Virus record (IMG/VR): IMGVR_UViG_3300042987_002221
Span: 57,205-121,204 of that record
DNA: 64,000 nt
Reading direction: 5' to 3' (one strand)
Source: a virus
Shown here: piece by piece, positions 1 through 64,000 of the stretch
How positions within the stretch are numbered: position 1 is the stretch's first letter
Layout of the letters: every line of letters begins with the position of its first letter
Program-made: the position numbers and the translations under genes
Notes under the pieces: generated by a model
What the model saw: the letters and a program-made list of their open reading frames with translations, nothing else
Told to the model about the DNA's origin: nothing
The model's database searches: none

Positions 1-1
1 T

Positions 2-124
2 GATCACTTCAATAATCTAGATTTTGATTTAAAGTTAGAAGCTGAGATTGATGGTAAGAAAGAGTTTAAAGAAAAATACTATTGCATAGTAGCAACTAAA
101 AAGATGGCGTTGGATATCAAGTAG
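2..124 (+). CDS. 3' end of an unidentified protein (partial)
   Basis: An open frame enters from the left edge and ends at TAG, giving the last 40 residues of a protein. The tail is charged and ends KKMALDIK. It lies just upstream of virion genes, but no family can be recognised from this fragment. Confidence 0.6.
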   Translation, partial: DHFNNLDFDLKLEAEIDGKKEFKEKYYCIVATKKMALDIK

Positions 125-144
125 ACTTTTTATTTTCATAGAAG

Positions 145-152
145 CATAAATA
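145..152 (+). promoter_or_regulatory. Putative late promoter CATAAATA
   Basis: This matches the T4 late consensus TATAAATA at seven of eight positions, 23 nt before the start of the first complete virion gene. T4-like late sigma factors (gp55) recognise such motifs without a -35 box. Confidence 0.6.
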
Positions 153-175
153 TAAGTTGTGATCGGGAAAAAAAT

Positions 176-721
176 ATGACAACATATGTTTATAATTCAT
201 CAGGTACCGCCAATGTCTCAGCTAATATAGCAACAGACAAAGTAAGAATTGCAACGACAGCATATCCAATATTATTTGGAGTCGGGTTTCCGAATGTTTC
301 AGGCAATGGTACTGTAGTATGTGCTACCAATAGTAAAACTGTAACTGGCACTAGTAGTGATTTTGTTAATCAATTAGGTGTTGGTTATTGGATAGGAAAT
401 TCAACTGGTGTTACAGTAGGAATAGTTGCTAGCATTGCAAATGCTACAAGTTTGACACTAACTGCAAATGCAAATGTTGCAATAAGTTCAGCAGCATATA
501 AATTTACACCTTATGGTGTTCCTTATGTTGATGATGTGTTAGATAGTAGTAATTGTCCAAGAGCAAGTGGCATCGTACCGAGTAATACTGTATTAAATGA
601 CGTATATGTTGGTCAAGGCAATGTAATTAGTTTTATAAATGCCAGTGCAAGTAATGCAACTTTTAGTGTTTCTGAATTAGGTATGCCACATGCTAATACA
701 GGCACTTCAGGTTTTAATTAA
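176..721 (+). CDS. Putative virion structural protein
   Basis: A 181-residue protein rich in Asn, Ser, Thr and Val with no charged domain. This composition is typical of beta-rich phage decoration, fibre or head-surface proteins. The segment around residues 60-110 alternates short beta-like stretches with turn residues. It sits behind a late promoter motif and 10 nt ahead of another structural gene, so they are probably co-transcribed. No specific family is recognised. Confidence 0.65.
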   Translation: MTTYVYNSSGTANVSANIATDKVRIATTAYPILFGVGFPNVSGNGTVVCATNSKTVTGTSSDFVNQLGVGYWIGNSTGVTVGIVASIANATSLTLTANANVAISSAAYKFTPYGVPYVDDVLDSSNCPRASGIVPSNTVLNDVYVGQGNVISFINASASNATFSVSELGMPHANTGTSGFN

Positions 722-731
722 GGAGTAATTT

Positions 732-2234
732 ATGGCAGTTCCAGAACCAACTGAAGTAGCACCATGGTACTTGAGAAATATAAATCAAGCCCTAGAATTA
801 GATGAGGCTACTGGTAATGTATTTGTACGTACTAACGCATCTATAATAGGTAACGTCAGCGTAGGAAACGTTGCTATAGGGTCATTAGGTAATGTTGACA
901 TCTCAGGCACAACTCTTCCAGTAACCATTGATAGTGGTAACGTTACTGTATTTCAAGGAACAGATCCGTGGATTGTTTCTGGTAATGTCAATGCTACACT
1001 TAATGGTGATGCTAACGTAATTATTTCAGGCTTTAGTGGGGCAACATCAGATGCATTTGGTAGATTAAGGGTATCAGAACCTTATACCTTGTTTGATACT
1101 CAAGCTCGTTATTATGATCATGGACAGTTTGCTTCAAATATTTCTGGCACAGGTAATGTGGTTTATGTACAAAATCAAAGTAGTTATCAACTCAATGTAG
1201 GTTCAGCATCAGGCGATAGTGTTATAAGAGAAACACTAAAACCATTCCCATATCAACCTGGAAAGAGTCAACTCACACTTAATACATTTTGTATGAGTAC
1301 ACCAAAGACAAATTTGCGTCAGCGTGTAGGATTGTTTGATAGCAATGATGGGGTATTCTTTGAAAATGATGGTACCTACAACTATTTTGTTATTCGTTCC
1401 GGATCAACTGGTGTAGAAGAACGTGTAAGACAAGATGCGTGGAACGGTGATAGATTGAATGGTGCAGGTGGCGCAAATAATCCTTCTGGCTATACATTAT
1501 ATCCAGATCGCACACAGATTGTGTTTGCAGATGTTGAATGGCTTGGTGTAGGCAGTGTCCGTGTTGGATTTATTATTAATGGTGCTTATATTATTTGCCA
1601 TCAATTTAATCACGCCAATCAAACCGGAAATACTAAAGTTTATATGACTACCGCGACATTGCCTATTCGGTATGAAATCACTAACACTGGTGCTACTACA
1701 GGCACCAGTACGATGACGCAGATTTGTAGTTCAGTTATTAGCGAAGGTGGGTTTCAGTTAGCAGGATCGGGTAATCCTAGAGCGGCATCTCATTTGATTG
1801 GATCTCCTGTAACATTACCCAACGATAATAGTTTTAAACCTGTAATCGCTATCAGATTAAAGAGTACAAACTTAAATGCGGTAGTAATACCTATGAACTA
1901 CTCTTTGGTTCCTACGGCAGCTAGCATATTCCAATATAGAATATATAAAAGAGCAATAACATCAGGTGGTTCTTGGGTAGATTCAGCCGCAGATAGTTCA
2001 GTGCAATACAATCTTGGTCCTACTGCACTAGTCTCCGGTGATATTGCAGAACAGTCATTCTTGAACTCTACTAATCAAAGCACAGCAGCACCCACACAAG
2101 AAGGCTTCACTTTTGTATATCAACTTGAAAGACAGCCCTTTACTGGTGTAGCCTATGAGTATGTAATAACTATGGCAACTACTGGTCAAAATCAAACTGT
2201 ATATGCAAGTATTGAATGGCAAGAAATAACATAA
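732..2234 (+). CDS. Virion structural protein (fibre or surface type)
   Basis: A 500-residue protein with a good ribosome site (AAGGAG). The first 100 residues are repetitive and rich in GNV and SGN, like the stalk of a fibre. The rest looks like a globular beta domain (for example DAFGRLRVSEP and the aromatic-rich middle). Similar large proteins occur beside the terminase in T4-like marine and freshwater phages. It overlaps the next gene by one base, and late expression is expected. The exact place in the virion is unknown. Confidence 0.65.
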   Translation: MAVPEPTEVAPWYLRNINQALELDEATGNVFVRTNASIIGNVSVGNVAIGSLGNVDISGTTLPVTIDSGNVTVFQGTDPWIVSGNVNATLNGDANVIISGFSGATSDAFGRLRVSEPYTLFDTQARYYDHGQFASNISGTGNVVYVQNQSSYQLNVGSASGDSVIRETLKPFPYQPGKSQLTLNTFCMSTPKTNLRQRVGLFDSNDGVFFENDGTYNYFVIRSGSTGVEERVRQDAWNGDRLNGAGGANNPSGYTLYPDRTQIVFADVEWLGVGSVRVGFIINGAYIICHQFNHANQTGNTKVYMTTATLPIRYEITNTGATTGTSTMTQICSSVISEGGFQLAGSGNPRAASHLIGSPVTLPNDNSFKPVIAIRLKSTNLNAVVIPMNYSLVPTAASIFQYRIYKRAITSGGSWVDSAADSSVQYNLGPTALVSGDIAEQSFLNSTNQSTAAPTQEGFTFVYQLERQPFTGVAYEYVITMATTGQNQTVYASIEWQEIT

Positions 2235-2512
2235 TGTTTGATCCATTTAAACAATCTAAACTTCAAAACGCATATCAATCTATGAAGGAGTACAAACCTG
2301 CTCTTGAAAAAGATATGACATTAGATGAGTTAAAACGTTTGAGTGGTAATGGAAAAATTACGGGAGAAACAAGAAAAACTCCCGATTCTGCTCTAGCTAC
2401 TAAAAAAGCAGAATATATGCGCGAACATAATATTCGTCCTGGTGATAAAGAATGGTTTAAACTTTGGTTTGCACAACCAGATATTACAGGCGAAAATCCC
2501 TTCAGCAAATAA
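2234..2512 (+). CDS. Small conserved phage protein upstream of terminase
   Basis: A 92-residue charged protein beginning MFDPFKQ. The ATG overlaps the stop of the preceding gene (TAATG), so translation is probably coupled; a longer reading six codons upstream is less likely. It has many Lys and Glu residues, no membrane segment and no known motif. Its position before the large terminase suggests a virion or packaging accessory role, which is inference only. Confidence 0.6.
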   Translation: MFDPFKQSKLQNAYQSMKEYKPALEKDMTLDELKRLSGNGKITGETRKTPDSALATKKAEYMREHNIRPGDKEWFKLWFAQPDITGENPFSK

Positions 2513-2518
2513 TTACTC

Positions 2519-2526
2519 AATAAATA
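2519..2526 (+). promoter_or_regulatory. Late promoter AATAAATA abutting the terminase start
   Basis: The motif ends 5 nt before the chosen ATG of the large terminase. A T4-type late start site would fall on or next to that ATG, so the mRNA would be leaderless. Confidence 0.6.
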
Positions 2527-2531
2527 AATTT

Positions 2532-4079
2532 ATGAGTGGAACATCTACTTTAGTAAAAACACCTTATACAAAAACAATATTCAAAACACAAAAAGAATTG
2601 GATGATTTTGTAAAGTGTTGTGATCCAATAAATGGTTATCTATATTTTATGGATAACTTTTTCTATATACAACATCCTACACGAGGTAGCATGTTGTATC
2701 ATCCGTGGCCTTACCAAGAGAGGCTTATAGAAACATATCACAAATATAGATTTAGCATTAGTTTGATGCCTCGTCAAAGCGGAAAGTCAACTAGTGCAGC
2801 TGGCTACTTACTGTGGTATGCAATGTTTGTGCCTGATTCAACAATATTAATTGCAGCACATAAGTATACTGGTGCTCAAGAAATAATGCAACGTATCAGG
2901 TATGCATATGAAAATTGCCCTGATCATATCAAAGCAGGTGTTACCACTTATAACAAAGGGTCTCTTGATTTTGAGAATGGATCTCGTATAGTTTCAGCAA
3001 CAACAACTGAAAATACAGGTCGTGGTATGGCTATTTCCTTATTATACTTGGACGAATTTGCATTCGTTAGACCTAGCATTGCTGAATTATTCTGGACTTC
3101 TATTACACCTACTTTGGCAACAGGTGGTAAAGCAATAATCACAAGCACACCAAATAGTGATGAAGATCAATTTGCACTAATTTGGAAACAAGCAAACAAA
3201 TGTCAAGATGAATATGGTAACGAAACAGAATTAGGAATAAATGGTTTTAAAGCATATAAAGCACATTGGAGTGAACAACCAGGAAGAGATGATAAATGGG
3301 CTAAAGAAATGGAAGCTCAACTTGGTACAGAACGCTTTAGACGAGAAATAGGATGTGAGTTCGTTATTGCAGAAGAAACATTGATATCACCAACTACATT
3401 AGTTGATTTAAATGGTATAGAACCCGTCAGTAGAATGGGACAAGTTCGTTGGTATAAACGTCCAGAAAAGGGAAATATCTATACTGTGGCTTTAGATCCT
3501 AGCTTAGGTACTGGATCAGACCCTGCAGCAATAGAAATCTATGAAGCAAACACCACTACACAAATTGGTGAATGGAAACATAATAAAACAGATATCCCAA
3601 ATCAAATAAAATTACTAGCACAGATAAACAAATATATTGCAGAATGTACTAACGAACCAGACAGCATTTATTATTCAATTGAAAACAATAGTATAGGGGA
3701 AGCTGCGTTGATTTCATTAACCGAATACGGAGAATCAAACATTCCTGGTGTCTTTTTAAGTGAGCCGGGAAAAAAACGTAAGGGCTTCAATACAACTCAT
3801 AAAGTAAAATTAGCCGCTTGTGCTAAATTTAAAACATTAGTTGAAACAAAAAAACTAAAAATCAATAGTAAAAGTTTAATCAGTGAATGCAAAACTTTTG
3901 TGGCATTAGGTGGAAGTTATGAAGCAAAGACAGGTGAAACAGATGATTTAGTAATGGCATCACTATTATCAGTAAGAATGTTTCAGGTGTTGGGTGATTA
4001 TCATTACAATCTAGAAGAAAGAATTAGTGACCACGATGAGTTTATACAACCATTACCCTTCTTTGCAGTGCTAAATTGA
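2532..4079 (+). CDS. terL: Terminase large subunit (T4 gp17-like)
   Basis: This is the packaging motor ATPase and headful nuclease. The 515-residue product has a Walker A-type motif MPRQSGKST at residues 79-87. A Walker B run YLDE lies at 172-175, and a C-terminal RNase H-like nuclease begins VALDPSLGTGSDPA with Asp322. Length and motif order fit T4 gp17 without its long N-terminal extension. An in-frame start 30 codons upstream exists, but it would overlap the previous gene, and the late promoter sits directly before the ATG chosen here. The candidate small subunit lies far away, near 57.5 kb. Confidence 0.95.
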   Translation: MSGTSTLVKTPYTKTIFKTQKELDDFVKCCDPINGYLYFMDNFFYIQHPTRGSMLYHPWPYQERLIETYHKYRFSISLMPRQSGKSTSAAGYLLWYAMFVPDSTILIAAHKYTGAQEIMQRIRYAYENCPDHIKAGVTTYNKGSLDFENGSRIVSATTTENTGRGMAISLLYLDEFAFVRPSIAELFWTSITPTLATGGKAIITSTPNSDEDQFALIWKQANKCQDEYGNETELGINGFKAYKAHWSEQPGRDDKWAKEMEAQLGTERFRREIGCEFVIAEETLISPTTLVDLNGIEPVSRMGQVRWYKRPEKGNIYTVALDPSLGTGSDPAAIEIYEANTTTQIGEWKHNKTDIPNQIKLLAQINKYIAECTNEPDSIYYSIENNSIGEAALISLTEYGESNIPGVFLSEPGKKRKGFNTTHKVKLAACAKFKTLVETKKLKINSKSLISECKTFVALGGSYEAKTGETDDLVMASLLSVRMFQVLGDYHYNLEERISDHDEFIQPLPFFAVLN

Positions 4080-4085
4080 TAAATA
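4078..4085 (+). promoter_or_regulatory. Late promoter GATAAATA
   Basis: The motif overlaps the terminase stop codon and lies 21 nt before the 959-residue modular protein gene. Confidence 0.65.
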
Positions 4086-4106
4086 GATTTATTACTAAGA
4101 GATTTT

Positions 4107-6986
4107 ATGCCAAAAAACAATGAATCACTAAACAAAGAACTGTATAGTTTGCTAAAAACTAGAGGATTCGATCCTATTCCAAAAGATGCTACTGGAGAAA
4201 CTAGTCCAGTGCCCGATGATGCAGATGTATTTAAATTCACCTTTAAACATGACAATCAAGTTAAAGGTACAGCATATGCAACTATTGACGGAAACAACAC
4301 ATTAACAGTTTATTATGATGATGAGGTTGTTAGCGAAGAAGTAGGTGGAGTAGATGATGTAAATATGAGTTGGACCAACTTTTTAAAGTATCTAAAAATG
4401 TGGGCACAACGTAGACAAATGGGTTTTGATTTAGAAAACAAAGATCATTTACACAGTGATATGGCACAAAGAGATTATGTTAAGAAGCAAGAAGTTGCTG
4501 AAAGTAAAAAGAAATTGATGAACAAAGGAACAACCATGCCAAACATAAGTGAAGGCTATTATGCTATGGGGAAAAACAGTAGTTATAATGATAACATTCC
4601 TACTGTAAAAATAATTTTACAACATTCAAGGCAAATCCAAGAAGGTGAACAACGTTATCGTAATGTTGCAAGAATTTATTTAGAGAATACCCAAGGTGAA
4701 AGATTTTTAGCACCCACTGTAAAGCCTGGCATTGCACAAGTATATGCTAGACATTTAGCAGAAGGCGGTAGTGTTAATGATGAACGTTGGAATCACATCA
4801 AATCATTATGTGAAGAATATAGCAAAATGGCAGGGTTTGTTCGTGCAGTTCGTGGAAATCAATTCAATGAATCAGCACAGAAGTTAGTAGAAGCAGGATT
4901 GAACCATTATGTTTCATTAAGAGAAACATTAGGTAAGATGCGTGGTAATCGTGGATACAATAGTTATTTTGAAAGTTGGACTCCTACATTAATGGAGACT
5001 GATGGTGATGAAACTTCCATCAATGAATTGTTTGTTCAAGAGACATTAGATCCAAGAATTGAAAGTGTAATGCCTATTCTTTCTAAATTGAGTAAAAATT
5101 TAAGTGAAGTAAAAGAAGTTAAAGAACTAGAAGAATGGGCTAATGGTTTACTTGAAGCACCAGGTGCAGAAACATTAGCACATAACCAATCTACAGCAAA
5201 GTCTAATTTAAAGTCATTTGATTTAGAAGAAGACAGTGTAAATGAAGGTTGGTTTGCTGACACATTAAAAAGTGTGGGGAAGGCTGTATTAGACAAGCTG
5301 GCCCCAAATGATAAACAATTATTACTAAAACTACAGAGAGATATGGGAGTTCCTACAACCGCTCAACATGGTAAACCATCAATGGCAAGAATGATGAGTG
5401 ATGAAGAAGTTCAAAAATTAATTGCTGCGGCTAGAAAAGTCAATGCTGGCAGAAATTCTAGTTTATCTGAAGAAGAAGTTGAAGAAAGTGGACTGCAGGC
5501 GTATTTAGGAAACAAGAAATACGGCAAAGACGGCATGGATTCATTACGCAAAGCAGGTCGTGAAGGTGCGAGCAAAGAAAAGATGGCAAAGATTCGCGCC
5601 AAATATGATAAGTTAGATGAAGAAGGTTTGGGACCAGAACAAAAACGTGTTGGTCAACTTGGACCAACTGAAAAGGTTAAGAAAAATAGTGGTGCCAGAG
5701 GTAAACTAGTTGGTGCCAATGAAAGTGTAGAGCAAGGTGTGGCGGAAGGCTCGACTAATAAAACACTGTTTGTTATTTACTATAAAACAGGTAAGGGATT
5801 TGACGCTGGTACTGGAGATGTAGGAATACTTGCATCCAATGAACAAAAAGCAAAAGAAAAATTTGCAAAAAAATATCCTCACTTTATTGTGACTAAAATA
5901 GTAGAAGGTATGAAATATGTTCTTGTTGATTACCGTGGAAATTATTATAAAGGCATGGATAAGTTTGGTAGAAATCTTTCTACTAGAAATCCAGAAGAAG
6001 CCGAAATATTTAATTTAGAGCGTGACGCTAAAGATATAGCATTATGGACTAGAAATAGATTTAAGGCAATACCTTGGTCAGGTCAGCGAGGTGTGGCGGA
6101 AGGCTTGCCTGGTAGTCTAAGTGCTAGTGATTATATGCCGGGAGCAACTTTACCACACACTAACTGGAATTGTATTAAGTGTAGTGGTCATAAGTTTATG
6201 TACAGTTTAGATGGAAAATTAACTAAAGATAATAAAAAAGGTGCAATAAGAGTTAAATGCCCTGATTGTGGCGGTTCTGGGTTAAAGAAACCTGACCCCG
6301 GTCACGATTATTTTGGTCGAAAGAAAGAGGAAGGTGTGGCGGAAGGCTCTGAGCAAGACCTAGTATATATTTCAAAAGACCGTGCCGAGGCTTTTGAAGA
6401 ATGGATGAACAGTGAAGGTCTTGAAACTAATGTTCCTAAAAATGATTATGGAACATATATTGTTTATAATTATTCTAACGAAGATCCTACTTCAAAATTA
6501 TATGCCAGTGAATGGAATGAAAGAAGAGAAGGTGTGGCGGAAGGCACCGATGATCCTAACCCCTCAGCCGGTCCAGGATCTATATCACATTCAACACCGG
6601 TAAGACGTAATGGCAAAGATGTTGGTGAATTATTTCAAACTAAATCAGGTAGTTGGGGATTCTTTATCAATACGTCAGCCAAAACTAAAGAAGGCTTTGA
6701 GAGCAAAGAAAAAGCACTGGAAGCGATGAAACAACATTTGGGGCAAGGTATGGCGGAAGGCATGGAACAAGAATGGGAAGTAAGTTTTGAACATGGTCCA
6801 CATCAATCAGACAGTGTTAAAGTAAAGGCATCTTCTAAAGAGGAAGCTATCTCTAAAGCAAAAGAACAGGCCAAGAAAACATTTAGGACTCAAAGCCTAT
6901 CACTAAATTGGGCAAGACCTGTAAAAAAAGGTGTGGCGGAAGGGCAAGAAGACCTTGATGCACTCAAAAAATTAATGGGTAAATAA
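4107..6986 (+). CDS. Modular protein with GVAEG-delimited cassettes
   Basis: A 959-residue hydrophilic late protein with no recognised enzyme. The first 540 residues appear to be one region, containing a conserved-looking helical segment (LQAYLGNKKYGKDGM). From residue 544 on, the protein is divided by six copies of G(V/M)AEG. Between them lie modules of about 113, 76, 61, 67 and 56 residues that are unrelated to one another; the second has a Cys4 pattern (CIKC, CPDC) like a zinc ribbon. VAE|G resembles the T4 prohead protease site ([LI]xE|[GAS]), so the modules may be cut apart in the capsid. The repeat is conserved as DNA in codons this gene otherwise avoids. Seen: repeats and modules. Inferred: processing and packaging. 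Confidence 0.75.
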   Translation: MPKNNESLNKELYSLLKTRGFDPIPKDATGETSPVPDDADVFKFTFKHDNQVKGTAYATIDGNNTLTVYYDDEVVSEEVGGVDDVNMSWTNFLKYLKMWAQRRQMGFDLENKDHLHSDMAQRDYVKKQEVAESKKKLMNKGTTMPNISEGYYAMGKNSSYNDNIPTVKIILQHSRQIQEGEQRYRNVARIYLENTQGERFLAPTVKPGIAQVYARHLAEGGSVNDERWNHIKSLCEEYSKMAGFVRAVRGNQFNESAQKLVEAGLNHYVSLRETLGKMRGNRGYNSYFESWTPTLMETDGDETSINELFVQETLDPRIESVMPILSKLSKNLSEVKEVKELEEWANGLLEAPGAETLAHNQSTAKSNLKSFDLEEDSVNEGWFADTLKSVGKAVLDKLAPNDKQLLLKLQRDMGVPTTAQHGKPSMARMMSDEEVQKLIAAARKVNAGRNSSLSEEEVEESGLQAYLGNKKYGKDGMDSLRKAGREGASKEKMAKIRAKYDKLDEEGLGPEQKRVGQLGPTEKVKKNSGARGKLVGANESVEQGVAEGSTNKTLFVIYYKTGKGFDAGTGDVGILASNEQKAKEKFAKKYPHFIVTKIVEGMKYVLVDYRGNYYKGMDKFGRNLSTRNPEEAEIFNLERDAKDIALWTRNRFKAIPWSGQRGVAEGLPGSLSASDYMPGATLPHTNWNCIKCSGHKFMYSLDGKLTKDNKKGAIRVKCPDCGGSGLKKPDPGHDYFGRKKEEGVAEGSEQDLVYISKDRAEAFEEWMNSEGLETNVPKNDYGTYIVYNYSNEDPTSKLYASEWNERREGVAEGTDDPNPSAGPGSISHSTPVRRNGKDVGELFQTKSGSWGFFINTSAKTKEGFESKEKALEAMKQHLGQGMAEGMEQEWEVSFEHGPHQSDSVKVKASSKEEAISKAKEQAKKTFRTQSLSLNWARPVKKGVAEGQEDLDALKKLMGK
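5736..6944 (+). repeat. Six dispersed 15-nt direct repeats encoding G(V/M)AEG
   Basis: Copies of GGTGTGGCGGAAGGC lie in frame at 5736-5750, 6090-6104, 6333-6347 and 6531-6545 (exact). Variants with one change lie at 6747-6761 (GGTATG) and 6930-6944 (final GGG). The unit uses GCG and GGC codons that are rare in the flanking AT-rich sequence, so conservation is at DNA level as well as protein level. Related copies occur in the gene at 58598-61003. Confidence 0.9.
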
Positions 6987-6995
6987 ACTCATAAA

Positions 6996-7019
6996 AAACC
7001 GCACAAAAATGTGCGGTTT
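6996..7019 (+). terminator. Rho-independent-like terminator
   Basis: A perfect 9-bp stem AAACCGCAC/GTGCGGTTT with an A-rich loop, 9 nt after the stop of the modular protein. The T-run is short. Confidence 0.7.
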
Positions 7020-7030
7020 ACCATATCCAT

Positions 7031-7038
7031 GATAAATA
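7031..7038 (+). promoter_or_regulatory. Late promoter GATAAATA before gene 32
   Basis: The motif opens the only leader longer than 100 nt in the neighbourhood, that of the single-stranded DNA-binding protein gene. Confidence 0.6.
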
Positions 7039-7045
7039 CATTGAT

Positions 7046-7099
7046 TTCTCGCTGTGAGTATGTAATACTTACGAGAAGTTAGTCACAGTGGCTTGTGAC
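7046..7099 (+). promoter_or_regulatory. Structured 5' leader of gene 32
   Basis: Two hairpins lie in the untranslated leader. One has the stem TTCTCG/CGAGAA (7046-7051 with 7072-7077) with an inner AGTAT/ATACT. The other is GTCACA/TGTGAC (7082-7087 with 7094-7099). They are followed by a T-rich unstructured stretch and AAGGAG. In T4, gp32 represses its own mRNA through a leader pseudoknot next to an unstructured region. A similar role here is inference. Confidence 0.45.
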
Positions 7100-7148
7100 G
7101 ACTATATTCAACAGAGACCATCTCATTTTTTTTAAGGAGTAAAACAAG

Positions 7149-8132
7149 ATGCCAAGCTTAGCCGAACTACGAGCAAGAATCGCTCAACAAGAAAACAAAT
7201 CACAACAAAATTCCAATCGTGAGTCAGATAATGCAATTTATCTACATTGGAATATCCCCGAAGGTACAACTGCCTCACTAAGATTCCTACAAGACGGAAA
7301 CGAAAAGAATGAATTTTTCTGGGTAGAACGTGCGCTAATCAAACTTCCATTCAACGGAGTCAAGGGTCAACCCGAAATGAAGCGTGTTGAAGTTACAGTT
7401 CCATGTATGGAGATGTACGGAGAATCATGCCCAATTCTAGCTGAAGTTCGTCCTTGGTACAAAGATGAATCACTTAAGGAAATGGCAAACAAGTATTGGA
7501 AAAAGCGTAGTTATCTCTTTCAGGGATTTGTACATCAAAATCCTCTACAAGATGATAAGAGTCCTGCAAACACGATTCGTAAGTTTATCATCAGCCCTCA
7601 ACTTATCACTATCATTAAGTCAGGTCTAGTAGATCCAGAAATTCTAGAACTGCCAACTCACTATGAACGTGGTCTTGATTTTCATATCAAGAAGACTTCA
7701 AAGGGCGGCTATGCTGATTATGGTACTAGCAGTTGGGCAAGGCGTGAATCTGCTCTTACAGATGCAGAACGTCAGGCTATTGAAACACAAGGACTTTACA
7801 ATCTAACCGATCTTCTTCCTAAGAAGCCAACTCAATCAGAACTTGCAATCATCAAGGAAATGTTTGATGCATCGGTAAACGGTGAACAATATGACCCAAA
7901 TCGTTGGGGTAATTACTATCGTCCATTTGGAGTTAATAGCCCAAGTGCTTCTAATTCATCAACATCAAATGTTCCTCAGAACAAACAAGTAGCAGATGAA
8001 GACGAAGACACTTCTGTACAGGAACCAGTTGTTTCTAAACAACCAGTGAAGGTTCCAAGTGCAACTGTTTCTAGTGATAAGGCCAGTGACATATTGGCCA
8101 TGATCAAGGCAAGACAAACAAAAGTTGCTTAA
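7149..8132 (+). CDS. 32: Single-stranded DNA-binding protein (T4 gp32-like)
   Basis: It coats and protects ssDNA at the replication fork and in recombination. The 327-residue protein has a basic N-terminus (AELRARIAQQ) used in the family for cooperativity. The OB-fold core carries Cys residues in VTVPCMEMYGESCPIL, and there is an acidic C-terminal stretch (ADEDEDTSVQE) used to recruit partners. A short extra helix follows the acidic part (SDILAMIKARQ). It stands ahead of uvsX and uvsY, its usual working partners. A strong ribosome site and its own leader suggest separate, possibly autogenous, control. Confidence 0.9.
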   Translation: MPSLAELRARIAQQENKSQQNSNRESDNAIYLHWNIPEGTTASLRFLQDGNEKNEFFWVERALIKLPFNGVKGQPEMKRVEVTVPCMEMYGESCPILAEVRPWYKDESLKEMANKYWKKRSYLFQGFVHQNPLQDDKSPANTIRKFIISPQLITIIKSGLVDPEILELPTHYERGLDFHIKKTSKGGYADYGTSSWARRESALTDAERQAIETQGLYNLTDLLPKKPTQSELAIIKEMFDASVNGEQYDPNRWGNYYRPFGVNSPSASNSSTSNVPQNKQVADEDEDTSVQEPVVSKQPVKVPSATVSSDKASDILAMIKARQTKVA

Positions 8133-8138
8133 ATGATT

Positions 8139-8160
8139 AAAGGGAGATTAATCTCCCTTT
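8139..8160 (+). terminator. Palindromic terminator after gene 32
   Basis: A perfect 10-bp stem AAAGGGAGAT/ATCTCCCTTT lies 6 nt downstream of the gene 32 stop. It is symmetrical, so it could act in either direction; the following sequence has only a weak T-run. Confidence 0.65.
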
Positions 8161-8183
8161 ACTTAATATTTAAGGAGTAAATT

Positions 8184-8411
8184 ATGACATTACCAAATGA
8201 AAGGTTTCGTTCCTTAAAACAGGGACGAAAACTATTAGAAGAATTATGCGATCCAGGTAAAACACCTAGGGTCCCTAGTATTGTACGTGAAAGGGCTCGT
8301 GGTGCATTACGTCATTATCCAAGTGAACATGAACTTGAACGTATTGCAGATACCTGTCCAGAATATCTTGATAAACAAGTTTTAAACTTTTATCATACAG
8401 GAATTAAATGA
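8184..8411 (+). CDS. BPSL0761-like small protein
   Basis: A 75-residue protein beginning MTLPNERFRSL with a central ALRHYPSEHEL stretch. This pattern matches the small BPSL0761-type family known mainly from proteobacterial genomes. The function is unknown. The phage copy sits between gene 32 and uvsX with a clear AAGGAG site. Its likeness to a bacterial family hints at capture from a proteobacterial host. The family call is from memory of the pattern. Confidence 0.6.
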   Translation: MTLPNERFRSLKQGRKLLEELCDPGKTPRVPSIVRERARGALRHYPSEHELERIADTCPEYLDKQVLNFYHTGIK

Positions 8412-8422
8412 ATGGAGAATAA

Positions 8423-9481
8423 ATGACAAAGCCCTTTGACCTATCAAAATTTCGTAAATCAATAACTAAATCTATCGATGGCATTAGCCTTGGATTCAAC
8501 GATCCAACCGATTGGATTTCAACTGGTAATCATGCATTGAATTATCTAATCTCAGGTGATTACAATAAGGGCATTCCTCTTGGCAAGGTTACTGTCTTTG
8601 CAGGTGAATCAGGATCAGGAAAAAGTTTCATCTGTTCTGGCAATCTAATTAGAAACGCACAAGAACAAGGAATCTATGTAATTCTTATTGACAGTGAAAA
8701 CGCACTTGATGAACAGTGGCTACGCAATCTTGATGTTGATACATCAGAAAATAAATTGCTGAAGATTAATATGGCAATGATTGATGACGTGGCTAAACTT
8801 ATCAGTGAATTCGTCAAAGAATATAAGGTAATCCCAGAAGCCGAACGTCCAAAGGTATTGTTTGTGTTGGACAGTCTAGGTATGCTGTTGACACCTACTG
8901 ATGTAAATCAGTTTGAAAGTGGTGATCTGAAGGGTGATATGGGTAGAAAGCCTAAGGCACTAACTGCATTGGTTCGCAATTGCGTCAACATGTTCGGTGA
9001 TCTAAATATTGGTTTGGTTGCTACTAATCACACATATGCAAGTCAAGACATGTTTGACCCTGATGATAAGATCAGCGGAGGTCAAGGTTTTATTTACGCA
9101 AGTTCTATTGTGGTAGCAATGCGTAAGTTGAAGCTAAAGGAAGATGAAGAAGGCAATAAGATTACAGAAGTACGTGGTATTCGTAGTGCATGTAAGATCA
9201 TGAAAACACGATACGCAAAGCCATTTGAAAGTGTACAAATCAAAATTCCATATGAAACTGGTATGAATCCTCATAGCGGACTTGTTGATATGTTTGAAGG
9301 AAAAAGTATCCTGCAAAAGGATGGCAATAGTCTTAAGGCTGTGTTTCCAGATGGTACAAGTATCAAAAAGTTTCGCAAGGCATGGGAAAAGAACGAAGAT
9401 GGTTGTCTAGACAAAGTAATGTTAGCATTTAAAAAATTGGATGCAAATGTAAATACTACATTTGAGGAGGCACCAGAATGA
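8423..9481 (+). CDS. uvsX: RecA-like recombinase UvsX
   Basis: It catalyses strand exchange for recombination-dependent replication and repair, loaded by UvsY onto gp32-coated DNA. The 352-residue product has Walker A GESGSGKS at residues 61-68, a Walker B-like VLFVLDSLGML near residues 145-155, and a QGFIYASSIVVAMRK segment typical of UvsX. The length is close to T4 UvsX (about 390). The 3' end overlaps the next gene by four bases (ATGA), indicating coupled translation. Confidence 0.93.
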   Translation: MTKPFDLSKFRKSITKSIDGISLGFNDPTDWISTGNHALNYLISGDYNKGIPLGKVTVFAGESGSGKSFICSGNLIRNAQEQGIYVILIDSENALDEQWLRNLDVDTSENKLLKINMAMIDDVAKLISEFVKEYKVIPEAERPKVLFVLDSLGMLLTPTDVNQFESGDLKGDMGRKPKALTALVRNCVNMFGDLNIGLVATNHTYASQDMFDPDDKISGGQGFIYASSIVVAMRKLKLKEDEEGNKITEVRGIRSACKIMKTRYAKPFESVQIKIPYETGMNPHSGLVDMFEGKSILQKDGNSLKAVFPDGTSIKKFRKAWEKNEDGCLDKVMLAFKKLDANVNTTFEEAPE

Positions 9482-9723
9482 GTTTGATGATTGCTAACGA
9501 ACTTTGGGATTTAGTAAAGTCTCATCTTAACCAAAACGATACAAAAGAAGTAGCAGAAAATATGGTAAGTCTTTTTATTGATTATGGTTATGATGCCGAT
9601 GATATCAAAGAATCTTTTAAGGACAAAGTAGTACTAACTGCATTGAAAGACTATTTGCAAGATGAAGATTTTAATGATATTGAAAATGATGAATCAGATG
9701 ATGAAGAAGACGAAGAATGGTGA
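9478..9723 (+). CDS. Small acidic protein between uvsX and uvsY
   Basis: An 81-residue protein, helical in its first two thirds, with a strongly acidic tail (DIENDESDDEEDEEW). It overlaps uvsX by four bases and ends 3 nt before uvsY. The acidic tail resembles those used to bind replication proteins. No family name can be given. A second possible start lies three codons downstream. Confidence 0.65.
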   Translation: MSLMIANELWDLVKSHLNQNDTKEVAENMVSLFIDYGYDADDIKESFKDKVVLTALKDYLQDEDFNDIENDESDDEEDEEW

Positions 9724-9726
9724 TGC

Positions 9727-10182
9727 ATGAATTGGCATACGAAAGTTTCGGAAAATCTATCCGTTATCCCAGACTTTATATCGCATTATGAAAAAGAACT
9801 AGAACAAGCTAGAAAAGAGGTAGGTATATATGGCAAGATTGAAAAAAATATTGCCAATCTACCCGGTATCACTGAAGAACGTTTTAACCAGCTTCAAGAA
9901 ATTGAAGCTGTTTTAAATTACCTCAATATTCAACTTAAAAAGATTCGCCGAAAACATTTTCAAAAATTCCTTGAGGCGTATAATCGTGAATTATCGAGCC
10001 GTGATGCAGAAAAATATGCGGATGGTGAAGATGAAGTTATCGATTTTGAAATCTTGATAAATGAAGTGGCACTAATACGTAATAAGTATTTGGGTTTACT
10101 TAAAGGATTAGAAAGCAAAAATTTTATGTTAGGGCATATCACAAGACTACGAACTGCTGGTCTTGAAGATATAACTATATGA
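9727..10182 (+). CDS. uvsY: Recombination mediator UvsY
   Basis: It helps UvsX displace gp32 from ssDNA. The 151-residue protein is nearly all helical, with Lys/Arg-rich and Glu-rich stretches. The C-terminal region (LRTAGLEDITI after KNFMLGHITR) resembles the end of T4 UvsY, where an RGF-x-I-x-H-I segment occurs. Size and position directly after uvsX support the call. Sequence likeness is modest, so the assignment rests partly on context. Confidence 0.75.
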   Translation: MNWHTKVSENLSVIPDFISHYEKELEQARKEVGIYGKIEKNIANLPGITEERFNQLQEIEAVLNYLNIQLKKIRRKHFQKFLEAYNRELSSRDAEKYADGEDEVIDFEILINEVALIRNKYLGLLKGLESKNFMLGHITRLRTAGLEDITI

Positions 10183-10191
10183 GGCAATGTA

Positions 10192-10854
10192 ATGAATCTA
10201 ACAACAGTAGATATTTTTAATGAAGATTATCAACCGAAACGTCAGCCGGTTACTTTCTTTGAAAGTAAAGTAGATACATTGGTTTTATCTTGTGCTGTGT
10301 ATCGCCATAACAATACATTTGGTATCATGGATTCTATCGTAGACTCTGCGTTGACCCATGCCGATTATGTTTTAGCATCAGCAATTGAACAGTTTTACAA
10401 AAATAAATTAGTCATTGCTAAACTTAAGGGCAAACATCTAAGTAAATTCAAAGAAGATTTGCTGACATTTTTAACCTCGGATAGAAAAAAGGTATTAGTT
10501 GATGACATTCCAATGATCACAAGTTTGCCTAAACTGTACAATGAAGATTTGGAAGTACTTAAGGTAACCGAGTCTTTGAACAAAACGTGTGAAGATAAAA
10601 CAAATCTTAAGTTTAAAGGTACTTTTACCTATGTCGGTAAAGTTGATAAAAAACACAAAAATAGATTTTCTTGTGAGTATTGGTTTAAAGATGCAAATAA
10701 CAATGCCTATATGACTGAGATTGGTAAGAAAAATCCTTTGTTATCAATTTGGGAAAAATCTATTTCTACGTCAGAAATAACAGTAGAAGGCAAATTTAAA
10801 TATCACGATAGCGATTTTCAGTTCCATAAATTTTCTCATTTTAAGGTCCTATAA
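10192..10854 (+). CDS. Unidentified protein of the recombination cluster
   Basis: A 220-residue protein beginning 9 nt after uvsY and ending just before the first sigma70-type promoter of the accessory block. It is rich in Lys, Phe and Thr. A C-terminal stretch (CEYWFKDANNNAYMTEIGKKNPL) looks like a small beta domain. No catalytic motif is visible. It may serve DNA metabolism, judging only from its position. Confidence 0.6.
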   Translation: MNLTTVDIFNEDYQPKRQPVTFFESKVDTLVLSCAVYRHNNTFGIMDSIVDSALTHADYVLASAIEQFYKNKLVIAKLKGKHLSKFKEDLLTFLTSDRKKVLVDDIPMITSLPKLYNEDLEVLKVTESLNKTCEDKTNLKFKGTFTYVGKVDKKHKNRFSCEYWFKDANNNAYMTEIGKKNPLLSIWEKSISTSEITVEGKFKYHDSDFQFHKFSHFKVL

Positions 10855-10855
10855 T

Positions 10856-10884
10856 TTGACAATAAATCCTCTGTGCTATATACT
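10856..10884 (+). promoter_or_regulatory. Sigma70-type promoter TTGACA-17-TATACT
   Basis: The -35 box is perfect, the spacer is 17 bp and the -10 box is TATACT. It is followed by the inverted repeat ACTGTG-AA-CACAGT over the start region, then AAGGAG and a small gene. Confidence 0.85.
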
Positions 10885-10908
10885 GTGAACACAGTAAGGA
10901 GCACAGAC

Positions 10909-11076
10909 ATGAAGACTGGTCTTTTCAATGCAAAGCATCACGCCCATGTGGGTCCCGGTGGCTGGCGCTGCACTTGCTGCGGCCCCGCCCCCAAGCATCG
11001 TGGTGTTGTTGCAAAGCAACACCAGCGCAAGATCGCCCGCATGTTGTCCAAGCTTGAACGTGATGTTCAGGCTTGA
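10909..11076 (+). CDS. Small Cys/His/Lys-rich protein
   Basis: A 55-residue basic protein beginning MKTGLFNAKHHAH with WRCTCCGPAPKHRG in the middle, a possible metal-binding knuckle, then a basic helix. The start was chosen because AAGGAG precedes this ATG at good spacing; the 12 codons upstream would overlap the promoter. Codons are richer in G and C than in the flanking recombination genes. The function is unknown; a host-takeover role is only a guess from its strong early-type promoter. Confidence 0.65.
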   Translation: MKTGLFNAKHHAHVGPGGWRCTCCGPAPKHRGVVAKQHQRKIARMLSKLERDVQA

Positions 11077-11101
11077 CAATAAATCCTCAATCTAATATAA
11101 T
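11073..11101 (+). promoter_or_regulatory. Consensus sigma70 promoter, cassette copy 1
   Basis: Perfect TTGACA, a 17-bp spacer and perfect TATAAT, followed by the palindrome TGTC-TTTCTA-GACA (11101-11114) and ACGGAGCA. The -35 box overlaps the end of the preceding gene. Confidence 0.92.
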
Positions 11102-11133
11102 GTCTTTCTAGACAGTTGAAACACGGAGCACAC

Positions 11134-12165
11134 ATGTCTACTATTCGCATTCTCAATGGTTCTTATCGCAACCAACCCGTCAAGAATCAAGTCTTTACCC
11201 TCGTCAAGGGCTTTCAGACTGGCAAGCTTGGCAACTACGTGACCGTCAAGAATGATGGTCAATTCAATATTGACATTGAGTCTGTCAAGGTCAAGGTTGA
11301 GGCTATCACTGACATTGAATATGTCAACGGTATGCCCGAGCAGGTTTCGGTTCACCCTGTTGCTCAGGCTGTTGCCGAAGTTGTGTCTGAGACTGATGAG
11401 CAGGCTATGGATCGTATCAAGGAGCGTTTTGGCATCCTTGATGAAATGAGCGGTGCTTGCATTGCGGGTGATATCCGTGCAATGATCGTCACTGGCCCTC
11501 CCGGTGTCGGTAAGTCGCATGGTGTTCATACCCAACTGCAAAAGGCTAGCCTTTTTGATAAGCTGGCTGGTAAGAAGCCCCGTTTCGAGATTGTCAAGGG
11601 CACTATGTCTGCGATTGGTCTGTTCGCACTGCTGTATAAGTATAGTGATTCCAAGAATGTCCTGGTTTTTGACGATTGCGATATCTGGGAAGATCAGGAT
11701 GCTATCAACATTCTGAAGGGTGCATTGGATTCGGGCAAGACCCGTCGTATTTCTTATAACAAGGACTCTCGTCTTCTGCGTGAGGAAGGTGTTCCTAACA
11801 CTTTCAATTTCAACGGTTCTATCATCTTCATCACCAACAATAGCTTTGATAACAAGCGGGCTAGTAAGATTCAGCCGCACATGGAGGCTCTGCAATCTCG
11901 CAGTCACTTCCTGGATCTGACTATCAACACCGATCGTGATAAGATGCTCCGCATCCGTCAGGTCTATCGTGATGCTGATCCGGGTCTGTTCGTTGATTAC
12001 GATTTCTCTAAGGAACAAGAGGTTGAAATTCTTGATTTCATGTGGGAAAATCGTAGTAAGATTCGTGAGATGAGCCTGCGTATGTGCCTCAAGCTGGCTG
12101 ATCTGGTGAAGATTAGTGCTTCCAACTGGAAGAGTCTTGCACGGGCTACTTGCGTTCGCCCTTGA
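11134..12165 (+). CDS. AAA-type ATPase
   Basis: A 343-residue P-loop ATPase. Walker A GPPGVGKS lies at residues 121-128 and Walker B VLVFDDCD near residues 176-183. A sensor-like SIIFITNNSF lies near 227-236, and arginines follow in the C-terminal helical part. The N-terminal 90 residues are a small beta-like domain (TLVKGFQTGKLGNYVTVKN). It resembles ATPases found in several large T4-like phages whose role is not known. A loader or remodelling role in DNA or host processes is plausible. A consensus promoter drives it alone, suggesting early high expression. Confidence 0.8.
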   Translation: MSTIRILNGSYRNQPVKNQVFTLVKGFQTGKLGNYVTVKNDGQFNIDIESVKVKVEAITDIEYVNGMPEQVSVHPVAQAVAEVVSETDEQAMDRIKERFGILDEMSGACIAGDIRAMIVTGPPGVGKSHGVHTQLQKASLFDKLAGKKPRFEIVKGTMSAIGLFALLYKYSDSKNVLVFDDCDIWEDQDAINILKGALDSGKTRRISYNKDSRLLREEGVPNTFNFNGSIIFITNNSFDNKRASKIQPHMEALQSRSHFLDLTINTDRDKMLRIRQVYRDADPGLFVDYDFSKEQEVEILDFMWENRSKIREMSLRMCLKLADLVKISASNWKSLARATCVRP

Positions 12166-12171
12166 TAAATA
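12164..12171 (+). promoter_or_regulatory. Late promoter GATAAATA with leader hairpin
   Basis: The motif overlaps the ATPase stop. The following leader can pair GTGTGG with CCACAC (about 12173-12198) before the start of a 63-residue gene. Confidence 0.5.
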
Positions 12172-12222
12172 CGTGTGGCAATGTCAATAAGTCCACACAC
12201 TAATCACACTGTGAGGTAAAAC

Positions 12223-12414
12223 ATGCGTAAGTTTAAGGTTCAAATTATTCAAAATCCTACAACCAATCGTACCGTTATCCGCGAACATTTTTTTGACAGT
12301 AGAATTGAAGCTTTGAAGTTTTCTGTAGATTTCAACCGTCATGACAATGATCCAGCAGTGTCCAAATACCTACCTAAGGCTGAATTTGTTGGTCCGGTAA
12401 ATGTAAATCCTTAA
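12223..12414 (+). CDS. Small hypothetical protein
   Basis: A 63-residue basic protein (MRKFKVQIIQNPT) ending in GPVNVNP. GAGG lies upstream as a modest ribosome site. It looks like a short beta-hairpin plus helix fold. No family is recognised. Confidence 0.55.
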   Translation: MRKFKVQIIQNPTTNRTVIREHFFDSRIEALKFSVDFNRHDNDPAVSKYLPKAEFVGPVNVNP

Positions 12415-12432
12415 ATTTTTTTGTAAAAAAGT

Positions 12433-12461
12433 TTGACAAATATTCCCAAAATTGTTATACT
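12433..12461 (+). promoter_or_regulatory. Sigma70-type promoter TTGACA-17-TATACT
   Basis: Perfect -35, 17-bp spacing and TATACT, followed by ACTGTGAAAACAGT, an imperfect version of the inverted repeat seen at the 10856 promoter. Confidence 0.85.
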
Positions 12462-12492
12462 GTGAAAACAGTAAGCAAACGGAGTGTCTGAA

Positions 12493-13197
12493 ATGACTTT
12501 TCAATTCGCTAGCCAACAAGACGCTGACACGTTCAAGACTCTCAGCGGTCTGGTCAAGTTCAACAACGGTCAGTTCAAGAGCATCAAGCAGGCGGATTTT
12601 CTGTTCAAGGTTTTCAGCCGTGAAAATCTGTGGGACACCGCTTCCGCTAAGAACCTGTTCAATGTGGATCTGACTGAAGGTCAGGTCATGGTCGCCGTCA
12701 ATGCCTACGTTCGTTGGGCTGGTTATGGTACTAGGAGTGTCCGTCCGGTGACCTGGAAGTTTGTGGTTGACCGTGAGGGTGTGGTTGCTCAATACAAGCT
12801 GGGCTACGTGGGCGATATGCGTAGCGGCACTAGTCCTGATCCCGGCAAGACTGAATTGCTTTGGAGCCGTCAGGGTGAAATTACTCCGCTGGAGCGTCCT
12901 GTTGTTGTCGCCGAAGCTAACACTAGCCAGCATATCGGCGAAGTGGGCAAGCGTATGACCTTCAAGGGTGTGGTTAAGTTTGTCAAGACCTTTGATCGTC
13001 CCAAGTTTCATTACTACGATAGCGGTGTTGGTTACATCACCCACGTGGATGTGGATGGTTCTACCGTCGTGTATTTTGGTTCGTTCGGCAGCGAATATGA
13101 AAAGGGTTCTGCTGTTGAGTTTGTGGCTACCGTCAAGGAGCACGGCGAATATCAGGGCCTGAAGCAAACTGTTGTCAATCGTCCCCGGGTTGCTTGA
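12493..13197 (+). CDS. Hypothetical protein of the accessory block
   Basis: A 234-residue protein of unknown family with GC-rich codons. The second half (MTFKGVVKFVKTFDRPKFHYYDSGVGYITHVDVDG) reads like an OB-type or beta-barrel nucleic-acid-binding domain, ending in VEFVATVKEHGEYQGLKQTVVNR. Such a pattern is common in helicase or reverse-gyrase accessory OB folds, but this is a weak inference. The start was chosen at the ATG 8 nt after CGGAG rather than an earlier GTG that is too close to it. Confidence 0.65.
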   Translation: MTFQFASQQDADTFKTLSGLVKFNNGQFKSIKQADFLFKVFSRENLWDTASAKNLFNVDLTEGQVMVAVNAYVRWAGYGTRSVRPVTWKFVVDREGVVAQYKLGYVGDMRSGTSPDPGKTELLWSRQGEITPLERPVVVAEANTSQHIGEVGKRMTFKGVVKFVKTFDRPKFHYYDSGVGYITHVDVDGSTVVYFGSFGSEYEKGSAVEFVATVKEHGEYQGLKQTVVNRPRVA

Positions 13198-13222
13198 CAA
13201 TAAATCAGTAATTAAATACATT
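13194..13222 (+). promoter_or_regulatory. Sigma70-type promoter TTGACA-17-TACATT
   Basis: It shares the TTGACAATAAATC block of the other copies but has a weaker -10 box and lacks the TGTC/GACA palindrome. Confidence 0.7.
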
Positions 13223-13251
13223 TCTAAAATTGAAATTTAATGGAGTTTAAA

Positions 13252-14286
13252 ATGTCCGAACGTAAAATGACTACGATCCGCAAGATTGATGAAATTCGTC
13301 CGATTGAAGGTGCGGATGCTATTGAAGCCGCTGTGGTTGGCGGCTGGGTAGTTGTCATCAAGAAGGGTGAATTCAAGGCAGGTGACCTTGCCGTCTACCT
13401 GGAAATTGATTCTTGGGTTCCTCATGCTGTTGCCCCATTTCTCAGTAAGGGTCAAGAACCCCGTGAGTTTAATGGTGTCAAGGGTGAACGTCTTCGCACT
13501 GTAAAGCTGCGTGGCCAGGTCAGTCAAGGGCTGTTGCTGCCTATTGAAACGGCATTTCCTGGATCTGACCGCCGTTTCTGGTGGAGTCAGGTGAATGTTG
13601 ATATTAGTGAGCGGCTTGGCATTCAAAAGTGGGAGGCTCCTATTCCTGCTCAACTGGCTGGTGATGTTGAAGGAAATTTTCCTTCTGTGATCCCCAAGAC
13701 TGATCAAGAGCGTATCCAGAATCTCACTGAAGAACTCAAAACTTGGCAAGGCAACAGTGCCTTTACTTGGGAGGTTACTGAAAAGCTCGATGGCAGTTCT
13801 ATGACTGTTTTCGTTCATGGTGATCGTGAAGGTGTTTGCAGCCGTAATTGGGCACTCAAGGAAACTGCTGGCAATACCCTGTGGGCTGTGGCTCGTCGTG
13901 AACAGTTGATTGAAAAGGTTCGTCAAACTGGTCGCAATCTTGCCCTGCAAGGTGAATTGATCGGTGAAGGTATTCAAGGTAATGCCTACAACGTTAAGGG
14001 TCAAGATTTCCGCTTGTTTGATATCTACGATATTGATCGCGGAGAATACCTTGGTCCCCTTGAGCGTCGTGTGTTTGCTGACACTCACGGTATCAAGCAT
14101 GTTCCTGTGCTTGCTACTGAAATGGTGATTGAAGAATGGGTTACTGGACTGTTGACTATGGCTGATGGTGTTAGCGCACTGAATTCTAAGACCAATCGTG
14201 AAGGGCTGGTGTTCAAGTGCAATACGTTTGGTGGTCCTAGTTTCAAGGCAATTTCCAACCGGTGGCTCATTAAGAACGATGGTTGA
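13252..14286 (+). CDS. RNA ligase, DRB0094 (Rnl5-like) type
   Basis: It probably seals RNA nicks or breaks using ATP. The 344-residue protein has an N-terminal OB-like domain (residues 1-110, GDLAVYLEIDSWVP) and a nucleotidyltransferase domain. Motif I KLDGSS lies at 178-183 with Lys178 as the adenylated residue, GELIGEG follows, and motif IV NREGLVFK and motif V AISNRWLIKND lie near the end. The N-terminal OB plus ligase order is that of the Deinococcus DRB0094 family. A possible RNA-end-processing protein (16397-16717) lies in the same block. Phages use such ligases to mend tRNAs cut by host defence; here that is inference. Confidence 0.88.
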   Translation: MSERKMTTIRKIDEIRPIEGADAIEAAVVGGWVVVIKKGEFKAGDLAVYLEIDSWVPHAVAPFLSKGQEPREFNGVKGERLRTVKLRGQVSQGLLLPIETAFPGSDRRFWWSQVNVDISERLGIQKWEAPIPAQLAGDVEGNFPSVIPKTDQERIQNLTEELKTWQGNSAFTWEVTEKLDGSSMTVFVHGDREGVCSRNWALKETAGNTLWAVARREQLIEKVRQTGRNLALQGELIGEGIQGNAYNVKGQDFRLFDIYDIDRGEYLGPLERRVFADTHGIKHVPVLATEMVIEEWVTGLLTMADGVSALNSKTNREGLVFKCNTFGGPSFKAISNRWLIKNDG

Positions 14287-14288
14287 TG

Positions 14289-14319
14289 AATAACCCTACC
14301 TTGAGTGGGGTTATTTTTG
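14289..14319 (+). terminator. Rho-independent terminator
   Basis: Stem AATAACCC/GGGTTATT followed by TTTTG, directly after the RNA ligase gene. Confidence 0.75.
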
Positions 14320-14351
14320 CCATATCTCAACAAACAGGAGTAAAAAACATA

Positions 14352-14534
14352 ATGAATAAAGAACTCGGTTTTGCTATCTTTTATTGTATCGCTACTATAG
14401 CGACAGCAATTTGCATCCATGGATTTGGTAGGGCAGGCGCCTTCCATTCGGTTGTAGAAGATTGCCAAAAGTTAGGTGCATTCTATATAGGTGGTACAGT
14501 CTATGAATGTAAGGAAAAGAAAATTGACAAATAA
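14352..14534 (+). CDS. Small single-pass membrane protein
   Basis: A 60-residue protein with a short charged start (MNKELG), one hydrophobic segment (residues 6-25) and a Cys-containing tail that would face outward or periplasmic. CAGGAG precedes the ATG by 13 nt. It could be a signal-anchored inhibitor or lysis-related peptide, but nothing in the sequence fixes the role. Confidence 0.55.
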   Translation: MNKELGFAIFYCIATIATAICIHGFGRAGAFHSVVEDCQKLGAFYIGGTVYECKEKKIDK

Positions 14535-14552
14535 TATGGTATTTGATATACT
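14524..14552 (+). promoter_or_regulatory. Sigma70-type promoter TTGACA-17-TATACT
   Basis: Perfect -35 and TATACT at 17-bp spacing. It overlaps the end of the small membrane protein gene and precedes ACGGAG and a 55-residue gene. Confidence 0.85.
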
Positions 14553-14582
14553 GTATTCATGTTGAACGCAACGGAGAGCAAG

Positions 14583-14750
14583 ATGTTTGATATCTATGTC
14601 TATAACGCGGACAATGGTGAACTGGTCGGTGTTGATCCTGCTTATGCCGCAGACTCCTATAAGGCCGCTGCACAACGTTGGATCGACCGTGGTTGCACTG
14701 TAAAGGTCGTTGACACTTATGATGGTGTCGTGGTCTACACGCTGGGGTGA
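14583..14750 (+). CDS. Small hypothetical protein
   Basis: A 55-residue protein beginning MFDIYVYNADNGEL, with alternating beta-like and helical stretches (AADSYKAAAQRWIDRG) and a beta ending (DGVVVYTLG). The ATG nine codons into the frame fits the ACGGAGAGCAAG ribosome site. It has the look of a compact alpha/beta fold. No family is recognised. Confidence 0.6.
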   Translation: MFDIYVYNADNGELVGVDPAYAADSYKAAAQRWIDRGCTVKVVDTYDGVVVYTLG

Positions 14751-14837
14751 CAATTTTTTTGTCTTGAGAATACTCTACCAATTGAATTGGTATGTGATGA
14801 TTTATTTTGTCGTCAAATTCAAGTTGTTCTGGTTTAA

Positions 14838-14845
14838 GATAAATA
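14838..14845 (+). promoter_or_regulatory. Late promoter GATAAATA
   Basis: It lies 28 nt before a 118-residue gene whose codon use is AT-rich, unlike its early-type neighbours. Confidence 0.65.
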
Positions 14846-14873
14846 TCTGACTATCCTCAGAAGGAAATAGTCT

Positions 14874-15230
14874 ATGCGAATTAACGAAATCAACAATACC
14901 CCGAAGATTTCTCCTAAAAAAGAACGGGCGCTCAAGAAAAGTATTACTGCAATTACTAAAGAGTTTCCCAGGACTTTCAAATCCAAACAATATAGAATTA
15001 CCACAAACTGGATCAACGAATTCAAAGCACATTTGGAAATTCATATTGACAGTCCTGCATTACAAAGAGACAAAAAGTCCTATAATTTTTTGGTTAGCGA
15101 TGTAGAAAGTATTTTGAGACAAAACGAAAATATCTCCAAATACACTTATTTGGGTGGCGCTGATCCCATGGGTCCTGAGCCCTTGTTTCACTATGCTGTT
15201 TGGGAGTTGGTATTCCCGTACAATCTGTAA
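14874..15230 (+). CDS. Late protein with MRINEI-type N-terminus
   Basis: A 118-residue protein, AT-rich and late-promoted, set inside the early-type block. Its N-terminus (MRINEINNT) is like that of the kinase-like protein at 26282-27055 (MRIDEIITP). Such short amphipathic N-termini precede internal head proteins in T4, so it may be packaged in the virion; that is inference. The body is Lys-rich and ends YAVWELVFPYNL. Confidence 0.6.
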   Translation: MRINEINNTPKISPKKERALKKSITAITKEFPRTFKSKQYRITTNWINEFKAHLEIHIDSPALQRDKKSYNFLVSDVESILRQNENISKYTYLGGADPMGPEPLFHYAVWELVFPYNL

Positions 15231-15239
15231 TATTTCTTC

Positions 15240-15268
15240 TTGACAATAAATCCCAAAACTCATATAAT
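15240..15268 (+). promoter_or_regulatory. Consensus sigma70 promoter, cassette copy 2
   Basis: Perfect TTGACA and TATAAT with a 17-bp spacer, then TGTC-TTTCTA-GACA (15268-15281) and CACGGAGCA. It is identical over 49 nt to the copy at 15501. Confidence 0.93.
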
Positions 15269-15303
15269 GTCTTTCTAGACAGTTGAGACACGGAGCAAAC
15301 GAA

Positions 15304-15504
15304 ATGATCAACGAAGCAAAAGTCCTGAAAGTTGTCAAGTCTGTGACCGATACCAACGCTTACTTTTACAACGGTACCTTGTTTTTGGAAACTGTTGACA
15401 GCGACATTGCTGTTCGTGTTTTCAATGCAATTTGGGAAAACATCACGGCCGCGGTTGCGTTTGGTAAGGTCGGTAACGAGACCTCTTACGATTTTCTCGG
15501 TTGA
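15304..15504 (+). CDS. Small hypothetical protein
   Basis: A 66-residue protein beginning MINEAKVLKVVKS, mostly beta-like with an AVRVFNAIWENI helix. The ATG follows ACGGAGCAAACGAA. It lies between two identical promoters; the downstream one starts within its last codons. No family is recognised. Confidence 0.6.
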   Translation: MINEAKVLKVVKSVTDTNAYFYNGTLFLETVDSDIAVRVFNAIWENITAAVAFGKVGNETSYDFLG

Positions 15505-15529
15505 CAATAAATCCCAAAACTCATATAAT
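15501..15529 (+). promoter_or_regulatory. Consensus sigma70 promoter, cassette copy 3
   Basis: Perfect TTGACA-17-TATAAT plus the TGTC-TTTCTA-GACA palindrome at 15529-15542. Confidence 0.93.
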
Positions 15530-15565
15530 GTCTTTCTAGACAGTTGAGAAACACGGAGCAAATTC

Positions 15566-16054
15566 ATGAAGATCGTCATCAGCACTCAAATCCGCGAAAA
15601 CTACGGCGCCCACGATTGGGATGGCGAGGGTGCTTGCCCGCAGTACTGGAAGTGCAAGGGTGGCGACACCTACGTTATCCCGAACCTGACGGTTGCTCAG
15701 GTCCTCAAGGTCAAGGATCAGGGCATCCCGACCCTGAAGGCTCTGATCGAATCCCGCAATGAGGGTTTCGAGGAGTACGTTGTTGATTGGTCTATCCTCG
15801 ATGATGACGCCAAGGTCTGTGATGAGTGGGAAACCCCGTTCGAACTGTTCTGGGAACAGGGTCGCTGGATCGCTCGGCGCACCGTCGAGAACGGTGAGTA
15901 CGGCTGCATGCGCCGTGAGGTTGCTAGCAAGTCCGAGCAGTATGACATGCTGATGGCTGGCGGTCGTGAGAACTACCGTGTGGTCTATACGATGCGTAAC
16001 GGTGATTCGGTCACCGGTGAGCAGGTCTCGGAATATCTTTCGAAGGCTGCTTGA
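15566..16054 (+). CDS. Hypothetical protein, accessory block
   Basis: A 162-residue acidic protein beginning MKIVISTQIRENYGAHDWDGEG, with GC-rich codons. The early Trp- and Gly-rich stretch (CPQYWKCKGGDTYVIP) recalls a small phage protein seen in other large myoviruses, of unknown role. Two Cys lie close together near residues 30-36. A strong promoter and ribosome site suggest abundant early expression. Confidence 0.65.
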   Translation: MKIVISTQIRENYGAHDWDGEGACPQYWKCKGGDTYVIPNLTVAQVLKVKDQGIPTLKALIESRNEGFEEYVVDWSILDDDAKVCDEWETPFELFWEQGRWIARRTVENGEYGCMRREVASKSEQYDMLMAGGRENYRVVYTMRNGDSVTGEQVSEYLSKAA

Positions 16055-16067
16055 TTCAGGAGTAAAA

Positions 16068-16343
16068 ATGAATATTCGCGAGTGGTTTAACCGACATTTT
16101 GACCGTAAGGAGCACACGGTGGGTTATATTGTTCGGGACGAAAACGGCATCATGCTGATGGAGATCAGCAATGACGCGGCGCAGTATATTATCCGAGGTT
16201 CAAAAGGTCGTTTTCGTCCATACAAGGTAGACAACGCCGCTGAGACAGTGGTCTTTGAGATTCTTGAAGACGCAGCGTGGTCCATTCCGGTGGGTAAAAT
16301 TTTTCTATGGCGTGGGACCCTGTTGATCCCAAAGGTTGATTGA
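16068..16343 (+). CDS. Hypothetical protein
   Basis: A 91-residue protein starting MNIREWFNRHFDRKEH, 13 nt after the previous stop with AGGAGTAAAA upstream, so it is probably co-transcribed. It contains a beta-rich stretch (TVGYIVRDENGIMLMEIS) and a C-terminal hydrophobic beta segment. No family is recognised. Confidence 0.6.
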   Translation: MNIREWFNRHFDRKEHTVGYIVRDENGIMLMEISNDAAQYIIRGSKGRFRPYKVDNAAETVVFEILEDAAWSIPVGKIFLWRGTLLIPKVD

Positions 16344-16368
16344 CAGGGTCTTTGATCGGTGCTATAGT
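16340..16368 (+). promoter_or_regulatory. Sigma70-type promoter TTGACA-17-TATAGT
   Basis: Perfect -35, 17-bp spacing and TATAGT. It overlaps the stop of the gene before and drives the receiver-like gene. Confidence 0.82.
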
Positions 16369-16396
16369 ACACACACTGAAACACAAGGAGTACCTG

Positions 16397-16717
16397 ATGA
16401 CCTATCGGATGTTCATTGATGACGAGCGATTCCCACCCAACGATGGTAAGGAATGGGTCATTGTTCGTAGTTCTGCTGAAGCCATGAAGATGGTGCTTGA
16501 TCGTGGTGTGCCCAACTTTATCTCATATGATCATGATCTGGGAGGCGAAGACACCAGCATGGTCTTCATCTACTGTATGATTAATCTCTATCTGGATGGT
16601 GATATCAAGGTGTTCCCTACTGAGTTCGTGGTTCATAGCCAGAACCCTGTCGGTTCCCGCAACATCAACAAACTGCTGCTCAGTTTTATTGAAGCTGTTG
16701 ATCCTGTGTCGGCTTGA
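16397..16717 (+). CDS. Cyclic-phosphate-processing receiver-like protein
   Basis: A 106-residue protein with MFIDDERFPP near the start and ISYDHDLGGEDTS near residues 49-61. This DDxR...DHDLG pattern matches the receiver-fold family proposed to process cyclic phosphates at RNA or nucleotide ends (cREC). It shares the block with an RNA ligase, which suggests a joint part in RNA repair or in blunting a nucleotide-signal defence. The family match is from motif memory and the pairing is inference. Confidence 0.7.
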   Translation: MTYRMFIDDERFPPNDGKEWVIVRSSAEAMKMVLDRGVPNFISYDHDLGGEDTSMVFIYCMINLYLDGDIKVFPTEFVVHSQNPVGSRNINKLLLSFIEAVDPVSA

Positions 16718-16742
16718 CAATAAATCCCAAATCGCATATAAT
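16714..16742 (+). promoter_or_regulatory. Consensus sigma70 promoter, cassette copy 4
   Basis: Perfect TTGACA-17-TATAAT with the TGTC-TTTCTA-GACA palindrome at 16742-16755 and ACGGAGCA downstream. Confidence 0.93.
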
Positions 16743-16775
16743 GTCTTTCTAGACAGTTAGATAACGGAGCAAGAA

Positions 16776-17009
16776 ATGCAAGTTGGTGACATCGTTAAGA
16801 GCCTGGATTTCAACGGTATTGACAACTGCTACATGGTTGGCAAGGTCGTCGGTATTCATCATGACGGCACGTTCCGTGCGAAGTTCATCAAGCGTGTTTG
16901 GGAAGGCGTTGAAGATCGCAAGTTCAAGACTGATTTCTTCACGGCTCCGCAGCAAGGTCAACATATGTTTGATCGCGCTCAATCTCCTCGTGTCATTGTT
17001 GTTGGTTAA
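16776..17009 (+). CDS. Small SH3-like hypothetical protein
   Basis: A 77-residue protein beginning MQVGDIVKSLDFNG, with the VGDIV...MVGKVVGIHHDGTFRAKFIKRVW pattern of a small beta-barrel (SH3 or KOW-like) domain. Such folds often bind nucleic acid or protein. It is translated from a good ACGGAGCAAG site. The fold guess rests on pattern only. Confidence 0.6.
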   Translation: MQVGDIVKSLDFNGIDNCYMVGKVVGIHHDGTFRAKFIKRVWEGVEDRKFKTDFFTAPQQGQHMFDRAQSPRVIVVG

Positions 17010-17032
17010 TCTTTAACTCAAAGGAAATAGAA

Positions 17033-17317
17033 ATGCATTCTCATCAACATGGTGTTTGCCCCGTGTGCAACGGCACTGGCCGTGTCCCGGCTGGTAACTA
17101 TCGTCGTACTGCTGGCTACGACAAGGAAACTGATACTATCGCTTGCCGTAATTGCGGTGGTCAGACCATGAGCATGAAGGCAACGGGCAAAGTTCGTCTG
17201 CGTCCTGATGGTACGCCGTGCGAACACAAGTATGTGGCTCATGTTGCAGGTCGCTGCTACGTGGTCTACACCTGTGAACACTGTGGCGATAGCTACGGTA
17301 TCGATTCTAGTGATTAA
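17033..17317 (+). CDS. Zinc-finger protein
   Basis: A 94-residue protein with three CxxC pairs: CPVC at residues 9-12, CRNC near 43, and CEHC near 81. This gives a DnaJ-type or zinc-ribbon layout, with a GTGR motif after the first pair as in DnaJ zinc fingers. It probably binds zinc and another macromolecule. It follows the SH3-like gene by 23 nt and is probably in the same operon. Confidence 0.7.
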   Translation: MHSHQHGVCPVCNGTGRVPAGNYRRTAGYDKETDTIACRNCGGQTMSMKATGKVRLRPDGTPCEHKYVAHVAGRCYVVYTCEHCGDSYGIDSSD

Positions 17318-17363
17318 TCAGAAATTTGTCAGTGTGTTTTTTCAATCTAAAGGAGTAAGTAAA

Positions 17364-17627
17364 ATGTCTAAGGTTTATTTCATGCACGTTCGTAACGTTG
17401 ACACCTCTGATCGTATCAGCAACTTTGGCGGTGCCACTATCGCATATCGTGAAGTGCCCGGCGGAGTAGAATTCGCTGAATCATGGTGCAGTGATCGTGA
17501 TAATTTCAATAAGGCCTACGGTCGTGCTAAGGCGCAGGGTCGGCTGAATAGTTCTAACTATCGTCGTACTTTCGCTGGGTCATTCGTTGAATTCCGTCAG
17601 GCGATTTCTGAAAATCGAGTGTTGTAA
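17364..17627 (+). CDS. Small hypothetical protein
   Basis: An 87-residue protein starting MSKVYFMHVRNVD with AAAGGAG upstream. It has a beta-rich first half and a basic second half (RAKAQGRLNSSNYRRTF). The start was chosen at the ATG behind the ribosome site; the longer frame upstream is out of register with the gene before. No family is recognised. Confidence 0.6.
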   Translation: MSKVYFMHVRNVDTSDRISNFGGATIAYREVPGGVEFAESWCSDRDNFNKAYGRAKAQGRLNSSNYRRTFAGSFVEFRQAISENRVL

Positions 17628-17630
17628 CCC

Positions 17631-17807
17631 ATGTTGAAAGGTATTCTTTCATTCTTGATTCTGTTCGGACTATTTTTCTTTAGTATCACGGCATTTCGTC
17701 TTACTACTGAAAAAGAAAAATGGCAGTTGACAAAATTGATTGCCTTTAGTACACTATGTGCTTCGCTGACAATGGTAGCTCTAGTGTCTATTGTGCTAAT
17801 CTTTTAA
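17631..17807 (+). CDS. Small two-helix membrane protein
   Basis: A 58-residue protein with two hydrophobic segments (about residues 4-22 and 35-58) joined by a short charged loop (LTTEKEKWQ). No strong ribosome site precedes the ATG, which lies 3 nt after the previous stop, so translation may be coupled. It could be a holin-like or membrane-acting peptide. Confidence 0.45.
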   Translation: MLKGILSFLILFGLFFFSITAFRLTTEKEKWQLTKLIAFSTLCASLTMVALVSIVLIF

Positions 17808-17839
17808 AAAATTAACTTGTTCCTAAGAAAGGAAATTGT

Positions 17840-17935
17840 ATGAAGTTGTCTGTTATGGATATTGTTGGCCGTGTTGCCTACTTTGCTCTTGGCGTAGCTG
17901 CTGCTACTGCTTTTATCTTCGCTGTTGTTCTCTGA
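17840..17935 (+). CDS. Very small membrane peptide
   Basis: A 31-residue peptide (MKLSVMDIVGRVAY then a single hydrophobic segment ending AVVL), preceded by AAAGGAAA. It lies between a two-helix membrane protein and the SPFH lipoprotein, with gaps under 35 nt. A role beside the SPFH protein is inference. Confidence 0.45.
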   Translation: MKLSVMDIVGRVAYFALGVAAATAFIFAVVL

Positions 17936-17948
17936 AAGGAAATATAAA

Positions 17949-18746
17949 ATGAAGCGTATTTTTAGTGTTGGTATTCTTGCCGCTGCTGTTCTTGCTACGG
18001 GTTGCACTCGTATCGAAACCGGTGAAGTAGGCGTTCGTGTGGGCTTTGACAAGCAAGTCAAGCCCGGTGAACTTCAACCTGGTAGTTTTAATCAAACCCT
18101 TGTCGGTGATGTATTGACGTTCCCGGTAAAGGATGTCAATGTGGCAATTGAGAACATGACTCCTGTTGCTAAGGACAACAGTACCATGAAGGATTTTGAT
18201 GTTGTGGTAGTTTATAACATCAATCCAAATCAGGTAAGTGAAATTTATTCTACTAAGAACAAGGCGTTTCACGCTATCACCAAGGATGATGTTTATCTGA
18301 TGTACAATTATGTAGTGCAAAATGCACGAAATGCAGTTTACAAGGCTGCACGAAAGTACGATGCGCTAGATATGGGTGACAATCGTAGTGAAATGGAGAA
18401 CTTCATCAAGGAAGAAATTGTTCGTAATTTGACCGAAGAAAAGCTTGATGGTAGTATTGCTATCAGTCAGGTTCTGATTCGTAACGTTGTTCCTGCTGAT
18501 TCGGTTGTAGCAAGTGCTAATGATCTGGTTCGTGCTAAGAATGAACTTAAGCAAAAGGAAGTTGAAGTCAAGACCGCCGAAGCTGAGGCTCGCCGTATGG
18601 CAGCACTGGCTAATAACAGTCAGAGTTCTATTGCTTTCATGCAAGCCCAGGCCACTTTGAATATTAGTGAAGCAGTAAAAGCGGGAAAAGTTCAGACCAT
18701 TATCATCCCAAGTAATCTGACTATGCTAGGGAATATTTCTAAGTAA
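17949..18746 (+). CDS. SPFH/prohibitin-domain lipoprotein
   Basis: A 265-residue protein with a lipoprotein signal (hydrophobic run and lipobox ATGC, Cys near residue 18), so it is probably anchored in a membrane. The SPFH (Band 7) region follows from [16 protein letters not shown] through the IRNVVPADS area. It ends in a Lys/Glu/Ala coiled coil and [16 protein letters not shown] proteins form membrane rings or scaffolds and regulate proteases. The original 3' end has been displaced: a second, diverged copy of the last 18 codons lies beyond the homing endonuclease at 19540-19593. Confidence 0.85.
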
Positions 18747-19451
18747 TTTTCTGCGTCTAGCTTCTTTGCTAGCCGCAGTAACATAAGTCCATTCGGACAT
18801 AGGTTTTCCTGTAGACTTACATTCATCTAGAATTTCTACAGGCAATCTATGTCCTTTTCCGTCTTTATCTATTAGAGTTATTATATTTTTACCAAGAAAA
18901 TTATGATTTCCTTGCTCAACACGAATTTGATTATTTTTTCTAGCTGTTTCTTTATTTAAAAAATTGTGTGTTCCATTTTCAACTCGTTGTTGATTTATTT
19001 TTTTAGAAAGTTCAGATAATTCATCTTTATTCATAGTTTGAAAATTTAATTTTTTCTGTTCTGCCATTTTTTTAGCTACATTCATGTTATCTCTTGTTAA
19101 GAATGGATGAGAGCCATTCTCTGTTTTTTTGAGATTATTTGCAGTTGCGGCAATTGATAGTTTTTTTATTGTTTTCTCTTCAAAAATTCTACCAGACGTT
19201 CCCTCACCACCGTCTGTTTTATTTCGTAATATCCCTGTATTTAAATCTTTTCTGCCGTACCATTTAATATATCTACGTTCAAGGGCTATTGCACCTATTT
19301 CAGTTAGGTTTTTTTCTAGAAAAACTATTTTGGTTAAATCTTTTGGTATTTTAACTGAGTGTTTAGCAAGATAACGTTTTTCTTTACCTTTGCCAATATA
19401 ATACGGAGTCCCATCTTTTCTTAAATAGGCGTAAACATAATAAATATTCAT
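18726..19451 (-). CDS. GIY-YIG homing endonuclease
   Basis: A 241-residue free-standing homing endonuclease. The GIY-YIG signature is YYVYAYLR...PYYIGKG at residues 4-22, with [10 protein letters not shown] and the catalytic-type KTDGGEG downstream. The C-terminal half has repeated NUMOD3-like stretches ([33 protein letters not shown]) for DNA contact. It is transcribed against the SPFH gene and overlaps its last 21 nt. The displaced SPFH 3' end on its other side shows it as an inserted element. It shares about half its N-terminal sequence with the endonuclease at 30809-31465. Confidence 0.93.
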
Positions 19452-19478
19452 GCTGATAGTTCCTTTTCAACTGTTAGA

Positions 19479-19522
19479 GCGGGTGGATGTTGGTAGCATC
19501 GCGACCTGCACTTTTATTTATC
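19479..19522 (-). promoter_or_regulatory. Late promoter and conserved hairpin in GIY-YIG leader
   Basis: GATAAATA on the minus strand (19515-19522) is followed in the transcript by a two-part hairpin: outer arms at 19479-19484 and 19504-19509, inner arms GATG/CATC at 19486-19489 and 19497-19500, with a conserved CGC bulge. The leader of the second GIY-YIG gene has the same layout with different paired bases. Confidence 0.65.
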
Positions 19523-19539
19523 AAAAATATTATTTTTAG

Positions 19540-19593
19540 ATTCAGACAATCATTATTCCCAGCAACCTAACTATGCTAGGTAGTGTAAAGTAA
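19540..19593 (+). pseudogene. Displaced 3' end of the SPFH gene
   Basis: Reading from ATT at 19540 gives [17 protein letters not shown] and TAA. This nearly repeats the end of the intact gene, [18 protein letters not shown] (18690-18746), but with many synonymous differences. It has no start and directly follows the endonuclease leader. It is followed by a terminator hairpin, as expected for the original gene end. Confidence 0.9.
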
Positions 19594-19614
19594 TAACTAA
19601 CAAAACATTTACAG

Positions 19615-19635
19615 AAAGGTCCTTTAGGGACCTTT
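19615..19635 (+). terminator. Terminator hairpin of the original SPFH operon
   Basis: Stem AAAGGTCC/GGACCTTT 22 nt after the displaced SPFH stop codon. Confidence 0.7.
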
Positions 19636-19644
19636 CGCCATTTA

Positions 19645-19652
19645 GATAAATA
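19645..19652 (+). promoter_or_regulatory. Late promoter GATAAATA abutting a start codon
   Basis: It is the centre of the palindrome ATTTAGAT-AAAT-ATCTAAAT and ends 5 nt before the ATG at 19658. A leaderless transcript is expected. Confidence 0.65.
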
Positions 19653-19657
19653 TCTAA

Positions 19658-21088
19658 ATGCACCTTATAGATATATTTGAAGCCAGAAAAAACCCTGATC
19701 TTAATCCTAAAGTATCAGTAAATCAGTACATTGATCAGGCAATGGCCTCAGCAGGTAAATTGCCAGGTTCAGATATTACTAATCTATTCATTAGTTTTAC
19801 TCAATTACCTAAGTTAGGTATTAATCCTAGATCACATTACAATACACCATTAGGAATCTATTCATATCCAGCAGATTATGTGATAGAATCTACTCATGGA
19901 AGATATTCTATGGCTACTTTACCTTTTGCTGGTAAACAACCCTATGCTAATATTTTTCAAGGTCGTGGTAATATTGTTCATTTGAATACAATGAGTTTGC
20001 AAGATGAATATCGCTACAATGATAAACTTCGTGCTTATGCAAAACGATTGCCAGCTGTAGATTTTACTAAGCATTATGCTCCTCCCGGCAAAGATTGGCC
20101 TGACATAGTAGACAACACAATCAATGCCGCAGTTGACTATGCAAGAGAGCGTATGTTACCCGGTGGCAGATTATGGTACACAACTTGGAAATTAAGTGGC
20201 TATATAGAGACATATCTAAAAAAACCTGCATCACTAGCATGGAATGAATTATTCAGACAGGCATTAGGTATTGACGGTTGTGTTGATACGGGTAAAGGAA
20301 TTATACATCCTAGTGAACCCACACAGGCTGTATTTTTTAGTTTGGGTGCGACTAAACTCATTTCTACTGTTCAAAACAAATATAGTCCTGAGCAAATGTC
20401 AGCCGGCGAAGACCGTGGTGTAAAGATGAAGGAGCAATTAGAAAGATTGCGAGATGCACTAGAAGAGAAAGATTATGGAACAATAGTGTGGCAAATACTT
20501 CAACGTAGTGTCATTGATGGTGAAAATTTTGATAGTAAGTATTTACTGAAGTATATACCCAAAGATGTTAGATATTTGCTGTATAAAGATTATAAATCAG
20601 GGCTAGCACTTGATTTGGGTGAAAAATTAAAAGCAGATGAATTTTTATATGCTGTATCTGAAGACCCCAAAATTTTATACTACGGGGCACTTCAACAACA
20701 TGAAAAACTTATATTTGATAATCTAGATGCAATAATGAAGATATTACAGGACTTCAAGAGTAATGTCGGTAAAGGTAAGTTAGAAACAGCATTAAAAAGA
20801 ATCTATATAAGTGATATTAGAGATATAGCTAAAATGCTATTCAGAAAATTTCCAAAAGACGATCCTGAATTTTTAAAGGGATTGATTGATTTATATCCAG
20901 GTGTATACGAATCTTTCTATAATAATTGGGGTCTTGAAGGTGGAAGAAAATACATTTATCAATATGCTTTGAAGAAAATGAAGGAAGATCCAACGAATTT
21001 TGATCAAGATGACATTGATAACTTACTAGGTATTATTGAATCTTTAAATTATCAAGAATATTTGGATAAGGAACGCAAGGCCAAATAA
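19658..21088 (+). CDS. Paralogous virion-type protein A
   Basis: A 476-residue protein of unknown function, homologous along its length to the next gene. Both begin with a short peptide (MHLIDIFEARKNP here) containing I-F-E|A, like the capsid-targeting sequence and prohead-protease site of T4 internal head proteins and Alt. Shared blocks are LGINPRS-x-x-NTPLGIY-x-YPA near residue 60, AGKQPYA near 92, PGGRLWY near 167, and GIIHPSEPTQAVFFSLG near 215. The last 230 residues are helical. A packaged effector enzyme acting on the host is an attractive guess; no catalytic motif is certain. Confidence 0.7.
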   Translation: MHLIDIFEARKNPDLNPKVSVNQYIDQAMASAGKLPGSDITNLFISFTQLPKLGINPRSHYNTPLGIYSYPADYVIESTHGRYSMATLPFAGKQPYANIFQGRGNIVHLNTMSLQDEYRYNDKLRAYAKRLPAVDFTKHYAPPGKDWPDIVDNTINAAVDYARERMLPGGRLWYTTWKLSGYIETYLKKPASLAWNELFRQALGIDGCVDTGKGIIHPSEPTQAVFFSLGATKLISTVQNKYSPEQMSAGEDRGVKMKEQLERLRDALEEKDYGTIVWQILQRSVIDGENFDSKYLLKYIPKDVRYLLYKDYKSGLALDLGEKLKADEFLYAVSEDPKILYYGALQQHEKLIFDNLDAIMKILQDFKSNVGKGKLETALKRIYISDIRDIAKMLFRKFPKDDPEFLKGLIDLYPGVYESFYNNWGLEGGRKYIYQYALKKMKEDPTNFDQDDIDNLLGIIESLNYQEYLDKERKAK

Positions 21089-21089
21089 T

Positions 21090-22424
21090 ATGAAAACAAT
21101 AGAAATAATTGAAGCCCGTAAGTATCCTGAACTTAATCCTAAAGTTTCAATAAATCAATACATACGTCAAGCATATGATGCCGCCGCACAATTGCCTAAT
21201 ACTAATTTGAAAAATCTTTTCGTAAGTTTTGTAGCAGTGCCCAAATTAGGAATAAATCCACGATCAAAGTTTAATACACCATTAGGAATTTATGCCTATC
21301 CAGCAGGTTATGTTATGGTAAGGGCCGGCGATGATAAAGTAATGCGATATTCGTTACCTTATGCCGGCGAACAACCATATGCTGCTGTTTTCAGTGCTGG
21401 TGGTAATATTATTGATATTAGACGAATGACTACTAATGATGAAGAACTTTATTATGATAAACTAAGAGAGGTAGCAAAACGATTACCAAAAATAAATTCT
21501 GATATATACATACCGAACGGAATAGCAAAAGATTGGCTTAGTATACTTGAGCTATGTATAAAATTAGCACCAGAAAGAGCCAAATTTAAAAATCTTCCAG
21601 GTGGAAGATTATGGTATGTAACCTATAGATTTAGTAATTATTATGGTCCAAATTATGGACAAAATCCTATAGTTTCCTGGAACAAATTGTTTAGATCAAT
21701 AGGTATAGATGGTGTAGTAGATGAAGGTGCTGGCATAATACATGAAGCAGAACCAGTACAGGCTGTATTTTTTAGTTTGGCACCATTACGTGTATTAGGT
21801 ATTGTAGATAACAAATACAGTCCAGAAACAATTAAAACGCAACAACAAAGAGGGGTAGATACTCAACAAATATTAGCCTCACTTAAACGTGATATAGCAA
21901 TTGCGTTAAAAAATGATGATGTTGAAATATTAAAACCATATTTGATGCGTGACACATTAAACCTTAATGGTTGGGATTGGGAAATACTTTTTAGGTATAT
22001 TCCACAAAAATTGCGTTACAAGTTATATGCTGATCCTAGTAAACGTTATAATAAAATGTTTTGGGCTAGTGGGAAAAATTTAGACCCAGATGAGTTTGAG
22101 GCTGCAATGAAAAATAATTTATCAACACTAATACATATAAAGACTAGGGAACCCAAGAATATAGAGTTTATTAGACAAAATAAAGATAAGGTTCTTGATG
22201 CACTAAAATCAGCAACTACAGCAGAGTTAAAGGATGTGCCAGGATATTTTTCTGATTCTATGCTTAGTATATTACCTTGGGATAATCCAGAATATCTGAA
22301 ATATTTGGTTTATCTTGATAAGAATTTACCTAAGGAAGATGACTTCATAAATCTTGTTAAGAATTCACCAAACAAAAAGAAAATTTTTGCGGCATATAAA
22401 AGCTTATCTGATTGGCTGAATTAA
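21090..22424 (+). CDS. Paralogous virion-type protein B
   Basis: A 444-residue paralogue of the preceding gene, starting 1 nt after its stop. The N-terminus MKTIEIIEARKYP holds I-I-E|A, a prohead-protease-like site similar to T4 internal proteins, which begin MKTYQEFIAEA. The same conserved blocks occur: KLGINPRSKFNTPLGIYAYPA, AGEQPYA, PGGRLWY, and GIIHEAEPVQAVFFSLA. The C-terminal helical region has diverged most. The pair looks like an old tandem duplication. The function is unknown. Confidence 0.7.
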   Translation: MKTIEIIEARKYPELNPKVSINQYIRQAYDAAAQLPNTNLKNLFVSFVAVPKLGINPRSKFNTPLGIYAYPAGYVMVRAGDDKVMRYSLPYAGEQPYAAVFSAGGNIIDIRRMTTNDEELYYDKLREVAKRLPKINSDIYIPNGIAKDWLSILELCIKLAPERAKFKNLPGGRLWYVTYRFSNYYGPNYGQNPIVSWNKLFRSIGIDGVVDEGAGIIHEAEPVQAVFFSLAPLRVLGIVDNKYSPETIKTQQQRGVDTQQILASLKRDIAIALKNDDVEILKPYLMRDTLNLNGWDWEILFRYIPQKLRYKLYADPSKRYNKMFWASGKNLDPDEFEAAMKNNLSTLIHIKTREPKNIEFIRQNKDKVLDALKSATTAELKDVPGYFSDSMLSILPWDNPEYLKYLVYLDKNLPKEDDFINLVKNSPNKKKIFAAYKSLSDWLN

Positions 22425-22441
22425 ATTCGGTAAACAAAATC

Positions 22442-22470
22442 TTTATTTCTCCTTCATAGTTTTGTATAAT
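22442..22470 (+). promoter_or_regulatory. Possible promoter directly before uvsW
   Basis: A perfect TATAAT (22465-22470) lies 6 nt before the uvsW ATG, with only a weak -35-like TTTATT at 17-bp distance. Confidence 0.35.
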
Positions 22471-22476
22471 TACTGA

Positions 22477-23958
22477 ATGAAAAAATGCACTATTGTTATC
22501 CTTGATGAAGTAAACTGCAAGATCACTGACCTAGAACTAAGAGAAAGAAAAGCACTGGTTAAAATGTTTGAATACGAGAAGCCAGGTGCTAGGTATTTGC
22601 CGAGTGTCCGATTAGGTAGATGGAACGGCAAAACCAGCTACTTTAGTTTAGGTGGTCAAACATACGTCAATTTACTTACCGAAATCATCCCACTACTAGA
22701 TCAAGCTGGATATGAAATTGAACTTGATGATCGTAGAAAACACGATACAAGTTTCAACTTTGATTTGGTAAATATAGATAGCTTTAAAGATAAAGTCTGG
22801 CCCAAAAAACATCCACAAGAAGGTCAATCCATACAACTTAGAGACTATCAAGTTGATATCATCAACACACTATTAGTAAATACACAATCAATGACCGTTG
22901 CTGCAACTGGTTCAGGTAAAACAATCGTTACAGCAGCACTAAGCTATAGTGTAGAAAAGTATGGTAGAACAATTGTTATTGTTCCTAACCAAAGCCTAGT
23001 AACACAAACAGAACAAGACTATATAAATTTGGGTTTAGATGTTGGTGTATTTTTTGGCAATAGAAAAGAATACAACAAACAACATACTATTTGTACTTGG
23101 CAAAGCTTAAACTCACTTAAGAAAATAGGCAAAGAAAAAGAACTGGAAATCTCAATCTATGACTTTATCCAAGATGTGGTATGCGTTATAGTTGATGAAG
23201 CACATGGTATCAAAGCTGAAGCACTTAAGACATTGTTGATCAATGAAATGGCTAATATTCCAATTCGTTGGGCAATAACAGGTACATTACCAAAAGATGA
23301 ATTCAGCAAAAAAGCATTAGAAATAAGTATTGGACCTTCTATTGGTAAAATAGATGCTAAAGATTTGCAGGATAAAGGTGTACTTAGTAATTGCAATATC
23401 AATGTCTTTCAGTTGCAAGATAAAGTTGAATATAAGGACTATCAAAGTGAATTGAAATTTTTGACAACCAACCTTGATAGACTTAAATACATTAGTAAGC
23501 TTGTAATAGATTTTCCAAACAACACATTGATTTTGATTGACCGGTTAGAAGCCGGAACGATATTGGAAGAATTATTATCTGATTTGGCAAACACTAAACA
23601 GCCCAAACCAGAAATAGTATTCCTTTCAGGTAGCACTAAACTTAATGAACGAAAAGAAGAATATGAAAGTGTTACCAGTACCAGTAATAAAATTATCATT
23701 GCTACCTATGGCATTGCTGCTGTAGGCATTAATATAGTAAACTTACACAATGTAGTATTGATTGAACCAGGTAAATCGTTCATCAGAACTATTCAAAGCA
23801 TAGGGAGAGGCTTACGTAAAGGTAACGATAAAGATCACGTAGAAATTTACGACATCACAAGTTCTTGTAAGTTTTCAAAGCGGCATCTTTCTGCTAGAAA
23901 ACAATACTATAACGAAGCTAGATATCCACACACAACCAAAAAACTAGAGTACAAATAA
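22477..23958 (+). CDS. uvsW: ATP-dependent helicase UvsW
   Basis: It unwinds R-loops, regresses forks and resolves branched DNA, shifting replication from origin to recombination mode. The 493-residue superfamily 2 helicase has a UvsW-type N-terminal domain (residues 1-110), Q-motif-like LRDYQ, motif I TGSGKT at 144-149 and DEAH at 240-243. Motif III is TGTLP, and motif VI lies in QSIGRGLRKG. The length matches T4 UvsW (about 500). Confidence 0.95.
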   Translation: MKKCTIVILDEVNCKITDLELRERKALVKMFEYEKPGARYLPSVRLGRWNGKTSYFSLGGQTYVNLLTEIIPLLDQAGYEIELDDRRKHDTSFNFDLVNIDSFKDKVWPKKHPQEGQSIQLRDYQVDIINTLLVNTQSMTVAATGSGKTIVTAALSYSVEKYGRTIVIVPNQSLVTQTEQDYINLGLDVGVFFGNRKEYNKQHTICTWQSLNSLKKIGKEKELEISIYDFIQDVVCVIVDEAHGIKAEALKTLLINEMANIPIRWAITGTLPKDEFSKKALEISIGPSIGKIDAKDLQDKGVLSNCNINVFQLQDKVEYKDYQSELKFLTTNLDRLKYISKLVIDFPNNTLILIDRLEAGTILEELLSDLANTKQPKPEIVFLSGSTKLNERKEEYESVTSTSNKIIIATYGIAAVGINIVNLHNVVLIEPGKSFIRTIQSIGRGLRKGNDKDHVEIYDITSSCKFSKRHLSARKQYYNEARYPHTTKKLEYK

Positions 23959-23960
23959 TT

Positions 23961-24461
23961 ATGAACATATTACTGCTTTCAAATGAAAAATACAACCTAG
24001 AAAATCTACCCGACGAAGTAGATGACATTAGGTTCGCTATATTAGACAACAGCAACCAACAGAATGTAGACTACTTTTTTATCCCACTTATATTCTTAGA
24101 AAGTTTTAGTTCTCCTGCATTGGTGTTAAAGATAGGAGATGCTACAATTAAAATGCCAGTAGATTGGCAAATTGTAATTGGTGAAAAAGATCACGGTGAC
24201 TTAGAAGCACTTCCATTAACTAGTTTAAATGATCGCGGATTCAGTGCCTTTTCCTTTAATCCATTATCATCATTTCTCCCAGAATTCTTGCCCATTGAAA
24301 TCGTAGACATTTATCATGATGTAACATGGTACAGCCCTAGATTGAAAAATGGGCAATATCTTTGTGTACCAATTGATGAAGGTGAAAAGCCAAGATGCGT
24401 TTATTTTATTAAAGAAGTAAGCCGCAGTTGTGAAGTAATTGATTACAGTAAAGCTTTTTGA
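23961..24461 (+). CDS. Conserved phage protein next to uvsW
   Basis: A 166-residue protein starting 2 nt after uvsW. It has a phage-conserved look, with DYFFIPLIFLESFSSPALVL, IKMPVDWQIVIG, LTSLNDRGF and VDYSKAF at the end. I recall similar proteins in large T4-like phages without an assigned role. It ends overlapping the uvsW-cluster clamp-loader frame region, so a replication or late-transcription accessory role is possible. Confidence 0.65.
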   Translation: MNILLLSNEKYNLENLPDEVDDIRFAILDNSNQQNVDYFFIPLIFLESFSSPALVLKIGDATIKMPVDWQIVIGEKDHGDLEALPLTSLNDRGFSAFSFNPLSSFLPEFLPIEIVDIYHDVTWYSPRLKNGQYLCVPIDEGEKPRCVYFIKEVSRSCEVIDYSKAF

Positions 24462-24463
24462 AT

Positions 24464-25018
24464 ATGAACACAGACTTTGATTTGTTTGATGCACTTACTG
24501 CATTGGATAAAAAAGATTATGGTTATTACAGTAGACTTTCAGAAGAACAAAAACGAAAATTTGTACCCTTCATGTTGGTGCAATGGTTCAGTGCAGTAAA
24601 AGGCAATAGTGACCTACAAAGGTATTATTTGTCTAGTACTGATTACCATGCTAACAAACATATGTTCAATGAAACGGTACAAAAACATCCTGAACTAGTA
24701 TGGTTGATGTTATGTGCCGCTAGTCCAAATATGGGAAAACAATTTCATCAGTATATTCCCAACATCAGTGCAAGTGTAGCAAAACTCAAGACTTCACCTA
24801 AACACAAAGATATTGTTGAATACTATAGTAAAATCTATAAAAATGCTGACAAAGAAACAATCAAGGCAGTAGCCACAGCGTTTGTAGAAGAACACAAAAC
24901 AAAAAAATACTTAGCCGATGTTTATCCTAACTTAAAACTTGAAGACATCGAAACCTTATCTAAACTTATCACACAAGAAGATATAGATGATTATGAAAGA
25001 CAAAGAGGAAACGGTTAA
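24464..25018 (+). CDS. 62: Clamp-loader small subunit (T4 gp62-like)
   Basis: It partners gp44 to load the sliding clamp. The 184-residue, mostly helical protein begins MNTDFDLFDALTALDKKDYGYYSRL and has PFMLVQWFSAVKG near residue 36, a pattern typical of the phage clamp-loader A subunit. T4 gp62 is 187 residues. The ATG lies 2 nt after the preceding stop. The gene for gp44 is not in this window. Confidence 0.78.
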   Translation: MNTDFDLFDALTALDKKDYGYYSRLSEEQKRKFVPFMLVQWFSAVKGNSDLQRYYLSSTDYHANKHMFNETVQKHPELVWLMLCAASPNMGKQFHQYIPNISASVAKLKTSPKHKDIVEYYSKIYKNADKETIKAVATAFVEEHKTKKYLADVYPNLKLEDIETLSKLITQEDIDDYERQRGNG

Positions 25019-25694
25019 TGAAGAATCCACTTGTGAGTTCTGTAATAAAACCTTCAAGCGTTTCTCCTCTATAGTAAAACATTCATGTGAACAAAAAAGA
25101 AGATGGCTAGATAAAGACAAGCAACCAAATCGTATTGGGTTTCAAACTTGGCTAGTGTTTTACAAGAAAAATTCAGCCGCAAAGAAAACAAAAACATATC
25201 AAGACTTTATACAAAGCGCATATTATTCAGCGTTTGTTAAGTTTGGACATTATTGTGTTGAAGCCAATGTAATCAATGTTGTAAAGTATGCTGAATGGTT
25301 GGTAAACAACAACATTAGATTAGATATTTGGAATACAGATACAAATTACAATAAGTTTTTGATTGAATTTCTTCGTAACGAAGATCCATTTGATGCCTTA
25401 TATCGTAGTGTAGAGACAACTATGGATATTGCTAAAAATGAAAATATCAAGCACAATGATATTTTTAGATATAGCAACAAAAACAGATTATGTCATAAAA
25501 TAACCACAGGTAAGATCAGTCCATGGATGTTGTATCATAGTGAAAGTGGTACAAAATTTCTTGAGTCATTAGATGAAACACAAGTAAGAATGGTTCTTGA
25601 TTATATTAATCCAGAATTATGGGCGATCAAGTTCATCAAGAATTCCGACTTTGTAAAATCTATTAAAGATATACTGAAGCAAGGTGGATATTGA
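24993..25694 (+). CDS. Conserved protein with N-terminal zinc finger
   Basis: A 233-residue protein starting inside the end of gene 62 (26-nt overlap). The N-terminal CEFCNKTFKRFSSIVKHSC motif is a C2HC-type zinc finger. The rest is helical and rich in aromatic residues. Proteins of this layout occur beside gp62 in T4-like phages with no known role. Nucleic-acid or clamp-loader contact is plausible. An alternative ATG lies two codons earlier. Confidence 0.65.
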   Translation: MKDKEETVNEESTCEFCNKTFKRFSSIVKHSCEQKRRWLDKDKQPNRIGFQTWLVFYKKNSAAKKTKTYQDFIQSAYYSAFVKFGHYCVEANVINVVKYAEWLVNNNIRLDIWNTDTNYNKFLIEFLRNEDPFDALYRSVETTMDIAKNENIKHNDIFRYSNKNRLCHKITTGKISPWMLYHSESGTKFLESLDETQVRMVLDYINPELWAIKFIKNSDFVKSIKDILKQGGY

Positions 25695-25937
25695 ATGGCA
25701 TTGCAGGAACAATGGTATTTTGAAAATGAAAAGTTGGGTTGGTATAAATTTATCAAACCTGTTACTTTTCCTCTGTATGATGAAATGCTAGAATTTATAG
25801 AACAGAATGTTGAAAACCCGTATCGTCATTGTAGATGGAATATTAGGTTAAATGATGAAAAACTTATAACATTTGTGTCGGCTTTCAAGTTTAGATATGA
25901 ACGAGATTATATAAATTTTGTATTGAGGTTTTCGTAA
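25695..25937 (+). CDS. FxLRW-family small protein 1
   Basis: An 80-residue protein directly after the zinc-finger gene. It ends KFRYERDYINFVLRFS. The acidic/aromatic run followed by F-x-L-R-F/W at the very C-terminus recurs in eight small genes up to 29784. The family is rich in Trp and Tyr. The function is unknown. Confidence 0.65.
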   Translation: MALQEQWYFENEKLGWYKFIKPVTFPLYDEMLEFIEQNVENPYRHCRWNIRLNDEKLITFVSAFKFRYERDYINFVLRFS

Positions 25938-25938
25938 C

Positions 25939-26289
25939 ATGGAGAATAAATTTTATCTAAAATTAGATGGTAGGCATACTGGTTATAACCACTTCAAATA
26001 TTTGGTTAACGCAAGAACCTGTTATCTAGATAAATTCACAAACAAATATCAACGTACACAGTTGTTTTATGAATTTAAAAGTTTTTGCACCGATACATTC
26101 GGTCATAGCAAAGATTTAGTTGATTGGTTGGCTGATATTGATTTTGATTTTTCAACCGATTCATGGTTTGTAAAAGAAAATGCTTATGTTCATAATGAGC
26201 ATTGGTCTTATTTACAAGATGGAAACCGAGAGGCAATCTATTTGCGTACTGACGAAGATTTATCAACTTTTTTGTTGAGATTTAAGTAG
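25939..26289 (+). CDS. FxLRW-family small protein 2
   Basis: A 116-residue protein ending YLRTDEDLSTFLLRFK, so it carries the family tail. The middle contains VDWLADIDFDFSTDSWFV. It starts 1 nt after the previous gene, and its 3' end overlaps by 8 nt the convergent kinase-like gene. Confidence 0.65.
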   Translation: MENKFYLKLDGRHTGYNHFKYLVNARTCYLDKFTNKYQRTQLFYEFKSFCTDTFGHSKDLVDWLADIDFDFSTDSWFVKENAYVHNEHWSYLQDGNREAIYLRTDEDLSTFLLRFK

Positions 26290-27055
26290 TTTGATATTGT
26301 GTTGGATTCAATGTATCTTCGGAACTGATAGGATCACTGAGTACTACTTGAGGCGTTGTTCCCATACGAACCATAATATTATTTGCATGTACATCACTTT
26401 CTGTATGCGGTACACGAATTATTAGACGTTTTATAAGTGCAATTAGTTGTAGTAGATTTGGATCAAAATTCTTAAAACTTAAATTAGAAAATGAATTGGC
26501 AGGATAGGTTTCTATGGACATATCTATGACTTTGGCTAACTTTTTCCACAAATCAGTGCTGTCCAAATCTTCATACTTCATGCTTGTAGCCATCATGACA
26601 GGATCTACAAATCCCGCCATCATTTTATCATGTATGTCAAACCAATTTTCAGAACCAAACATTCTTACGCCCATACCATATATTAATTTTTTTGGTAATG
26701 TTTGACCTTTTACTAGTTTTTCCATAGTGTAATCTGGTTTAATGTAACCTTGTTGATCACGATACAATTTCACAACATATACTCTGGGAACATATGGATT
26801 GCTGTCCATTAATGGTTTGATTGCGTTAACGTACTGATAGTATGGATCATCATTTAGATTAGTAGGTACATGTGCTTTTTTACCATACAAAAATGGATCC
26901 TGTGTTTGATAGCCTTGGCTATAATATCCTGTTTCTGGTTTTGGTGGCCAAATGTTTATAGCATCTGACCTTTGTGATCGCATTGCATTCAAATCCCAAG
27001 ATTGCGGTACTTGTTTGGTTTTTTCTACTGGAGTGATGATTTCATCTATACGCAT
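26282..27055 (-). CDS. Kinase-like late protein
   Basis: A 257-residue protein on the minus strand. Near residues 215-245 it has SDVHANNIMVR followed by VVLSDPIS, which matches the catalytic loop (D-x-H-x-x-N) and a DFG-like aspartate of protein-kinase or aminoglycoside-phosphotransferase folds. EKLVKGQTLP resembles the hinge area. A clear nucleotide-binding lysine is not obvious, so it may be a pseudokinase. The N-terminus MRIDEIITP and a late promoter abutting the ATG suggest a virion protein, perhaps injected into the host. Confidence 0.6.
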   Translation of the reverse strand: MRIDEIITPVEKTKQVPQSWDLNAMRSQRSDAINIWPPKPETGYYSQGYQTQDPFLYGKKAHVPTNLNDDPYYQYVNAIKPLMDSNPYVPRVYVVKLYRDQQGYIKPDYTMEKLVKGQTLPKKLIYGMGVRMFGSENWFDIHDKMMAGFVDPVMMATSMKYEDLDSTDLWKKLAKVIDMSIETYPANSFSNLSFKNFDPNLLQLIALIKRLIIRVPHTESDVHANNIMVRMGTTPQVVLSDPISSEDTLNPTQYQTT

Positions 27056-27060
27056 CTACA

Positions 27061-27068
27061 TATTTAGT
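27061..27068 (-). promoter_or_regulatory. Late promoter ACTAAATA abutting the kinase-like gene
   Basis: On the minus strand the motif ends 5 nt before the ATG (27055). It has two mismatches to TATAAATA, so it is weaker than the others. Confidence 0.45.
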
Positions 27069-27097
27069 TGACAGAAAATATTTTCTAATGTTAAAAT
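27068..27097 (+). promoter_or_regulatory. Promoter of the small-gene array
   Basis: TTGACA, an 18-bp spacer containing the palindrome GAAAATATTTTC, then TAAAAT. It precedes the run of overlapping small genes from 27124. Confidence 0.5.
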
Positions 27098-27123
27098 GTC
27101 TAATAAATTCAATGTAATTTCAT

Positions 27124-27345
27124 ATGTCAAATATAGTAAAATTAAAACATGACCTTACGTATGAGCAAGAATGTTGGCTGACGGAAAATATCGGCCCTAA
27201 ACTTTATCATCTTCATTATAAATTCGGCGGAAAAGGCTGGCATGTAGTTCGCGGTTTTGACTCAAAGTATTCAAAAAGGTTTAATTACTATATTAGTTTT
27301 CAAGACGAACGTATGGCAACACTGTTTTTGTTGAGGTGGGTATGA
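27124..27345 (+). CDS. FxLRW-family small protein 3
   Basis: A 73-residue protein ending SFQDERMATLFLLRWV. The middle (GGKGWHVVRGFDSKYSKRFNYYISF) is aromatic-rich. Its stop overlaps the start of the next gene (ATGA), the first of a chain of such overlaps. Confidence 0.7.
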   Translation: MSNIVKLKHDLTYEQECWLTENIGPKLYHLHYKFGGKGWHVVRGFDSKYSKRFNYYISFQDERMATLFLLRWV

Positions 27346-27617
27346 TCGTAAAAACAATAGAAGTGGAAAAAATTTACTCGTCCCTACACACTAAAATACT
27401 AAATTTTATTAGTGGAACAAATCATCGTTATACCGGCAGTTTTGAGGCCTCAGATTATATTAAAAAGAATTTCCCAAGTGTTTCATGTCCTGTGTTGAAT
27501 ACTGAAATATCATTATGGTGTGAAGAAAACTTTGGAAATGACTGGATTTGGAATTGGACTACTATCTATTTCAAACATGAAAGAGATAAAATGTTATTTT
27601 TGTTGAGGTGGTCATGA
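27342..27617 (+). CDS. FxLRW-family small protein 4
   Basis: A 91-residue protein ending YFKHERDKMLFLLRWS. It starts at the ATG overlapping the preceding stop; two codons upstream of it belong to the overlap, not to this gene. It has SLWCEENFGNDWIWNWTTIYF before the tail. Confidence 0.7.
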   Translation: MIVKTIEVEKIYSSLHTKILNFISGTNHRYTGSFEASDYIKKNFPSVSCPVLNTEISLWCEENFGNDWIWNWTTIYFKHERDKMLFLLRWS

Positions 27618-27868
27618 TATACCTAGATACTAATCCATTACATTACACTACCAGACGTTACTTCAAAGAAAATATCATGCCTAACTTGCCACACGATGAA
27701 ACTGCGTGGTACAATGGTTATCGTTCATGGCTAACGGAACAAGGATGCGAAATTGATAAACCCTACTCCGATTTACTATGTGATGCGCTAGGAGTCTCAC
27801 CTGGATATGATCGTTTTGGATTTGCTAATGAACAAGATGCTGTAATATTTTTGCTGAGATGGTCATGA
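27614..27868 (+). CDS. FxLRW-family small protein 5
   Basis: An 84-residue protein ending FANEQDAVIFLLRWS, with ATGA overlaps at both ends. The first part is His- and Tyr-rich. The family tail is nearly identical to that of the genes on both sides, although the rest has diverged. Confidence 0.7.
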   Translation: MIYLDTNPLHYTTRRYFKENIMPNLPHDETAWYNGYRSWLTEQGCEIDKPYSDLLCDALGVSPGYDRFGFANEQDAVIFLLRWS

Positions 27869-28173
27869 ACATAATAAAAAATCAAATTAATGTTAAACCC
27901 CGCATGATTTCGGATAAATGGACTTTGGACTATGGTATTAATATAGATAAAGAAGTTACTAAAATTTTACAGGAACAAATAGACTGGGACATACTTGTTA
28001 AAAGTCTAATTCTTCACGGAGGATGGCACAAAGTCATATTATCTAAATTTGATAGATTAGAGGTTGACGCATGGTGCAAGGAACATATTTGTGGAAAGTA
28101 TGAATCACGTGGTTCTACTTGGGTCTTTAAAGAAGAAAAAGATTACATATTGTTTTTGTTGAGATGGAGTTAA
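27865..28173 (+). CDS. FxLRW-family small protein 6
   Basis: A 102-residue protein ending VFKEEKDYILFLLRWS. It contains EVDAWCKEHICGKYESRGSTW, similar in spirit to the WCEENFGNDW stretch of protein 4. It overlaps the previous stop. Confidence 0.7.
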   Translation: MNIIKNQINVKPRMISDKWTLDYGINIDKEVTKILQEQIDWDILVKSLILHGGWHKVILSKFDRLEVDAWCKEHICGKYESRGSTWVFKEEKDYILFLLRWS

Positions 28174-28180
28174 AATAATT

Positions 28181-28408
28181 ATGCCAATAGTAAAATGTTC
28201 TCCTTCTGATTTAAATCATCAAGTTCATATCTCAGATAAATCTAATATTGCCGGTGACACAGTTGCTTGGTTATACAAAAATATGCCAGAAAATATAGCT
28301 TGGACATATTTTGGATTAGTAGACTTTAAATATCATGTATATTATTTTGGTAACAAATATCACGCTGAAAAATTCAGTCAACAGTTTAATGGTATAATTC
28401 AATCATAA
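28181..28408 (+). CDS. Possible degenerate FxLRW-family protein
   Basis: A 75-residue protein with an aromatic-rich C-terminal half (VDFKYHVYYFGNKYHAEKFSQQFNG). The final F-x-x-x-F pattern may be a diverged family tail, but the LRW core is missing. It follows protein 6 by 7 nt. Confidence 0.5.
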   Translation: MPIVKCSPSDLNHQVHISDKSNIAGDTVAWLYKNMPENIAWTYFGLVDFKYHVYYFGNKYHAEKFSQQFNGIIQS

Positions 28409-28421
28409 ACATACTACACAA

Positions 28422-28826
28422 ATGAACAATTTAGAAGTTAAAACCAATTTGCAATTACAGCAATTTAAAAGTAAGTATACTGCTCAAATTAGAGTAAGCA
28501 GTTATAAAGTAGAAAAATATGATCCGTATCAATATGATAAACCATATCGTTACGATGACCTTCGGTCAGCAAAACGTTCATATTATGAACCTGCAATAGA
28601 TATTACTTTATCTGAGAGTAGTTTTAATTCATTGTTAGAACATACACATTATGGCTATCAATTAGAAAAAATGTATGGATTAGATCCTAAATATGTATAC
28701 GAAGAATTAAATGCTGCTTATAAAACAAATAAGGAACAACTACAAGAAGCGTTAATTCGTAAAAATAATCCATCAGTACAACAAGCCTACGAAGCCTATC
28801 AATTATTACTTAAACTAGCAAAATAA
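28422..28826 (+). CDS. Tyr-rich hypothetical protein
   Basis: A 134-residue protein with SSYKVEKYDPYQYDKPYRYDD near residue 26, a Tyr-rich stretch, then a helical Gln- and Ala-rich C-terminus. No family is recognised. It is unlike its FxLRW neighbours. Confidence 0.55.
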   Translation: MNNLEVKTNLQLQQFKSKYTAQIRVSSYKVEKYDPYQYDKPYRYDDLRSAKRSYYEPAIDITLSESSFNSLLEHTHYGYQLEKMYGLDPKYVYEELNAAYKTNKEQLQEALIRKNNPSVQQAYEAYQLLLKLAK

Positions 28827-28842
28827 CCTTTGTGCTTGTATT

Positions 28843-29052
28843 ATGGACATTCACCTAGTAAAATTACAAGATATAACAATTAACGATGCAAATGATTGCA
28901 AAACCGAGTTGATTGAATCTGGATTAGTAGAATATGTAGATTTTGCTTGGATTTGGCGCAGCACTATTCGTGATGCTCCATCAACAGTAAAAGTTAACAT
29001 CATTTTCAACAACACTAAAACAGCCTTATATTATAAACTTAAATGGGAATAA
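28843..29052 (+). CDS. FxLRW-family small protein 7 (variant tail)
   Basis: A 69-residue protein ending IIFNNTKTALYYKLKWE, a variant of the family tail with K-L-K-W. It lies 1 nt before the exonuclease gene and is probably co-translated with it. Confidence 0.6.
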   Translation: MDIHLVKLQDITINDANDCKTELIESGLVEYVDFAWIWRSTIRDAPSTVKVNIIFNNTKTALYYKLKWE

Positions 29053-29053
29053 C

Positions 29054-29596
29054 ATGGATGTAATGATAGATATTGAATCACTAGGTACAAGCCCTGATTG
29101 CACAATATTGTCAATTGGGGTAGTTTTGTTTGATCCAAAAGGTATAGGAATCACTTCAAAACTTGAACTTAAGCCTAGTGTAGAAGAGCAAACCGAAATA
29201 TACAAACGATCTATAGACGAAGGTACATTATTGTGGTGGAGCAAACAAAGCCCCGAAGCGTTAAATGAAGCATTGAGCGACGAAGGTAGAATTCCATTTA
29301 AAGAATGCATGGAAAAAGTTTACAAGTTTTGTTGGAATCATCGTGCAGTATGGAGTAATGGTGCAGGTTTTGATGTAGTAGTAATGGAGAGTGCATTTCG
29401 TAATTTAGAGATGCAAATCCCCTGGCCCTATCATAGTGTTCGTGATACTAGAACATTGTTTGATATTTGTAATGTCAAACTAAGCGACAAAAAATATCAA
29501 ACCAAAACTACTCATAAGGCAGTTGAAGATGCTGAACACCAAGCCATAGTAGTGCAGGATGCATATAAAAAGTTGATAAAATCAGGTTTGTTGTGA
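29054..29596 (+). CDS. dexA: DexA-like 3'-5' exonuclease
   Basis: A DEDDh-family exonuclease of 180 residues. Exo I lies in MIDIESLGTSPDCTILSIG (Asp6, Glu8), exo II around WSNGAGFDVVVMESAF, and exo III in THKAVEDAEHQA (His and Asp near 154 and 159). It matches the DexA/Rv2179c-like group. In T4, DexA trims DNA 3' ends. T4 DexA is longer (227 residues). It sits inside the small-gene array. Confidence 0.87.
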   Translation: MDVMIDIESLGTSPDCTILSIGVVLFDPKGIGITSKLELKPSVEEQTEIYKRSIDEGTLLWWSKQSPEALNEALSDEGRIPFKECMEKVYKFCWNHRAVWSNGAGFDVVVMESAFRNLEMQIPWPYHSVRDTRTLFDICNVKLSDKKYQTKTTHKAVEDAEHQAIVVQDAYKKLIKSGLL

Positions 29597-29784
29597 TTAA
29601 AATTACCAGAGATCCCTTTGTAAAAAGAGATTATTTCTTTAACCTTGAATTTAGTACTGCTGCCGAAGTATCTGAGTTGATTGAATGGTTAGACGAGAAT
29701 GCTGAGGGCTGGAGTGCTACTGCAGGAGTTCTGCATATGCCTGATTACGAAAAAGATTTAATTTTTCAATTGCGATGGCTATGA
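29593..29784 (+). CDS. FxLRW-family small protein 8 (GTG start)
   Basis: A 63-residue protein with a GTG start overlapping the exonuclease stop (GTGA). It ends HMPDYEKDLIFQLRWL. EVSELIEWLDENAEGWSATAG in the middle is helix then turn. Confidence 0.65.
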   Translation: MIKITRDPFVKRDYFFNLEFSTAAEVSELIEWLDENAEGWSATAGVLHMPDYEKDLIFQLRWL

Positions 29785-30365
29785 AGTTTAACAGTGACAT
29801 TGATATAGATTTCGGAGACCGAAGTAAGATACTTGATCTTATTGAGCATATCCCAGCAGCAATGACAAATGTCAAATCTGTAAGAAAACATTTGTCTGGC
29901 GTTCATGTTACTGAAATACCATATGATCCAATACATGATATGGCAACAATTGATTATACTGTTGCTGAAAAAAGAGGATATCTAAAATTAGATTTTCTTA
30001 ATGTACACATATATAATGAAGTAAGGGATGAAATTCACTTGATCGAACTAATGCGTGATCCAAATTGGAATTTATTAAAAGACAAACAGTTTGTTGAAAA
30101 ATTGATTCATTTAAACAATCAGTTTGATAACATTCAAAGAATGCCAGAACCTATTGATTCTATTCCAAAACTAGCAATGTTTCTTGCTATTATCAGACCT
30201 GGTAAAAAACATTTGATTGGTAAATCTTGGGAAGAGGTTAGTAAAACTGTTTGGGAAAAAGATTCTACTGGCTATCAGTTCAAAAAGTCACATTCGTATG
30301 GATATGCACATCTTGTTATTGTTAATATGAATTTAGTAGAAGAGCAAAATCCGTTCTCAGTATAA
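29781..30365 (+). CDS. Conserved phage protein with a DnaE-like DIDIDF motif
   Basis: A 194-residue protein beginning MKFNSDIDIDFGDRSKIL, close to the P-DIDIDF-R motif of bacterial replicative DNA polymerase III alpha. The rest (GVHVTEIPYDPIHDMATIDY, RPGKKHLIGKSWEEVSKTVW) is characteristic of a protein found in many large T4-like phages, often labelled as polymerase III alpha. It is too short to be a polymerase. The role is unknown. It overlaps the preceding stop by ATGA. Confidence 0.65.
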   Translation: MKFNSDIDIDFGDRSKILDLIEHIPAAMTNVKSVRKHLSGVHVTEIPYDPIHDMATIDYTVAEKRGYLKLDFLNVHIYNEVRDEIHLIELMRDPNWNLLKDKQFVEKLIHLNNQFDNIQRMPEPIDSIPKLAMFLAIIRPGKKHLIGKSWEEVSKTVWEKDSTGYQFKKSHSYGYAHLVIVNMNLVEEQNPFSV

Positions 30366-30737
30366 CTTTTTGATCAATGTAATACTTCTACGTTTACTTC
30401 TGCGTTTATGAAGTTCATTCATACTGGTGATTGGCCCATGTAATATAATCAAACTTTTATTGTTAAACGTTTTTAAGTAGGGCCTAAACATGGCCCATTC
30501 TTCCTTTAAAAACAAATTTATTGAAGTCAATCTATTGCTTTCCCACCACCAAACTTCACCTAACTCTAAAAATTTGTTTTTTAAATCTGCATCTACGATT
30601 GAGCCATAATCATAAAGTGTAGTGACAGTATCGTCACGATTTTGTACTATTCCCACATAATCCGTACCTGCATACGAACAAACAGTTATGAACGGATGTG
30701 TTTGATTTAATTTTTTGAAAAATTCTTGATCTGCCAT
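30357..30737 (-). CDS. Conserved T4-like hypothetical protein
   Basis: A 126-residue protein beginning MADQEFFKKLNQTHPFITVCSYAG, with GDxW-like EVWWWESNR and a very basic tail (HKRRSKRRSITLIKKLY). The pattern recurs in T4-like cyanophages and relatives, where its function is not known. It overlaps by 9 nt the end of the convergent gene. A possible late motif TGTAAATA lies at 30758-30765 upstream. Confidence 0.65.
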   Translation of the reverse strand: MADQEFFKKLNQTHPFITVCSYAGTDYVGIVQNRDDTVTTLYDYGSIVDADLKNKFLELGEVWWWESNRLTSINLFLKEEWAMFRPYLKTFNNKSLIILHGPITSMNELHKRRSKRRSITLIKKLY

Positions 30738-30808
30738 TATCTTTTCATGTAACTTATTATTTACACAAAAAATAACAAATTAATTATTTTGGGACAGATA
30801 AAATAGTA

Positions 30809-31465
30809 TTAAGTTTTCAACGTTTTACATTTTTGAAAATGAAACCGCATCATAACAGGTCCGTTTCCGATTTTGTGACAGTGGGGGCAAACATATTCTT
30901 TTTTTGGTACGCCTTTTAACATTTTGCTTTTTGCTTGTATAATTTCTAACGATTGCTTTTTTCCTTTATTTGGAGAAGGTTTTCCTTTATGTGCATTAGA
31001 CAAAGCAATACAATGTTCTTCTGAAAATTTTTTACCTTTTTTACTAGTACTGATGTTTAATTTATGTTCTTCTGAAAATGTTCTTCCCCTCAAAGCCAAA
31101 CTGGTTTTGGGATTTTTAATTCCCCTGCGCATTCTTCCTCGTTTTGTAGATGCCTCTTTTGAAAATCTATAACCTGTAGCTCCTTCTCCGCCGTCAGTTT
31201 TATTTCTTAGTATTCCAGTATTTAAATCTTTCCGTCCATACCATTTAATCATTCTTCTTTCTATTGCAAATGCCCCTATCTCGCTAAGGTTAGATTCAAG
31301 TATGATAATTCTTGTTTTGTTTTTGGGTGGTTTTATACCCTTATCGTGAGTATTCCATGCTCGGATATTGTATCCCTTTCCAATATAGTATGGGGTGTTA
31401 TCTTGTCTTAAATATGCATACACATAAAACCCTGTGGGAGGGTTTTTTCTTGAATAAATAGTCAT
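30809..31465 (-). CDS. GIY-YIG homing endonuclease with C-terminal zinc finger
   Basis: A 218-residue free-standing endonuclease. The GIY-YIG core reads FYVYAYLR...PYYIGKG, then [12 protein letters not shown] and [13 protein letters not shown]3-like stretches follow ([33 protein letters not shown]), and it ends in a CPHC-x14-H-x4-C zinc finger. The first 100 residues closely match the other GIY-YIG gene, but the DNA-contact half differs, so the targets should differ. It is intergenic, between a hypothetical gene and a structural gene. Confidence 0.92.
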
Positions 31466-31491
31466 GCTGATTGCTCCTTGTAAGCGTTAGA

Positions 31492-31534
31492 GTAGTTGGG
31501 AACGCCAATTCCGCGAACTACACTTTTATTTATT
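31492..31534 (-). promoter_or_regulatory. Late promoter and conserved hairpin in second GIY-YIG leader
   Basis: AATAAATA on the minus strand (31527-31534) precedes a hairpin with outer arms at 31492-31497 and 31516-31521, inner GGAA/TTCC (31499-31502 with 31509-31512) and the same CGC bulge as the first leader. All outer pairs are Watson-Crick here. Confidence 0.65.
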
Positions 31535-31540
31535 CCATTT

Positions 31541-31548
31541 GATAAATA
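31541..31548 (+). promoter_or_regulatory. Late promoter GATAAATA
   Basis: It ends 5 nt before the ATG of a 40-residue reading frame and about 110 nt before the structural gene behind it. Confidence 0.65.
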
Positions 31549-31553
31549 TTATT

Positions 31554-31676
31554 ATGATGATAGGAGACGAAACTTTGTATGAGCTATTCAACCGCGGTTT
31601 TTTTATATACCCAGAGACAAATCGTTGTCCTACTGTCTGGAAATTCAGCGAGACGATATATGCCGGTCTACAGTAA
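31554..31676 (+). CDS. Small late protein overlapping the next gene
   Basis: A 40-codon frame (MMIGDETLYELFNRGFF then IYPETNRCPTVWKFSETIYAGLQ) with protein-like composition. It begins 5 nt after a late promoter motif and overlaps the next gene's start by 17 nt in another frame. Its existence explains why the downstream frame's first 27 codons look unnatural. The function is unknown. Confidence 0.5.
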   Translation: MMIGDETLYELFNRGFFIYPETNRCPTVWKFSETIYAGLQ

Positions 31677-32352
31677 ACCATTAACACTACACAAAGGTGT
31701 GGACAATAGGATAGATTTTCAGTTCTTGAACCAGGAACAAAAACCGGTTGACATCACAGGCAAAGACATAACCTGTAGAATCATTAGCTATGATGGGTCC
31801 GAAGTATTATTGTCAAAGGCACTTACCTTACAACTCCCAGCAAATGGCATCGCAGCATTGATATTAAACGCGGCTGATATAGAGAATTTTCCTGCACAAA
31901 AAGCATATTATTCACTAGAGATTCCAGTAAGTTCATTTAACTATCCAGTATTCGTAGATCAAAATGCAGGAGCAAGAGGCGATATGTTTATCGTTAATTC
32001 AGTATTGCCAGCATTTATTCCTTCAATGCCGATCACAATTCCAACTGGACAACCTTTCCCTAATCTTAATCCCAATGCAAATGCAAATACAACTGCAAAT
32101 ACTTATTTCAGCAGTGTAATCAACACCGAAAACAATCCTATACTTACATTGCAAACTCATTATGATGGGTATTATGGTAATGTAACCATAGAAGGTTCAA
32201 CAATTGTTGATAATGATTGGTATCCAATAACCAACGAATCGTACAGTAACCTAACCGAGACAAAAGGTTACACAATTGTAGGTTATCATCCTTATGTAAG
32301 AATGAACTTTACAAGCAATGTCGGCGTGGTAACTAATATCCTAGCACGATAA
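31660..32352 (+). CDS. Virion structural protein with BppU-like N-domain
   Basis: A 230-residue protein starting MPVYSKPLTLHKGVDNRIDFQF. The N-terminal 100 residues (LNQEQKPVDITGKDITCRI) look like the small beta domain at the N-terminus of baseplate or fibre proteins. The C-terminal part (YFSSVINTENNPILTLQTHYDG) is another beta region. An in-frame start 27 codons earlier was rejected because that stretch is the other frame of the small gene overlapping it. Confidence 0.7.
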   Translation: MPVYSKPLTLHKGVDNRIDFQFLNQEQKPVDITGKDITCRIISYDGSEVLLSKALTLQLPANGIAALILNAADIENFPAQKAYYSLEIPVSSFNYPVFVDQNAGARGDMFIVNSVLPAFIPSMPITIPTGQPFPNLNPNANANTTANTYFSSVINTENNPILTLQTHYDGYYGNVTIEGSTIVDNDWYPITNESYSNLTETKGYTIVGYHPYVRMNFTSNVGVVTNILAR

Positions 32353-32362
32353 TCCTTTATAA

Positions 32363-32391
32363 TTGTTTTTACACCTAATTACAGTTATACT
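32363..32391 (+). promoter_or_regulatory. Possible promoter directly before the primase gene
   Basis: TTGTTT, a 17-bp spacer and TATACT. The -10 box lies within ACAGT-TAT-ACTGT and only 3 nt before the first ATG. Confidence 0.4.
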
Positions 32392-32394
32392 GTA

Positions 32395-33363
32395 ATGATG
32401 TTAGATATATTGTCCATTATTCCAGGCAACAAGAAAAAGACCCAAAGTGGCTGGTATAGCTTCAATGGGGTATGTTGTCATCATCGTGGACATAATCCAG
32501 ACAAGCGTGGACGGTCTGGATTAAAGTTTGACAATAATAATTGGTCAATACATTGCTTTAACTGCAATTTCAAATGTGGATTTACATTAGGCAAATCTAT
32601 CAGTAAGAATTGCAGAAGTTTTCTAGCTTGGTGTGGTATCGATCAAGACCAAATCAATAAATGGAATCTGCAAAGTTTACAAAACAAAGATGCATTAGAT
32701 TTAATCACACAAAAGCCAAAAAAGATCAAAATCAAGTTTGACGAATACAAAGTTAAAGAAGGTATAGCAATAGATGTTAATAATAGTGACCATGAAATCT
32801 ATGTTAAATATCTAGCAAGCAGGCATATTGATGCTACACGCTATCCTTTCTTGATTACTCCTGATGTTGCGGGTAGAAATCGCAACAGAATCATCATACC
32901 TTATTTTTACAAGAACAAAATTGTAGGACAAACAAGTAGGTATATTGATAACAAAATTCCAAAATACATTAATGAGCAACCAGAAGGTTATGTATTTGGC
33001 ATAGATTTTCAGAAACCAAATTGGCAATATTGTGTTGTCACCGAGGGAATTTTTGATGCACTATCTATAGATGGATGTGCAATAATGCACAGTGATATTA
33101 ATGATTTACAAGCAAGATTGTTAAGCACTTTACAGCGTCAAATAATCTATGTTCCAGATAGAGATAAAGCAGGGCTTCAAGTGTGCGAACGAGCATTAGA
33201 TTTGGGGTACAAGATTAGTTTACCTGAATGGGATAAAAACATAAAAGATGTAAATGATGCAGTAGTGAAGTACGGTAAATTCAACACCATTCAAAGCATA
33301 TTACAAAATACAACCACAAGTCTTATTAAATTAGAAATGTATAGGAGAAAATTTACGAAATGA
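32395..33363 (+). CDS. 61: DNA primase (T4 gp61-like)
   Basis: It makes RNA primers for the lagging strand with gp41. The 322-residue protein has an N-terminal zinc-binding motif: VCCHH (Cys27/28, His29/30) and CFNCNFKC (Cys54, 57, 61). The TOPRIM core follows, with VTEGIFDALS near residue 218 and YVPDRDKAG near 255. The length is close to T4 gp61 (342). A second ATG one codon downstream is equally possible. The stop overlaps the start of gene 41 (ATGA). Confidence 0.93.
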   Translation: MMLDILSIIPGNKKKTQSGWYSFNGVCCHHRGHNPDKRGRSGLKFDNNNWSIHCFNCNFKCGFTLGKSISKNCRSFLAWCGIDQDQINKWNLQSLQNKDALDLITQKPKKIKIKFDEYKVKEGIAIDVNNSDHEIYVKYLASRHIDATRYPFLITPDVAGRNRNRIIIPYFYKNKIVGQTSRYIDNKIPKYINEQPEGYVFGIDFQKPNWQYCVVTEGIFDALSIDGCAIMHSDINDLQARLLSTLQRQIIYVPDRDKAGLQVCERALDLGYKISLPEWDKNIKDVNDAVVKYGKFNTIQSILQNTTTSLIKLEMYRRKFTK

Positions 33364-34793
33364 CGAATGATTATAGTTATGAAGTTCAACTTTTGTTTTT
33401 GAGGATGATGATAACTAATGCTGAGTTATATACCAGAGTTACCAATATCATGAATCCACAAAACTTTGATAAGAAGTTGAGACCAGTATGTGAATTTATA
33501 GTTGACTATTCTAAGAACTACAATATATTACCAGACCCTATTCAGTTAAAGGCAGTAACCGAAACTGAAGTAGAAATCATTCCTGAATTAAATGATGATC
33601 ATACCAATTGGTTTTTGAAGGAGTTTGAAGCCTTCACCAAGCGTCAAGAATTAGAACGTGCGATATTGAAGAGCGCGGAGTTGTTAGAAAAGAATGAATA
33701 TGGGCCAGTTGAGAAACTAATCAAAGATGCGGTTCAAATTAGTTTGCAAAAAGATATGGGTACAGATTACTTCTATGACCCTAAATCTAGACTTATGGCA
33801 TTAAAGTCTAACAATGGTCAAGTATCGACTGGTTGGCCAAGTATGGACAAGAAACTGTATGGTGGATTTAACAGAGGTGAATTGCAGATTTTTGCAGGGT
33901 CATCTGGTTCAGGTAAAAGTCTATTCATGCAAAACTTAGCAGTTAATTGGGCTCAAGCAGGACTTAATGGTGTATATCTTACACTTGAATTAAGTGAGGG
34001 CCTCTGTAGTATGCGACTTGATAGTATGATGACTGATGTTTCAACCAAAGATATTTTTAAAAATATAGATGATGTTGAACTTAAAATCAAAATGATGGCA
34101 AAACGATCAGGTCAGTTACGTGTTAAGTACATGCCAGCACAGAGTAATGTAAATGATATACGTGCTTATTGCAAGGAACTACAGGTTCAAACTGGTGTAA
34201 AAATTGATTTTTTATGTGTTGATTATTTGGACTTACTGATGCCAGTTGGTGCTAAGGTAAGCCCCAGTGATTTGTTCGTAAAAGACAAGTATGTAAGTGA
34301 AGAACTTAGAAATCTTGCAAAAGAGTTGAATGTATTGTTTGTAACAGCTAGTCAGTTGAATCGTACTGCGGTTGAAGAGATTGAATTTGACCACAGTCAT
34401 ATCAGTGGTGGTATTTCAAAGATCAATACTGCTGATAATGTTTTTGGTATTTTCACAAGTAGAAGTATGCGTGAGCGCGGTCAATATCAATTACAGTTAA
34501 TGAAAACACGATCAAGTTCTGGGGTAGGTCAAAAAATTGAATTAGATTTCAATGTCGAGACATTAAGAATCACAGACCCAGACAAGGGTGAAGACAGTAA
34601 TGTAGGTTACAACAAACCTAATCCTAGTCCTAACAACATTATAGGTACGTTGCAACAAAACAAAGTAAAAATTGATAGTGAAACTGGAGAAATTCTAAAT
34701 ACAGAAAATGAAGGTAAGAAAGTTGTTGCAAATACACAAGGAAACAAATTGAAGGCCTTGTTGAATGATCTAAAGACTAAGAAATATACTTAA
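33360..34793 (+). CDS. 41: Replicative DNA helicase (T4 gp41-like)
   Basis: A hexameric DnaB-family helicase that drives the fork and partners the gp61 primase encoded just upstream. The 477-residue protein has a helical N-domain, Walker A GSSGSGKS at 180-187, Walker B-type FLCVDYLDLLMP near 280-291, and a Gln-containing motif LFVTASQLNRTA near 323. T4 gp41 is 475 residues. The four-base overlap with gene 61 suggests coupled synthesis of the two primosome parts. Confidence 0.94.
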   Translation: MTNDYSYEVQLLFLRMMITNAELYTRVTNIMNPQNFDKKLRPVCEFIVDYSKNYNILPDPIQLKAVTETEVEIIPELNDDHTNWFLKEFEAFTKRQELERAILKSAELLEKNEYGPVEKLIKDAVQISLQKDMGTDYFYDPKSRLMALKSNNGQVSTGWPSMDKKLYGGFNRGELQIFAGSSGSGKSLFMQNLAVNWAQAGLNGVYLTLELSEGLCSMRLDSMMTDVSTKDIFKNIDDVELKIKMMAKRSGQLRVKYMPAQSNVNDIRAYCKELQVQTGVKIDFLCVDYLDLLMPVGAKVSPSDLFVKDKYVSEELRNLAKELNVLFVTASQLNRTAVEEIEFDHSHISGGISKINTADNVFGIFTSRSMRERGQYQLQLMKTRSSSGVGQKIELDFNVETLRITDPDKGEDSNVGYNKPNPSPNNIIGTLQQNKVKIDSETGEILNTENEGKKVVANTQGNKLKALLNDLKTKKYT

Positions 34794-34797
34794 TTCA

Positions 34798-34805
34798 GAT
34801 AAATA
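34798..34805 (+). promoter_or_regulatory. Late promoter GATAAATA
   Basis: It ends 8 nt before the ATG of an 81-residue gene, leaving at most a very short leader. Confidence 0.62.
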
Positions 34806-34813
34806 CTGGTATC

Positions 34814-35059
34814 ATGCAAAAGAAAACTAGAAGCTTGTTAGAAGAATTAGAATCGATAGGCAAGAATCGGGACATTAATTATGTTGTGGAAAACCGAGCC
34901 CACAACATAATTACAAGTGCCATTAATCTACTTGAAATGATCAACAAGCATTATGACAAAGAAACTGCTGAATTGCTTGAAAGAAAACTTTTAAATGCAA
35001 TACGAGTAAAAGATCAATCTAAGTTTTCAAAATCTATAAGGAAAAACCATGAAGTTTAA
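34814..35059 (+). CDS. Small conserved T4-like late protein
   Basis: An 81-residue helical protein (MQKKTRSLLEELESIGKNRD, then VENRAHNIITSAINLLEMI). The same pattern recurs in T4-like cyanophages as a hypothetical virion-associated protein. The end overlaps the next gene by 11 nt. It is probably a structural or assembly factor. Confidence 0.65.
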   Translation: MQKKTRSLLEELESIGKNRDINYVVENRAHNIITSAINLLEMINKHYDKETAELLERKLLNAIRVKDQSKFSKSIRKNHEV

Positions 35060-35954
35060 TGACTTTAAAAATAAAAACTTAGAAGAAGGTTTTTGGGGTA
35101 ATATGTTAGATAAATTTCAAGGTGATACTGCTACTATTGCAAGAAATGAATTCGTCAAAAAATTCTTTCAAAAGGTATACACTGATTTAGATAGTGCTAT
35201 TACAGGTGGGATGGTAGATCCAGATTCAACTGTATTTTTAGGACAACAAGCAAAACCGCAAACACCAACACAACCTCAGGCACAAACTGCTTCACCGCAA
35301 CAAGGACAGGCACTTGATTTAGATGCATATAAACAACGTAGAGATCAAGAACGTGCTGCAGGAACACAAGCACAAAAAGATGCTATGGCTCAAATGCAAC
35401 AAACAGCAGCAACAAATAAAGCAACATCAGCCGCAGATAACGAATTAGTTGCGAGAGTTAAAGCCGAAAAACTAAAACCTGGATTTCAGCAGAACAAAGG
35501 TTTACTTAGACAAGCTGCTGCAAGAGGAATACATGAATCCAAATATGATATTTTAAACAATATTTTTGAAAGTATTCTTAATGAACAAAATGAAGATGGG
35601 ACTATGAGTATAAGTCAATATCTTTATTCATGGGTTGACAAATATTCAGGTTTAGATTTTAACGCAAATCCAGAAACAGGAAAACGCTTAATAGCATTGA
35701 TAAATGATGTTCAAAAATCATATAAGCAAGACAAAGCAAGAGATGCAATGAATAAATTAGCAAATGCAGTATATGCATTAAGTTTTCAAGGTAAAGCTAC
35801 AGCACCAAGTTATAACAGTGCAGCTACTGCACCGCAAGGTAAAAATTATTCAGCAGAAGATTTTTCTACTCAACTTGTTAACTTAATGCAAGCTTTTGCT
35901 CAAAAGTATCCTAGAGAATTCGCTATGTTCAAACAACAAATGAACAAGCCATAA
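35049..35954 (+). CDS. Probable internal head protein
   Basis: A 301-residue protein rich in Ala and Gln in the middle (residues 70-130). The N-terminus MKFNDFKNKNLEEGFWGNM contains L-E-E|G, matching the T4 prohead-protease rule, so the first 13 residues could be a capsid-targeting leader. SVNEGWFADTLKSVG in the GVAEG protein looks similar. The C-terminal part is helical. Packaging inside the capsid is inference. Confidence 0.6.
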   Translation: MKFNDFKNKNLEEGFWGNMLDKFQGDTATIARNEFVKKFFQKVYTDLDSAITGGMVDPDSTVFLGQQAKPQTPTQPQAQTASPQQGQALDLDAYKQRRDQERAAGTQAQKDAMAQMQQTAATNKATSAADNELVARVKAEKLKPGFQQNKGLLRQAAARGIHESKYDILNNIFESILNEQNEDGTMSISQYLYSWVDKYSGLDFNANPETGKRLIALINDVQKSYKQDKARDAMNKLANAVYALSFQGKATAPSYNSAATAPQGKNYSAEDFSTQLVNLMQAFAQKYPREFAMFKQQMNKP

Positions 35955-35987
35955 TTATATCCTCAAACCGAATTTTTTAGTATTTGG

Positions 35988-35995
35988 AATAAATA
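35988..35995 (+). promoter_or_regulatory. Late promoter AATAAATA with palindromic leader
   Basis: It is followed by GAGCAATTGCTC, a perfect palindrome that could form a leader stem, then AAAGGAAAAATAAA before the start. Confidence 0.6.
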
Positions 35996-36034
35996 TGTGT
36001 AGAGCAATTGCTCACAACATAAAGGAAAAATAAA

Positions 36035-36424
36035 ATGGCACAATTTACAAGAACACATGGTGACTTTCAACCAGTAATGAACTATGATGCACCAGACTAT
36101 ACCGTCGGTGCAGTTAATGCGATCACTTCAGCCGCAACAGTACAACCTCAAGGTCCAAAGCTTGACTTTGCAACAGTTACTTTCACTGGTACTGGTACAA
36201 CTGGCGCTCAAATTCTAGCAACTATCAATGCTATTCAGCAACTTGCTGTTATCTACATGTATGAATTCACAACTGATACCAATGACACATTGGCAGTTGC
36301 ATTCTACCCAATCAATGCATGGGGCGATGTTACAGCAACAGGCGCTGGTACACTAGATGCTGCTATTACTGCTGCTGCAGGCGAAGCTGTAAGTATTGCT
36401 GCTACAGCAACATTCACTGGTTAA
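36035..36424 (+). CDS. Small abundant virion protein candidate
   Basis: A 129-residue protein dominated by Ala, Thr, Gly and Val (TFTGTGTTGAQILATINAIQQ), with no Cys and few charges. Such a composition is typical of head-decoration or fibre proteins. It has its own late promoter, a good ribosome site and a strong terminator, as for a highly made structural protein. The location in the virion is unknown. Confidence 0.68.
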   Translation: MAQFTRTHGDFQPVMNYDAPDYTVGAVNAITSAATVQPQGPKLDFATVTFTGTGTTGAQILATINAIQQLAVIYMYEFTTDTNDTLAVAFYPINAWGDVTATGAGTLDAAITAAAGEAVSIAATATFTG

Positions 36425-36441
36425 TAAAACCAATCTCTAGC

Positions 36442-36473
36442 AAAAACCTGAGAAATATTTCTCAGGTTTTTTT
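36442..36473 (+). terminator. Strong rho-independent terminator
   Basis: A long perfect stem around AACCTGAGAAA/TTTCTCAGGTT followed by seven T. Confidence 0.9.
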
Positions 36474-36476
36474 ACC

Positions 36477-36484
36477 ATTAAATA
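36477..36484 (+). promoter_or_regulatory. Late promoter ATTAAATA abutting a start codon
   Basis: It ends 5 nt before the ATG at 36490 and lies just after the strong terminator. Confidence 0.5.
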
Positions 36485-36489
36485 TTTTA

Positions 36490-36921
36490 ATGAGTTTTAG
36501 GATATTATGTTATACGCTATTTGATGTTACTTTTTCGGAAATGAACATAAGAGCCAAACCAGATCCAAACAACACGCAAGAGTGGATTAAAAAGAGAAAT
36601 AGTAAATGCAATTTTGACACGATTCAACAGTTGATTTCACTTAGATCACAACCAGAAATAGTTGTATTTCCTAAAATGATAAGTTTCGCTGATAATACAT
36701 TTTTTGGTACACGATACAAAAACCAAAACTTAAAAGGTTGGAAATTTGTTTTTGAAGTACAACATGCTAAAGTCTTTGATCTTGAAGAAGAAAAATTGAA
36801 ATTACTGTATACTGATTGTCATAACGTTCCTATGTTATTGACCGGAGAAGAAATAAATAGTTTGAGTCCTATTTTAGAGACAACATTAAATAATAAAAAT
36901 ATACATTTTGAGTATGAATAA
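36490..36921 (+). CDS. Conserved T4-like hypothetical protein
   Basis: A 143-residue protein beginning MSFRILCYTLFDVTFSEM, with RNSKCNFDTIQQLISLRSQPE and FVFEVQHAKVFD. It resembles a protein of unknown role kept in T4-like cyanophages. The start was chosen at the ATG after the terminator and late motif; the longer frame upstream is the shadow of the Ala-rich virion gene. Confidence 0.68.
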   Translation: MSFRILCYTLFDVTFSEMNIRAKPDPNNTQEWIKKRNSKCNFDTIQQLISLRSQPEIVVFPKMISFADNTFFGTRYKNQNLKGWKFVFEVQHAKVFDLEEEKLKLLYTDCHNVPMLLTGEEINSLSPILETTLNNKNIHFEYE

Positions 36922-37384
36922 AAACCTAAATAAAATTGAAAAGTTTTTCAACACATCGTTATCAGAAGAAGTAAAAAACTTCTGTATGTTTAAAACCGAT
37001 AATGGTTACGAACTATTTTGTAGGTATGAAGTTTTCAAACAAAATGGTCTTTTTCATGTCAAACAAAAATATAACTACACGGAGAAAACATTTTCTTCAT
37101 TAATCAATGCTTTTTCTTGGTGTGTGTTTGATCATAGGAACAAAATATTGAAAGCCAATGCATTAGAAAAACTAGATAACTATCTAAATAGTGCTAATTT
37201 TGATATAACTCTTTACTCTAAACTTTTGACAACAAAAAATTTGTCCATCGAAAGTGAATCATTGTATTTGAACAAACTAAACGAAGGTGAATTGAAAAAG
37301 AAAAAGATAGAAAAGGAAATTAATTTCTACAATAAAGAAGCGATTTTGTGGCAAGAGAAACAACTCTATGCACAAAAAAATTAA
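36914..37384 (+). CDS. Hypothetical protein
   Basis: A 156-residue, Lys- and Phe-rich protein overlapping the previous gene by 8 nt, with a helical C-terminus (LNEGELKKKKIEKEINFYNKE). No family is recognised. It is probably translated together with its upstream neighbour. Confidence 0.6.
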   Translation: MNKNLNKIEKFFNTSLSEEVKNFCMFKTDNGYELFCRYEVFKQNGLFHVKQKYNYTEKTFSSLINAFSWCVFDHRNKILKANALEKLDNYLNSANFDITLYSKLLTTKNLSIESESLYLNKLNEGELKKKKIEKEINFYNKEAILWQEKQLYAQKN

Positions 37385-37391
37385 AAGGTAT

Positions 37392-37399
37392 GATAAATA
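37392..37399 (+). promoter_or_regulatory. Late promoter GATAAATA
   Basis: It lies 28 nt before the ATG of the 232-residue virion or core protein, which supports that start over an earlier in-frame ATG inside the gene before. Confidence 0.65.
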
Positions 37400-37427
37400 C
37401 TTTATAACTATTTCAGAAAGTAACACT

Positions 37428-38126
37428 ATGAGATTACAATCATTTGACTCTAAAAAAACCGCTGCTAAGGCTCTTAAAGAAAATTACAATGTTAAATTTG
37501 ATACCAGCAGGCTAAACAAACATGAAACAAAACTCATGTTGAACAAAGTCAGAAAACTTGCTATGGAGGCAAGGAAAGAAAGTAATTTTTATGACATAAA
37601 AACAAATCCATCCTATATGAAATTAGTTTTTATGGAACAAGCATTGGTTGAGCATTACAATATTTTATTACGCAATCCTTCTGCTAAAATAATTGTTGAA
37701 GCTAGCAAAGTAGAAGAATCACAAGTTTATTTGGCTGCACAAGAAATAGTTGATAGTGTTCAGAAAATGATTGTTGATGTCAGCGATACTTTAGTCAAAG
37801 AGTTACCTGCATTAGTTCAAAGTATCACCTCTGATATTGGGGTAAATCAAGGTCAGCAATATGAACAAAAAGTAACTGAAACATTGAAGAACCTTTCTGC
37901 TCAACTTGATCAATCCAAAAAAGAATTAGAACAGGCGTTAATGATTATTGAAGGACAAGACGTTGGATTCCAAGACGAAACTGAACCAGATATGGGAATG
38001 GATGCATCTGAACCTGACATGGATATACCACCAGCACCTGAAATGGCTGGTGATGAAGAATTAGACGATTTTGAAGAGCCACCTGAGACAATGGAAATTC
38101 CTGGTGCAGGAAGATCAAAAAGATAA
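37428..38126 (+). CDS. Prohead core or virion structural protein candidate
   Basis: A 232-residue protein. The N-terminal half is basic and helical, the middle has VYLAAQEIVDSVQKMIVDVSD and coiled-coil LSAQLDQSKKELEQALMII, and the tail is acidic and Pro/Met-rich (EPDMGMDASEPDMDIPPAPEM). This layout, with SQVYLAAQ, resembles a structural protein of T4-like cyanophages that may belong to the prohead core. The start is set by the late promoter spacing. Confidence 0.62.
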   Translation: MRLQSFDSKKTAAKALKENYNVKFDTSRLNKHETKLMLNKVRKLAMEARKESNFYDIKTNPSYMKLVFMEQALVEHYNILLRNPSAKIIVEASKVEESQVYLAAQEIVDSVQKMIVDVSDTLVKELPALVQSITSDIGVNQGQQYEQKVTETLKNLSAQLDQSKKELEQALMIIEGQDVGFQDETEPDMGMDASEPDMDIPPAPEMAGDEELDDFEEPPETMEIPGAGRSKR

Positions 38127-38128
38127 TT

Positions 38129-38449
38129 ATGTTTCTTTTTGAATTCAGTGATGATCCAATGGTGACTAGGTTGATTGCCGTCACCGATCAATTAAAAACG
38201 GATTTAGAAAAAGATAAAAAAAAGAAGCCAGAAACATTAGATGAATTTCTGGCTTATTTGCGTAAGTATGATATTACATTAGATCAGAATGATCTTTTTA
38301 AAATGATCAAAAAACCTCCTCTGAAAAACATCATAAGTGATATAAAAAATAAACAAATTATTTTCAGGGGATATGAAGAGCCAAAAGAACCAAAAGAAAA
38401 AACTGATAGTATTGTCAAGCAGATGGCTAAAAAAGCTTCAAATCTATAA
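38129..38449 (+). CDS. Hypothetical protein following the core candidate
   Basis: A 106-residue Lys-rich protein (MFLFEFSDDPMVTRLIAVTDQLK) with TLDEFLAYLRKYDITLDQNDLFKMIK in the middle. It starts 2 nt after the preceding gene. The N-terminus and helix-rich body fit an accessory head protein, but no family is known. Confidence 0.6.
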   Translation: MFLFEFSDDPMVTRLIAVTDQLKTDLEKDKKKKPETLDEFLAYLRKYDITLDQNDLFKMIKKPPLKNIISDIKNKQIIFRGYEEPKEPKEKTDSIVKQMAKKASNL

Positions 38450-38514
38450 ATTTTACCTATATGCTTGAAGTTAGGTAATTAATAAGTTAATATAGTTATT
38501 AACTTGTATTTTAC

Positions 38515-39204
38515 ATGACTAAACTTATACAAAAATTTGACTATCATAAGCTTAATAGGTTAGACACAGGAAATGGACGAAGATATTTAAGTCCAGATGG
38601 TGAAAAACTTCCCTCTGTTACAACTGTGCTTGAAGCTACTAAAAGTGAAGAAAGTAAAAAAGCTTTACTTAATTGGCGAAAAAGAGTAGGGGAACAAAAA
38701 GCAAAAGAAATTACTACGGAAGCCGCAGGCCGCGGAACACGTATGCATAAATTTCTTGAAGACTATATTAAAACAGGATCACTGAGCGAGCCTGGATCCA
38801 ATCCATACAGCAAACAAAGCCACTTAATGGCTCAAACTATTATTGCTAATGGTTTAGTAAATTGTGATGAATTTTGGGGAATGGAAATATCACTTTATTT
38901 TCCTAAAATCTATGCAGGTACAACCGATTTAGTTGGGATGCATAATGGCAGTCCTGCTATTATGGATCATAAACAAACCAATAAGCTAAAGAAAAAAGAA
39001 TGGATTGAAGATTATTTTTTGCAATTGGCAGCTTACGCTAATGCACATAATGAAGTATATAATACCGATATTCGTAAAGGTGTGATTTTTATGTGTTCAG
39101 CAGATAACATATATCAAGAGTTCATAATTGAAGGTAATGAATTTGATCATTGGTCTAATCAATGGTTTAAGCGTTTAGAGGAGTACTACACTAAGTTCCT
39201 TTGA
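38515..39204 (+). CDS. RecB-like PD-(D/E)XK exonuclease
   Basis: A 229-residue nuclease. Motifs in order are GRGTRMHKFLEDYI near residue 72, AGTTDLVG with the first catalytic Asp near 138, IMDHKQT with Asp and Lys near 150-152, and YFLQLAAYA carrying the Q-x-x-x-Y of the RecB family. Similar stand-alone exonucleases occur in T4-like cyanophages. It probably degrades host DNA or processes ends. It sits among virion genes with no obvious late motif of its own. Confidence 0.86.
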   Translation: MTKLIQKFDYHKLNRLDTGNGRRYLSPDGEKLPSVTTVLEATKSEESKKALLNWRKRVGEQKAKEITTEAAGRGTRMHKFLEDYIKTGSLSEPGSNPYSKQSHLMAQTIIANGLVNCDEFWGMEISLYFPKIYAGTTDLVGMHNGSPAIMDHKQTNKLKKKEWIEDYFLQLAAYANAHNEVYNTDIRKGVIFMCSADNIYQEFIIEGNEFDHWSNQWFKRLEEYYTKFL

Positions 39205-39212
39205 AAGTGTGT

Positions 39213-39220
39213 GATAAATA
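39213..39220 (+). promoter_or_regulatory. Late promoter GATAAATA
   Basis: It lies 23 nt before the 606-residue fibre-type gene, with AGAAGGAATTAAGA as ribosome site. Confidence 0.65.
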
Positions 39221-39243
39221 CACTAAAGTAGAAGGAATTAAGA

Positions 39244-41064
39244 ATGGCAATAGTCCAAATTTCAAAATTACAACAAAGATCAGGCAACTTAGTAGATTTA
39301 CCTCAACTAGACGAAGCTGAATTTGGTTGGGCGTCTGATGTAAAAAAACTTTACATAGGTAAAGAAACTCCAGTAGAAAACATTGAAGTTTTAACTTCAT
39401 ATTCAACTATTAGTTTCAGTCAGATTGATGGCTCTGTTGGAAATTTAAACATCGTGCAAGGTAATCTTGCTAATGGACAAGTTTTAACATACACCGGTAC
39501 AGAATGGACTAATCGAGGAGCCACTTCAGGCGGATTAATAAATTTAGGTAATGTATCAAATGTAAAAATTACAGGCGGAGCAGCAAGTTATGTTCTAACT
39601 ACTGACGGTACTGGAAACTTGTCATTTAGTCCCCAAGGTGTTTTATACACAAATATATTAGCGGTTTCTAGTGCTGCAACGGGTATAATGACCGTAGCAA
39701 ATACTACTCCTTATACAAATGGACAATCTATTACCGTTTCGGGAGTATTAGGAACTAACGCAAACACCGTCATAAATGGTCAAACACTATATGTACAGCT
39801 AGCAGTTGATTTTGCTACAACCGGAAATGTAAGTTTATACACTGATTCAGGATTAACAACAGGTTTAAATACTACCACCTTAACAGCGACTCCAAATACA
39901 GGTATTGCAACTGCCGTATTAAGTACAGGTGGAGGCGTAATAGGTGCAGGTGGTTCAAATACACAGGTGCAATTTAATGATGGTAGCTTCCTTGCAGGAA
40001 ACAGTAACTTTACATTTAACAAAACTACTTCAGTATTGACAGTGGTAGGAAATATCAGTGTAGGTAATTTAACTGCAACAAGTTCAATAAGTGGATCAAC
40101 ACTTACATCAACAGTAAGTACTGGTACAGCGCCACTTACTGTGACCAGTACTACTAGAGTTACAAACTTAAATGTTGCAAGAGCAGGAAATGCAGATAGT
40201 TTACAGACCAATACACAAACTACAGGTACATTTTTTCCTGTATTTGTAAGTGCAAGTTCAAATGCAAACTATGCATTGAATAGTAATACAAATTTAGTGT
40301 TTAATGCAGCAACAGGAAATTTATCTACTACAATTTTAAATGCTACCGGTAATGTATCTGGCGGTAATATTACCACTGCTGGTGTTGTTTCAGCTACTGG
40401 TAATGTATCTGGTGGCAATATTACCACTGCTGGTGTTGTTTCAGCTACTGGTAATGTATCTGGTGGAAATATAACCACAGCAAATACTGTTTCAGGTTCT
40501 TTGTTGACAGGAACACTAACAACTGCATCACAGCCAAATGTAACAAGCGTCAGCACTTCTTTTACTAATCTTACATTTGCCAATGCTCAATCTATTACAG
40601 GAAACAATTTGTCATTGACAACAGGTGCAAATACCAACCCCGGTACTATAACAGGGAATTGGACTTTAACAACAGGTAGTAGACTGCAAGCTACATATGC
40701 GGACTTAGCAGAATATTATTCGGCAGATGATTATTATCAGCCAGGTACTGTATTAGAATTTGGTGGAATGTTTGATGTTACTTTAGCAAGTGACGGGACA
40801 AACAAAGTAGCTGGAGTAGTTTCAACTGAACCAGCCTATGCAATGAATGCAAAATGTCCTGGATTAGCAGTTGCAATAGCGTTACAAGGAAGAGTTCCAT
40901 GCAAAGTAAGAGGTAACATAGAAAAAGGCGATATGTTAATTAGTGCGGGGAATGGATTCGCTAGAGCTTCAATGAATCCTACAATAGGTTCTGTAATAGG
41001 GAAAGCATTAGAAAACTTTAACGGAACAGAAGGTACTATAGAAGTAGCTGTAGGAAGACTGTAA
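39244..41064 (+). CDS. Tail-fibre or surface structural protein
   Basis: A 606-residue protein. The N-terminal EAEFGWASDVKKLYIGKE resembles the attachment end of phage fibre proteins. The middle is a repetitive Gly/Asn/Thr/Ser shaft with an exact 17-residue repeat (ATGNVSGGNITTAGVVS). The C-terminal 125 residues (YADLAEYYSADDYYQPGTVLEFGG to GTIEVAVGRL) form a domain found at the ends of several T4-like phage structural proteins. Late expressed. The exact particle position is unknown. Confidence 0.75.
   Translation: MAIVQISKLQQRSGNLVDLPQLDEAEFGWASDVKKLYIGKETPVENIEVLTSYSTISFSQIDGSVGNLNIVQGNLANGQVLTYTGTEWTNRGATSGGLINLGNVSNVKITGGAASYVLTTDGTGNLSFSPQGVLYTNILAVSSAATGIMTVANTTPYTNGQSITVSGVLGTNANTVINGQTLYVQLAVDFATTGNVSLYTDSGLTTGLNTTTLTATPNTGIATAVLSTGGGVIGAGGSNTQVQFNDGSFLAGNSNFTFNKTTSVLTVVGNISVGNLTATSSISGSTLTSTVSTGTAPLTVTSTTRVTNLNVARAGNADSLQTNTQTTGTFFPVFVSASSNANYALNSNTNLVFNAATGNLSTTILNATGNVSGGNITTAGVVSATGNVSGGNITTAGVVSATGNVSGGNITTANTVSGSLLTGTLTTASQPNVTSVSTSFTNLTFANAQSITGNNLSLTTGANTNPGTITGNWTLTTGSRLQATYADLAEYYSADDYYQPGTVLEFGGMFDVTLASDGTNKVAGVVSTEPAYAMNAKCPGLAVAIALQGRVPCKVRGNIEKGDMLISAGNGFARASMNPTIGSVIGKALENFNGTEGTIEVAVGRL
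40342..40494 (+). repeat. Three tandem 51-nt repeats in the fibre gene
   Basis: Units start at 40342, 40393 and 40444. The first two are nearly identical; the third diverges after its first half. Each encodes 17 residues of the shaft. Confidence 0.9.
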
Positions 41065-41078
41065 ATTTTATCCCATTT

Positions 41079-41086
41079 GATAAATA
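41079..41086 (+). promoter_or_regulatory. Late promoter GATAAATA
   Basis: It lies 83 nt before the next structural gene. The leader can pair ATTCAC-ATAGG-GTGAAT (about 41095-41111). Confidence 0.6.
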
Positions 41087-41169
41087 CTGCATATATTCAC
41101 ATAGGGTGAATTTATGCAGTACCCACTGCGTAGCGACTAGAACTCGCATATTTAATAAAGGAAAAACAA

Positions 41170-42411
41170 ATGGGACGTCCTCTTAAAATCGCAAAAGCAC
41201 AAGCAGTTGTAACACTTACCGCAACTAATGGTACTACAGAAGTAGTTACAACAAGTGCAAATTTCACAAATTTAGGTATTATTGCTGGCATGACTTTTAT
41301 TCCTGCTAGTAACGTAGGAAATTTAGTAGCTGGCACAACATATTGGATTCTTGAAGTTATAAATTCAGGTAATAACAGTACATTTACAGTTTCAGCAACT
41401 GATTTGTCCGCTAATCCAACTTTTACTAAATTTGACTTAGGTACTACTGCTGCACAATCAGTCGCGCTGACAGTAAATGTAGTTGATGCATATTTCAATA
41501 ATCCAGTAAGTGGTGATGGATATCCAGCGACAAACACCAGTACTTATTCTGTAGTAGGCGGCAACACCAGTATTTACGGTAAACAAGTATTAGTAAGCGT
41601 TGCAATTGGTAGAACCGGAAATGGAACAATTTACGGAGACACTGGTAACACAAACATATACGGGCAAGATACAGATTTAGCTAACACATTATCTGTAGGA
41701 TCAGCAGTTCAAGTCGCTGTAGCAAATGTTAACGGTTCTACTGACTACGTTGATATTGGTTTTGTCAGTTCTGTAACTGGTTATATCACTGTTGCGGTAG
41801 CTAATACAACTGCTACTGGTAATATCATCGGTACTTCAGGAAATGCTGAAACATTATTTGTTGGTGCTCCTGTAACATTTGATGCAAATACAGGTGGATT
41901 GACAACTGGTACTGTATATTTCGTTGATACTATTGCCAACGCAGCAGCATTTACTGTAGCTTCATCACAATATGGACCACAAGTTCAGTTGACAACTGGT
42001 ACTGATGTTTCTAATGCAACTATTGATGTTGCTGTATTAACGGCTAACGCTACTGCAAACTTCACCAATGCAGATTATGCATATGCAAACGATGAAGCAG
42101 GTTATATCGTTCGTCAAAAAGGTAAACAGAAGTATTTGGTAACAGGTACAACAACTGGTTTAACAGCTCCTTGCTTTACTGCAAACGTTGCTAATACTGC
42201 ATTGACTCCTAATACCATGAGCATTATTGCAACATATGCTAATTCTTCAACAACAAGAGTACAAAGTCTCAGTGATCATACTCTTGAAATATTTGGAACA
42301 GGTAACGTATTGCCAAATAGTACTCCAGCGTTTGCAACATTCAATACTGCATATGCTGCTGATACATATGGCGGACAACCTTACCCAATAGTAACAATCA
42401 ACAACGCCTAA
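41170..42411 (+). CDS. Virion structural protein
   Basis: A 413-residue protein rich in Thr, Val, Ala and Asn. It has repeated beta-like stretches (GMTFIPASNVGNLVAGTTYWILE; GAPVTFDANTGGLTTGTVYFVD). The sequence VxGTTYYIxxV...TxFTVS, seen twice, is a small beta repeat common in phage structural proteins. Its long leader has an AAAGGAAAAA ribosome site. The place in the virion is unknown. Confidence 0.7.
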   Translation: MGRPLKIAKAQAVVTLTATNGTTEVVTTSANFTNLGIIAGMTFIPASNVGNLVAGTTYWILEVINSGNNSTFTVSATDLSANPTFTKFDLGTTAAQSVALTVNVVDAYFNNPVSGDGYPATNTSTYSVVGGNTSIYGKQVLVSVAIGRTGNGTIYGDTGNTNIYGQDTDLANTLSVGSAVQVAVANVNGSTDYVDIGFVSSVTGYITVAVANTTATGNIIGTSGNAETLFVGAPVTFDANTGGLTTGTVYFVDTIANAAAFTVASSQYGPQVQLTTGTDVSNATIDVAVLTANATANFTNADYAYANDEAGYIVRQKGKQKYLVTGTTTGLTAPCFTANVANTALTPNTMSIIATYANSSTTRVQSLSDHTLEIFGTGNVLPNSTPAFATFNTAYAADTYGGQPYPIVTINNA

Positions 42412-42413
42412 GC

Positions 42414-43115
42414 ATGAATAAAACCATTGCTATTGCTGTAATTGAAACCAGAGACCATACTGCTGCGGAACTTGCTGTTCTTAGTACACTTAAAAGTACT
42501 CCTGCTAGTAAGGTCTATTGGGTAAGCAATCAAAAACCACGTGATGTATTTGGTTGTGAAACTCATTGGATACGTATTCGTCATTTTGATCCTACTGAAG
42601 AAGTTTTTAACAACTGGTACAGTAGGATTACACTTAGATTACTTCCTAGTGTAGTAGATGCAGATTTCAATATTATAGTACAAAGCGATGGTTATGCATT
42701 CAATGAGAAGGCTTGGACTGAAGAATTTTTACAATATGATTACATAGGTGCTCCTTGGCTTTGGTGGGGTACATTAGAAGAACAGATTGGAAATGGTGGA
42801 TTCAGTCTTAGAAGTCGTAAACTGTATGATGCTTTAATTGATTGGGAACCTGGTTATTTAATTGAAGATTGGCCTTATTTGCCACTTCGTTATTATAATC
42901 CAGGAAATAAAGAAGGGTTAAGTGAAGATAATCTTATTGCAGGGCCATATAGACCCATATTAGAAAAAAGATATGGGTGTAAATGGCCCTCAATTGATTT
43001 AGCCCATCGCTGGAGTATAGAAGGGTCAGAAAGTTACAATAGTAACTGGTTTAAGAACAGTTTAGGCTTTCATGGCCGAGAAACAGCTTTACACTATGGA
43101 ATAAAGATATCATGA
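42414..43115 (+). CDS. DUF5672-like glycosyltransferase
   Basis: A 233-residue protein with the DUF5672 layout: IIVQSDGYAFN near residue 84, YDYIGAPWLW near 103, and GNGGFSLRSRKL near 123. DUF5672 proteins are glycosyltransferase-like and probably decorate glycans. It starts 2 nt after a large structural gene, so it may glycosylate a virion protein, or alter host surface sugars. Both are inference. Confidence 0.8.
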   Translation: MNKTIAIAVIETRDHTAAELAVLSTLKSTPASKVYWVSNQKPRDVFGCETHWIRIRHFDPTEEVFNNWYSRITLRLLPSVVDADFNIIVQSDGYAFNEKAWTEEFLQYDYIGAPWLWWGTLEEQIGNGGFSLRSRKLYDALIDWEPGYLIEDWPYLPLRYYNPGNKEGLSEDNLIAGPYRPILEKRYGCKWPSIDLAHRWSIEGSESYNSNWFKNSLGFHGRETALHYGIKIS

Positions 43116-43423
43116 GTACAATAGGCGCCGCTAAGATTCAAAATCCTGAAACAGAGATTGCAATTCTTCATGTGCAAGTTAAAAACATTGAAGAAAAAAT
43201 TTCTGATGTAAAAGATGATATCAAAGAAATAAAAGCTTCAATTCAGGAAAATTCTGAAAGACAAATGAAACTACTTGAAGCTACTAGAGACGCTAGTGAA
43301 GAAGCACATTCATCATTATCTAAAAAAATATCAGCACTTGAAAAGTGGAGATGGATGATGATGGGAGCAGGTATTGTAATTGGTTCTTTGGGTTTCGACA
43401 CTCTATCAAAACTGTTAAAGTAA
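43112..43423 (+). CDS. Coiled-coil membrane protein (XhlA-like)
   Basis: A 103-residue protein with a long coiled coil (ILHVQVKNIEEKISDVKDDIKEI onward) and one C-terminal membrane segment (WMMMGAGIVIGSLGF). This resembles the XhlA-type proteins that act with holins in lysis. The start overlaps the glycosyltransferase stop by ATGA. No neighbouring endolysin is seen, so the lysis role is inference. Confidence 0.6.
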   Translation: MSTIGAAKIQNPETEIAILHVQVKNIEEKISDVKDDIKEIKASIQENSERQMKLLEATRDASEEAHSSLSKKISALEKWRWMMMGAGIVIGSLGFDTLSKLLK

Positions 43424-43424
43424 A

Positions 43425-43450
43425 CAACAAGGGGAATCATTCCCCTTGTT
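43425..43450. terminator. Bidirectional terminator
   Basis: A palindrome AACAAGGGGAAT/ATTCCCCTTGTT between convergent genes, with T-runs on both strands. It overlaps the last codons of the Nudix gene. Confidence 0.85.
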
Positions 43451-43856
43451 TTACTAAGTAATTTACCTTTTTTTGCACCACATCAAAATTTATCATATTA
43501 AATAACCCAGGATGTAATGGTTTAGGAAAATTGCCTAAATTTACCCATGCATATCCCAAATGTTCTTCATTTAACTTAGGGATAAATTCGTCTTGAATCT
43601 CACAAAAAAAGGTATGATAGATAAAATTATGATTTTCAAACTTTTGTAACGGCACTAATTTTGCATTAGCAGGCCAATACTCTAATTCTTCAATACATTC
43701 TCTTTCTAGTCCATCAAATAAAGTTTCGGTGTCTTCAATTTTACCTCCCGGTATCCCCCAACAGTAATTTTTACTATCGTTCCGTAAAAGGTATAAGAAT
43801 CTATTTGTGTTTTTACTGTAGAAAAAAACACCTGCTGACACATTGAAACAAGACAT
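43437..43856 (-). CDS. Nudix hydrolase
   Basis: A 139-residue pyrophosphohydrolase. The Nudix box GGKIEDTETLFDGLERECIEEL (from residue 37) fits G-x5-E-x7-R-E-x-x-E-E exactly. The substrate may be an oxidised or capped nucleotide. It lies directly downstream of gene 15 on the minus strand (stop and start adjacent), so it is probably expressed late with it. Confidence 0.92.
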   Translation of the reverse strand: MSCFNVSAGVFFYSKNTNRFLYLLRNDSKNYCWGIPGGKIEDTETLFDGLERECIEELEYWPANAKLVPLQKFENHNFIYHTFFCEIQDEFIPKLNEEHLGYAWVNLGNFPKPLHPGLFNMINFDVVQKKVNYLVKQGE

Positions 43857-45224
43857 TTAAATCACTATACTAAAGTCACCTGCTTCATAATAACCGTCAT
43901 ATGATTTAACCCATTCTTGATCTACAAATCTATATTGCACGTTAGTAGTAAGATTGGTTACATATTCAATTGTAGTTGTTGCTTGAGAATCAAAAGAAAC
44001 TTCCCATTCTCCTAATCCGCCATTGTACTCAATGATATCATTTGCGTTTGCAACTATATCACCCCAAGCTGTAGTTGGCTCAGAACCACCCATATTCTCA
44101 ACAATCAAATATCGTTTTCCGTTAACAGGCGCCGGTAATCCAGCCCCTGGACCAGTTACCTGTGGATTTATTATACTATCTACTGGATCTAATGTGTTTG
44201 ATGGTAATGTGTCAGGGTCAATATTGTAGATTAGTAATCTATCATCATCTGGATCATAATCAATGGTACCCACGATATCATATTCCATATATGGATTCTG
44301 TAACCATATTTGAGATATACCCGGTCTTACTGTACCATACAAGTTTAAATTTGAATGCCAATACAATGATGTATCAGGTGGTGTTGGCAAATCAAATGTG
44401 CTATTAGGAGGAACAAAGGGTTCGTTCTCTGGTAATAATTGTAATCTATCACCTAACAACAATACTTTATATCCATAAGGAGTAATTTTTTGTCTGGTAC
44501 CTAACAATAGATCATCATCTTTCATATCCAATAATGCAGAACCTTTGTAAATTGATGCGATAATTTTTTGAATTACTCCCATCTTCTTAAGTTTAGCAGG
44601 TGTGCTTATCCATATTGGCATATAGAATTTCCAACTCAATACATCAATTGGATTGGCAGTGCCTTGTGGAATCGATCTTGATGAAAAGGTTAATCCGTCT
44701 TGGAAAACAACAGACAATGAAGTCCAATCTAAGAAATTTTCAGTACTTTGAATTTCAAGAGCAGGATTAAACAATGCACCTAATTGTTCTATCAACTCTA
44801 ATTTTTGATTGTAGTTTGTAGTCCAAAAATCTACAGTTATTCTCAATGTGTAGGGTACTGGCATTAATCTTTCAACACTAAATGCTTGACCTTGTGTTGT
44901 TTCATAAGATTGTGTAGTGCTATTGTATGTACGTTGTCTTACTACTGTTTTATCTACGAAAGTGGGATCTTGGGTACGGCGTTGATCGTATTCTAAACCA
45001 GTTATGTAATAGGTAATCATAGGTGCGCTTGGAAGATTACTTGCACTGTTATTTGCAATAATGGTTGCTGCTTGTCTACTGCTATCACCGTACATAATAG
45101 GCACACGAACTAAGATTTCATTGCCGTCTGGATCTTTTCCCTTGGTTACATACCAATTTGAAAAAATTTTCGCAAACTGTATCAAAAATCTGCGAATTTG
45201 GGAATCATAAAAGAAATCTGCCAA
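43857..45224 (-). CDS. 15: Tail sheath stabiliser/completion protein (T4 gp15-like)
   Basis: It caps the tail and joins it to the neck. The 455-residue product begins MADFFYDSQIRRFLIQFAKIFSNW, with ILVRVPIMYGDSSRQ, closely matching the T4 gp15 pattern (YFYNSSFRR, RVPITY). It is longer than T4 gp15 (272); the C-terminal 150 residues (NGKRYLIVENMGGS, WGDIVANANDIIEYNGG) look like an added beta domain. It is paired with the neck gene upstream. Confidence 0.87.
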   Translation of the reverse strand: MADFFYDSQIRRFLIQFAKIFSNWYVTKGKDPDGNEILVRVPIMYGDSSRQAATIIANNSASNLPSAPMITYYITGLEYDQRRTQDPTFVDKTVVRQRTYNSTTQSYETTQGQAFSVERLMPVPYTLRITVDFWTTNYNQKLELIEQLGALFNPALEIQSTENFLDWTSLSVVFQDGLTFSSRSIPQGTANPIDVLSWKFYMPIWISTPAKLKKMGVIQKIIASIYKGSALLDMKDDDLLLGTRQKITPYGYKVLLLGDRLQLLPENEPFVPPNSTFDLPTPPDTSLYWHSNLNLYGTVRPGISQIWLQNPYMEYDIVGTIDYDPDDDRLLIYNIDPDTLPSNTLDPVDSIINPQVTGPGAGLPAPVNGKRYLIVENMGGSEPTTAWGDIVANANDIIEYNGGLGEWEVSFDSQATTTIEYVTNLTTNVQYRFVDQEWVKSYDGYYEAGDFSIVI

Positions 45225-45245
45225 TTTGTCACCTCAATAATAAAG

Positions 45246-45253
45246 TATTTATA
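45246..45253 (-). promoter_or_regulatory. Late promoter TATAAATA (perfect) before gene 15
   Basis: An exact T4 late consensus on the minus strand, 21 nt before the gene 15 ATG. Confidence 0.75.
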
Positions 45254-45274
45254 GTTATCAGTGTTATGAAATTA

Positions 45275-46975
45275 TTAAGTAACCGGTGGTATAGGATCAA
45301 ATGGTTGTGTTAATATCGTAGACAATGCTTGTCTGCTTGGTATAGTAGATCCATCGGTCAATGTAACCTGATCTCTATTATTGATAAAGGTAGATAGTAA
45401 GTTTTTACTGTCATAACTATATCCAGTTGGAGTTCTTACATTTTCAGAGATTTTTACCCATAACCTACCACTCCAACGATACAATATATTAGGTTTGTAA
45501 TCAATTCTAAGGAAATAATCACCTACTTCTGGGTTTTGCGGGAAAGATAATCCTGTACCTACAGGGAATCCGTTAGGAGCATTTCCATCTCCTGTTAAAT
45601 AACCTTGTGTATAATTAAAGTTTAATGGACTATATCTACTTATAAATTGGAATGCAGGATCAGCATCTGCTCTAAAGTCCATCTGTGGAGTTATTGTTCC
45701 AGTAAACCCAGGAGCAGTAGGATCTTGATCAGCAGTTGCAAATGTGTTATCTGCTGTACCATATGGTCCTGTTATTGCGCCTAAGGATCTTACACTAATC
45801 ATATAAGTGCCTTCAACCGCACCTGAATTTGAGCCTATTCTTTCAGGTGGTTGAACTGCGATTTTTAAAGCCGCATGTACAAACTTATCTAATTTATCCG
45901 ATATGTCCATATCAACCGTCATATCATAGATGTTTTTAAAAGTTTGTTTTGGAACTTTAATTGCAGGACTAGGTTTTTTATATTTAGGATTGTGCATCAT
46001 CATCACAACCCCAGGTGGTCCATCACTTGAAATTGTCAAGTTTATAGGAGGAGCCGGTTGTCCAATCTTTCCAGACAATTGTGTATTTGTTTCCCACTCA
46101 CCGTAAATAGGCACAACATACAAGTTTGTATTGTTATACCCAGACAACGGTACAATTCTATTTGCTTCTTCTAGTTGAGCATTGTTAATTGAGATATTTG
46201 TGTTGTAAGTTGAAAGTATATCACTAAGTGTTTCACCTGTATCAAGGGCCCAATATGTGGCATTAGGAGGACTTTCTCCTGCTGGAACTTCCGCAATAGA
46301 AATATAATTCTTATCTCCAAACGTTACTGTATAACCAGCAGGATATGTTTTTGTTGAATCCCATGTTCCTAAGAAGTTATCGGTTTCAACTGGCTGCTGA
46401 AGTATCTGACTAAACTCTTGGCTATTAACCAATTTCTCACATTTTATACGCCACAAGTGCGGGAACCAAGTTTGACTAAAACCCTCACTTGCAAAATTTG
46501 CATCTGTTATTTGATAGAAACGTTTTAGTGCAACAGGTATGGTTTCTTTTAATGGGTTGTAATCTAATAAATGCGGTAATTCAATAACATCACCGACCAT
46601 CAACTTTCTACCTATGATATCAATCATGTCGTTGTAATGAACTGTGATAAAAAGGATGTCGTTGTTCAAAAACAAACCAAACTGACTTAAATCAAAATCT
46701 AAATTCTGTACGTTATAATGCCCTCTTAATCTATAAATGTTGTCATCATAAGTTCTATCACGGTTTTCCAAAAACAATAGGTCTTGAATGTTAGTAGGAC
46801 TAAGATTAGCGTAGTCAGGTTGTGTATAATCTATCGATGGACCTTGATTAGTAGGACCCAAATATTTGTGTATATACAGATCGGTTCCACCAACGGTCAA
46901 TTGTTCACTAATGGTTCTATCAAAAAAACGATAATCGTTTTGCTTATTTTGTCTATACAGGCTAAGTTTTGGCAT
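45275..46975 (-). CDS. 14: Neck protein (T4 gp14-like) with a carbohydrate-binding-like insert
   Basis: A 566-residue protein beginning MPKLSLYRQNKQNDYRFFD with EQLTVGGTDLYIHKY. The block RKLMVGDVIELPHL, followed by FYQITDANF and WFPHLWRIKCEKL, is typical of gp14 in T4-like cyanophages. An insert near residues 215-255 (WDSTKTYPAGYTVTFGDKNY, then P and W) resembles a CBM5/12 chitin-binding-type module. The start was moved 16 codons downstream because the late promoter abuts this ATG and the earlier codons overlap it. Confidence 0.78.
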   Translation of the reverse strand: MPKLSLYRQNKQNDYRFFDRTISEQLTVGGTDLYIHKYLGPTNQGPSIDYTQPDYANLSPTNIQDLLFLENRDRTYDDNIYRLRGHYNVQNLDFDLSQFGLFLNNDILFITVHYNDMIDIIGRKLMVGDVIELPHLLDYNPLKETIPVALKRFYQITDANFASEGFSQTWFPHLWRIKCEKLVNSQEFSQILQQPVETDNFLGTWDSTKTYPAGYTVTFGDKNYISIAEVPAGESPPNATYWALDTGETLSDILSTYNTNISINNAQLEEANRIVPLSGYNNTNLYVVPIYGEWETNTQLSGKIGQPAPPINLTISSDGPPGVVMMMHNPKYKKPSPAIKVPKQTFKNIYDMTVDMDISDKLDKFVHAALKIAVQPPERIGSNSGAVEGTYMISVRSLGAITGPYGTADNTFATADQDPTAPGFTGTITPQMDFRADADPAFQFISRYSPLNFNYTQGYLTGDGNAPNGFPVGTGLSFPQNPEVGDYFLRIDYKPNILYRWSGRLWVKISENVRTPTGYSYDSKNLLSTFINNRDQVTLTDGSTIPSRQALSTILTQPFDPIPPVT

Positions 46976-46979
46976 AATG

Positions 46980-46987
46980 TATTTATC
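46980..46987 (-). promoter_or_regulatory. Late promoter GATAAATA abutting gene 14
   Basis: On the minus strand the motif is separated by only 4 nt from the ATG, the shortest gap in the window. Confidence 0.65.
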
Positions 46988-46995
46988 TGAGACTC

Positions 46996-47024
46996 TTGAC
47001 AATAAATACCAGGTGTTATACAAT
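46996..47024 (+). promoter_or_regulatory. Sigma70-type promoter TTGACA-17-TACAAT
   Basis: It begins with TTGACAATAAAT, the same block as the accessory-region promoters 30 kb away, and ends with ACGGAG before the gene. Confidence 0.8.
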
Positions 47025-47054
47025 CAAGCTTAAACGTTAGAAAACGGAGTAAAA

Positions 47055-48242
47055 ATGCCTCGTAAAGCAGCAAAACAAGTCGATACCTCAGTTGTCAAGG
47101 CTCTTGATCCCAGAGATCCTGATACCAAGTACATGGGTGAAGAACCACTGTTTACTGTTCAGCCTAACGAAGCCACGCGAAAGATTAGCCTGGTCAAAGG
47201 CTTCAATTGGTATGGAAGGTTCTACGGGCGTAAAGACGCTAAAGAACTGATTTGCCAATATCTTGACCTTACTGACAAAATTGACAAGGCAAAGTTGTTT
47301 CGCAAGGTTGATGAACGTGATATTACTATCACTACAGCGTGGCTTGCTCGCATGAGCCTGCGCGGTCTGGTTCTGTCAAAAGAAGAATCGGACATGATTG
47401 AAAAAGAAATTGATGCATTGATCACACCCGTCAAGAAAGAAGCAAAAGTTTCTAAGACGGGGGGCACAAAGCCCGAAGTCAAAGAAGCTCCCAAGCATAA
47501 CGTGCAAGAAGTTATGCGTGAACGTGCCCGTGAGGCTGCTGGAGAACTTGAAGGTGTTCTGGACGACTATATTCTTTCTGGTGCAAAGGCAACGCATACT
47601 CTGCGCCCGATTGACACCGTAGCAAAATTTAATGTTCTTCCTCAACACATTTCCATTATCAGTGATGTTTGGAAGAAAAAGCAAACTGAGTTTGAAGAAG
47701 TTCTGAAGGGAACCGATGCACAATTGGTTCAGGGTTATAATCATTTTACTCGTACCCAACTCAAAAACATTTCCAAGTTTATTGATCAAGTTTTGGGTGA
47801 TTTGAATAGCTACATTAGCGTCAAGAAGGCATCAAAGGCACCGCGTAAGCGTAAGGCAGTTCCTATCGAGAAGCAGGTTGCTAAGATGAAGTTTTTGAAG
47901 GAATTCAAGGACACTGCAACAAAACTGGATTTGGTAAGTTTGCACCCTGTCAAACTTCATGGAGCCAGTGAATGCTATCTCTACGATACAGCCAAGCGTA
48001 AATTGATTTACATGGTTGCCGATGAGTACAGCAAGACCTTCTCAGTGAAGGGCACTACGTTGCTTGGGTTCGACAATATCAAGAGTCAGACCAAAACACT
48101 GCGTAAGCCGGCTGAACAGATTGCACAAATTCTGAAGTTGGGTAAGCCTGCAGGACGTAAGTACTTCAGTGATATTCGTGCTGTAGCAACTACACCGAAT
48201 GGACGTACTAACGAAAACATGATTATCCTTAAAGCTTGGTAA
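47055..48242 (+). CDS. Large conserved protein with early-type expression
   Basis: A 395-residue basic protein (MPRKAAKQVDTSVVKALDP). It has HNVQEVMRERAREAAGELEGVLDDYI in the middle, a basic patch KKASKAPRKRKAVP near 265, and a beta-rich C-terminal domain (SECYLYDTAKRKLIYMV). I recall it in several large T4-like phages, unnamed. The early-type promoter, GC-rich codons and own terminator set it apart from the late genes around it. A nucleic-acid-binding role is plausible. Confidence 0.65.
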   Translation: MPRKAAKQVDTSVVKALDPRDPDTKYMGEEPLFTVQPNEATRKISLVKGFNWYGRFYGRKDAKELICQYLDLTDKIDKAKLFRKVDERDITITTAWLARMSLRGLVLSKEESDMIEKEIDALITPVKKEAKVSKTGGTKPEVKEAPKHNVQEVMRERAREAAGELEGVLDDYILSGAKATHTLRPIDTVAKFNVLPQHISIISDVWKKKQTEFEEVLKGTDAQLVQGYNHFTRTQLKNISKFIDQVLGDLNSYISVKKASKAPRKRKAVPIEKQVAKMKFLKEFKDTATKLDLVSLHPVKLHGASECYLYDTAKRKLIYMVADEYSKTFSVKGTTLLGFDNIKSQTKTLRKPAEQIAQILKLGKPAGRKYFSDIRAVATTPNGRTNENMIILKAW

Positions 48243-48249
48243 TCAACGA

Positions 48250-48280
48250 CCTCTACAGTAAAATGTAGAGGTTATTTTTT
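48250..48280 (+). terminator. Rho-independent terminator
   Basis: Stem CCTCTACA/TGTAGAGG followed by a T-run (TTATTTTTT). Confidence 0.88.
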
Positions 48281-48291
48281 GTGGAGAAATT

Positions 48292-48699
48292 ATGCAAATT
48301 GACTTAAATAAATATCAGCACTTCGTAGAAGCTGTTACCAGTAAGCCTAGCAAGGATGTTGCCGTACTGATTCAGCGTCTACACGATCTATCTCAGGAGC
48401 CCGATCTTAATATCAGTCTATTGATGACCGCTAGCATTGGTCTAGCAAGTGAGGGTGGAGAGTTCAGTGAGATTGTAAAGAAGATGGTTTTTCAGGGTAA
48501 ACCCTTTAATGAAGAAAATCGTTTTCATATGAAGCGTGAATTAGGCGACATTATTTGGTATTGGGTCAATGCTTGTAGGGCACTCGGATATGACCCTAAT
48601 GATGTTGTTGCAGAAAATGTGAAGAAGTTGGAATCAAGGTATCCGGGAGGACACTTTGATCCTTACTATTCAGAGAATCGTAAAGAAAACGACCTTTGA
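48292..48699 (+). CDS. mazG: MazG-like nucleotide pyrophosphohydrolase
   Basis: A 135-residue all-helical NTP pyrophosphatase. The metal-binding motifs are GLASEGGEFSEIVKK (EGGEFSE near residues 54-60) and MKRELGDIIWY. Phage MazG proteins hydrolyse nucleotides and may lower (p)ppGpp to keep the host active. Its codon style matches the early-type gene before it. It is followed by a long gene-free stretch. Confidence 0.9.
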   Translation: MQIDLNKYQHFVEAVTSKPSKDVAVLIQRLHDLSQEPDLNISLLMTASIGLASEGGEFSEIVKKMVFQGKPFNEENRFHMKRELGDIIWYWVNACRALGYDPNDVVAENVKKLESRYPGGHFDPYYSENRKENDL

Positions 48700-48719
48700 A
48701 TAAGTAAAATCTTCTTCAG

Positions 48720-49096
48720 TATGTAGGTGACCCACAGCCTGTAAATGTGGCTATAATCCGTCCTCAATTGTGGTGTGACGGTAGATGATGAATACTGACA
48801 TCAATTTACAGGACTACCCTACGGGATGCCATAAATGTCTGTCCAATGCACAGAAACATTTCCTGTATCTTAATGGTTGATGCTGCCGGATCATAGTAAT
48901 AGCGATAGAGGGTCCGGACTGTTCAAGACTATCCGATGAATAATGTCTTGATATAACAGTGAATATGACAGTTTCCTAGAAATAGGTTGATGAGACATAG
49001 GCAATCCTCCATTTTAATAACTGAATTCATCGTCGTAAACGTACCTCAAGAATATTTTTTTAGGTTGAGTAGGTCTATCTACTCGCCTTGACCTAA
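48720..49096 (+). ncRNA. Candidate structured RNA in a 465-nt gene-free stretch
   Basis: No credible reading frame exists from 48700 to 49165. Strong stems occur: 9-bp CCTGTAAAT/ATTTACAGG (48738-48746 with 48804-48812) enclosing CCGTC/GACGG; AAATGT+CTGT/ACAG+ACATTT (48833-48861); a 7-bp CCGGATC pairing (48886-48892 with 48911-48917); ACTGTT+CAAGAC/GTCTTG+AACAGT (48918-48960); and TTAGGT+GAGTAG/CTACTC+ACCTAA (49060-49096). This chain of adjacent hairpins suggests a folded RNA. No known class fits with certainty. The strand is presumed from the genes around it. Confidence 0.5.
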
Positions 49097-49137
49097 GAAT
49101 AACAAATAAGAAATACCGATAATACCGATATCATTTG

Positions 49138-49145
49138 AATAAATA
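49138..49145 (+). promoter_or_regulatory. Late promoter AATAAATA
   Basis: It lies 20 nt before the neck gene 13, with ATAGGTG as a modest ribosome site. Confidence 0.6.
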
Positions 49146-49165
49146 CATGATATAGGTGAAAACAC

Positions 49166-49963
49166 ATGACAATAAGTTCTATTGCTAGTCCGTTAAATAC
49201 TCCATCTGGTCTTACCATCGATGAATTAAAACAAGCATTGTTCAATAACATAAGTTATAGATTAGGTCAGGATATAATTGATCTTGAACTAGATCCACAA
49301 CATTATGAAGCAGCATTAAATTATGCCATAAAGATTTATCGTCAAAGAGCGCAAAATGCCACAGTTGAAACATATACTTTGATGACGGTAATTAAGAACG
49401 TTGATACTTATACCCTACCGGAAGAATTTATTAATGTAAGATCCTTGTTTAGAAGAACAGTGGGTTTAGAAACTGGCCCAAGTTCAACTAGTTTTGACCC
49501 GTTTAGTAGTGCAATATTGAACACCTATTTGTTAAACTACAACTATACAGGTGGTATGGCAACTTATGATTTTTATGCTGGATACGTTGAATTGGCTGCA
49601 CGTATGTTTGGTGGTTATGTAAACTACACGTTTAATCCAGTTACCAAAGTATTAAGAGTTGTACGAGATTTCAAAGGTACTGGTGAGCGAATTTTGATTT
49701 GGGCTGATATTCAACGTCCAGTAATAGAGTTGTTGCAAGATCCTTATGCAGGTGTTTGGATAGGTGATTATACTTTTGCTGTATTAAAAGGAATCATAGG
49801 TGAAGCCCGTGAAAAGTTTGGGTCTATCGCTGGTCCTGGTGGCGGAACAACCTTAAATGGTGCTGCTATGAAATCTGAAAGCAAAGCGGATCAAGAACGT
49901 TTAATTGATGAATTGAAACGTTATGTTGATGGGTCACAACCACTTGCATGGATTCAAGGTTAA
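49166..49963 (+). CDS. 13: Neck protein (T4 gp13-like)
   Basis: It forms the head-to-tail connector ring with gp14. The 265-residue protein has IDELKQALFNNISYRLGQDI and YTLPEEFINVRSLFRRTVG. GGMATYDFYAGYVELAARMFGG precedes GIIGEAREKFGSIAGPGGGTTLNG, a run typical of gp13 in T4-like cyanophages. T4 gp13 is 309 residues. Genes 14 and 15 lie on the opposite strand 2 kb upstream, an unusual split. Confidence 0.85.
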   Translation: MTISSIASPLNTPSGLTIDELKQALFNNISYRLGQDIIDLELDPQHYEAALNYAIKIYRQRAQNATVETYTLMTVIKNVDTYTLPEEFINVRSLFRRTVGLETGPSSTSFDPFSSAILNTYLLNYNYTGGMATYDFYAGYVELAARMFGGYVNYTFNPVTKVLRVVRDFKGTGERILIWADIQRPVIELLQDPYAGVWIGDYTFAVLKGIIGEAREKFGSIAGPGGGTTLNGAAMKSESKADQERLIDELKRYVDGSQPLAWIQG

Positions 49964-49977
49964 TATAAGAGGTTTAA

Positions 49978-50589
49978 TTGATAATAGGTTTATCTGGAAG
50001 AATAGGTTCCGGCAAAGATACTGTTGCTGATTATTTGGTAAAACAACATGACTTTAAAAGATACAGTTATGCAGGAGTAGTCAAAGATTGTCTGTCACTA
50101 ATATTTGGTTGGGATCGTGAATTACTTAATGGCTATACTGTAGAGAGTAGAAATTTTAGAGAACAACCTGATGTTTGGTGGTCTAAAAGATTATGTATAG
50201 AAAATTTTTCTCCTAGATTTGCAATGCAACATATCGCAACTGATGTGTTGAGAAAACACTTTCGTGATGAGATTTGGGTTGCAAGTTTAGAATACAAACT
50301 CAAGAACGAAACACAAAACTGTGTTGTTACTGATTGTAGATTTCCAAATGAGTTTTATAGTTTAAAAAATCTAGATGGGATCACAGTTAGAATTGAACGT
50401 GGTGTAGAACCAAATTGGTATCAATATGCAAAAGATTTGACTAATCAAGATAACTTACAAAAGTTGTCTGAGCTAAATATCCATACCAGTGAATTTAGTA
50501 GTGTTTATTTACCTTATGATTATGTCATCAATAATGATGGCACGATTACTGACCTTTATTCTAAGATAGAATCATTGGTCAACTACTAA
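49978..50589 (+). CDS. 1: Deoxynucleoside monophosphate kinase (T4 gp1-like)
   Basis: It phosphorylates dNMPs for phage DNA synthesis. The 203-residue P-loop kinase has GLSGRIGSGKDTVADYL at the start, KDCLSLIFGW, RFAMQHIATDVLR and VVTDCRFPNEF with the Walker B-like Asp, the order seen in phage dNMP kinases. The start is TTG with AGAGG upstream; no ATG fits before the P-loop. It is co-directional with gene 13, 14 nt downstream. Its last 18 nt overlap the convergent HNH gene. Confidence 0.85.
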   Translation: MIIGLSGRIGSGKDTVADYLVKQHDFKRYSYAGVVKDCLSLIFGWDRELLNGYTVESRNFREQPDVWWSKRLCIENFSPRFAMQHIATDVLRKHFRDEIWVASLEYKLKNETQNCVVTDCRFPNEFYSLKNLDGITVRIERGVEPNWYQYAKDLTNQDNLQKLSELNIHTSEFSSVYLPYDYVINNDGTITDLYSKIESLVNY

Positions 50590-50922
50590 GTCTCCTCGTT
50601 TCCAATTTACTTCTTTTCGTTTTATAACTTCAATGCAGTTCAAACATACTGATCTAAGATTAGTGTGGTTGATGTTTTCTAAATTACCATCAACATGAAA
50701 GACTGTAATCTGTGATGTAAATAATGAATTAAACCCACATAGATCACATTTTGATTTTTTCTTGTACCCACTTTTTGTCCAAGTGGGTTTTCTTGCCTTT
50801 AATTTTTTTGAAATTCTACCGCAACCATCACAAGTTTTTCTGTAATATGTTTTATCATTTTTATGATAATTTACAGCACAGTGATTTTTATTACAGATTG
50901 TGCAAATAGGCCTAAGATTCAT
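50572..50922 (-). CDS. HNH endonuclease
   Basis: A 116-residue HNH protein with three CxxC sites (CTIC, CDGC, CDLC) and a core KCDLCGF...ITVFHVDGNLENINHTNLRSVCLNC, where the HVDGN and N-x-x-NLRSVC parts fit the HNH fold. It is probably a free-standing homing endonuclease. It overlaps the 3' end of the dNMP kinase gene on the other strand, as the first GIY-YIG gene overlaps the SPFH gene. Confidence 0.88.
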   Translation of the reverse strand: MNLRPICTICNKNHCAVNYHKNDKTYYRKTCDGCGRISKKLKARKPTWTKSGYKKKSKCDLCGFNSLFTSQITVFHVDGNLENINHTNLRSVCLNCIEVIKRKEVNWKRGDLVVDQ

Positions 50923-50926
50923 TCTA

Positions 50927-50934
50927 TATTTATG
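50927..50934 (-). promoter_or_regulatory. Late promoter CATAAATA abutting the HNH gene
   Basis: On the minus strand it ends 4 nt before the HNH ATG. Confidence 0.6.
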
Positions 50935-50980
50935 TAAAACCTTTAAAAGGCACGGTAATACCGACTTTTTGTAATAAACA

Positions 50981-50988
50981 AATAAATA
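50981..50988 (+). promoter_or_regulatory. Late promoter AATAAATA before the tail sheath gene
   Basis: It lies 50 nt before the sheath ATG, which has a strong AAAGGAAATAATT ribosome site. Confidence 0.65.
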
Positions 50989-51038
50989 TCATTACAAACA
51001 GGTAGTAAACCTCAAAATTTTACATAAAGGAAATAATT

Positions 51039-54000
51039 ATGGCCCTTACATCACCAGGCGTAGAAGTTAGTGTAATTGACCAAAGTCAATATTTACCAGC
51101 TCCAACAAATTCAGTACCATTCGTATTAGTTGCTACTGCACAAGATAAAGCAGACCCCAATGGTGTGGGTGTTGCTGCTGCTACAACCGCAGCAAATGCA
51201 GGAAGAGTTTTTGAAGTAACTAGTCAACGTGATCTAGTAACACTATATGGTACACCATTTTTCTATCAGACATCAAATGGTACACCTATTCAAGGTTATG
51301 AACTCAATGAGTATGGTCTATTGGCAGCATATTCATTGTTAGGCGTAACAAATCGTTGCTTTGTTTTGAGAGCAGATATTGATTTGGCAAGTTTAGTAGG
51401 TCAAACAAGCAGACCATCAGGTCTTCCTGATGCAGGTAGTTATTGGTTAAATGCTACTACATCAACATGGGGAATATATCAGTGGAACAAAACTACTGGT
51501 AAATTTACACTACAAAGCCCAATAGTAATTACTGATAGCGGTTCATTATCAGGCAGTGTACCTATAGCAAGCATCGGCAATATCGGTGATTATGCGGTAA
51601 ATGCGTTAGACATAAATGAATATGCTCCAGCTTCAGCACAAGCAGGACAATATTTTTACAAGACTACAGACAATGTTTGGGTAGTTTTAGGATCTGATGA
51701 TTGGGCTGTAGATGTTCCAACTGTTCAAGGAACTGAAGCTCCAACTGGAACAATAACAGGTACTTTCACTATCAGTTTATCAGGTGATGTTTCATTATCA
51801 GTTGCAGTTTCAGGAAATATCGAATCCGTTGCTACAGCCATTAACAACCTCGCTGTGACATATCTAACAGCAGAAGTTCGTGATGGTAAGTTATGTGTAT
51901 TCTTGACTTACCCAGAAGTTAATACCCCAACATCAGGATCTCCTGTAAGCACCCCAAGATATTTAAGTTTTGCAAACACTTCAGGTACACCACTAGCTAC
52001 TTTGGGTATTACTGCTGCAACTAACTATTATCGTCCAATTGTTCAATGGGGAACAAGTGCTCAACAACCATTATGGCAAACAGGTCAAACATATTCTAGA
52101 CCAAACGGCTCAGTTTGGTTAAAAGCAGGTGGATCTGGTTTAGCTCCAGTTGTGGCTGAATGGGATAGTACTTTAGTTTCTTGGCAAAACAAAACAGTAT
52201 CTTTAGCAGTAAGCGATGCTGCTGCTACTGCTGCGCTAGATTCGACCGGTGGACAGGCTATACCAGCAGGTACAGTTTACGGTCAATACAATTTCAACAA
52301 CAATTTATTCCCAACTGCTCCTGTTTATCTATGGGAAAGATTTGCATCTGGTGACACAGTAATTACTGGTTCAGTAGAAAATCCAGATTTCTTAGCTACA
52401 GTTGCTCCTGCTGATTTGGAAATCGGAAGAACATACAAAATTACTACAGTAGGTTCTACAACATGGACAGCATGCGGTGCGGCTGATAACAACCTAAACA
52501 CAGTTTTCGTTGCTACTGCTACTGGTTCAGGAACTGGTGTTGCACAACCTGTATATCAATTGACCGCTCAAGTTTCAACTCCAGGTTCTTCTTCATTATC
52601 TACAACATATACTGTTCCTGGTCTTGCTGGAATAAGTGACGCAACTGATTTTGTAACACAATGGTTGGCTGCAGGTATTCCTTATACAGACGCAAATGTA
52701 ACTACTGATGGTGCAATACAGTTGATACATACTGCAGGTGGTTCTATTATCCTCAGTGATAAGATTACTAGTGGTGCTGGAATAGGTAGATCAAGTGCAT
52801 TATTAGAATTAGCCGGTTTCGTAGCTGGTACTACTGATGGTGTCAAAAACTATAATGCTTTTAATACAACATATGCTGCGGTAGCTACAACAGGTGGATC
52901 TGGTAGTAGCTTAACAATTACTGCGATTGCATCAGGATATGGTTATTACACTGTTAACGCAAATACTTTCGGATCTGCTGGTTCAGGTTATGTAGTTGGT
53001 GATAGTGTTACTGTAGATGGATCTCTTTTGGGAGGTGAAACTACTACTAATGATTTAGTAGCTACAGTATTACAAGTAGGTGGATCTGGAAACGTACAAC
53101 GTATCGCATTTGAAAGTGGTACTCCAGATAATCTTTATGCAGTAGAACTAAGCAACTGGAGAGAATTTGCTTATACTGCAAATGAAGGTGCACCAGTCAA
53201 TACACCATCAAATGGTACAAATTGGTTCTACAGCGAAGTAGATCAAGTTGACATCATGATAAATTTTGATGGCGCTTGGAGAGGTTATAGAAATCAAGAT
53301 TATGACCTTAATGGATTCCCATTAACAGGAAGCAACAGCACAGATCCTAACGGTCCAATTGTCACTGCAAGTGCACCAACAACACAGAGCGATGGCACTG
53401 ATTTGGTATATGGTGATATTTGGATTGATACAAGTGATCTAGATAACTATCCAATCATTTATCGTTGGCAACAAGCTGATGGTGTAGATCAATGGGTTTT
53501 AATTGATAATACCGACCAAACTAATCCAAGTGGAATAGTATTTGCTGATGCACGTTGGTCATCATCTGGTGCAATAAATCCAGTAGATGATCCTATCCCA
53601 ACAATAAAAAGCTTGCTAACAAGTGATTATGTTGATTTAGATGTTCTAGATGTAAGTTTGTATCCAACTGGAATGTTGTTATTCAACACACGTAGATCAG
53701 GTTATAATGTGAAAGAATTTAACTCAAATTATTTCAACAATGCAAACTTCCCTGACGCAGGTGCATTTGATGCAGGTGATCCAACTAATACTGCTAACTT
53801 ACCTGAGTTCCCATACACATGGGTAAGCGTAAGTGGATTACAATCTAATGGTGCTCCTTATATGGGTCGTAAGGCTCAAAGAGCAATGGTTGTTGAAGCA
53901 ATGAGAGCAACAATTGATACTAACGTTACTATTAGAGATGAAGATGTATTCTTCAACTTACTAGCAGCACCTAACTATCCAGAACTTCAACCTAACATGG

Positions 54001-54806
54001 TTGTATTGAATGCTGACAGAGGTGAAACAGGTTATATTATCGGCGATACCCCAATGGGATTAGCTGATAACGCAACTGCAATTTCTGCTTGGGCTAATAA
54101 CACTGCTGGTGCAACAAGTACAGGTGAAGATGGATTAGTAACAAGAAATACATATTTAGGTCTCTTCTATCCAAGTGGAATAGCAAGTGATTTAAGTGGT
54201 AATTTAGTTGCTGTTCCTGCATCACATATGATGTTAAGAACATTCATCAGAAATGACAGTATTGCTTATCCTTGGTTTGCAGCAGCAGGTACACGTAGAG
54301 GTTTAATTGACAATGCTACAAATATTGGATATGTCAATCGTCAAACTGGTGAATTCCAGGTAGTAAGAACTAGTTTGGGAATCAGAGATGTATTGTATAC
54401 AAACTTTATCAACCCATTAGTATTCTTTACTGGTCAAGGTTTGTTGAATTTTGGCAACAAGACCAGTTTCAACTCACAGAGTGCATTGGATAGAACAAAC
54501 GTTGCAAGATTGATTGCTTACTTAAGAAGACAATTGACTATTGCTGCAAGACCGTTTATCTTCGAACCAAATGATTCATTAACTCGTGGACAAATTTCAG
54601 GAGTTATATCAACTCTAATGTTAGATACACAATCAAAACGTGGTATCTATGATTATTTGGTGATATGCGATGAATCAAACAATACGCCTGCAAGAATTGA
54701 TAGAAATGAATTGTGGGTAGATGTTGCAATTGAACCGGTTAAAGCTGTTGAATTTATTTACATACCAGTAAGAATTCTCAACACAGGAGAAATAGCAGCA
54801 TTATAA
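51039..54806 (+). CDS. 18: Tail sheath protein (T4 gp18-like), enlarged
   Basis: The contractile sheath subunit. The N-terminal MALTSPGVEVSVIDQSQYLPAPTNSVPFV and C-terminal RTNVARLIAYLRRQLTIAARPFIFEPND, then GIYDYLVICDESNN, are typical of T4-like sheaths. At 1255 residues it is almost twice T4 gp18 (659). The extra mass lies in the middle, about residues 110-900, and is beta-rich. It includes a module near 465-505 (GRTYKITTVGSTTWTACGA) that recurs in many phage surface proteins. The insert should project outward from the sheath. Confidence 0.93.
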   Translation: MALTSPGVEVSVIDQSQYLPAPTNSVPFVLVATAQDKADPNGVGVAAATTAANAGRVFEVTSQRDLVTLYGTPFFYQTSNGTPIQGYELNEYGLLAAYSLLGVTNRCFVLRADIDLASLVGQTSRPSGLPDAGSYWLNATTSTWGIYQWNKTTGKFTLQSPIVITDSGSLSGSVPIASIGNIGDYAVNALDINEYAPASAQAGQYFYKTTDNVWVVLGSDDWAVDVPTVQGTEAPTGTITGTFTISLSGDVSLSVAVSGNIESVATAINNLAVTYLTAEVRDGKLCVFLTYPEVNTPTSGSPVSTPRYLSFANTSGTPLATLGITAATNYYRPIVQWGTSAQQPLWQTGQTYSRPNGSVWLKAGGSGLAPVVAEWDSTLVSWQNKTVSLAVSDAAATAALDSTGGQAIPAGTVYGQYNFNNNLFPTAPVYLWERFASGDTVITGSVENPDFLATVAPADLEIGRTYKITTVGSTTWTACGAADNNLNTVFVATATGSGTGVAQPVYQLTAQVSTPGSSSLSTTYTVPGLAGISDATDFVTQWLAAGIPYTDANVTTDGAIQLIHTAGGSIILSDKITSGAGIGRSSALLELAGFVAGTTDGVKNYNAFNTTYAAVATTGGSGSSLTITAIASGYGYYTVNANTFGSAGSGYVVGDSVTVDGSLLGGETTTNDLVATVLQVGGSGNVQRIAFESGTPDNLYAVELSNWREFAYTANEGAPVNTPSNGTNWFYSEVDQVDIMINFDGAWRGYRNQDYDLNGFPLTGSNSTDPNGPIVTASAPTTQSDGTDLVYGDIWIDTSDLDNYPIIYRWQQADGVDQWVLIDNTDQTNPSGIVFADARWSSSGAINPVDDPIPTIKSLLTSDYVDLDVLDVSLYPTGMLLFNTRRSGYNVKEFNSNYFNNANFPDAGAFDAGDPTNTANLPEFPYTWVSVSGLQSNGAPYMGRKAQRAMVVEAMRATIDTNVTIRDEDVFFNLLAAPNYPELQPNMVVLNADRGETGYIIGDTPMGLADNATAISAWANNTAGATSTGEDGLVTRNTYLGLFYPSGIASDLSGNLVAVPASHMMLRTFIRNDSIAYPWFAAAGTRRGLIDNATNIGYVNRQTGEFQVVRTSLGIRDVLYTNFINPLVFFTGQGLLNFGNKTSFNSQSALDRTNVARLIAYLRRQLTIAARPFIFEPNDSLTRGQISGVISTLMLDTQSKRGIYDYLVICDESNNTPARIDRNELWVDVAIEPVKAVEFIYIPVRILNTGEIAAL

Positions 54807-54807
54807 T

Positions 54808-54831
54808 AGAATGGGCGTAACAGCCCATTCT
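54808..54831 (+). terminator. Terminator hairpin after the sheath gene
   Basis: Stem GAATGGGC/GCCCATTC with loop GTAACA, 3 nt after the stop. The T-rich tail is weak. Confidence 0.7.
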
Positions 54832-54837
54832 ATATGT

Positions 54838-54845
54838 GATAAATA
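54838..54845 (+). promoter_or_regulatory. Late promoter GATAAATA before the tail tube gene
   Basis: It lies 19 nt before the ATG, with AGGAGATAACTAAT as ribosome site. Confidence 0.68.
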
Positions 54846-54864
54846 AAATTAGGAGATAACTAAT

Positions 54865-55473
54865 ATGGCAAATTTAAAGAATTTATCAGTTGGCAGTGAC
54901 GGCAATCAAACTCTTTTGATGCCTAAATTACAATATAGGTTTAGGCTTGTTTTTGAAAATTTTGGTGGCGGAGAAACAGCAGTATTGACAAGGCAAGTAG
55001 TTGATTGTTCTAGACCCAGTTTAACTTTTCAGACAATTAATTTACCAGTTTATAACTCTACAGTTTATATAGCAGGTAAACATACATGGGCTACCATGTC
55101 AATAAACTTACGTGATGATATTGAAGGTGGAGTTACTAAACAAGTAGGTGCACAGGTTCAAGCACAGTTAGATATGTTAGAGCAATCAGGTGCAAGAGCA
55201 GGGGCGGATTATAAATTTAGACTCAAGTTACAAATGCTAGATGGTGCAAATGGTGCATTTAATCCAGGCGTACTTGAAGAATGGGATCTTGAAGGTTGTT
55301 TTTTGACTGCCGTTAACTACAACACAGTAAATTATGGTACAAGTGAAGCTGTACTTATTGCACTTACTGTTCAATATGATAATGCAATACAAACAGTAGG
55401 CGGCGGAATAAGTGAAGAATTTCAACCGGCTAGAGGTTCTGATTTAGGTACTGCTACAGGTGACGGGGCTTAA
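54865..55473 (+). CDS. 19: Tail tube protein (T4 gp19-like)
   Basis: It forms the inner tube through which DNA passes. The 202-residue protein has LMPKLQYRFRLVFENFG near the N-terminus, TRQVVDCSRPSLTFQTINLPVYNSTVYIAGKHTWATMSINLRDD, and WDLEGCFLTAVNYNTVNYG, all characteristic of T4-like tubes (163 residues in T4). It follows the sheath gene, the standard order. A Gly-rich tail of about 25 residues is extra. Confidence 0.92.
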   Translation: MANLKNLSVGSDGNQTLLMPKLQYRFRLVFENFGGGETAVLTRQVVDCSRPSLTFQTINLPVYNSTVYIAGKHTWATMSINLRDDIEGGVTKQVGAQVQAQLDMLEQSGARAGADYKFRLKLQMLDGANGAFNPGVLEEWDLEGCFLTAVNYNTVNYGTSEAVLIALTVQYDNAIQTVGGGISEEFQPARGSDLGTATGDGA

Positions 55474-55488
55474 TACCACTACAAAATA

Positions 55489-56361
55489 ATGACAATTACA
55501 TTACGTGATTTTACACACGCCTCTAAAATATTTAGGGGCGGTAATTATGCTAAGGCACCCAAACTTAAATTTTTATTTCATGTATATTTTGCATTAAATG
55601 AAAATTCGTACAACAACGGTACACTGGGGCCTTTAGCGTCTGACCAGCCATTTGGTGTTTTAGTAAAAACAGTTAAATTGCCTAGTTTTCAAGTAACTAC
55701 ACAAGAATTAAATCAATATAACCGCAAAAGAATAGTACAAACTAAAATAAAATACGAAAATATTGATATTATATTCCATGACGACAGTAGTAATTTAATA
55801 ACAGGATTATGGAATCAGTATTACACATACTATTACAAAGATAGTTTGAATTATAAAAATATGCAATTCATTGGTAGTAGAGGATATACTCCACCTGAAA
55901 GTGCAACTACAACTCCTGAAAGTAGAAAAAACATTTATTCACCTGATATAAATGACAGTACAAGTTGGGGTTATATCGGTGAAACAACAACGCAATCGGC
56001 CTTTAAAAAAGCGTTTTTCAAATATATTACAATTTTTGGATTCAATCAACACAAATTTACCTCATATACATTAGTAAATCCTATAATCAATAGATTAAAT
56101 CATGATACATATAATTATAGTGAAGGTGGGGGAACAATGGAAATTGGTATGAACATAGGTTATGAAACTGTAATATATAATCAAGGTGCAATGGATGGTC
56201 AAGATCCACAAAACATAGTAACAGGATTTGGATTAGAAGCTAATTACGACAAAACTTTAAGTCCCATAACTAAACCAGGTGAAAATAGATTAGTTCAAAT
56301 GAATGACGGAACTGTACCTGCTAATGGTGGATTTATAATAGACAGTATTACACAAAGATAA
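55489..56361 (+). CDS. Tube- or baseplate-related virion protein
   Basis: A 290-residue protein starting 15 nt after the tube gene. APKLKFLFHVYFALN with VKTVKLPSFQVTTQELNQYNRKRIVQTKIKYENIDIIFHDD is a tube-like pattern (two beta blocks around a LP-x-F hinge), so it is probably a gp19-fold relative such as a tube terminator or tube-baseplate junction protein. The exact T4 counterpart cannot be fixed. Confidence 0.68.
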   Translation: MTITLRDFTHASKIFRGGNYAKAPKLKFLFHVYFALNENSYNNGTLGPLASDQPFGVLVKTVKLPSFQVTTQELNQYNRKRIVQTKIKYENIDIIFHDDSSNLITGLWNQYYTYYYKDSLNYKNMQFIGSRGYTPPESATTTPESRKNIYSPDINDSTSWGYIGETTTQSAFKKAFFKYITIFGFNQHKFTSYTLVNPIINRLNHDTYNYSEGGGTMEIGMNIGYETVIYNQGAMDGQDPQNIVTGFGLEANYDKTLSPITKPGENRLVQMNDGTVPANGGFIIDSITQR

Positions 56362-56362
56362 A

Positions 56363-56620
56363 ATGAACAACAATCAAGCAAATGTAGCATACAATTATCA
56401 AAAAAATCCTTATTTGATTAAAACAAATAAGGAGCAGTCTATTTTAGGGTTTACATTAACACAGCGTGATAATACTCAACTTAACAGAAATGTAAACTCA
56501 CTTTTCCCTATAAATTTTTCTACTCCCAATCCTGCAGCAGGATCTCCTACAGCAGGAACTGTGATTGGACCTAGACCTGTGACTTTTGAACCAGTCGCTG
56601 GCTTTCAAAATATAACTTAA
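56363..56620 (+). CDS. Small virion-cluster protein
   Basis: An 85-residue Asn- and Pro-rich protein (MNNNQANVAYNYQKNPYLIKT), starting 1 nt after the tube-like gene. It looks unstructured, like a linker or plug peptide. No family is recognised. Confidence 0.55.
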   Translation: MNNNQANVAYNYQKNPYLIKTNKEQSILGFTLTQRDNTQLNRNVNSLFPINFSTPNPAAGSPTAGTVIGPRPVTFEPVAGFQNIT

Positions 56621-56622
56621 TT

Positions 56623-56985
56623 ATGGCAACTATAACCGAAGATAGAAATTCTTTAGACAGAACTATAAAAATATTTGATAGTTTTTACAATTCAAATATT
56701 TCTGTTTCAGCGAATCAATATGATGTTGTGCGTAGTTATTTTGTTGGCGTTTGTCCTTCAGAAACTATAGCTAATAATTTCACTGCGATATTGTGTAGAA
56801 TTGCAAGTGTTACCGGTGTTAACGTTTTAGATTTATTAGGAGAAATCAAAGGTACTAATAATCAATTGCAGATGAACGCAAAAATTTGTTACTATTTAAA
56901 TGGTATAAAGTCTAAAACTTCTTTATACGGTATAAACGTTATTCCTAAACCAGTTCAACCTGTAGCAAGAAATGTAGTCTTATGA
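56623..56985 (+). CDS. Conserved T4-like structural or assembly protein
   Basis: A 120-residue protein with IKIFDSFYNSNISVSANQYDVVRSYFVGVC and YYLNGIKSKTSLYGINVIPKPVQPVARNVVL. This pattern recurs in T4-like cyanophages next to gene 4. The role is unknown. Its end overlaps gene 4 by four bases. Confidence 0.68.
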   Translation: MATITEDRNSLDRTIKIFDSFYNSNISVSANQYDVVRSYFVGVCPSETIANNFTAILCRIASVTGVNVLDLLGEIKGTNNQLQMNAKICYYLNGIKSKTSLYGINVIPKPVQPVARNVVL

Positions 56986-57416
56986 CTAGATGGGCACAAG
57001 GTATATTCACTCCTAAAAACCCACAGAAATATGTAGGGAATCACAAACCTCGTTATCGTTCTGGTTGGGAAATGGCATTCATGAATTTTTTAGATTCTAA
57101 CAATAACATATTGTATTGGGCAAGTGAAAGCATAACTATACCTTATAAACATCCTTTGACAGGTAAACCAGCTAATTATATACCTGATTTTTTCGTAGTC
57201 TATGAAAACAAATACGGAAAAAGATTAGCTGAGATAGTTGAAATAAAACCAAAAAAACAAAGTTTGATGGAAAATAAAGCAATGAGTGTAAAAGACAGAG
57301 CCGTAATTGCAATTAATCATGCAAAATGGCAGTCAGCAGCAGCATATTGTAAAAGTCAAGGCTATGGATTTAGAGTTTTGAATGAAGATCAATTGTTTCA
57401 TAACGGTAGAAAATAA
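56982..57416 (+). CDS. 4: Head completion protein (T4 gp4-like)
   Basis: It completes filled heads and readies them for tail joining. The 144-residue protein has YVGNHKPRYRSGWEMAFMNFLD, NYIPDFFVVYENKYGKRLAEIVEIKPKKQ and WQSAAAYCKSQGYGFRVLNED. These match T4 gp4 (150 residues), whose fold is related to PD-(D/E)XK nucleases: the D in IPDF and the E-x-K in VEIKPKKQ sit where catalytic residues would be. Confidence 0.92.
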   Translation: MTRWAQGIFTPKNPQKYVGNHKPRYRSGWEMAFMNFLDSNNNILYWASESITIPYKHPLTGKPANYIPDFFVVYENKYGKRLAEIVEIKPKKQSLMENKAMSVKDRAVIAINHAKWQSAAAYCKSQGYGFRVLNEDQLFHNGRK

Positions 57417-57438
57417 TTTACCCAAACTTTAAATTGTT

Positions 57439-57446
57439 AATAAATA
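57439..57446 (+). promoter_or_regulatory. Late promoter AATAAATA abutting the small terminase
   Basis: It ends 4 nt before the ATG at 57451, with no room for a ribosome site. Confidence 0.6.
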
Positions 57447-57450
57447 GTAG

Positions 57451-57924
57451 ATGTCTAAAAAATTAGCTGAATTATTTGAATTACCAACCGATGAAGAAAA
57501 TTCATTATTGACTCCTATTGTTGAAGAACAACGAGAGAATGTAGCAGAAACGTTGTCTAATATTGAAAAAATAGAAAATGCATTGCCGCAAGTTAGAGGT
57601 CTTGAAGCTAGTGATACTGAATTTGACAACTTAGCTAATTTAGCTATAGAGAGTTATAAAAACTTGCATGAGTTAGGTATGCAAGTTGATAGTAGATTTA
57701 GTGCTGAGATATTTGGTGTAGCTAGCAATATGTTAGGTCATGCGATAACTGCTAAAACAGCAAAAGTAAACAAAAAATTAAAAACAATTGAGTTGCAGTT
57801 AAAAAAAGCTATGCTAGATGCAAAGCTTGCAACTAAAGCAGAAGAAGTTGAATCTACTCCAGTTGGTGAAGGTAAAGCATTAGATCGCAATGAGTTACTT
57901 AAGATGTTAGCCTCAAAATCTTAG
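57451..57924 (+). CDS. terS: Probable small terminase subunit (T4 gp16-like)
   Basis: A 157-residue, almost fully helical protein with a central coiled-coil pair (FDNLANLAIESYKNLHELGMQV, then AEIFGVASNMLGHAITAKTAKVNKKLKTIELQLKKAM). This matches the core layout of T4 gp16 (164 residues), which forms the DNA-recognition ring. An acidic N-terminus and the ending LDRNELLKMLASKS fit T4-like cyanophage versions. The large subunit is far off at 2.5 kb. The call rests on fold pattern and head-gene context. Confidence 0.65.
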   Translation: MSKKLAELFELPTDEENSLLTPIVEEQRENVAETLSNIEKIENALPQVRGLEASDTEFDNLANLAIESYKNLHELGMQVDSRFSAEIFGVASNMLGHAITAKTAKVNKKLKTIELQLKKAMLDAKLATKAEEVESTPVGEGKALDRNELLKMLASKS

Positions 57925-57931
57925 TAAGAGT

Positions 57932-57939
57932 GATAAATA
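57932..57939 (+). promoter_or_regulatory. Late promoter GATAAATA
   Basis: It lies 25 nt before the next gene, with TAAGGATTCTT as ribosome site. Confidence 0.65.
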
Positions 57940-57964
57940 CTATTATATTAATGTAAGGATTCTT

Positions 57965-58579
57965 ATGCGTGGTTTAAAACAGTTTATAACCGAAAGTGTT
58001 AAAACATACAATTACACGATTAAAATTGCCGGTGATGTGGATAAAAACTTTTTGGATTTGTTTAAATACAATCTAAACAAGTTCGATCCTATTGAAATAA
58101 GTAGCCCGTCTAGTACTCCTATTCAAAAATCACCTTATGGTTTTCCTGGATTAGAAAATCAAAGTGTAACTATAATCAAAGCTAATTTTAGATATCCAGC
58201 AACTGAACCTATGATACAACAAATCGCACAGTTATGTGGTTATAATGTAAACATGGTACGTGCTATATCTACAGATTTTGATGATAGTATCAATCTTGAA
58301 GCTGATAAATTTGCAAATCAAATGAAAGAAAGTCCAGTTCTTACTCATGAAGAAATGGCTGATAATGGCAAAGAAGCTAGTAAAGCTTATAGTCAAAGTT
58401 ATTTGAATTCAATTAAAGATCAAGGTAAGAACAGTAAGATTGATATTCCATATGAAGGTAAAAAGACACCTGATAGTTTTGACCCATTTAAAGCTATACC
58501 ACAAGATGTTAAAGGTGCAAAGAGTCCAATGAGCACAATTACAAGACCGCCTAAGCCAAAGACAGGCGCTATGGCATGA
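57965..58579 (+). CDS. Probable internal head or virion protein
   Basis: A 204-residue protein whose N-terminus MRGLKQFITESVKTYN holds I-T-E|S, a match to the T4 prohead-protease rule, and resembles the capsid-targeting leaders of internal proteins. The body has a possible ferredoxin-like fold (TIKIAGDVDKNFLDLFKYNL; MIQQIAQLCGYNVNMVRAIS), then a long Lys/Pro-rich disordered tail ending RPPKPKTGAMA. Confidence 0.6.
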   Translation: MRGLKQFITESVKTYNYTIKIAGDVDKNFLDLFKYNLNKFDPIEISSPSSTPIQKSPYGFPGLENQSVTIIKANFRYPATEPMIQQIAQLCGYNVNMVRAISTDFDDSINLEADKFANQMKESPVLTHEEMADNGKEASKAYSQSYLNSIKDQGKNSKIDIPYEGKKTPDSFDPFKAIPQDVKGAKSPMSTITRPPKPKTGAMA

Positions 58580-58597
58580 TAATTAAAGGAAAATAAA

Positions 58598-61003
58598 ATG
58601 GATTTTAAATCATTATTAGACCAATTAAACCAATTGTCTGAGGCTAAAGAAGAAACAAAGACAGGTGTAAAACACAAAGCCAAACCAGGACGTTATGGCG
58701 GCTATGATCCAGAAACTAACCCTGACAAAGATGACGATGAAAAGAAAGCTGAACCAGCCGCAAAACGTGGTCGTGGTCGTCCTAAGAAAGGTGCTGATAG
58801 CGAAACTGGTGAGGTAAAGAAGTGGGATACTGATACACTACAGAGTTGGATTGTTGGTAATAAACCAAAGAAATTACCTGGTAAAGCCAGTGTAAAACAT
58901 ACTATGAAAGAAGAAAGTGTAGCAGAAGGTACTGATAAAAAATCTTCATTGAAAGATTGGATGAAAGTTGTTTCAGAAAATGTACCTCCAGGGATGAAAC
59001 CTCTAGCTATGATGAATCCACAAAACAAACAAGTTGGAGCAGGTGTTTTAACTAGCAAAAATCCAGCAGTTCAAAAAATGTTAGGTGGCATAGATCCAAA
59101 AGATGTACAAATTGTACAAACTACTGCACAAACTTCAACTCAACCAGCTGCAGGTGCAACAGGTCAAGCACCAACTGGAACACAACCAATGAAGGAAAAA
59201 GAAGGTGATTATTCTGCTAAAAAAGCAAGAGCAGGAAAAGATATCGGTAAGCCAGGTAAGCAATTCAGTAAGATCGCTACAAGTGCAGGCAAACGTTATG
59301 GTTCAAAGGCAGCAGGCGAACGTGTTGCAGGTGCGGTTCTTAAAAATCTAAGAAAAGCCAATGAAGGTGTGGCGGAAGGCTATTCACTAAAGAAAACTAA
59401 TGTTGAAAAAACATTTCATCCAGGTGATCCAGAGGATTTCGGCAGTGTTGATATGACACGAAAAGATACAGATTACGAAATTATTAATAACAAAACAGGT
59501 CAAGTAGTAGGTACTGCAAGTTGGACTACTAATGATTATTTTGGACCAGGGGCAATAAAAATTACCATGAAGAATGGTGCTACACGTTATCTCGATATTA
59601 AGAATAGTGACAAGGGTAATCCACAAAGTGCCTTCAATCGTTTTGTAAAAGATCCAAGTACTTCTAAAAAATATAAAGAGCAAGGTGTGGCGGAAGCAGA
59701 CATTCCATCTGATCAAATGGACATGGGTGCAGGTTTAGGTGCCGGTAGAAGCGATAAAACGTTTGAAGGCAAAAAAGCTAAGCCTGATTTCTTAGATATT
59801 GATAAAGATAAAAACAAAAAAGAATCTATGAAAAAAGCAGCAAGTGACAAGAAAAAGAAAAAAGTTACTGAAAGTTCACATAGACATTCTGCTGCTAGAC
59901 TAATGGGTAAATCACACGCACTAGCAAAAGAAGGATACAATTGCCGTTATGAAGATATGGATGAAGCAAGAGAATATCATGAAGGCTTCAAAGAAGGTTT
60001 AGATGAATGCTATGGTCAGGGTGTATACGAAACTGCACCAGCAATGCCACCAGCAACAGTTTCTGGAATGGCAAGTGCAGCAATGCCTACACTAGAAGAC
60101 GAAATGGACATGTATGAAATGGATAGAACAGAATACATGAGACATAAGGCAAGCACCACACCAGGTGATACATTCAAGGCATTTGGACAAACATTCAAAG
60201 ACACAGAAGTATTAGAAACTGATAGTTTCTTTGAAAGTTTAGATAATCAACTACAGGCACTTTTAGAAAGTGAACAAGTTGATGAAGGTATGACTGTTTC
60301 TATAAGCAAAGGTCAACAAGGAATGCCTGACTCAGTAAGCGTTACTGCTCAAGATGCGGAAGCTGAACAACTTTTAGGCTTGATTAAAACTGCTGGTTTA
60401 GGCTTGTTCGGCGATCAACAGTCTAGTGATTATGGTGCAAGTGATCAAGGTAAAGAATCACATGGGGATATTGAAGTGGTAGGTGATCATGATGGAATGA
60501 TGTCAATCATGAAAAAACTAACAGGTCAATCTGACAGTCAAGATTACGCTGATGAAGAAGGTGAAGAGGAAGAAACTTGTGATTCATGCGGTGAATATGA
60601 AAGTGATTGTGGATGTGATCACGAGGAACAAGTTGATGAAGTTGAAAATGACGAACAACGTGAATTTCAAGTAAGTGAAGACAATCCTCCTGATACAGAT
60701 GCAGCCGAAACTACTGCTGATGAAGAAGCCGAAGCAGCCGAAGATCAAGCATTAGCAACTCAAAATGTAGAGGAAGAGTTGAATGAATGGGCAAATGATG
60801 CAGGGCAAAGTCTTGAAGAGTTCAAAGAAGAAACATTCACAACTGATGATGAGTTCATGATCCAAACAATTGCAGGTGGTTTGAATAAACCTAAATCAAC
60901 AGGACAAACTACTATCCCTGTAATTGCAGGACAAAACGATAGAATGGGATATTCTACTAATGAATCTATTGGTGATTGGAAAAAATTAGCAGGACTCAGA
61001 TAA
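58598..61003 (+). CDS. Large internal head protein candidate with AT-hook and GVAEG sites
   Basis: An 801-residue, highly charged protein. The N-terminal MDFKSLLDQLNQLSEAKEE contains L-S-E|A, a prohead-protease-like leader. RGRGRPKK at 57-64 is an AT-hook for AT-rich DNA. SVAEG (near 107-111), GVAEG (near 257) and GVAEA (near 363) bracket a 101-residue beta module. A very acidic C-terminal third carries Cys pairs (ETCDSCGEYESDCGCDHEE). Together this suggests a scaffold or packaged DNA-associated protein cut during head maturation. Seen: motifs. Inferred: processing and location. Confidence 0.7.
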   Translation: MDFKSLLDQLNQLSEAKEETKTGVKHKAKPGRYGGYDPETNPDKDDDEKKAEPAAKRGRGRPKKGADSETGEVKKWDTDTLQSWIVGNKPKKLPGKASVKHTMKEESVAEGTDKKSSLKDWMKVVSENVPPGMKPLAMMNPQNKQVGAGVLTSKNPAVQKMLGGIDPKDVQIVQTTAQTSTQPAAGATGQAPTGTQPMKEKEGDYSAKKARAGKDIGKPGKQFSKIATSAGKRYGSKAAGERVAGAVLKNLRKANEGVAEGYSLKKTNVEKTFHPGDPEDFGSVDMTRKDTDYEIINNKTGQVVGTASWTTNDYFGPGAIKITMKNGATRYLDIKNSDKGNPQSAFNRFVKDPSTSKKYKEQGVAEADIPSDQMDMGAGLGAGRSDKTFEGKKAKPDFLDIDKDKNKKESMKKAASDKKKKKVTESSHRHSAARLMGKSHALAKEGYNCRYEDMDEAREYHEGFKEGLDECYGQGVYETAPAMPPATVSGMASAAMPTLEDEMDMYEMDRTEYMRHKASTTPGDTFKAFGQTFKDTEVLETDSFFESLDNQLQALLESEQVDEGMTVSISKGQQGMPDSVSVTAQDAEAEQLLGLIKTAGLGLFGDQQSSDYGASDQGKESHGDIEVVGDHDGMMSIMKKLTGQSDSQDYADEEGEEEETCDSCGEYESDCGCDHEEQVDEVENDEQREFQVSEDNPPDTDAAETTADEEAEAAEDQALATQNVEEELNEWANDAGQSLEEFKEETFTTDDEFMIQTIAGGLNKPKSTGQTTIPVIAGQNDRMGYSTNESIGDWKKLAGLR
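59366..59698 (+). repeat. Two further copies of the GVAEG repeat
   Basis: GGTGTGGCGGAAGGC at 59366-59380 (exact) and GGTGTGGCGGAAGCA at 59684-59698 flank a 101-residue module. A third site at 58916-58930 encodes SVAEG with ordinary AT-rich codons, so the peptide is kept there without the DNA repeat. Confidence 0.9.
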
Positions 61004-61024
61004 TTCTATTTAAATTTAGAAACT

Positions 61025-61047
61025 AACCCAGCAACATTGCTGGGTTT
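61025..61047 (+). terminator. Rho-independent-like terminator
   Basis: A perfect stem AACCCAGCA/TGCTGGGTT after the internal head protein gene, ending in a short T-run. Confidence 0.75.
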
Positions 61048-61073
61048 ACCATAAGATAATTTTATTTACAAAA

Positions 61074-61081
61074 GATAAATA
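61074..61081 (+). promoter_or_regulatory. Late promoter GATAAATA abutting the collagen-like gene
   Basis: It ends 5 nt before the ATG at 61087 and has no ribosome site behind it. Confidence 0.65.
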
Positions 61082-61086
61082 TAAGC

Positions 61087-64000
61087 ATGGCTAAACAAAA
61101 TATTGATTTTGGTTCATTTCCAAACGACATCAACGCTGATGCTATACGCACAGCTTTCCAAAAAACCCAACAAAATTTTGATGAGTTGTATTTAAGAGCA
61201 TCAGGTGCGAGTGGTACAAGTGGTGCATCAGGTACCAGTGGTATTAGTGGTTTTTGCGGTATAAGTGGCTTCAGTGGTACAAGTGGATTAAATGGAACCT
61301 CAGTAACACTTGCAGGTACAGTACCAGATTACACTTTTTTACCAAATGGTGCTCCGGCAGGAACACTTTATATTGTTATTAATTCAGGTGGCGGATACAA
61401 TGCAGGTGATGGAGCAGTAAGTAACGGGGACGACACTTGGGGTAATATTGGGCCGATACAAGGTCCATCCGGAGTTAGTGGAGCATCAGGTATAAGCGGA
61501 TTTAGTGGTAGAAGTGGATTCAGTGGCAGATCTGGTACCAGTGGTTTTAGTGGTTCAGGTATAAGTGGTTTCAGTGGATTCAGTGGAACAAGTGGATTCA
61601 GTGGTATAAGTGGATTAAATGGTACTTCTGTTACTCTAGCAGGTTCAGTAGTAGATTACACTTATTTACCAAATGGCACTCCAGCAGGAACTCTTTACAT
61701 TATACTTAATTCAGGTGGCGGATACAATGCAGGTGATGGAGCAGTAAGTAACGGAGACAATACTTGGAGTAATGTTGGACCAATACAAGGACCATCTGGC
61801 GTCAGCGGTACAAGCGGATTTTCGGGTGCATTAGGTATAAGTGGATTCAGTGGCGTAAGTGGTGAAAGTGGCGCAAGTACTAGTGGATTCAGTGGTCTAA
61901 GCGGGTTAAGTGGCTTTTCAGGGATATCTGGTGAAAGTGGATTCAGTGGTGTAAGTGGCTTCAGTGGTAGAAGTGGATTTAGTGGCACAAGTGGCTTCAG
62001 CGGCACAAGTGGATTTAGTGGCACAAGTGGATTTAGTGGCACAAGTGGATTCAGTGGCTTTTCAGGGGCATCTGGTGAAAGTGGTTTTAGTGGTTTTAGT
62101 GGTGTAAGTGGATTCAGCGGAACAAGTGGATTCAGTGGTACCAGTGGTTTTAGTGGTAGAAGTGGATTCAGTGGCACATCTGGATTTAGTGGCACATCTG
62201 GATTCAGTGGAGTAGGTACAAGTGGATTCAGTGGCGTAAGTGGATTCAGCGGTACAGGTACAAGTGGATTCAGTGGTTTTTCTGGAACATCTGGTGAAAG
62301 TGGATTCAGTGGTGTAAGTGGCTTTAGCGGTGTAAGTGGTTTTAGTGGTAGAAGTGGATTCAGCGGTGTAAGTGGCTTCAGTGGAGTTAGTGGATTCAGT
62401 GGTGTAGGTACAAGTGGATTCAGTGGCGTAAGTGGATTTTCAGGGACATCTGGTGAAAGTGGATTCAGTGGAAGAAGTGGATTCAGTGGTTTAGGTGGAT
62501 CTAGCGGTTTTTCTGGAATAAGTGGCTTTTCGGGGACAGCTGGTGAAAGTGGATTTAGCGGTGTAAGTGGATTCAGTGGCAGAAGTGGATTCAGTGGGGT
62601 ATCTGGAACAAGTGGATTCAGTGGTATAAGTGGATTCAGTGGCAGAAGTGGATTCAGTGGGACTTCAGTTACAATAGCTGGATCAGTAATAGATTATACT
62701 TATTTACCAAACGGTACCCCGGCAGGAACACTTTACATTATACTTAATTCAGGTGGCGGATACAATGCAGGTGATGGAGCAGTAAGTAACGGAGACAATA
62801 CTTGGAGTAATATAGGACAATTACAAGGTCCATCCGGCTTTAGTGGTTTTAGCGGTAGATCTGGTTTTAGCGGTACATCTGGCTTCAGTGGATCGATTGG
62901 TGTAAGTGGATTCAGTGGTGTAAGTGGATTCAGTGGTGTAAGTGGATTTAGTGGTGTAAGTGGATCAACTGGATCAGGTATAAGTGGTTTTAGTGGCGTA
63001 AGTGGATTCAGTGGTGTAAGTGGATTCAGTGGCTTCAGCGGCTTCAGCGGCTCAGGGGTAAGTGGATTCAGTGGTGTTAGTGGTTTTAGTGGTAGAAGCG
63101 GTTTTAGTGGTGTAAGTGGATTCAGTGGTGTAAGTGGATTCAGTGGTGTAAGTGGATTTAGTGGTAATTCTGTTACTCTTGCTGGATCAGTAATAGATTA
63201 TACTTATTTACCAAATGGTACTCCGATAGGAACTCTTTATGTCATTCTTAATTCAGGTGGCGGATACAATGCAGGTGATGGAGCAGTAAGTAACGGAGAC
63301 AATACTTGGAGTAATGTTGGACCAATACAAGGTCCATCTGGCTTTAGTGGTTTCAGCGGTACATCTGGTTTCAGCGGTACATCTGGTTTCAGTGGTACAA
63401 GTGGATTCAGTGGAACAAGTGGATTCAGTGGAACAAGTGGATTCAGTGGAACAAGTGGATTCAGCGGTATATCTGGCTTCAGCGGTAGAAGTGGTTTCAG
63501 TGGCGTAAGTGGTTTCAGCGGTGTTAGTGGATTCAGTGGTTTCAGTGGATCAGGTGTAAGTGGCTTCAGTGGTTTCAGTGGATCAGGTGTAAGTGGCTTC
63601 AGCGGCACAAGTGGCTTCAGCGGTATATCTGGCTTCAGCGGTGTAAGTGGATTCAGCGGTGTAAGTGGATTCAGCGGTATATCTGGCTTCAGCGGTGTAA
63701 GTGGCTTCAGTGGTTTCAGTGGATCAGGTGTAAGTGGCTTCAGTGGTTTCAGTGGATCAGGTGTAAGTGGCTTCAGCGGCACAAGTGGCTTCAGCGGCAC
63801 AAGTGGATTCAGCGGCACAAGTGGCTTCAGCGGTGTAAGTGGATTCAGCGGTGTAAGTGGATTCAGCGGTATATCTGGCTTCAGCGGTGTAAGTGGCTTC
63901 AGTGGTTTCAGTGGATCAGGTGTAAGTGGCTTCAGCGGCACAAGTGGCTTCAGCGGTACAAGTGGATTCAGTGGTACAAGTGGATTCAGCGGTATATCTG
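61087..64000 (+). CDS. Collagen-like tail-fibre protein (5' part, runs off the window)
   Basis: An open frame of at least 971 codons without a stop. The N-terminus (MAKQNIDFGSFPNDINADAI, then RTAFQKTQQNFDELYLRASG) resembles the particle-attachment end of other T4-like fibre proteins. The rest is Gly-x-Ser triplets, mainly GFSG(T/V/I/R/F)S, a collagen-like shaft. It is interrupted four times by a nearly identical 60-residue beta domain (TLAGSVIDYTYLPNGTPAG to GDNTWSNVGPIQGPSG) near 61290, 61620, 62660 and 63165. It probably forms a long trimeric host-contact fibre. Confidence 0.85.
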   Translation, partial: MAKQNIDFGSFPNDINADAIRTAFQKTQQNFDELYLRASGASGTSGASGTSGISGFCGISGFSGTSGLNGTSVTLAGTVPDYTFLPNGAPAGTLYIVINSGGGYNAGDGAVSNGDDTWGNIGPIQGPSGVSGASGISGFSGRSGFSGRSGTSGFSGSGISGFSGFSGTSGFSGISGLNGTSVTLAGSVVDYTYLPNGTPAGTLYIILNSGGGYNAGDGAVSNGDNTWSNVGPIQGPSGVSGTSGFSGALGISGFSGVSGESGASTSGFSGLSGLSGFSGISGESGFSGVSGFSGRSGFSGTSGFSGTSGFSGTSGFSGTSGFSGFSGASGESGFSGFSGVSGFSGTSGFSGTSGFSGRSGFSGTSGFSGTSGFSGVGTSGFSGVSGFSGTGTSGFSGFSGTSGESGFSGVSGFSGVSGFSGRSGFSGVSGFSGVSGFSGVGTSGFSGVSGFSGTSGESGFSGRSGFSGLGGSSGFSGISGFSGTAGESGFSGVSGFSGRSGFSGVSGTSGFSGISGFSGRSGFSGTSVTIAGSVIDYTYLPNGTPAGTLYIILNSGGGYNAGDGAVSNGDNTWSNIGQLQGPSGFSGFSGRSGFSGTSGFSGSIGVSGFSGVSGFSGVSGFSGVSGSTGSGISGFSGVSGFSGVSGFSGFSGFSGSGVSGFSGVSGFSGRSGFSGVSGFSGVSGFSGVSGFSGNSVTLAGSVIDYTYLPNGTPIGTLYVILNSGGGYNAGDGAVSNGDNTWSNVGPIQGPSGFSGFSGTSGFSGTSGFSGTSGFSGTSGFSGTSGFSGTSGFSGISGFSGRSGFSGVSGFSGVSGFSGFSGSGVSGFSGFSGSGVSGFSGTSGFSGISGFSGVSGFSGVSGFSGISGFSGVSGFSGFSGSGVSGFSGFSGSGVSGFSGTSGFSGTSGFSGTSGFSGVSGFSGVSGFSGISGFSGVSGFSGFSGSGVSGFSGTSGFSGTSGFSGTSGFSGIS
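61200..64000 (+). repeat. Collagen-like GGATTCAGTGG-type repeat tract
   Basis: Imperfect 18-nt units (GFSGxS) repeat over most of 2.8 kb, with blocks of higher-order repetition after 63340 where units of about 100 nt recur almost unchanged. The variable residue is mostly encoded by ACA, GTA, ATA or AGA. Confidence 0.92.

Follow-up and report, generated by a model that had tools for sequence, protein, structure and literature searches.

In-frame cassettes joined by an identical 18-nt seam in long genes of large phages: candidate packaged polyproteins

The window, which is the whole 64,000-nt stretch of DNA analysed here, comes from a 121-kb linear viral record with T4-type genes. Near its start lies an open reading frame (ORF) of 959 residues, preceded directly by a large terminase gene (2442-4079) and followed by the gene of a gp32-like single-stranded DNA-binding protein (ssb) and then that of a UvsX-like recombinase. 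The identical gene order (terminase, carrier gene, ssb, UvsX) is found in Pseudomonas phage Paride. GC content is 37% both in the ORF and in the window. The 15-mer GGTGTGGCGGAAGGC, which encodes G-V-A-E-G and is called the seam below, occurs in this ORF in six in-frame copies, four of which are exact. The features of the gene are listed here; an arrow within a peptide marks a predicted cut throughout.

4107..6986, + strand: ORF carrying the first seam array, 959 aa
4107..5735, + strand: N-terminal carrier part, with PA5oct-type likeness (phrog_13484)
5622..5735, + strand: segment directly preceding seam 1 (..LGPEQKRVGQLGPTEKV..GANESVEQ), with 98.5% DNA identity in L321
5736..5750, + strand: seam 1, GVAEG, exact; predicted cut after 5747
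5751..6089, + strand: module 1, 113 aa; no relatives found
6090..6104, + strand: seam 2, GVAEG, exact
6105..6332, + strand: module 2, 76 aa; two CxxC pairs, zinc-ribbon-like
6333..6347, + strand: seam 3, GVAEG, exact
6348..6530, + strand: module 3, 61 aa; weak match (25%) to L147
6531..6545, + strand: seam 4, GVAEG, exact
6546..6746, + strand: module 4, 67 aa; 36-40% identity to modules of L108, L118, L120 and L269
6747..6761, + strand: seam 5, GMAEG, one mismatch
6762..6929, + strand: module 5, 56 aa; relatives in L120 and L210
6930..6944, + strand: seam 6, GVAEG, one mismatch (ends GGG)
6945..6986, + strand: C-terminal tail QEDLDALKKLMGK, common to N-terminal homologues

The five modules (113, 76, 61, 67 and 56 aa) have no resemblance to one another. 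Module 2 is 45% identical to a seam-preceded module of L050 and 34% identical to L277/L279. Module 5 is 54% identical to module 4 of L120 and 58% identical to its relative in L210, in both cases with different neighbours; as a protein query it found one relative. The earlier note had described six in-frame 15-nt copies, four exact, separating unrelated modules of 56-113 residues, and this description holds: the repeats were relocated and passed shuffled-window controls. The window contains nine matches to the 15-mer with up to three mismatches (0.35 expected) and six to the degenerate five-codon pattern (0.01 expected). A second gene had been overlooked, which holds a seventh exact copy and two related sites.

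57965..58579, + strand: adjoining 204-aa protein, with the capsid-targeting-like start MRGLKQFITE↓S
58598..61003, + strand: second seam gene, 801 aa
58916..58930, + strand: SVAEG site, ordinary codons, four mismatches to the seam
59366..59380, + strand: seam, GVAEG, exact
59381..59683, + strand: module of 101 aa, recurring in L321 and L097
59684..59698, + strand: seam variant GVAEA, two mismatches

The 801-aa protein begins with MDFKSLLDQLNQLSE↓A and ends with IGDWKKLAGLR. In L097 its 101-aa module has 75% amino acid identity and other neighbours.

The seam is widespread. The exact 15-mer was found, in frame, in at least 120 stretches of viral contigs, in arrays of up to 11 copies. Among the matches listed, the GVAEG frame is the longest open frame in 150 of 162, and in multi-copy loci the copies are spaced by multiples of three, all in one frame of long ORFs. 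In these data 109 ORFs contain 328 seams (up to four mismatches), and the median module is 73 aa long. Conservation reaches further upstream than the 15-mer, giving a unit of about 18 nt, CAAGGTGTGGCGGAAGGC. In bacterial genomes this 18-mer gives 26 scattered single matches and no arrays, and it is therefore phage-specific and indicates no host; assignment of a host through the seam was rejected on the same grounds.

The seam is conserved as DNA, as the earlier note had suspected from its codons. A synonymous control 15-mer made of commoner codons also matched at least 120 loci in viral contigs, but among the matches listed none of 120 control loci has two copies, compared with 31 of 120 for the seam. 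Codon usage was further analysed in homologues of the carrier half that were fetched by protein and not by seam (80, or 63 after removal of duplicates). In the 18 GVAEG sites of this set, valine is encoded by GTG in 15 (background 8%, p ~1e-14), alanine by GCG in 17 (background 5%, p ~5e-22) and glycine by GGC in 14 (background 19%, p ~1e-7). The same homologues contain GVEEG, GVDEG and AVAEG sites with ordinary codons, and because these persist, a V-x-E-G peptide is retained even where the DNA seam is absent and is itself selected. The possibility that translation starts internally at the seam (GTG, GGAAGG) was rejected, since no consistent distance to a start codon was seen and the reading frame runs on without a break. 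Long genes of small interchangeable modules joined by an identical 18-nt seam are found in many large viruses that infect aquatic bacteria.

Comparison of related genomes shows what happens at these seams. The sister contig L130 is 95.1% identical to the window over 3447-5752 and 98.9% identical over 6928-12000, the identity resuming at 6928; from the first seam to the last, it has two modules, unrelated to the five in the window. In another phage, L321 is a 1312-aa ORF with eleven seam sites. It contains the 131-nt segment of the window that ends in the first seam (98.5% identity), in a gene that is otherwise unrelated. One of the L130 cassettes is found in a different gene of L321, where a 349-nt stretch spanning it from seam to seam is 100% identical as DNA; the cassette of the second seam gene (59353-59696) recurs in the unrelated gene of L321 with 97.1% DNA identity over 344 nt, again seam to seam. 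Exchange of cassettes at the seams is therefore shown: the modules of L130 differ between closely similar flanks, and those of L321 match seam to seam. The earlier suggestion that short identical seams allow modules to be gained, lost and shuffled is thereby borne out, and the alignment of homologues that it had called for finds that the modules are not fixed.

The larger set agrees. In 74 homologous pairs of internal modules, both neighbours differ in 48, one differs in 14, and both are shared in 12, these last coming mostly from near-identical contigs. At 95% identity or above, 93 breakpoints of homology were counted, and 36 of them are no more than 6 nt from a seam, compared with 2.9 expected; at 80% identity, ordinary divergence within the carrier half weakens the test. 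Nine exact junctions were examined, and in one contig two ORFs have a common cassette that is 99.4% identical. The 247 distinct seam-bounded modules fall into 170 families, of which 126 are singletons. A set of 38 loci was also fetched by an ADP-ribosyltransferase (ART)-like module alone, not by the seam; a seam is located 0-4 aa upstream of the module in 26 of them, with exact DNA in 15, and with many different neighbours. L302, an ORF of 171 aa, consists of a targeting peptide, a seam and the ART-like module and nothing else, and in L299/L300 the module stands alone without a seam.

These observations bear on two other explanations of the repeats. Chance, or local tandem duplication in one lineage with later divergence of the modules, would account for the repeat itself and nothing more: the modules are mutually unrelated, they occur across genes and phages with different neighbours, and in the L130 and L321 comparisons identity runs from seam to seam only. 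This reading is refuted, and its remaining probability is negligible. Alternatively, the 18-mer might be a dedicated DNA site for one particular recombinase or nuclease, like the sites of integron cassettes, the peptide being incidental. Extreme DNA identity and sharp boundaries would fit. Nevertheless we consider this very unlikely, because the seam is not palindromic, imperfect seams (GMAEG, GVAED, GVAEA) bound exchanges too, all multi-copy loci keep to one frame of long ORFs (as do about 150 of the 162 matches listed), and the T4 recombination system needs no such site (PMC9391042). No integrase was found among the ORFs read in the window.

The part of the gene that precedes the array is the carrier. 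Its residues 86-328 have about 27% identity to a 'virion structural protein' that jumbo phages of the PA5oct type encode at the same gene position, and the carrier matches phrog_13484 (virion structural protein) with E 5e-6. The fold predicted for its N-terminus has low confidence (pTM 0.43); most of its matches are phage proteins without a name, and one entry of a viral library among them is called 'large polyvalent protein-associated domain'. The carrier part contains more V/I/L/F-x-E-(G/S/A) sites, for example ISE↓G, FNE↓S, VNE↓G and VEE↓S. As a separate observation, many of the leftover carrier-half breakpoints in the 80% test fall at other x-x-E↓(G/S/D) sites. Homologues of the carrier have 0-6 seams each, and because about half are without a GVAEG-type seam, the arrays are dispensable for the carrier. 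N-terminal homologues whose arrays differ keep the tail QEDLDALKKLMGK.

Several features suggest that the seam proteins enter the phage head. Capsid-targeting-like N-termini, defined as M-(K/R/N)-..-(I/L/V/F/M)-x-E near residue 10, are present in 26 of 73 seam ORFs compared with 31 of 453 other ORFs (p=3e-10). In T4 such targeting sequences are removed by the protease gp21, which cuts at L/I-x-E (PMC9026906). Of 15 large contigs with seams or carriers, 11 encode both gp23 and an S77 protease (PF03420, E 1e-24 to 1e-29), and the capsid-protein (MCP) N-termini of relatives read ..LLAE↓SS. Neither a protease gene nor a capsid gene was found in the 121-kb fragment to which the window belongs, and the 959-aa ORF itself has no T4-type N-terminal targeting peptide, its carrier being of the PA5oct type. 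At P3 the seams have V (V-A-E↓G), whereas the targeting peptides and the capsid-protein N-terminus have I or L; the seam thus departs from the L/I preference of T4. One array is fused to a cytidylyltransferase, of a kind reported in cyanophage virions (PMC3037559, PMC10665884), and the C-terminal module of S-CREM2 gp137, a protein detected in virions by mass spectrometry (4 peptides; PMC10665884), is common to seam ORFs, with up to 73% identity. On these sequence grounds, packaging of the seam proteins in the head is strongly indicated, and the 204-aa protein next to the second seam gene is likely to be co-packaged. The earlier name 'capsid polyprotein' should be amended: polyprotein is kept, and 'head-internal, packaged' describes it better than 'capsid', because the shell protein has its own gp23-type gene.

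The positions of signal peptides hint most clearly at a cut. In ten loci that were fetched by a TAT-signal module, this module (SLEEIDRRGFLKG..) is found directly behind a seam-type site in nine, at ORF positions 46-666, and is then followed by different domains; its match to Pfam TAT_signal (E 1e-4) is just below the cutoff. Of 10 Sec-like stretches, 6 start within 12 aa behind a seam, where 0.8 would be expected (p=2e-4). A generic test for hydrophobic segments around seams was not significant (4 vs 2.3 expected). Signal peptides function at N-termini, and therefore a cut would be the simplest reason for placing them internally. The alternative is that the seam is never cut and is a mere flexible joint in a beads-on-a-string virion protein, with recombination by itself explaining the DNA identity. 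A short, Gly-flanked seam would suit this role. We regard it as quite unlikely, in view of the internal signal peptides directly behind seams, the V-x-E-G sites with ordinary codons (VEEG, VDEG, AVAEG), which argue that the peptide is selected, and the targeting-peptide starts and S77 protease in relatives. The proposal in the earlier note that a phage protease cuts at the seams is therefore supported along several independent lines, by the targeting peptides, by gp21 and gp23 in relatives, by the signal peptides and by sites kept as protein; the cut itself we infer.

A further question is whether cutting would release anything useful. Pfam domains among the seam ORFs include GNAT, cytidine deaminase, LysM and others, and cytidylyltransferase, ART-like and zinc-ribbon-like domains also occur; these are counted across seam ORFs, the window's own modules being of no assigned function. 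The best PDB fold match of the ART-like model is to rifampin ADP-ribosyltransferase, at E 0.09, making this a weak, model-based assignment; a sequence search of the module against the PDB found nothing, and there was no match in 50,697 phage records. In the same records the seam ORFs matched only scattered small modules. A Pfam scan of 71 seam ORFs (E<=0.01) found none of the domains that mark polyvalent proteins, such as zincin metallopeptidase and ArdC-N. The arrays could instead be cut but disposable: they would fill the prohead scaffold, as gp22, gp67 and gp68 do in T4, be chopped up by the protease and for the most part expelled, and their modules would do nothing in the host. T4 core proteins are indeed cut into many fragments that mostly leave the head (PMC9026906), the gp68-like core protein of L227, whose gene adjoins the protease, contains ..EEQGMAEGEDEEF.., and the tails KKLMGK, RIRKLSGL and DWKKLAGL resemble the scaffold tail ..DIKRLAGL. 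However, the cassettes look folded, with conserved cores (GNAT-like, cytidylyltransferase carrier, zinc-ribbon-like and the strongly conserved ART-like), TAT and Sec signals would make no sense in filler, and the repertoire is large and open (170 families), as accessory genes would show. Disposable filler is thus an unlikely explanation.

On the basis of these observations, we hypothesise that the arrays are prohead-core (head-internal) polyproteins of large T4-like phages, that they are cut at the seams, that the modules are injected as effectors, and that the seam is also the recombination joint. We consider this probable as a whole; within it, cutting, injection and the effector role are what we infer. 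The chain would enter the growing head by means of its carrier part, which may be a T4-like targeting peptide or a known virion protein. During head maturation a gp21-type (S77) prohead protease would cut after the Glu of every seam (V-A-E↓G), and the small proteins so released would stay in the head. They would then leave the head together with the DNA and serve as accessory effectors inside the host; some resemble enzymes, and some bear TAT or Sec signals that would become N-terminal only once cut. Since the same 18 nt lie in the same frame at both ends of a cassette, ordinary short-homology phage recombination could insert, delete and swap cassettes across genes and phages, and an exchange within the seam would always rebuild both the reading frame and the cut site. 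T4 recombines at homologies of 2-10 bp (PMC9391042), and an 18-nt in-frame joint would therefore be ample. Through such self-copying the seam would stay identical as DNA in genes that have otherwise diverged. More tentatively, and at slightly less than an even chance, large aquatic phages may trade in-frame payload cassettes through the 18-nt joint, in a phage-wide exchange whose unit of modularity is the protease-site seam, each packaging, cutting and injecting its own personalised mix of effectors, some of them bound for the periplasm through the TAT or Sec system of the host.

If this is true, large phages could keep a fast-changing packaged arsenal in which the individual proteins need no promoter, start codon, targeting signal or cut site of their own. 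It would also provide a reading rule: long opaque phage ORFs, split at CAAGGTGTGGCGGAAGGC, would yield small proteins that are candidates for host takeover or anti-defence, 170 families of them in the present sample, and the function of modules would become directly testable.

Integron cassettes and the C-terminal swapping of polymorphic toxins are familiar cases in which a short common sequence serves for trading unrelated modules. Unlike in those systems, seam exchange takes place inside one reading frame and anywhere along the chain, at a joint that encodes a putative protease site. Of the hallmarks of integrons, attC-like palindromic sites are not seen, the seam being a non-palindromic in-frame 18-mer, and no dedicated integrase was found among the ORFs read in the window. 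A search of the open-access literature found no description of such a system.

One close parallel is with the internal proteins of T4 (IPI-III, Alt). Seam ORFs have similar M-(K/R)-x-x-x-F-I-x-E targeting-like starts and a payload that would likewise be packaged and injected, a Glu-specific S77 protease is encoded in relatives, and L302 is laid out like Alt, with targeting peptide, seam and ART-like module. In T4, however, each payload is a gene of its own with one N-terminal cut, whereas seam chains hold many payload modules, and their putative cut site is repeated, kept identical as DNA and used in exchange. Polyvalent proteins of phages and conjugative elements also combine many unrelated, partly enzymatic domains in one chain and are predicted to be packaged and injected early (PMC5512222), resembling the biochemically disparate domains found across seam ORFs; but they have no uniform DNA seam, their domains are larger, no repeated cut site fixes the order of these domains, and their processing is ascribed to built-in metallopeptidase domains (PMC5512222). 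Packaged head proteins of the jumbo phages phiKZ and SPN3US resemble seam proteins in having several Glu-specific cut sites per protein (PMC9026906, PMC10052503), which for the seam proteins are predicted here; in phiKZ and SPN3US the sites lie in propeptides, are not identical as DNA and are not cassette borders. The cyanophage T4-GC119/121 genes (Kyanoviridae) adjoin terminase genes and contain the same module families in differing order, and members are annotated as virion proteins or have been detected in virions; the GVAEG DNA seam was not seen in those examined. As T4 internal, polyvalent and phiKZ-type proteins all lack an identical protease-site DNA seam bounding exchangeable in-frame cassettes, the arrangement appears to be new, while its components (targeting peptide, prohead protease and injected proteins) are known.

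Modules corresponding to TAT and Sec signal peptides lie immediately after the seam, within long ORFs, among the viral loci L273-L282, in the ORF at 4751-8686 of the phage locus L321, and at L084, L117, L122 and L056. The domains joined downstream differ from locus to locus. Given this position inside ORFs and this variety, it is suggested that the modules belong to injected proteins which would then be re-exported into the host periplasm. The module behind the first seam of the L321 ORF (aa 393-432) has a weak match, short of the Pfam cutoff, to ribosome modulation factor (RMF, E 4e-4), and is possibly an injected ribosome-silencing protein.

Many small ORFs of the window and of the contig G000:C1 begin with T4-like targeting peptides (MRAKEFITE, MRADEFVFE, MKTIEIIE, MHLIDIFE, MQIKELITE), which suggests a large set of packaged proteins:
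G000:C1 15392, 17595, 55819, 56217
window 19658, 21090, 26282 (minus strand), 57965
Window ORFs 19658 and 21090 look like paralogues. Among the loci L227 and L229, adjoining the prohead protease, the gp68-like core protein of one relative contains EEQGMAEGEDEEF, a seam-like site within a core protein.

The window also has the following features:
10856, 11072, 15239, 15500, 16713: repeated upstream element (31-62 nt) with perfect sigma-70 hexamers (TTGACA..TATAAT)
18726-19451 (minus) and 30809-31465 (minus): two mutually related GIY-YIG-like ORFs
61087-64000: long collagen-like ORF, running past the window end
The upstream elements have a common leader ending in a GGAG stretch; they probably act as strong early promoters and form one family. 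The related ORFs look like GIY-YIG homing endonucleases; a Pfam scan of 18726-19451 gave no match. In the collagen-like ORF, GFSG/GTSG repeats are broken up by recurring blocks (SVTLAGSVIDYTYLPNGTPAGTLY..NTWSNVGPIQGPSG).

Terminase-adjoining genes of the cyanophages P-SSM2, S-B43, S-RS29 and ACG-2014b (L239, L237, L238 and L240) contain the same small Cys/Lys-rich modules, including VWPSAYASGALVKCRK and SFCARMKGM..LRAWNC, in shuffled order and with no DNA seam.
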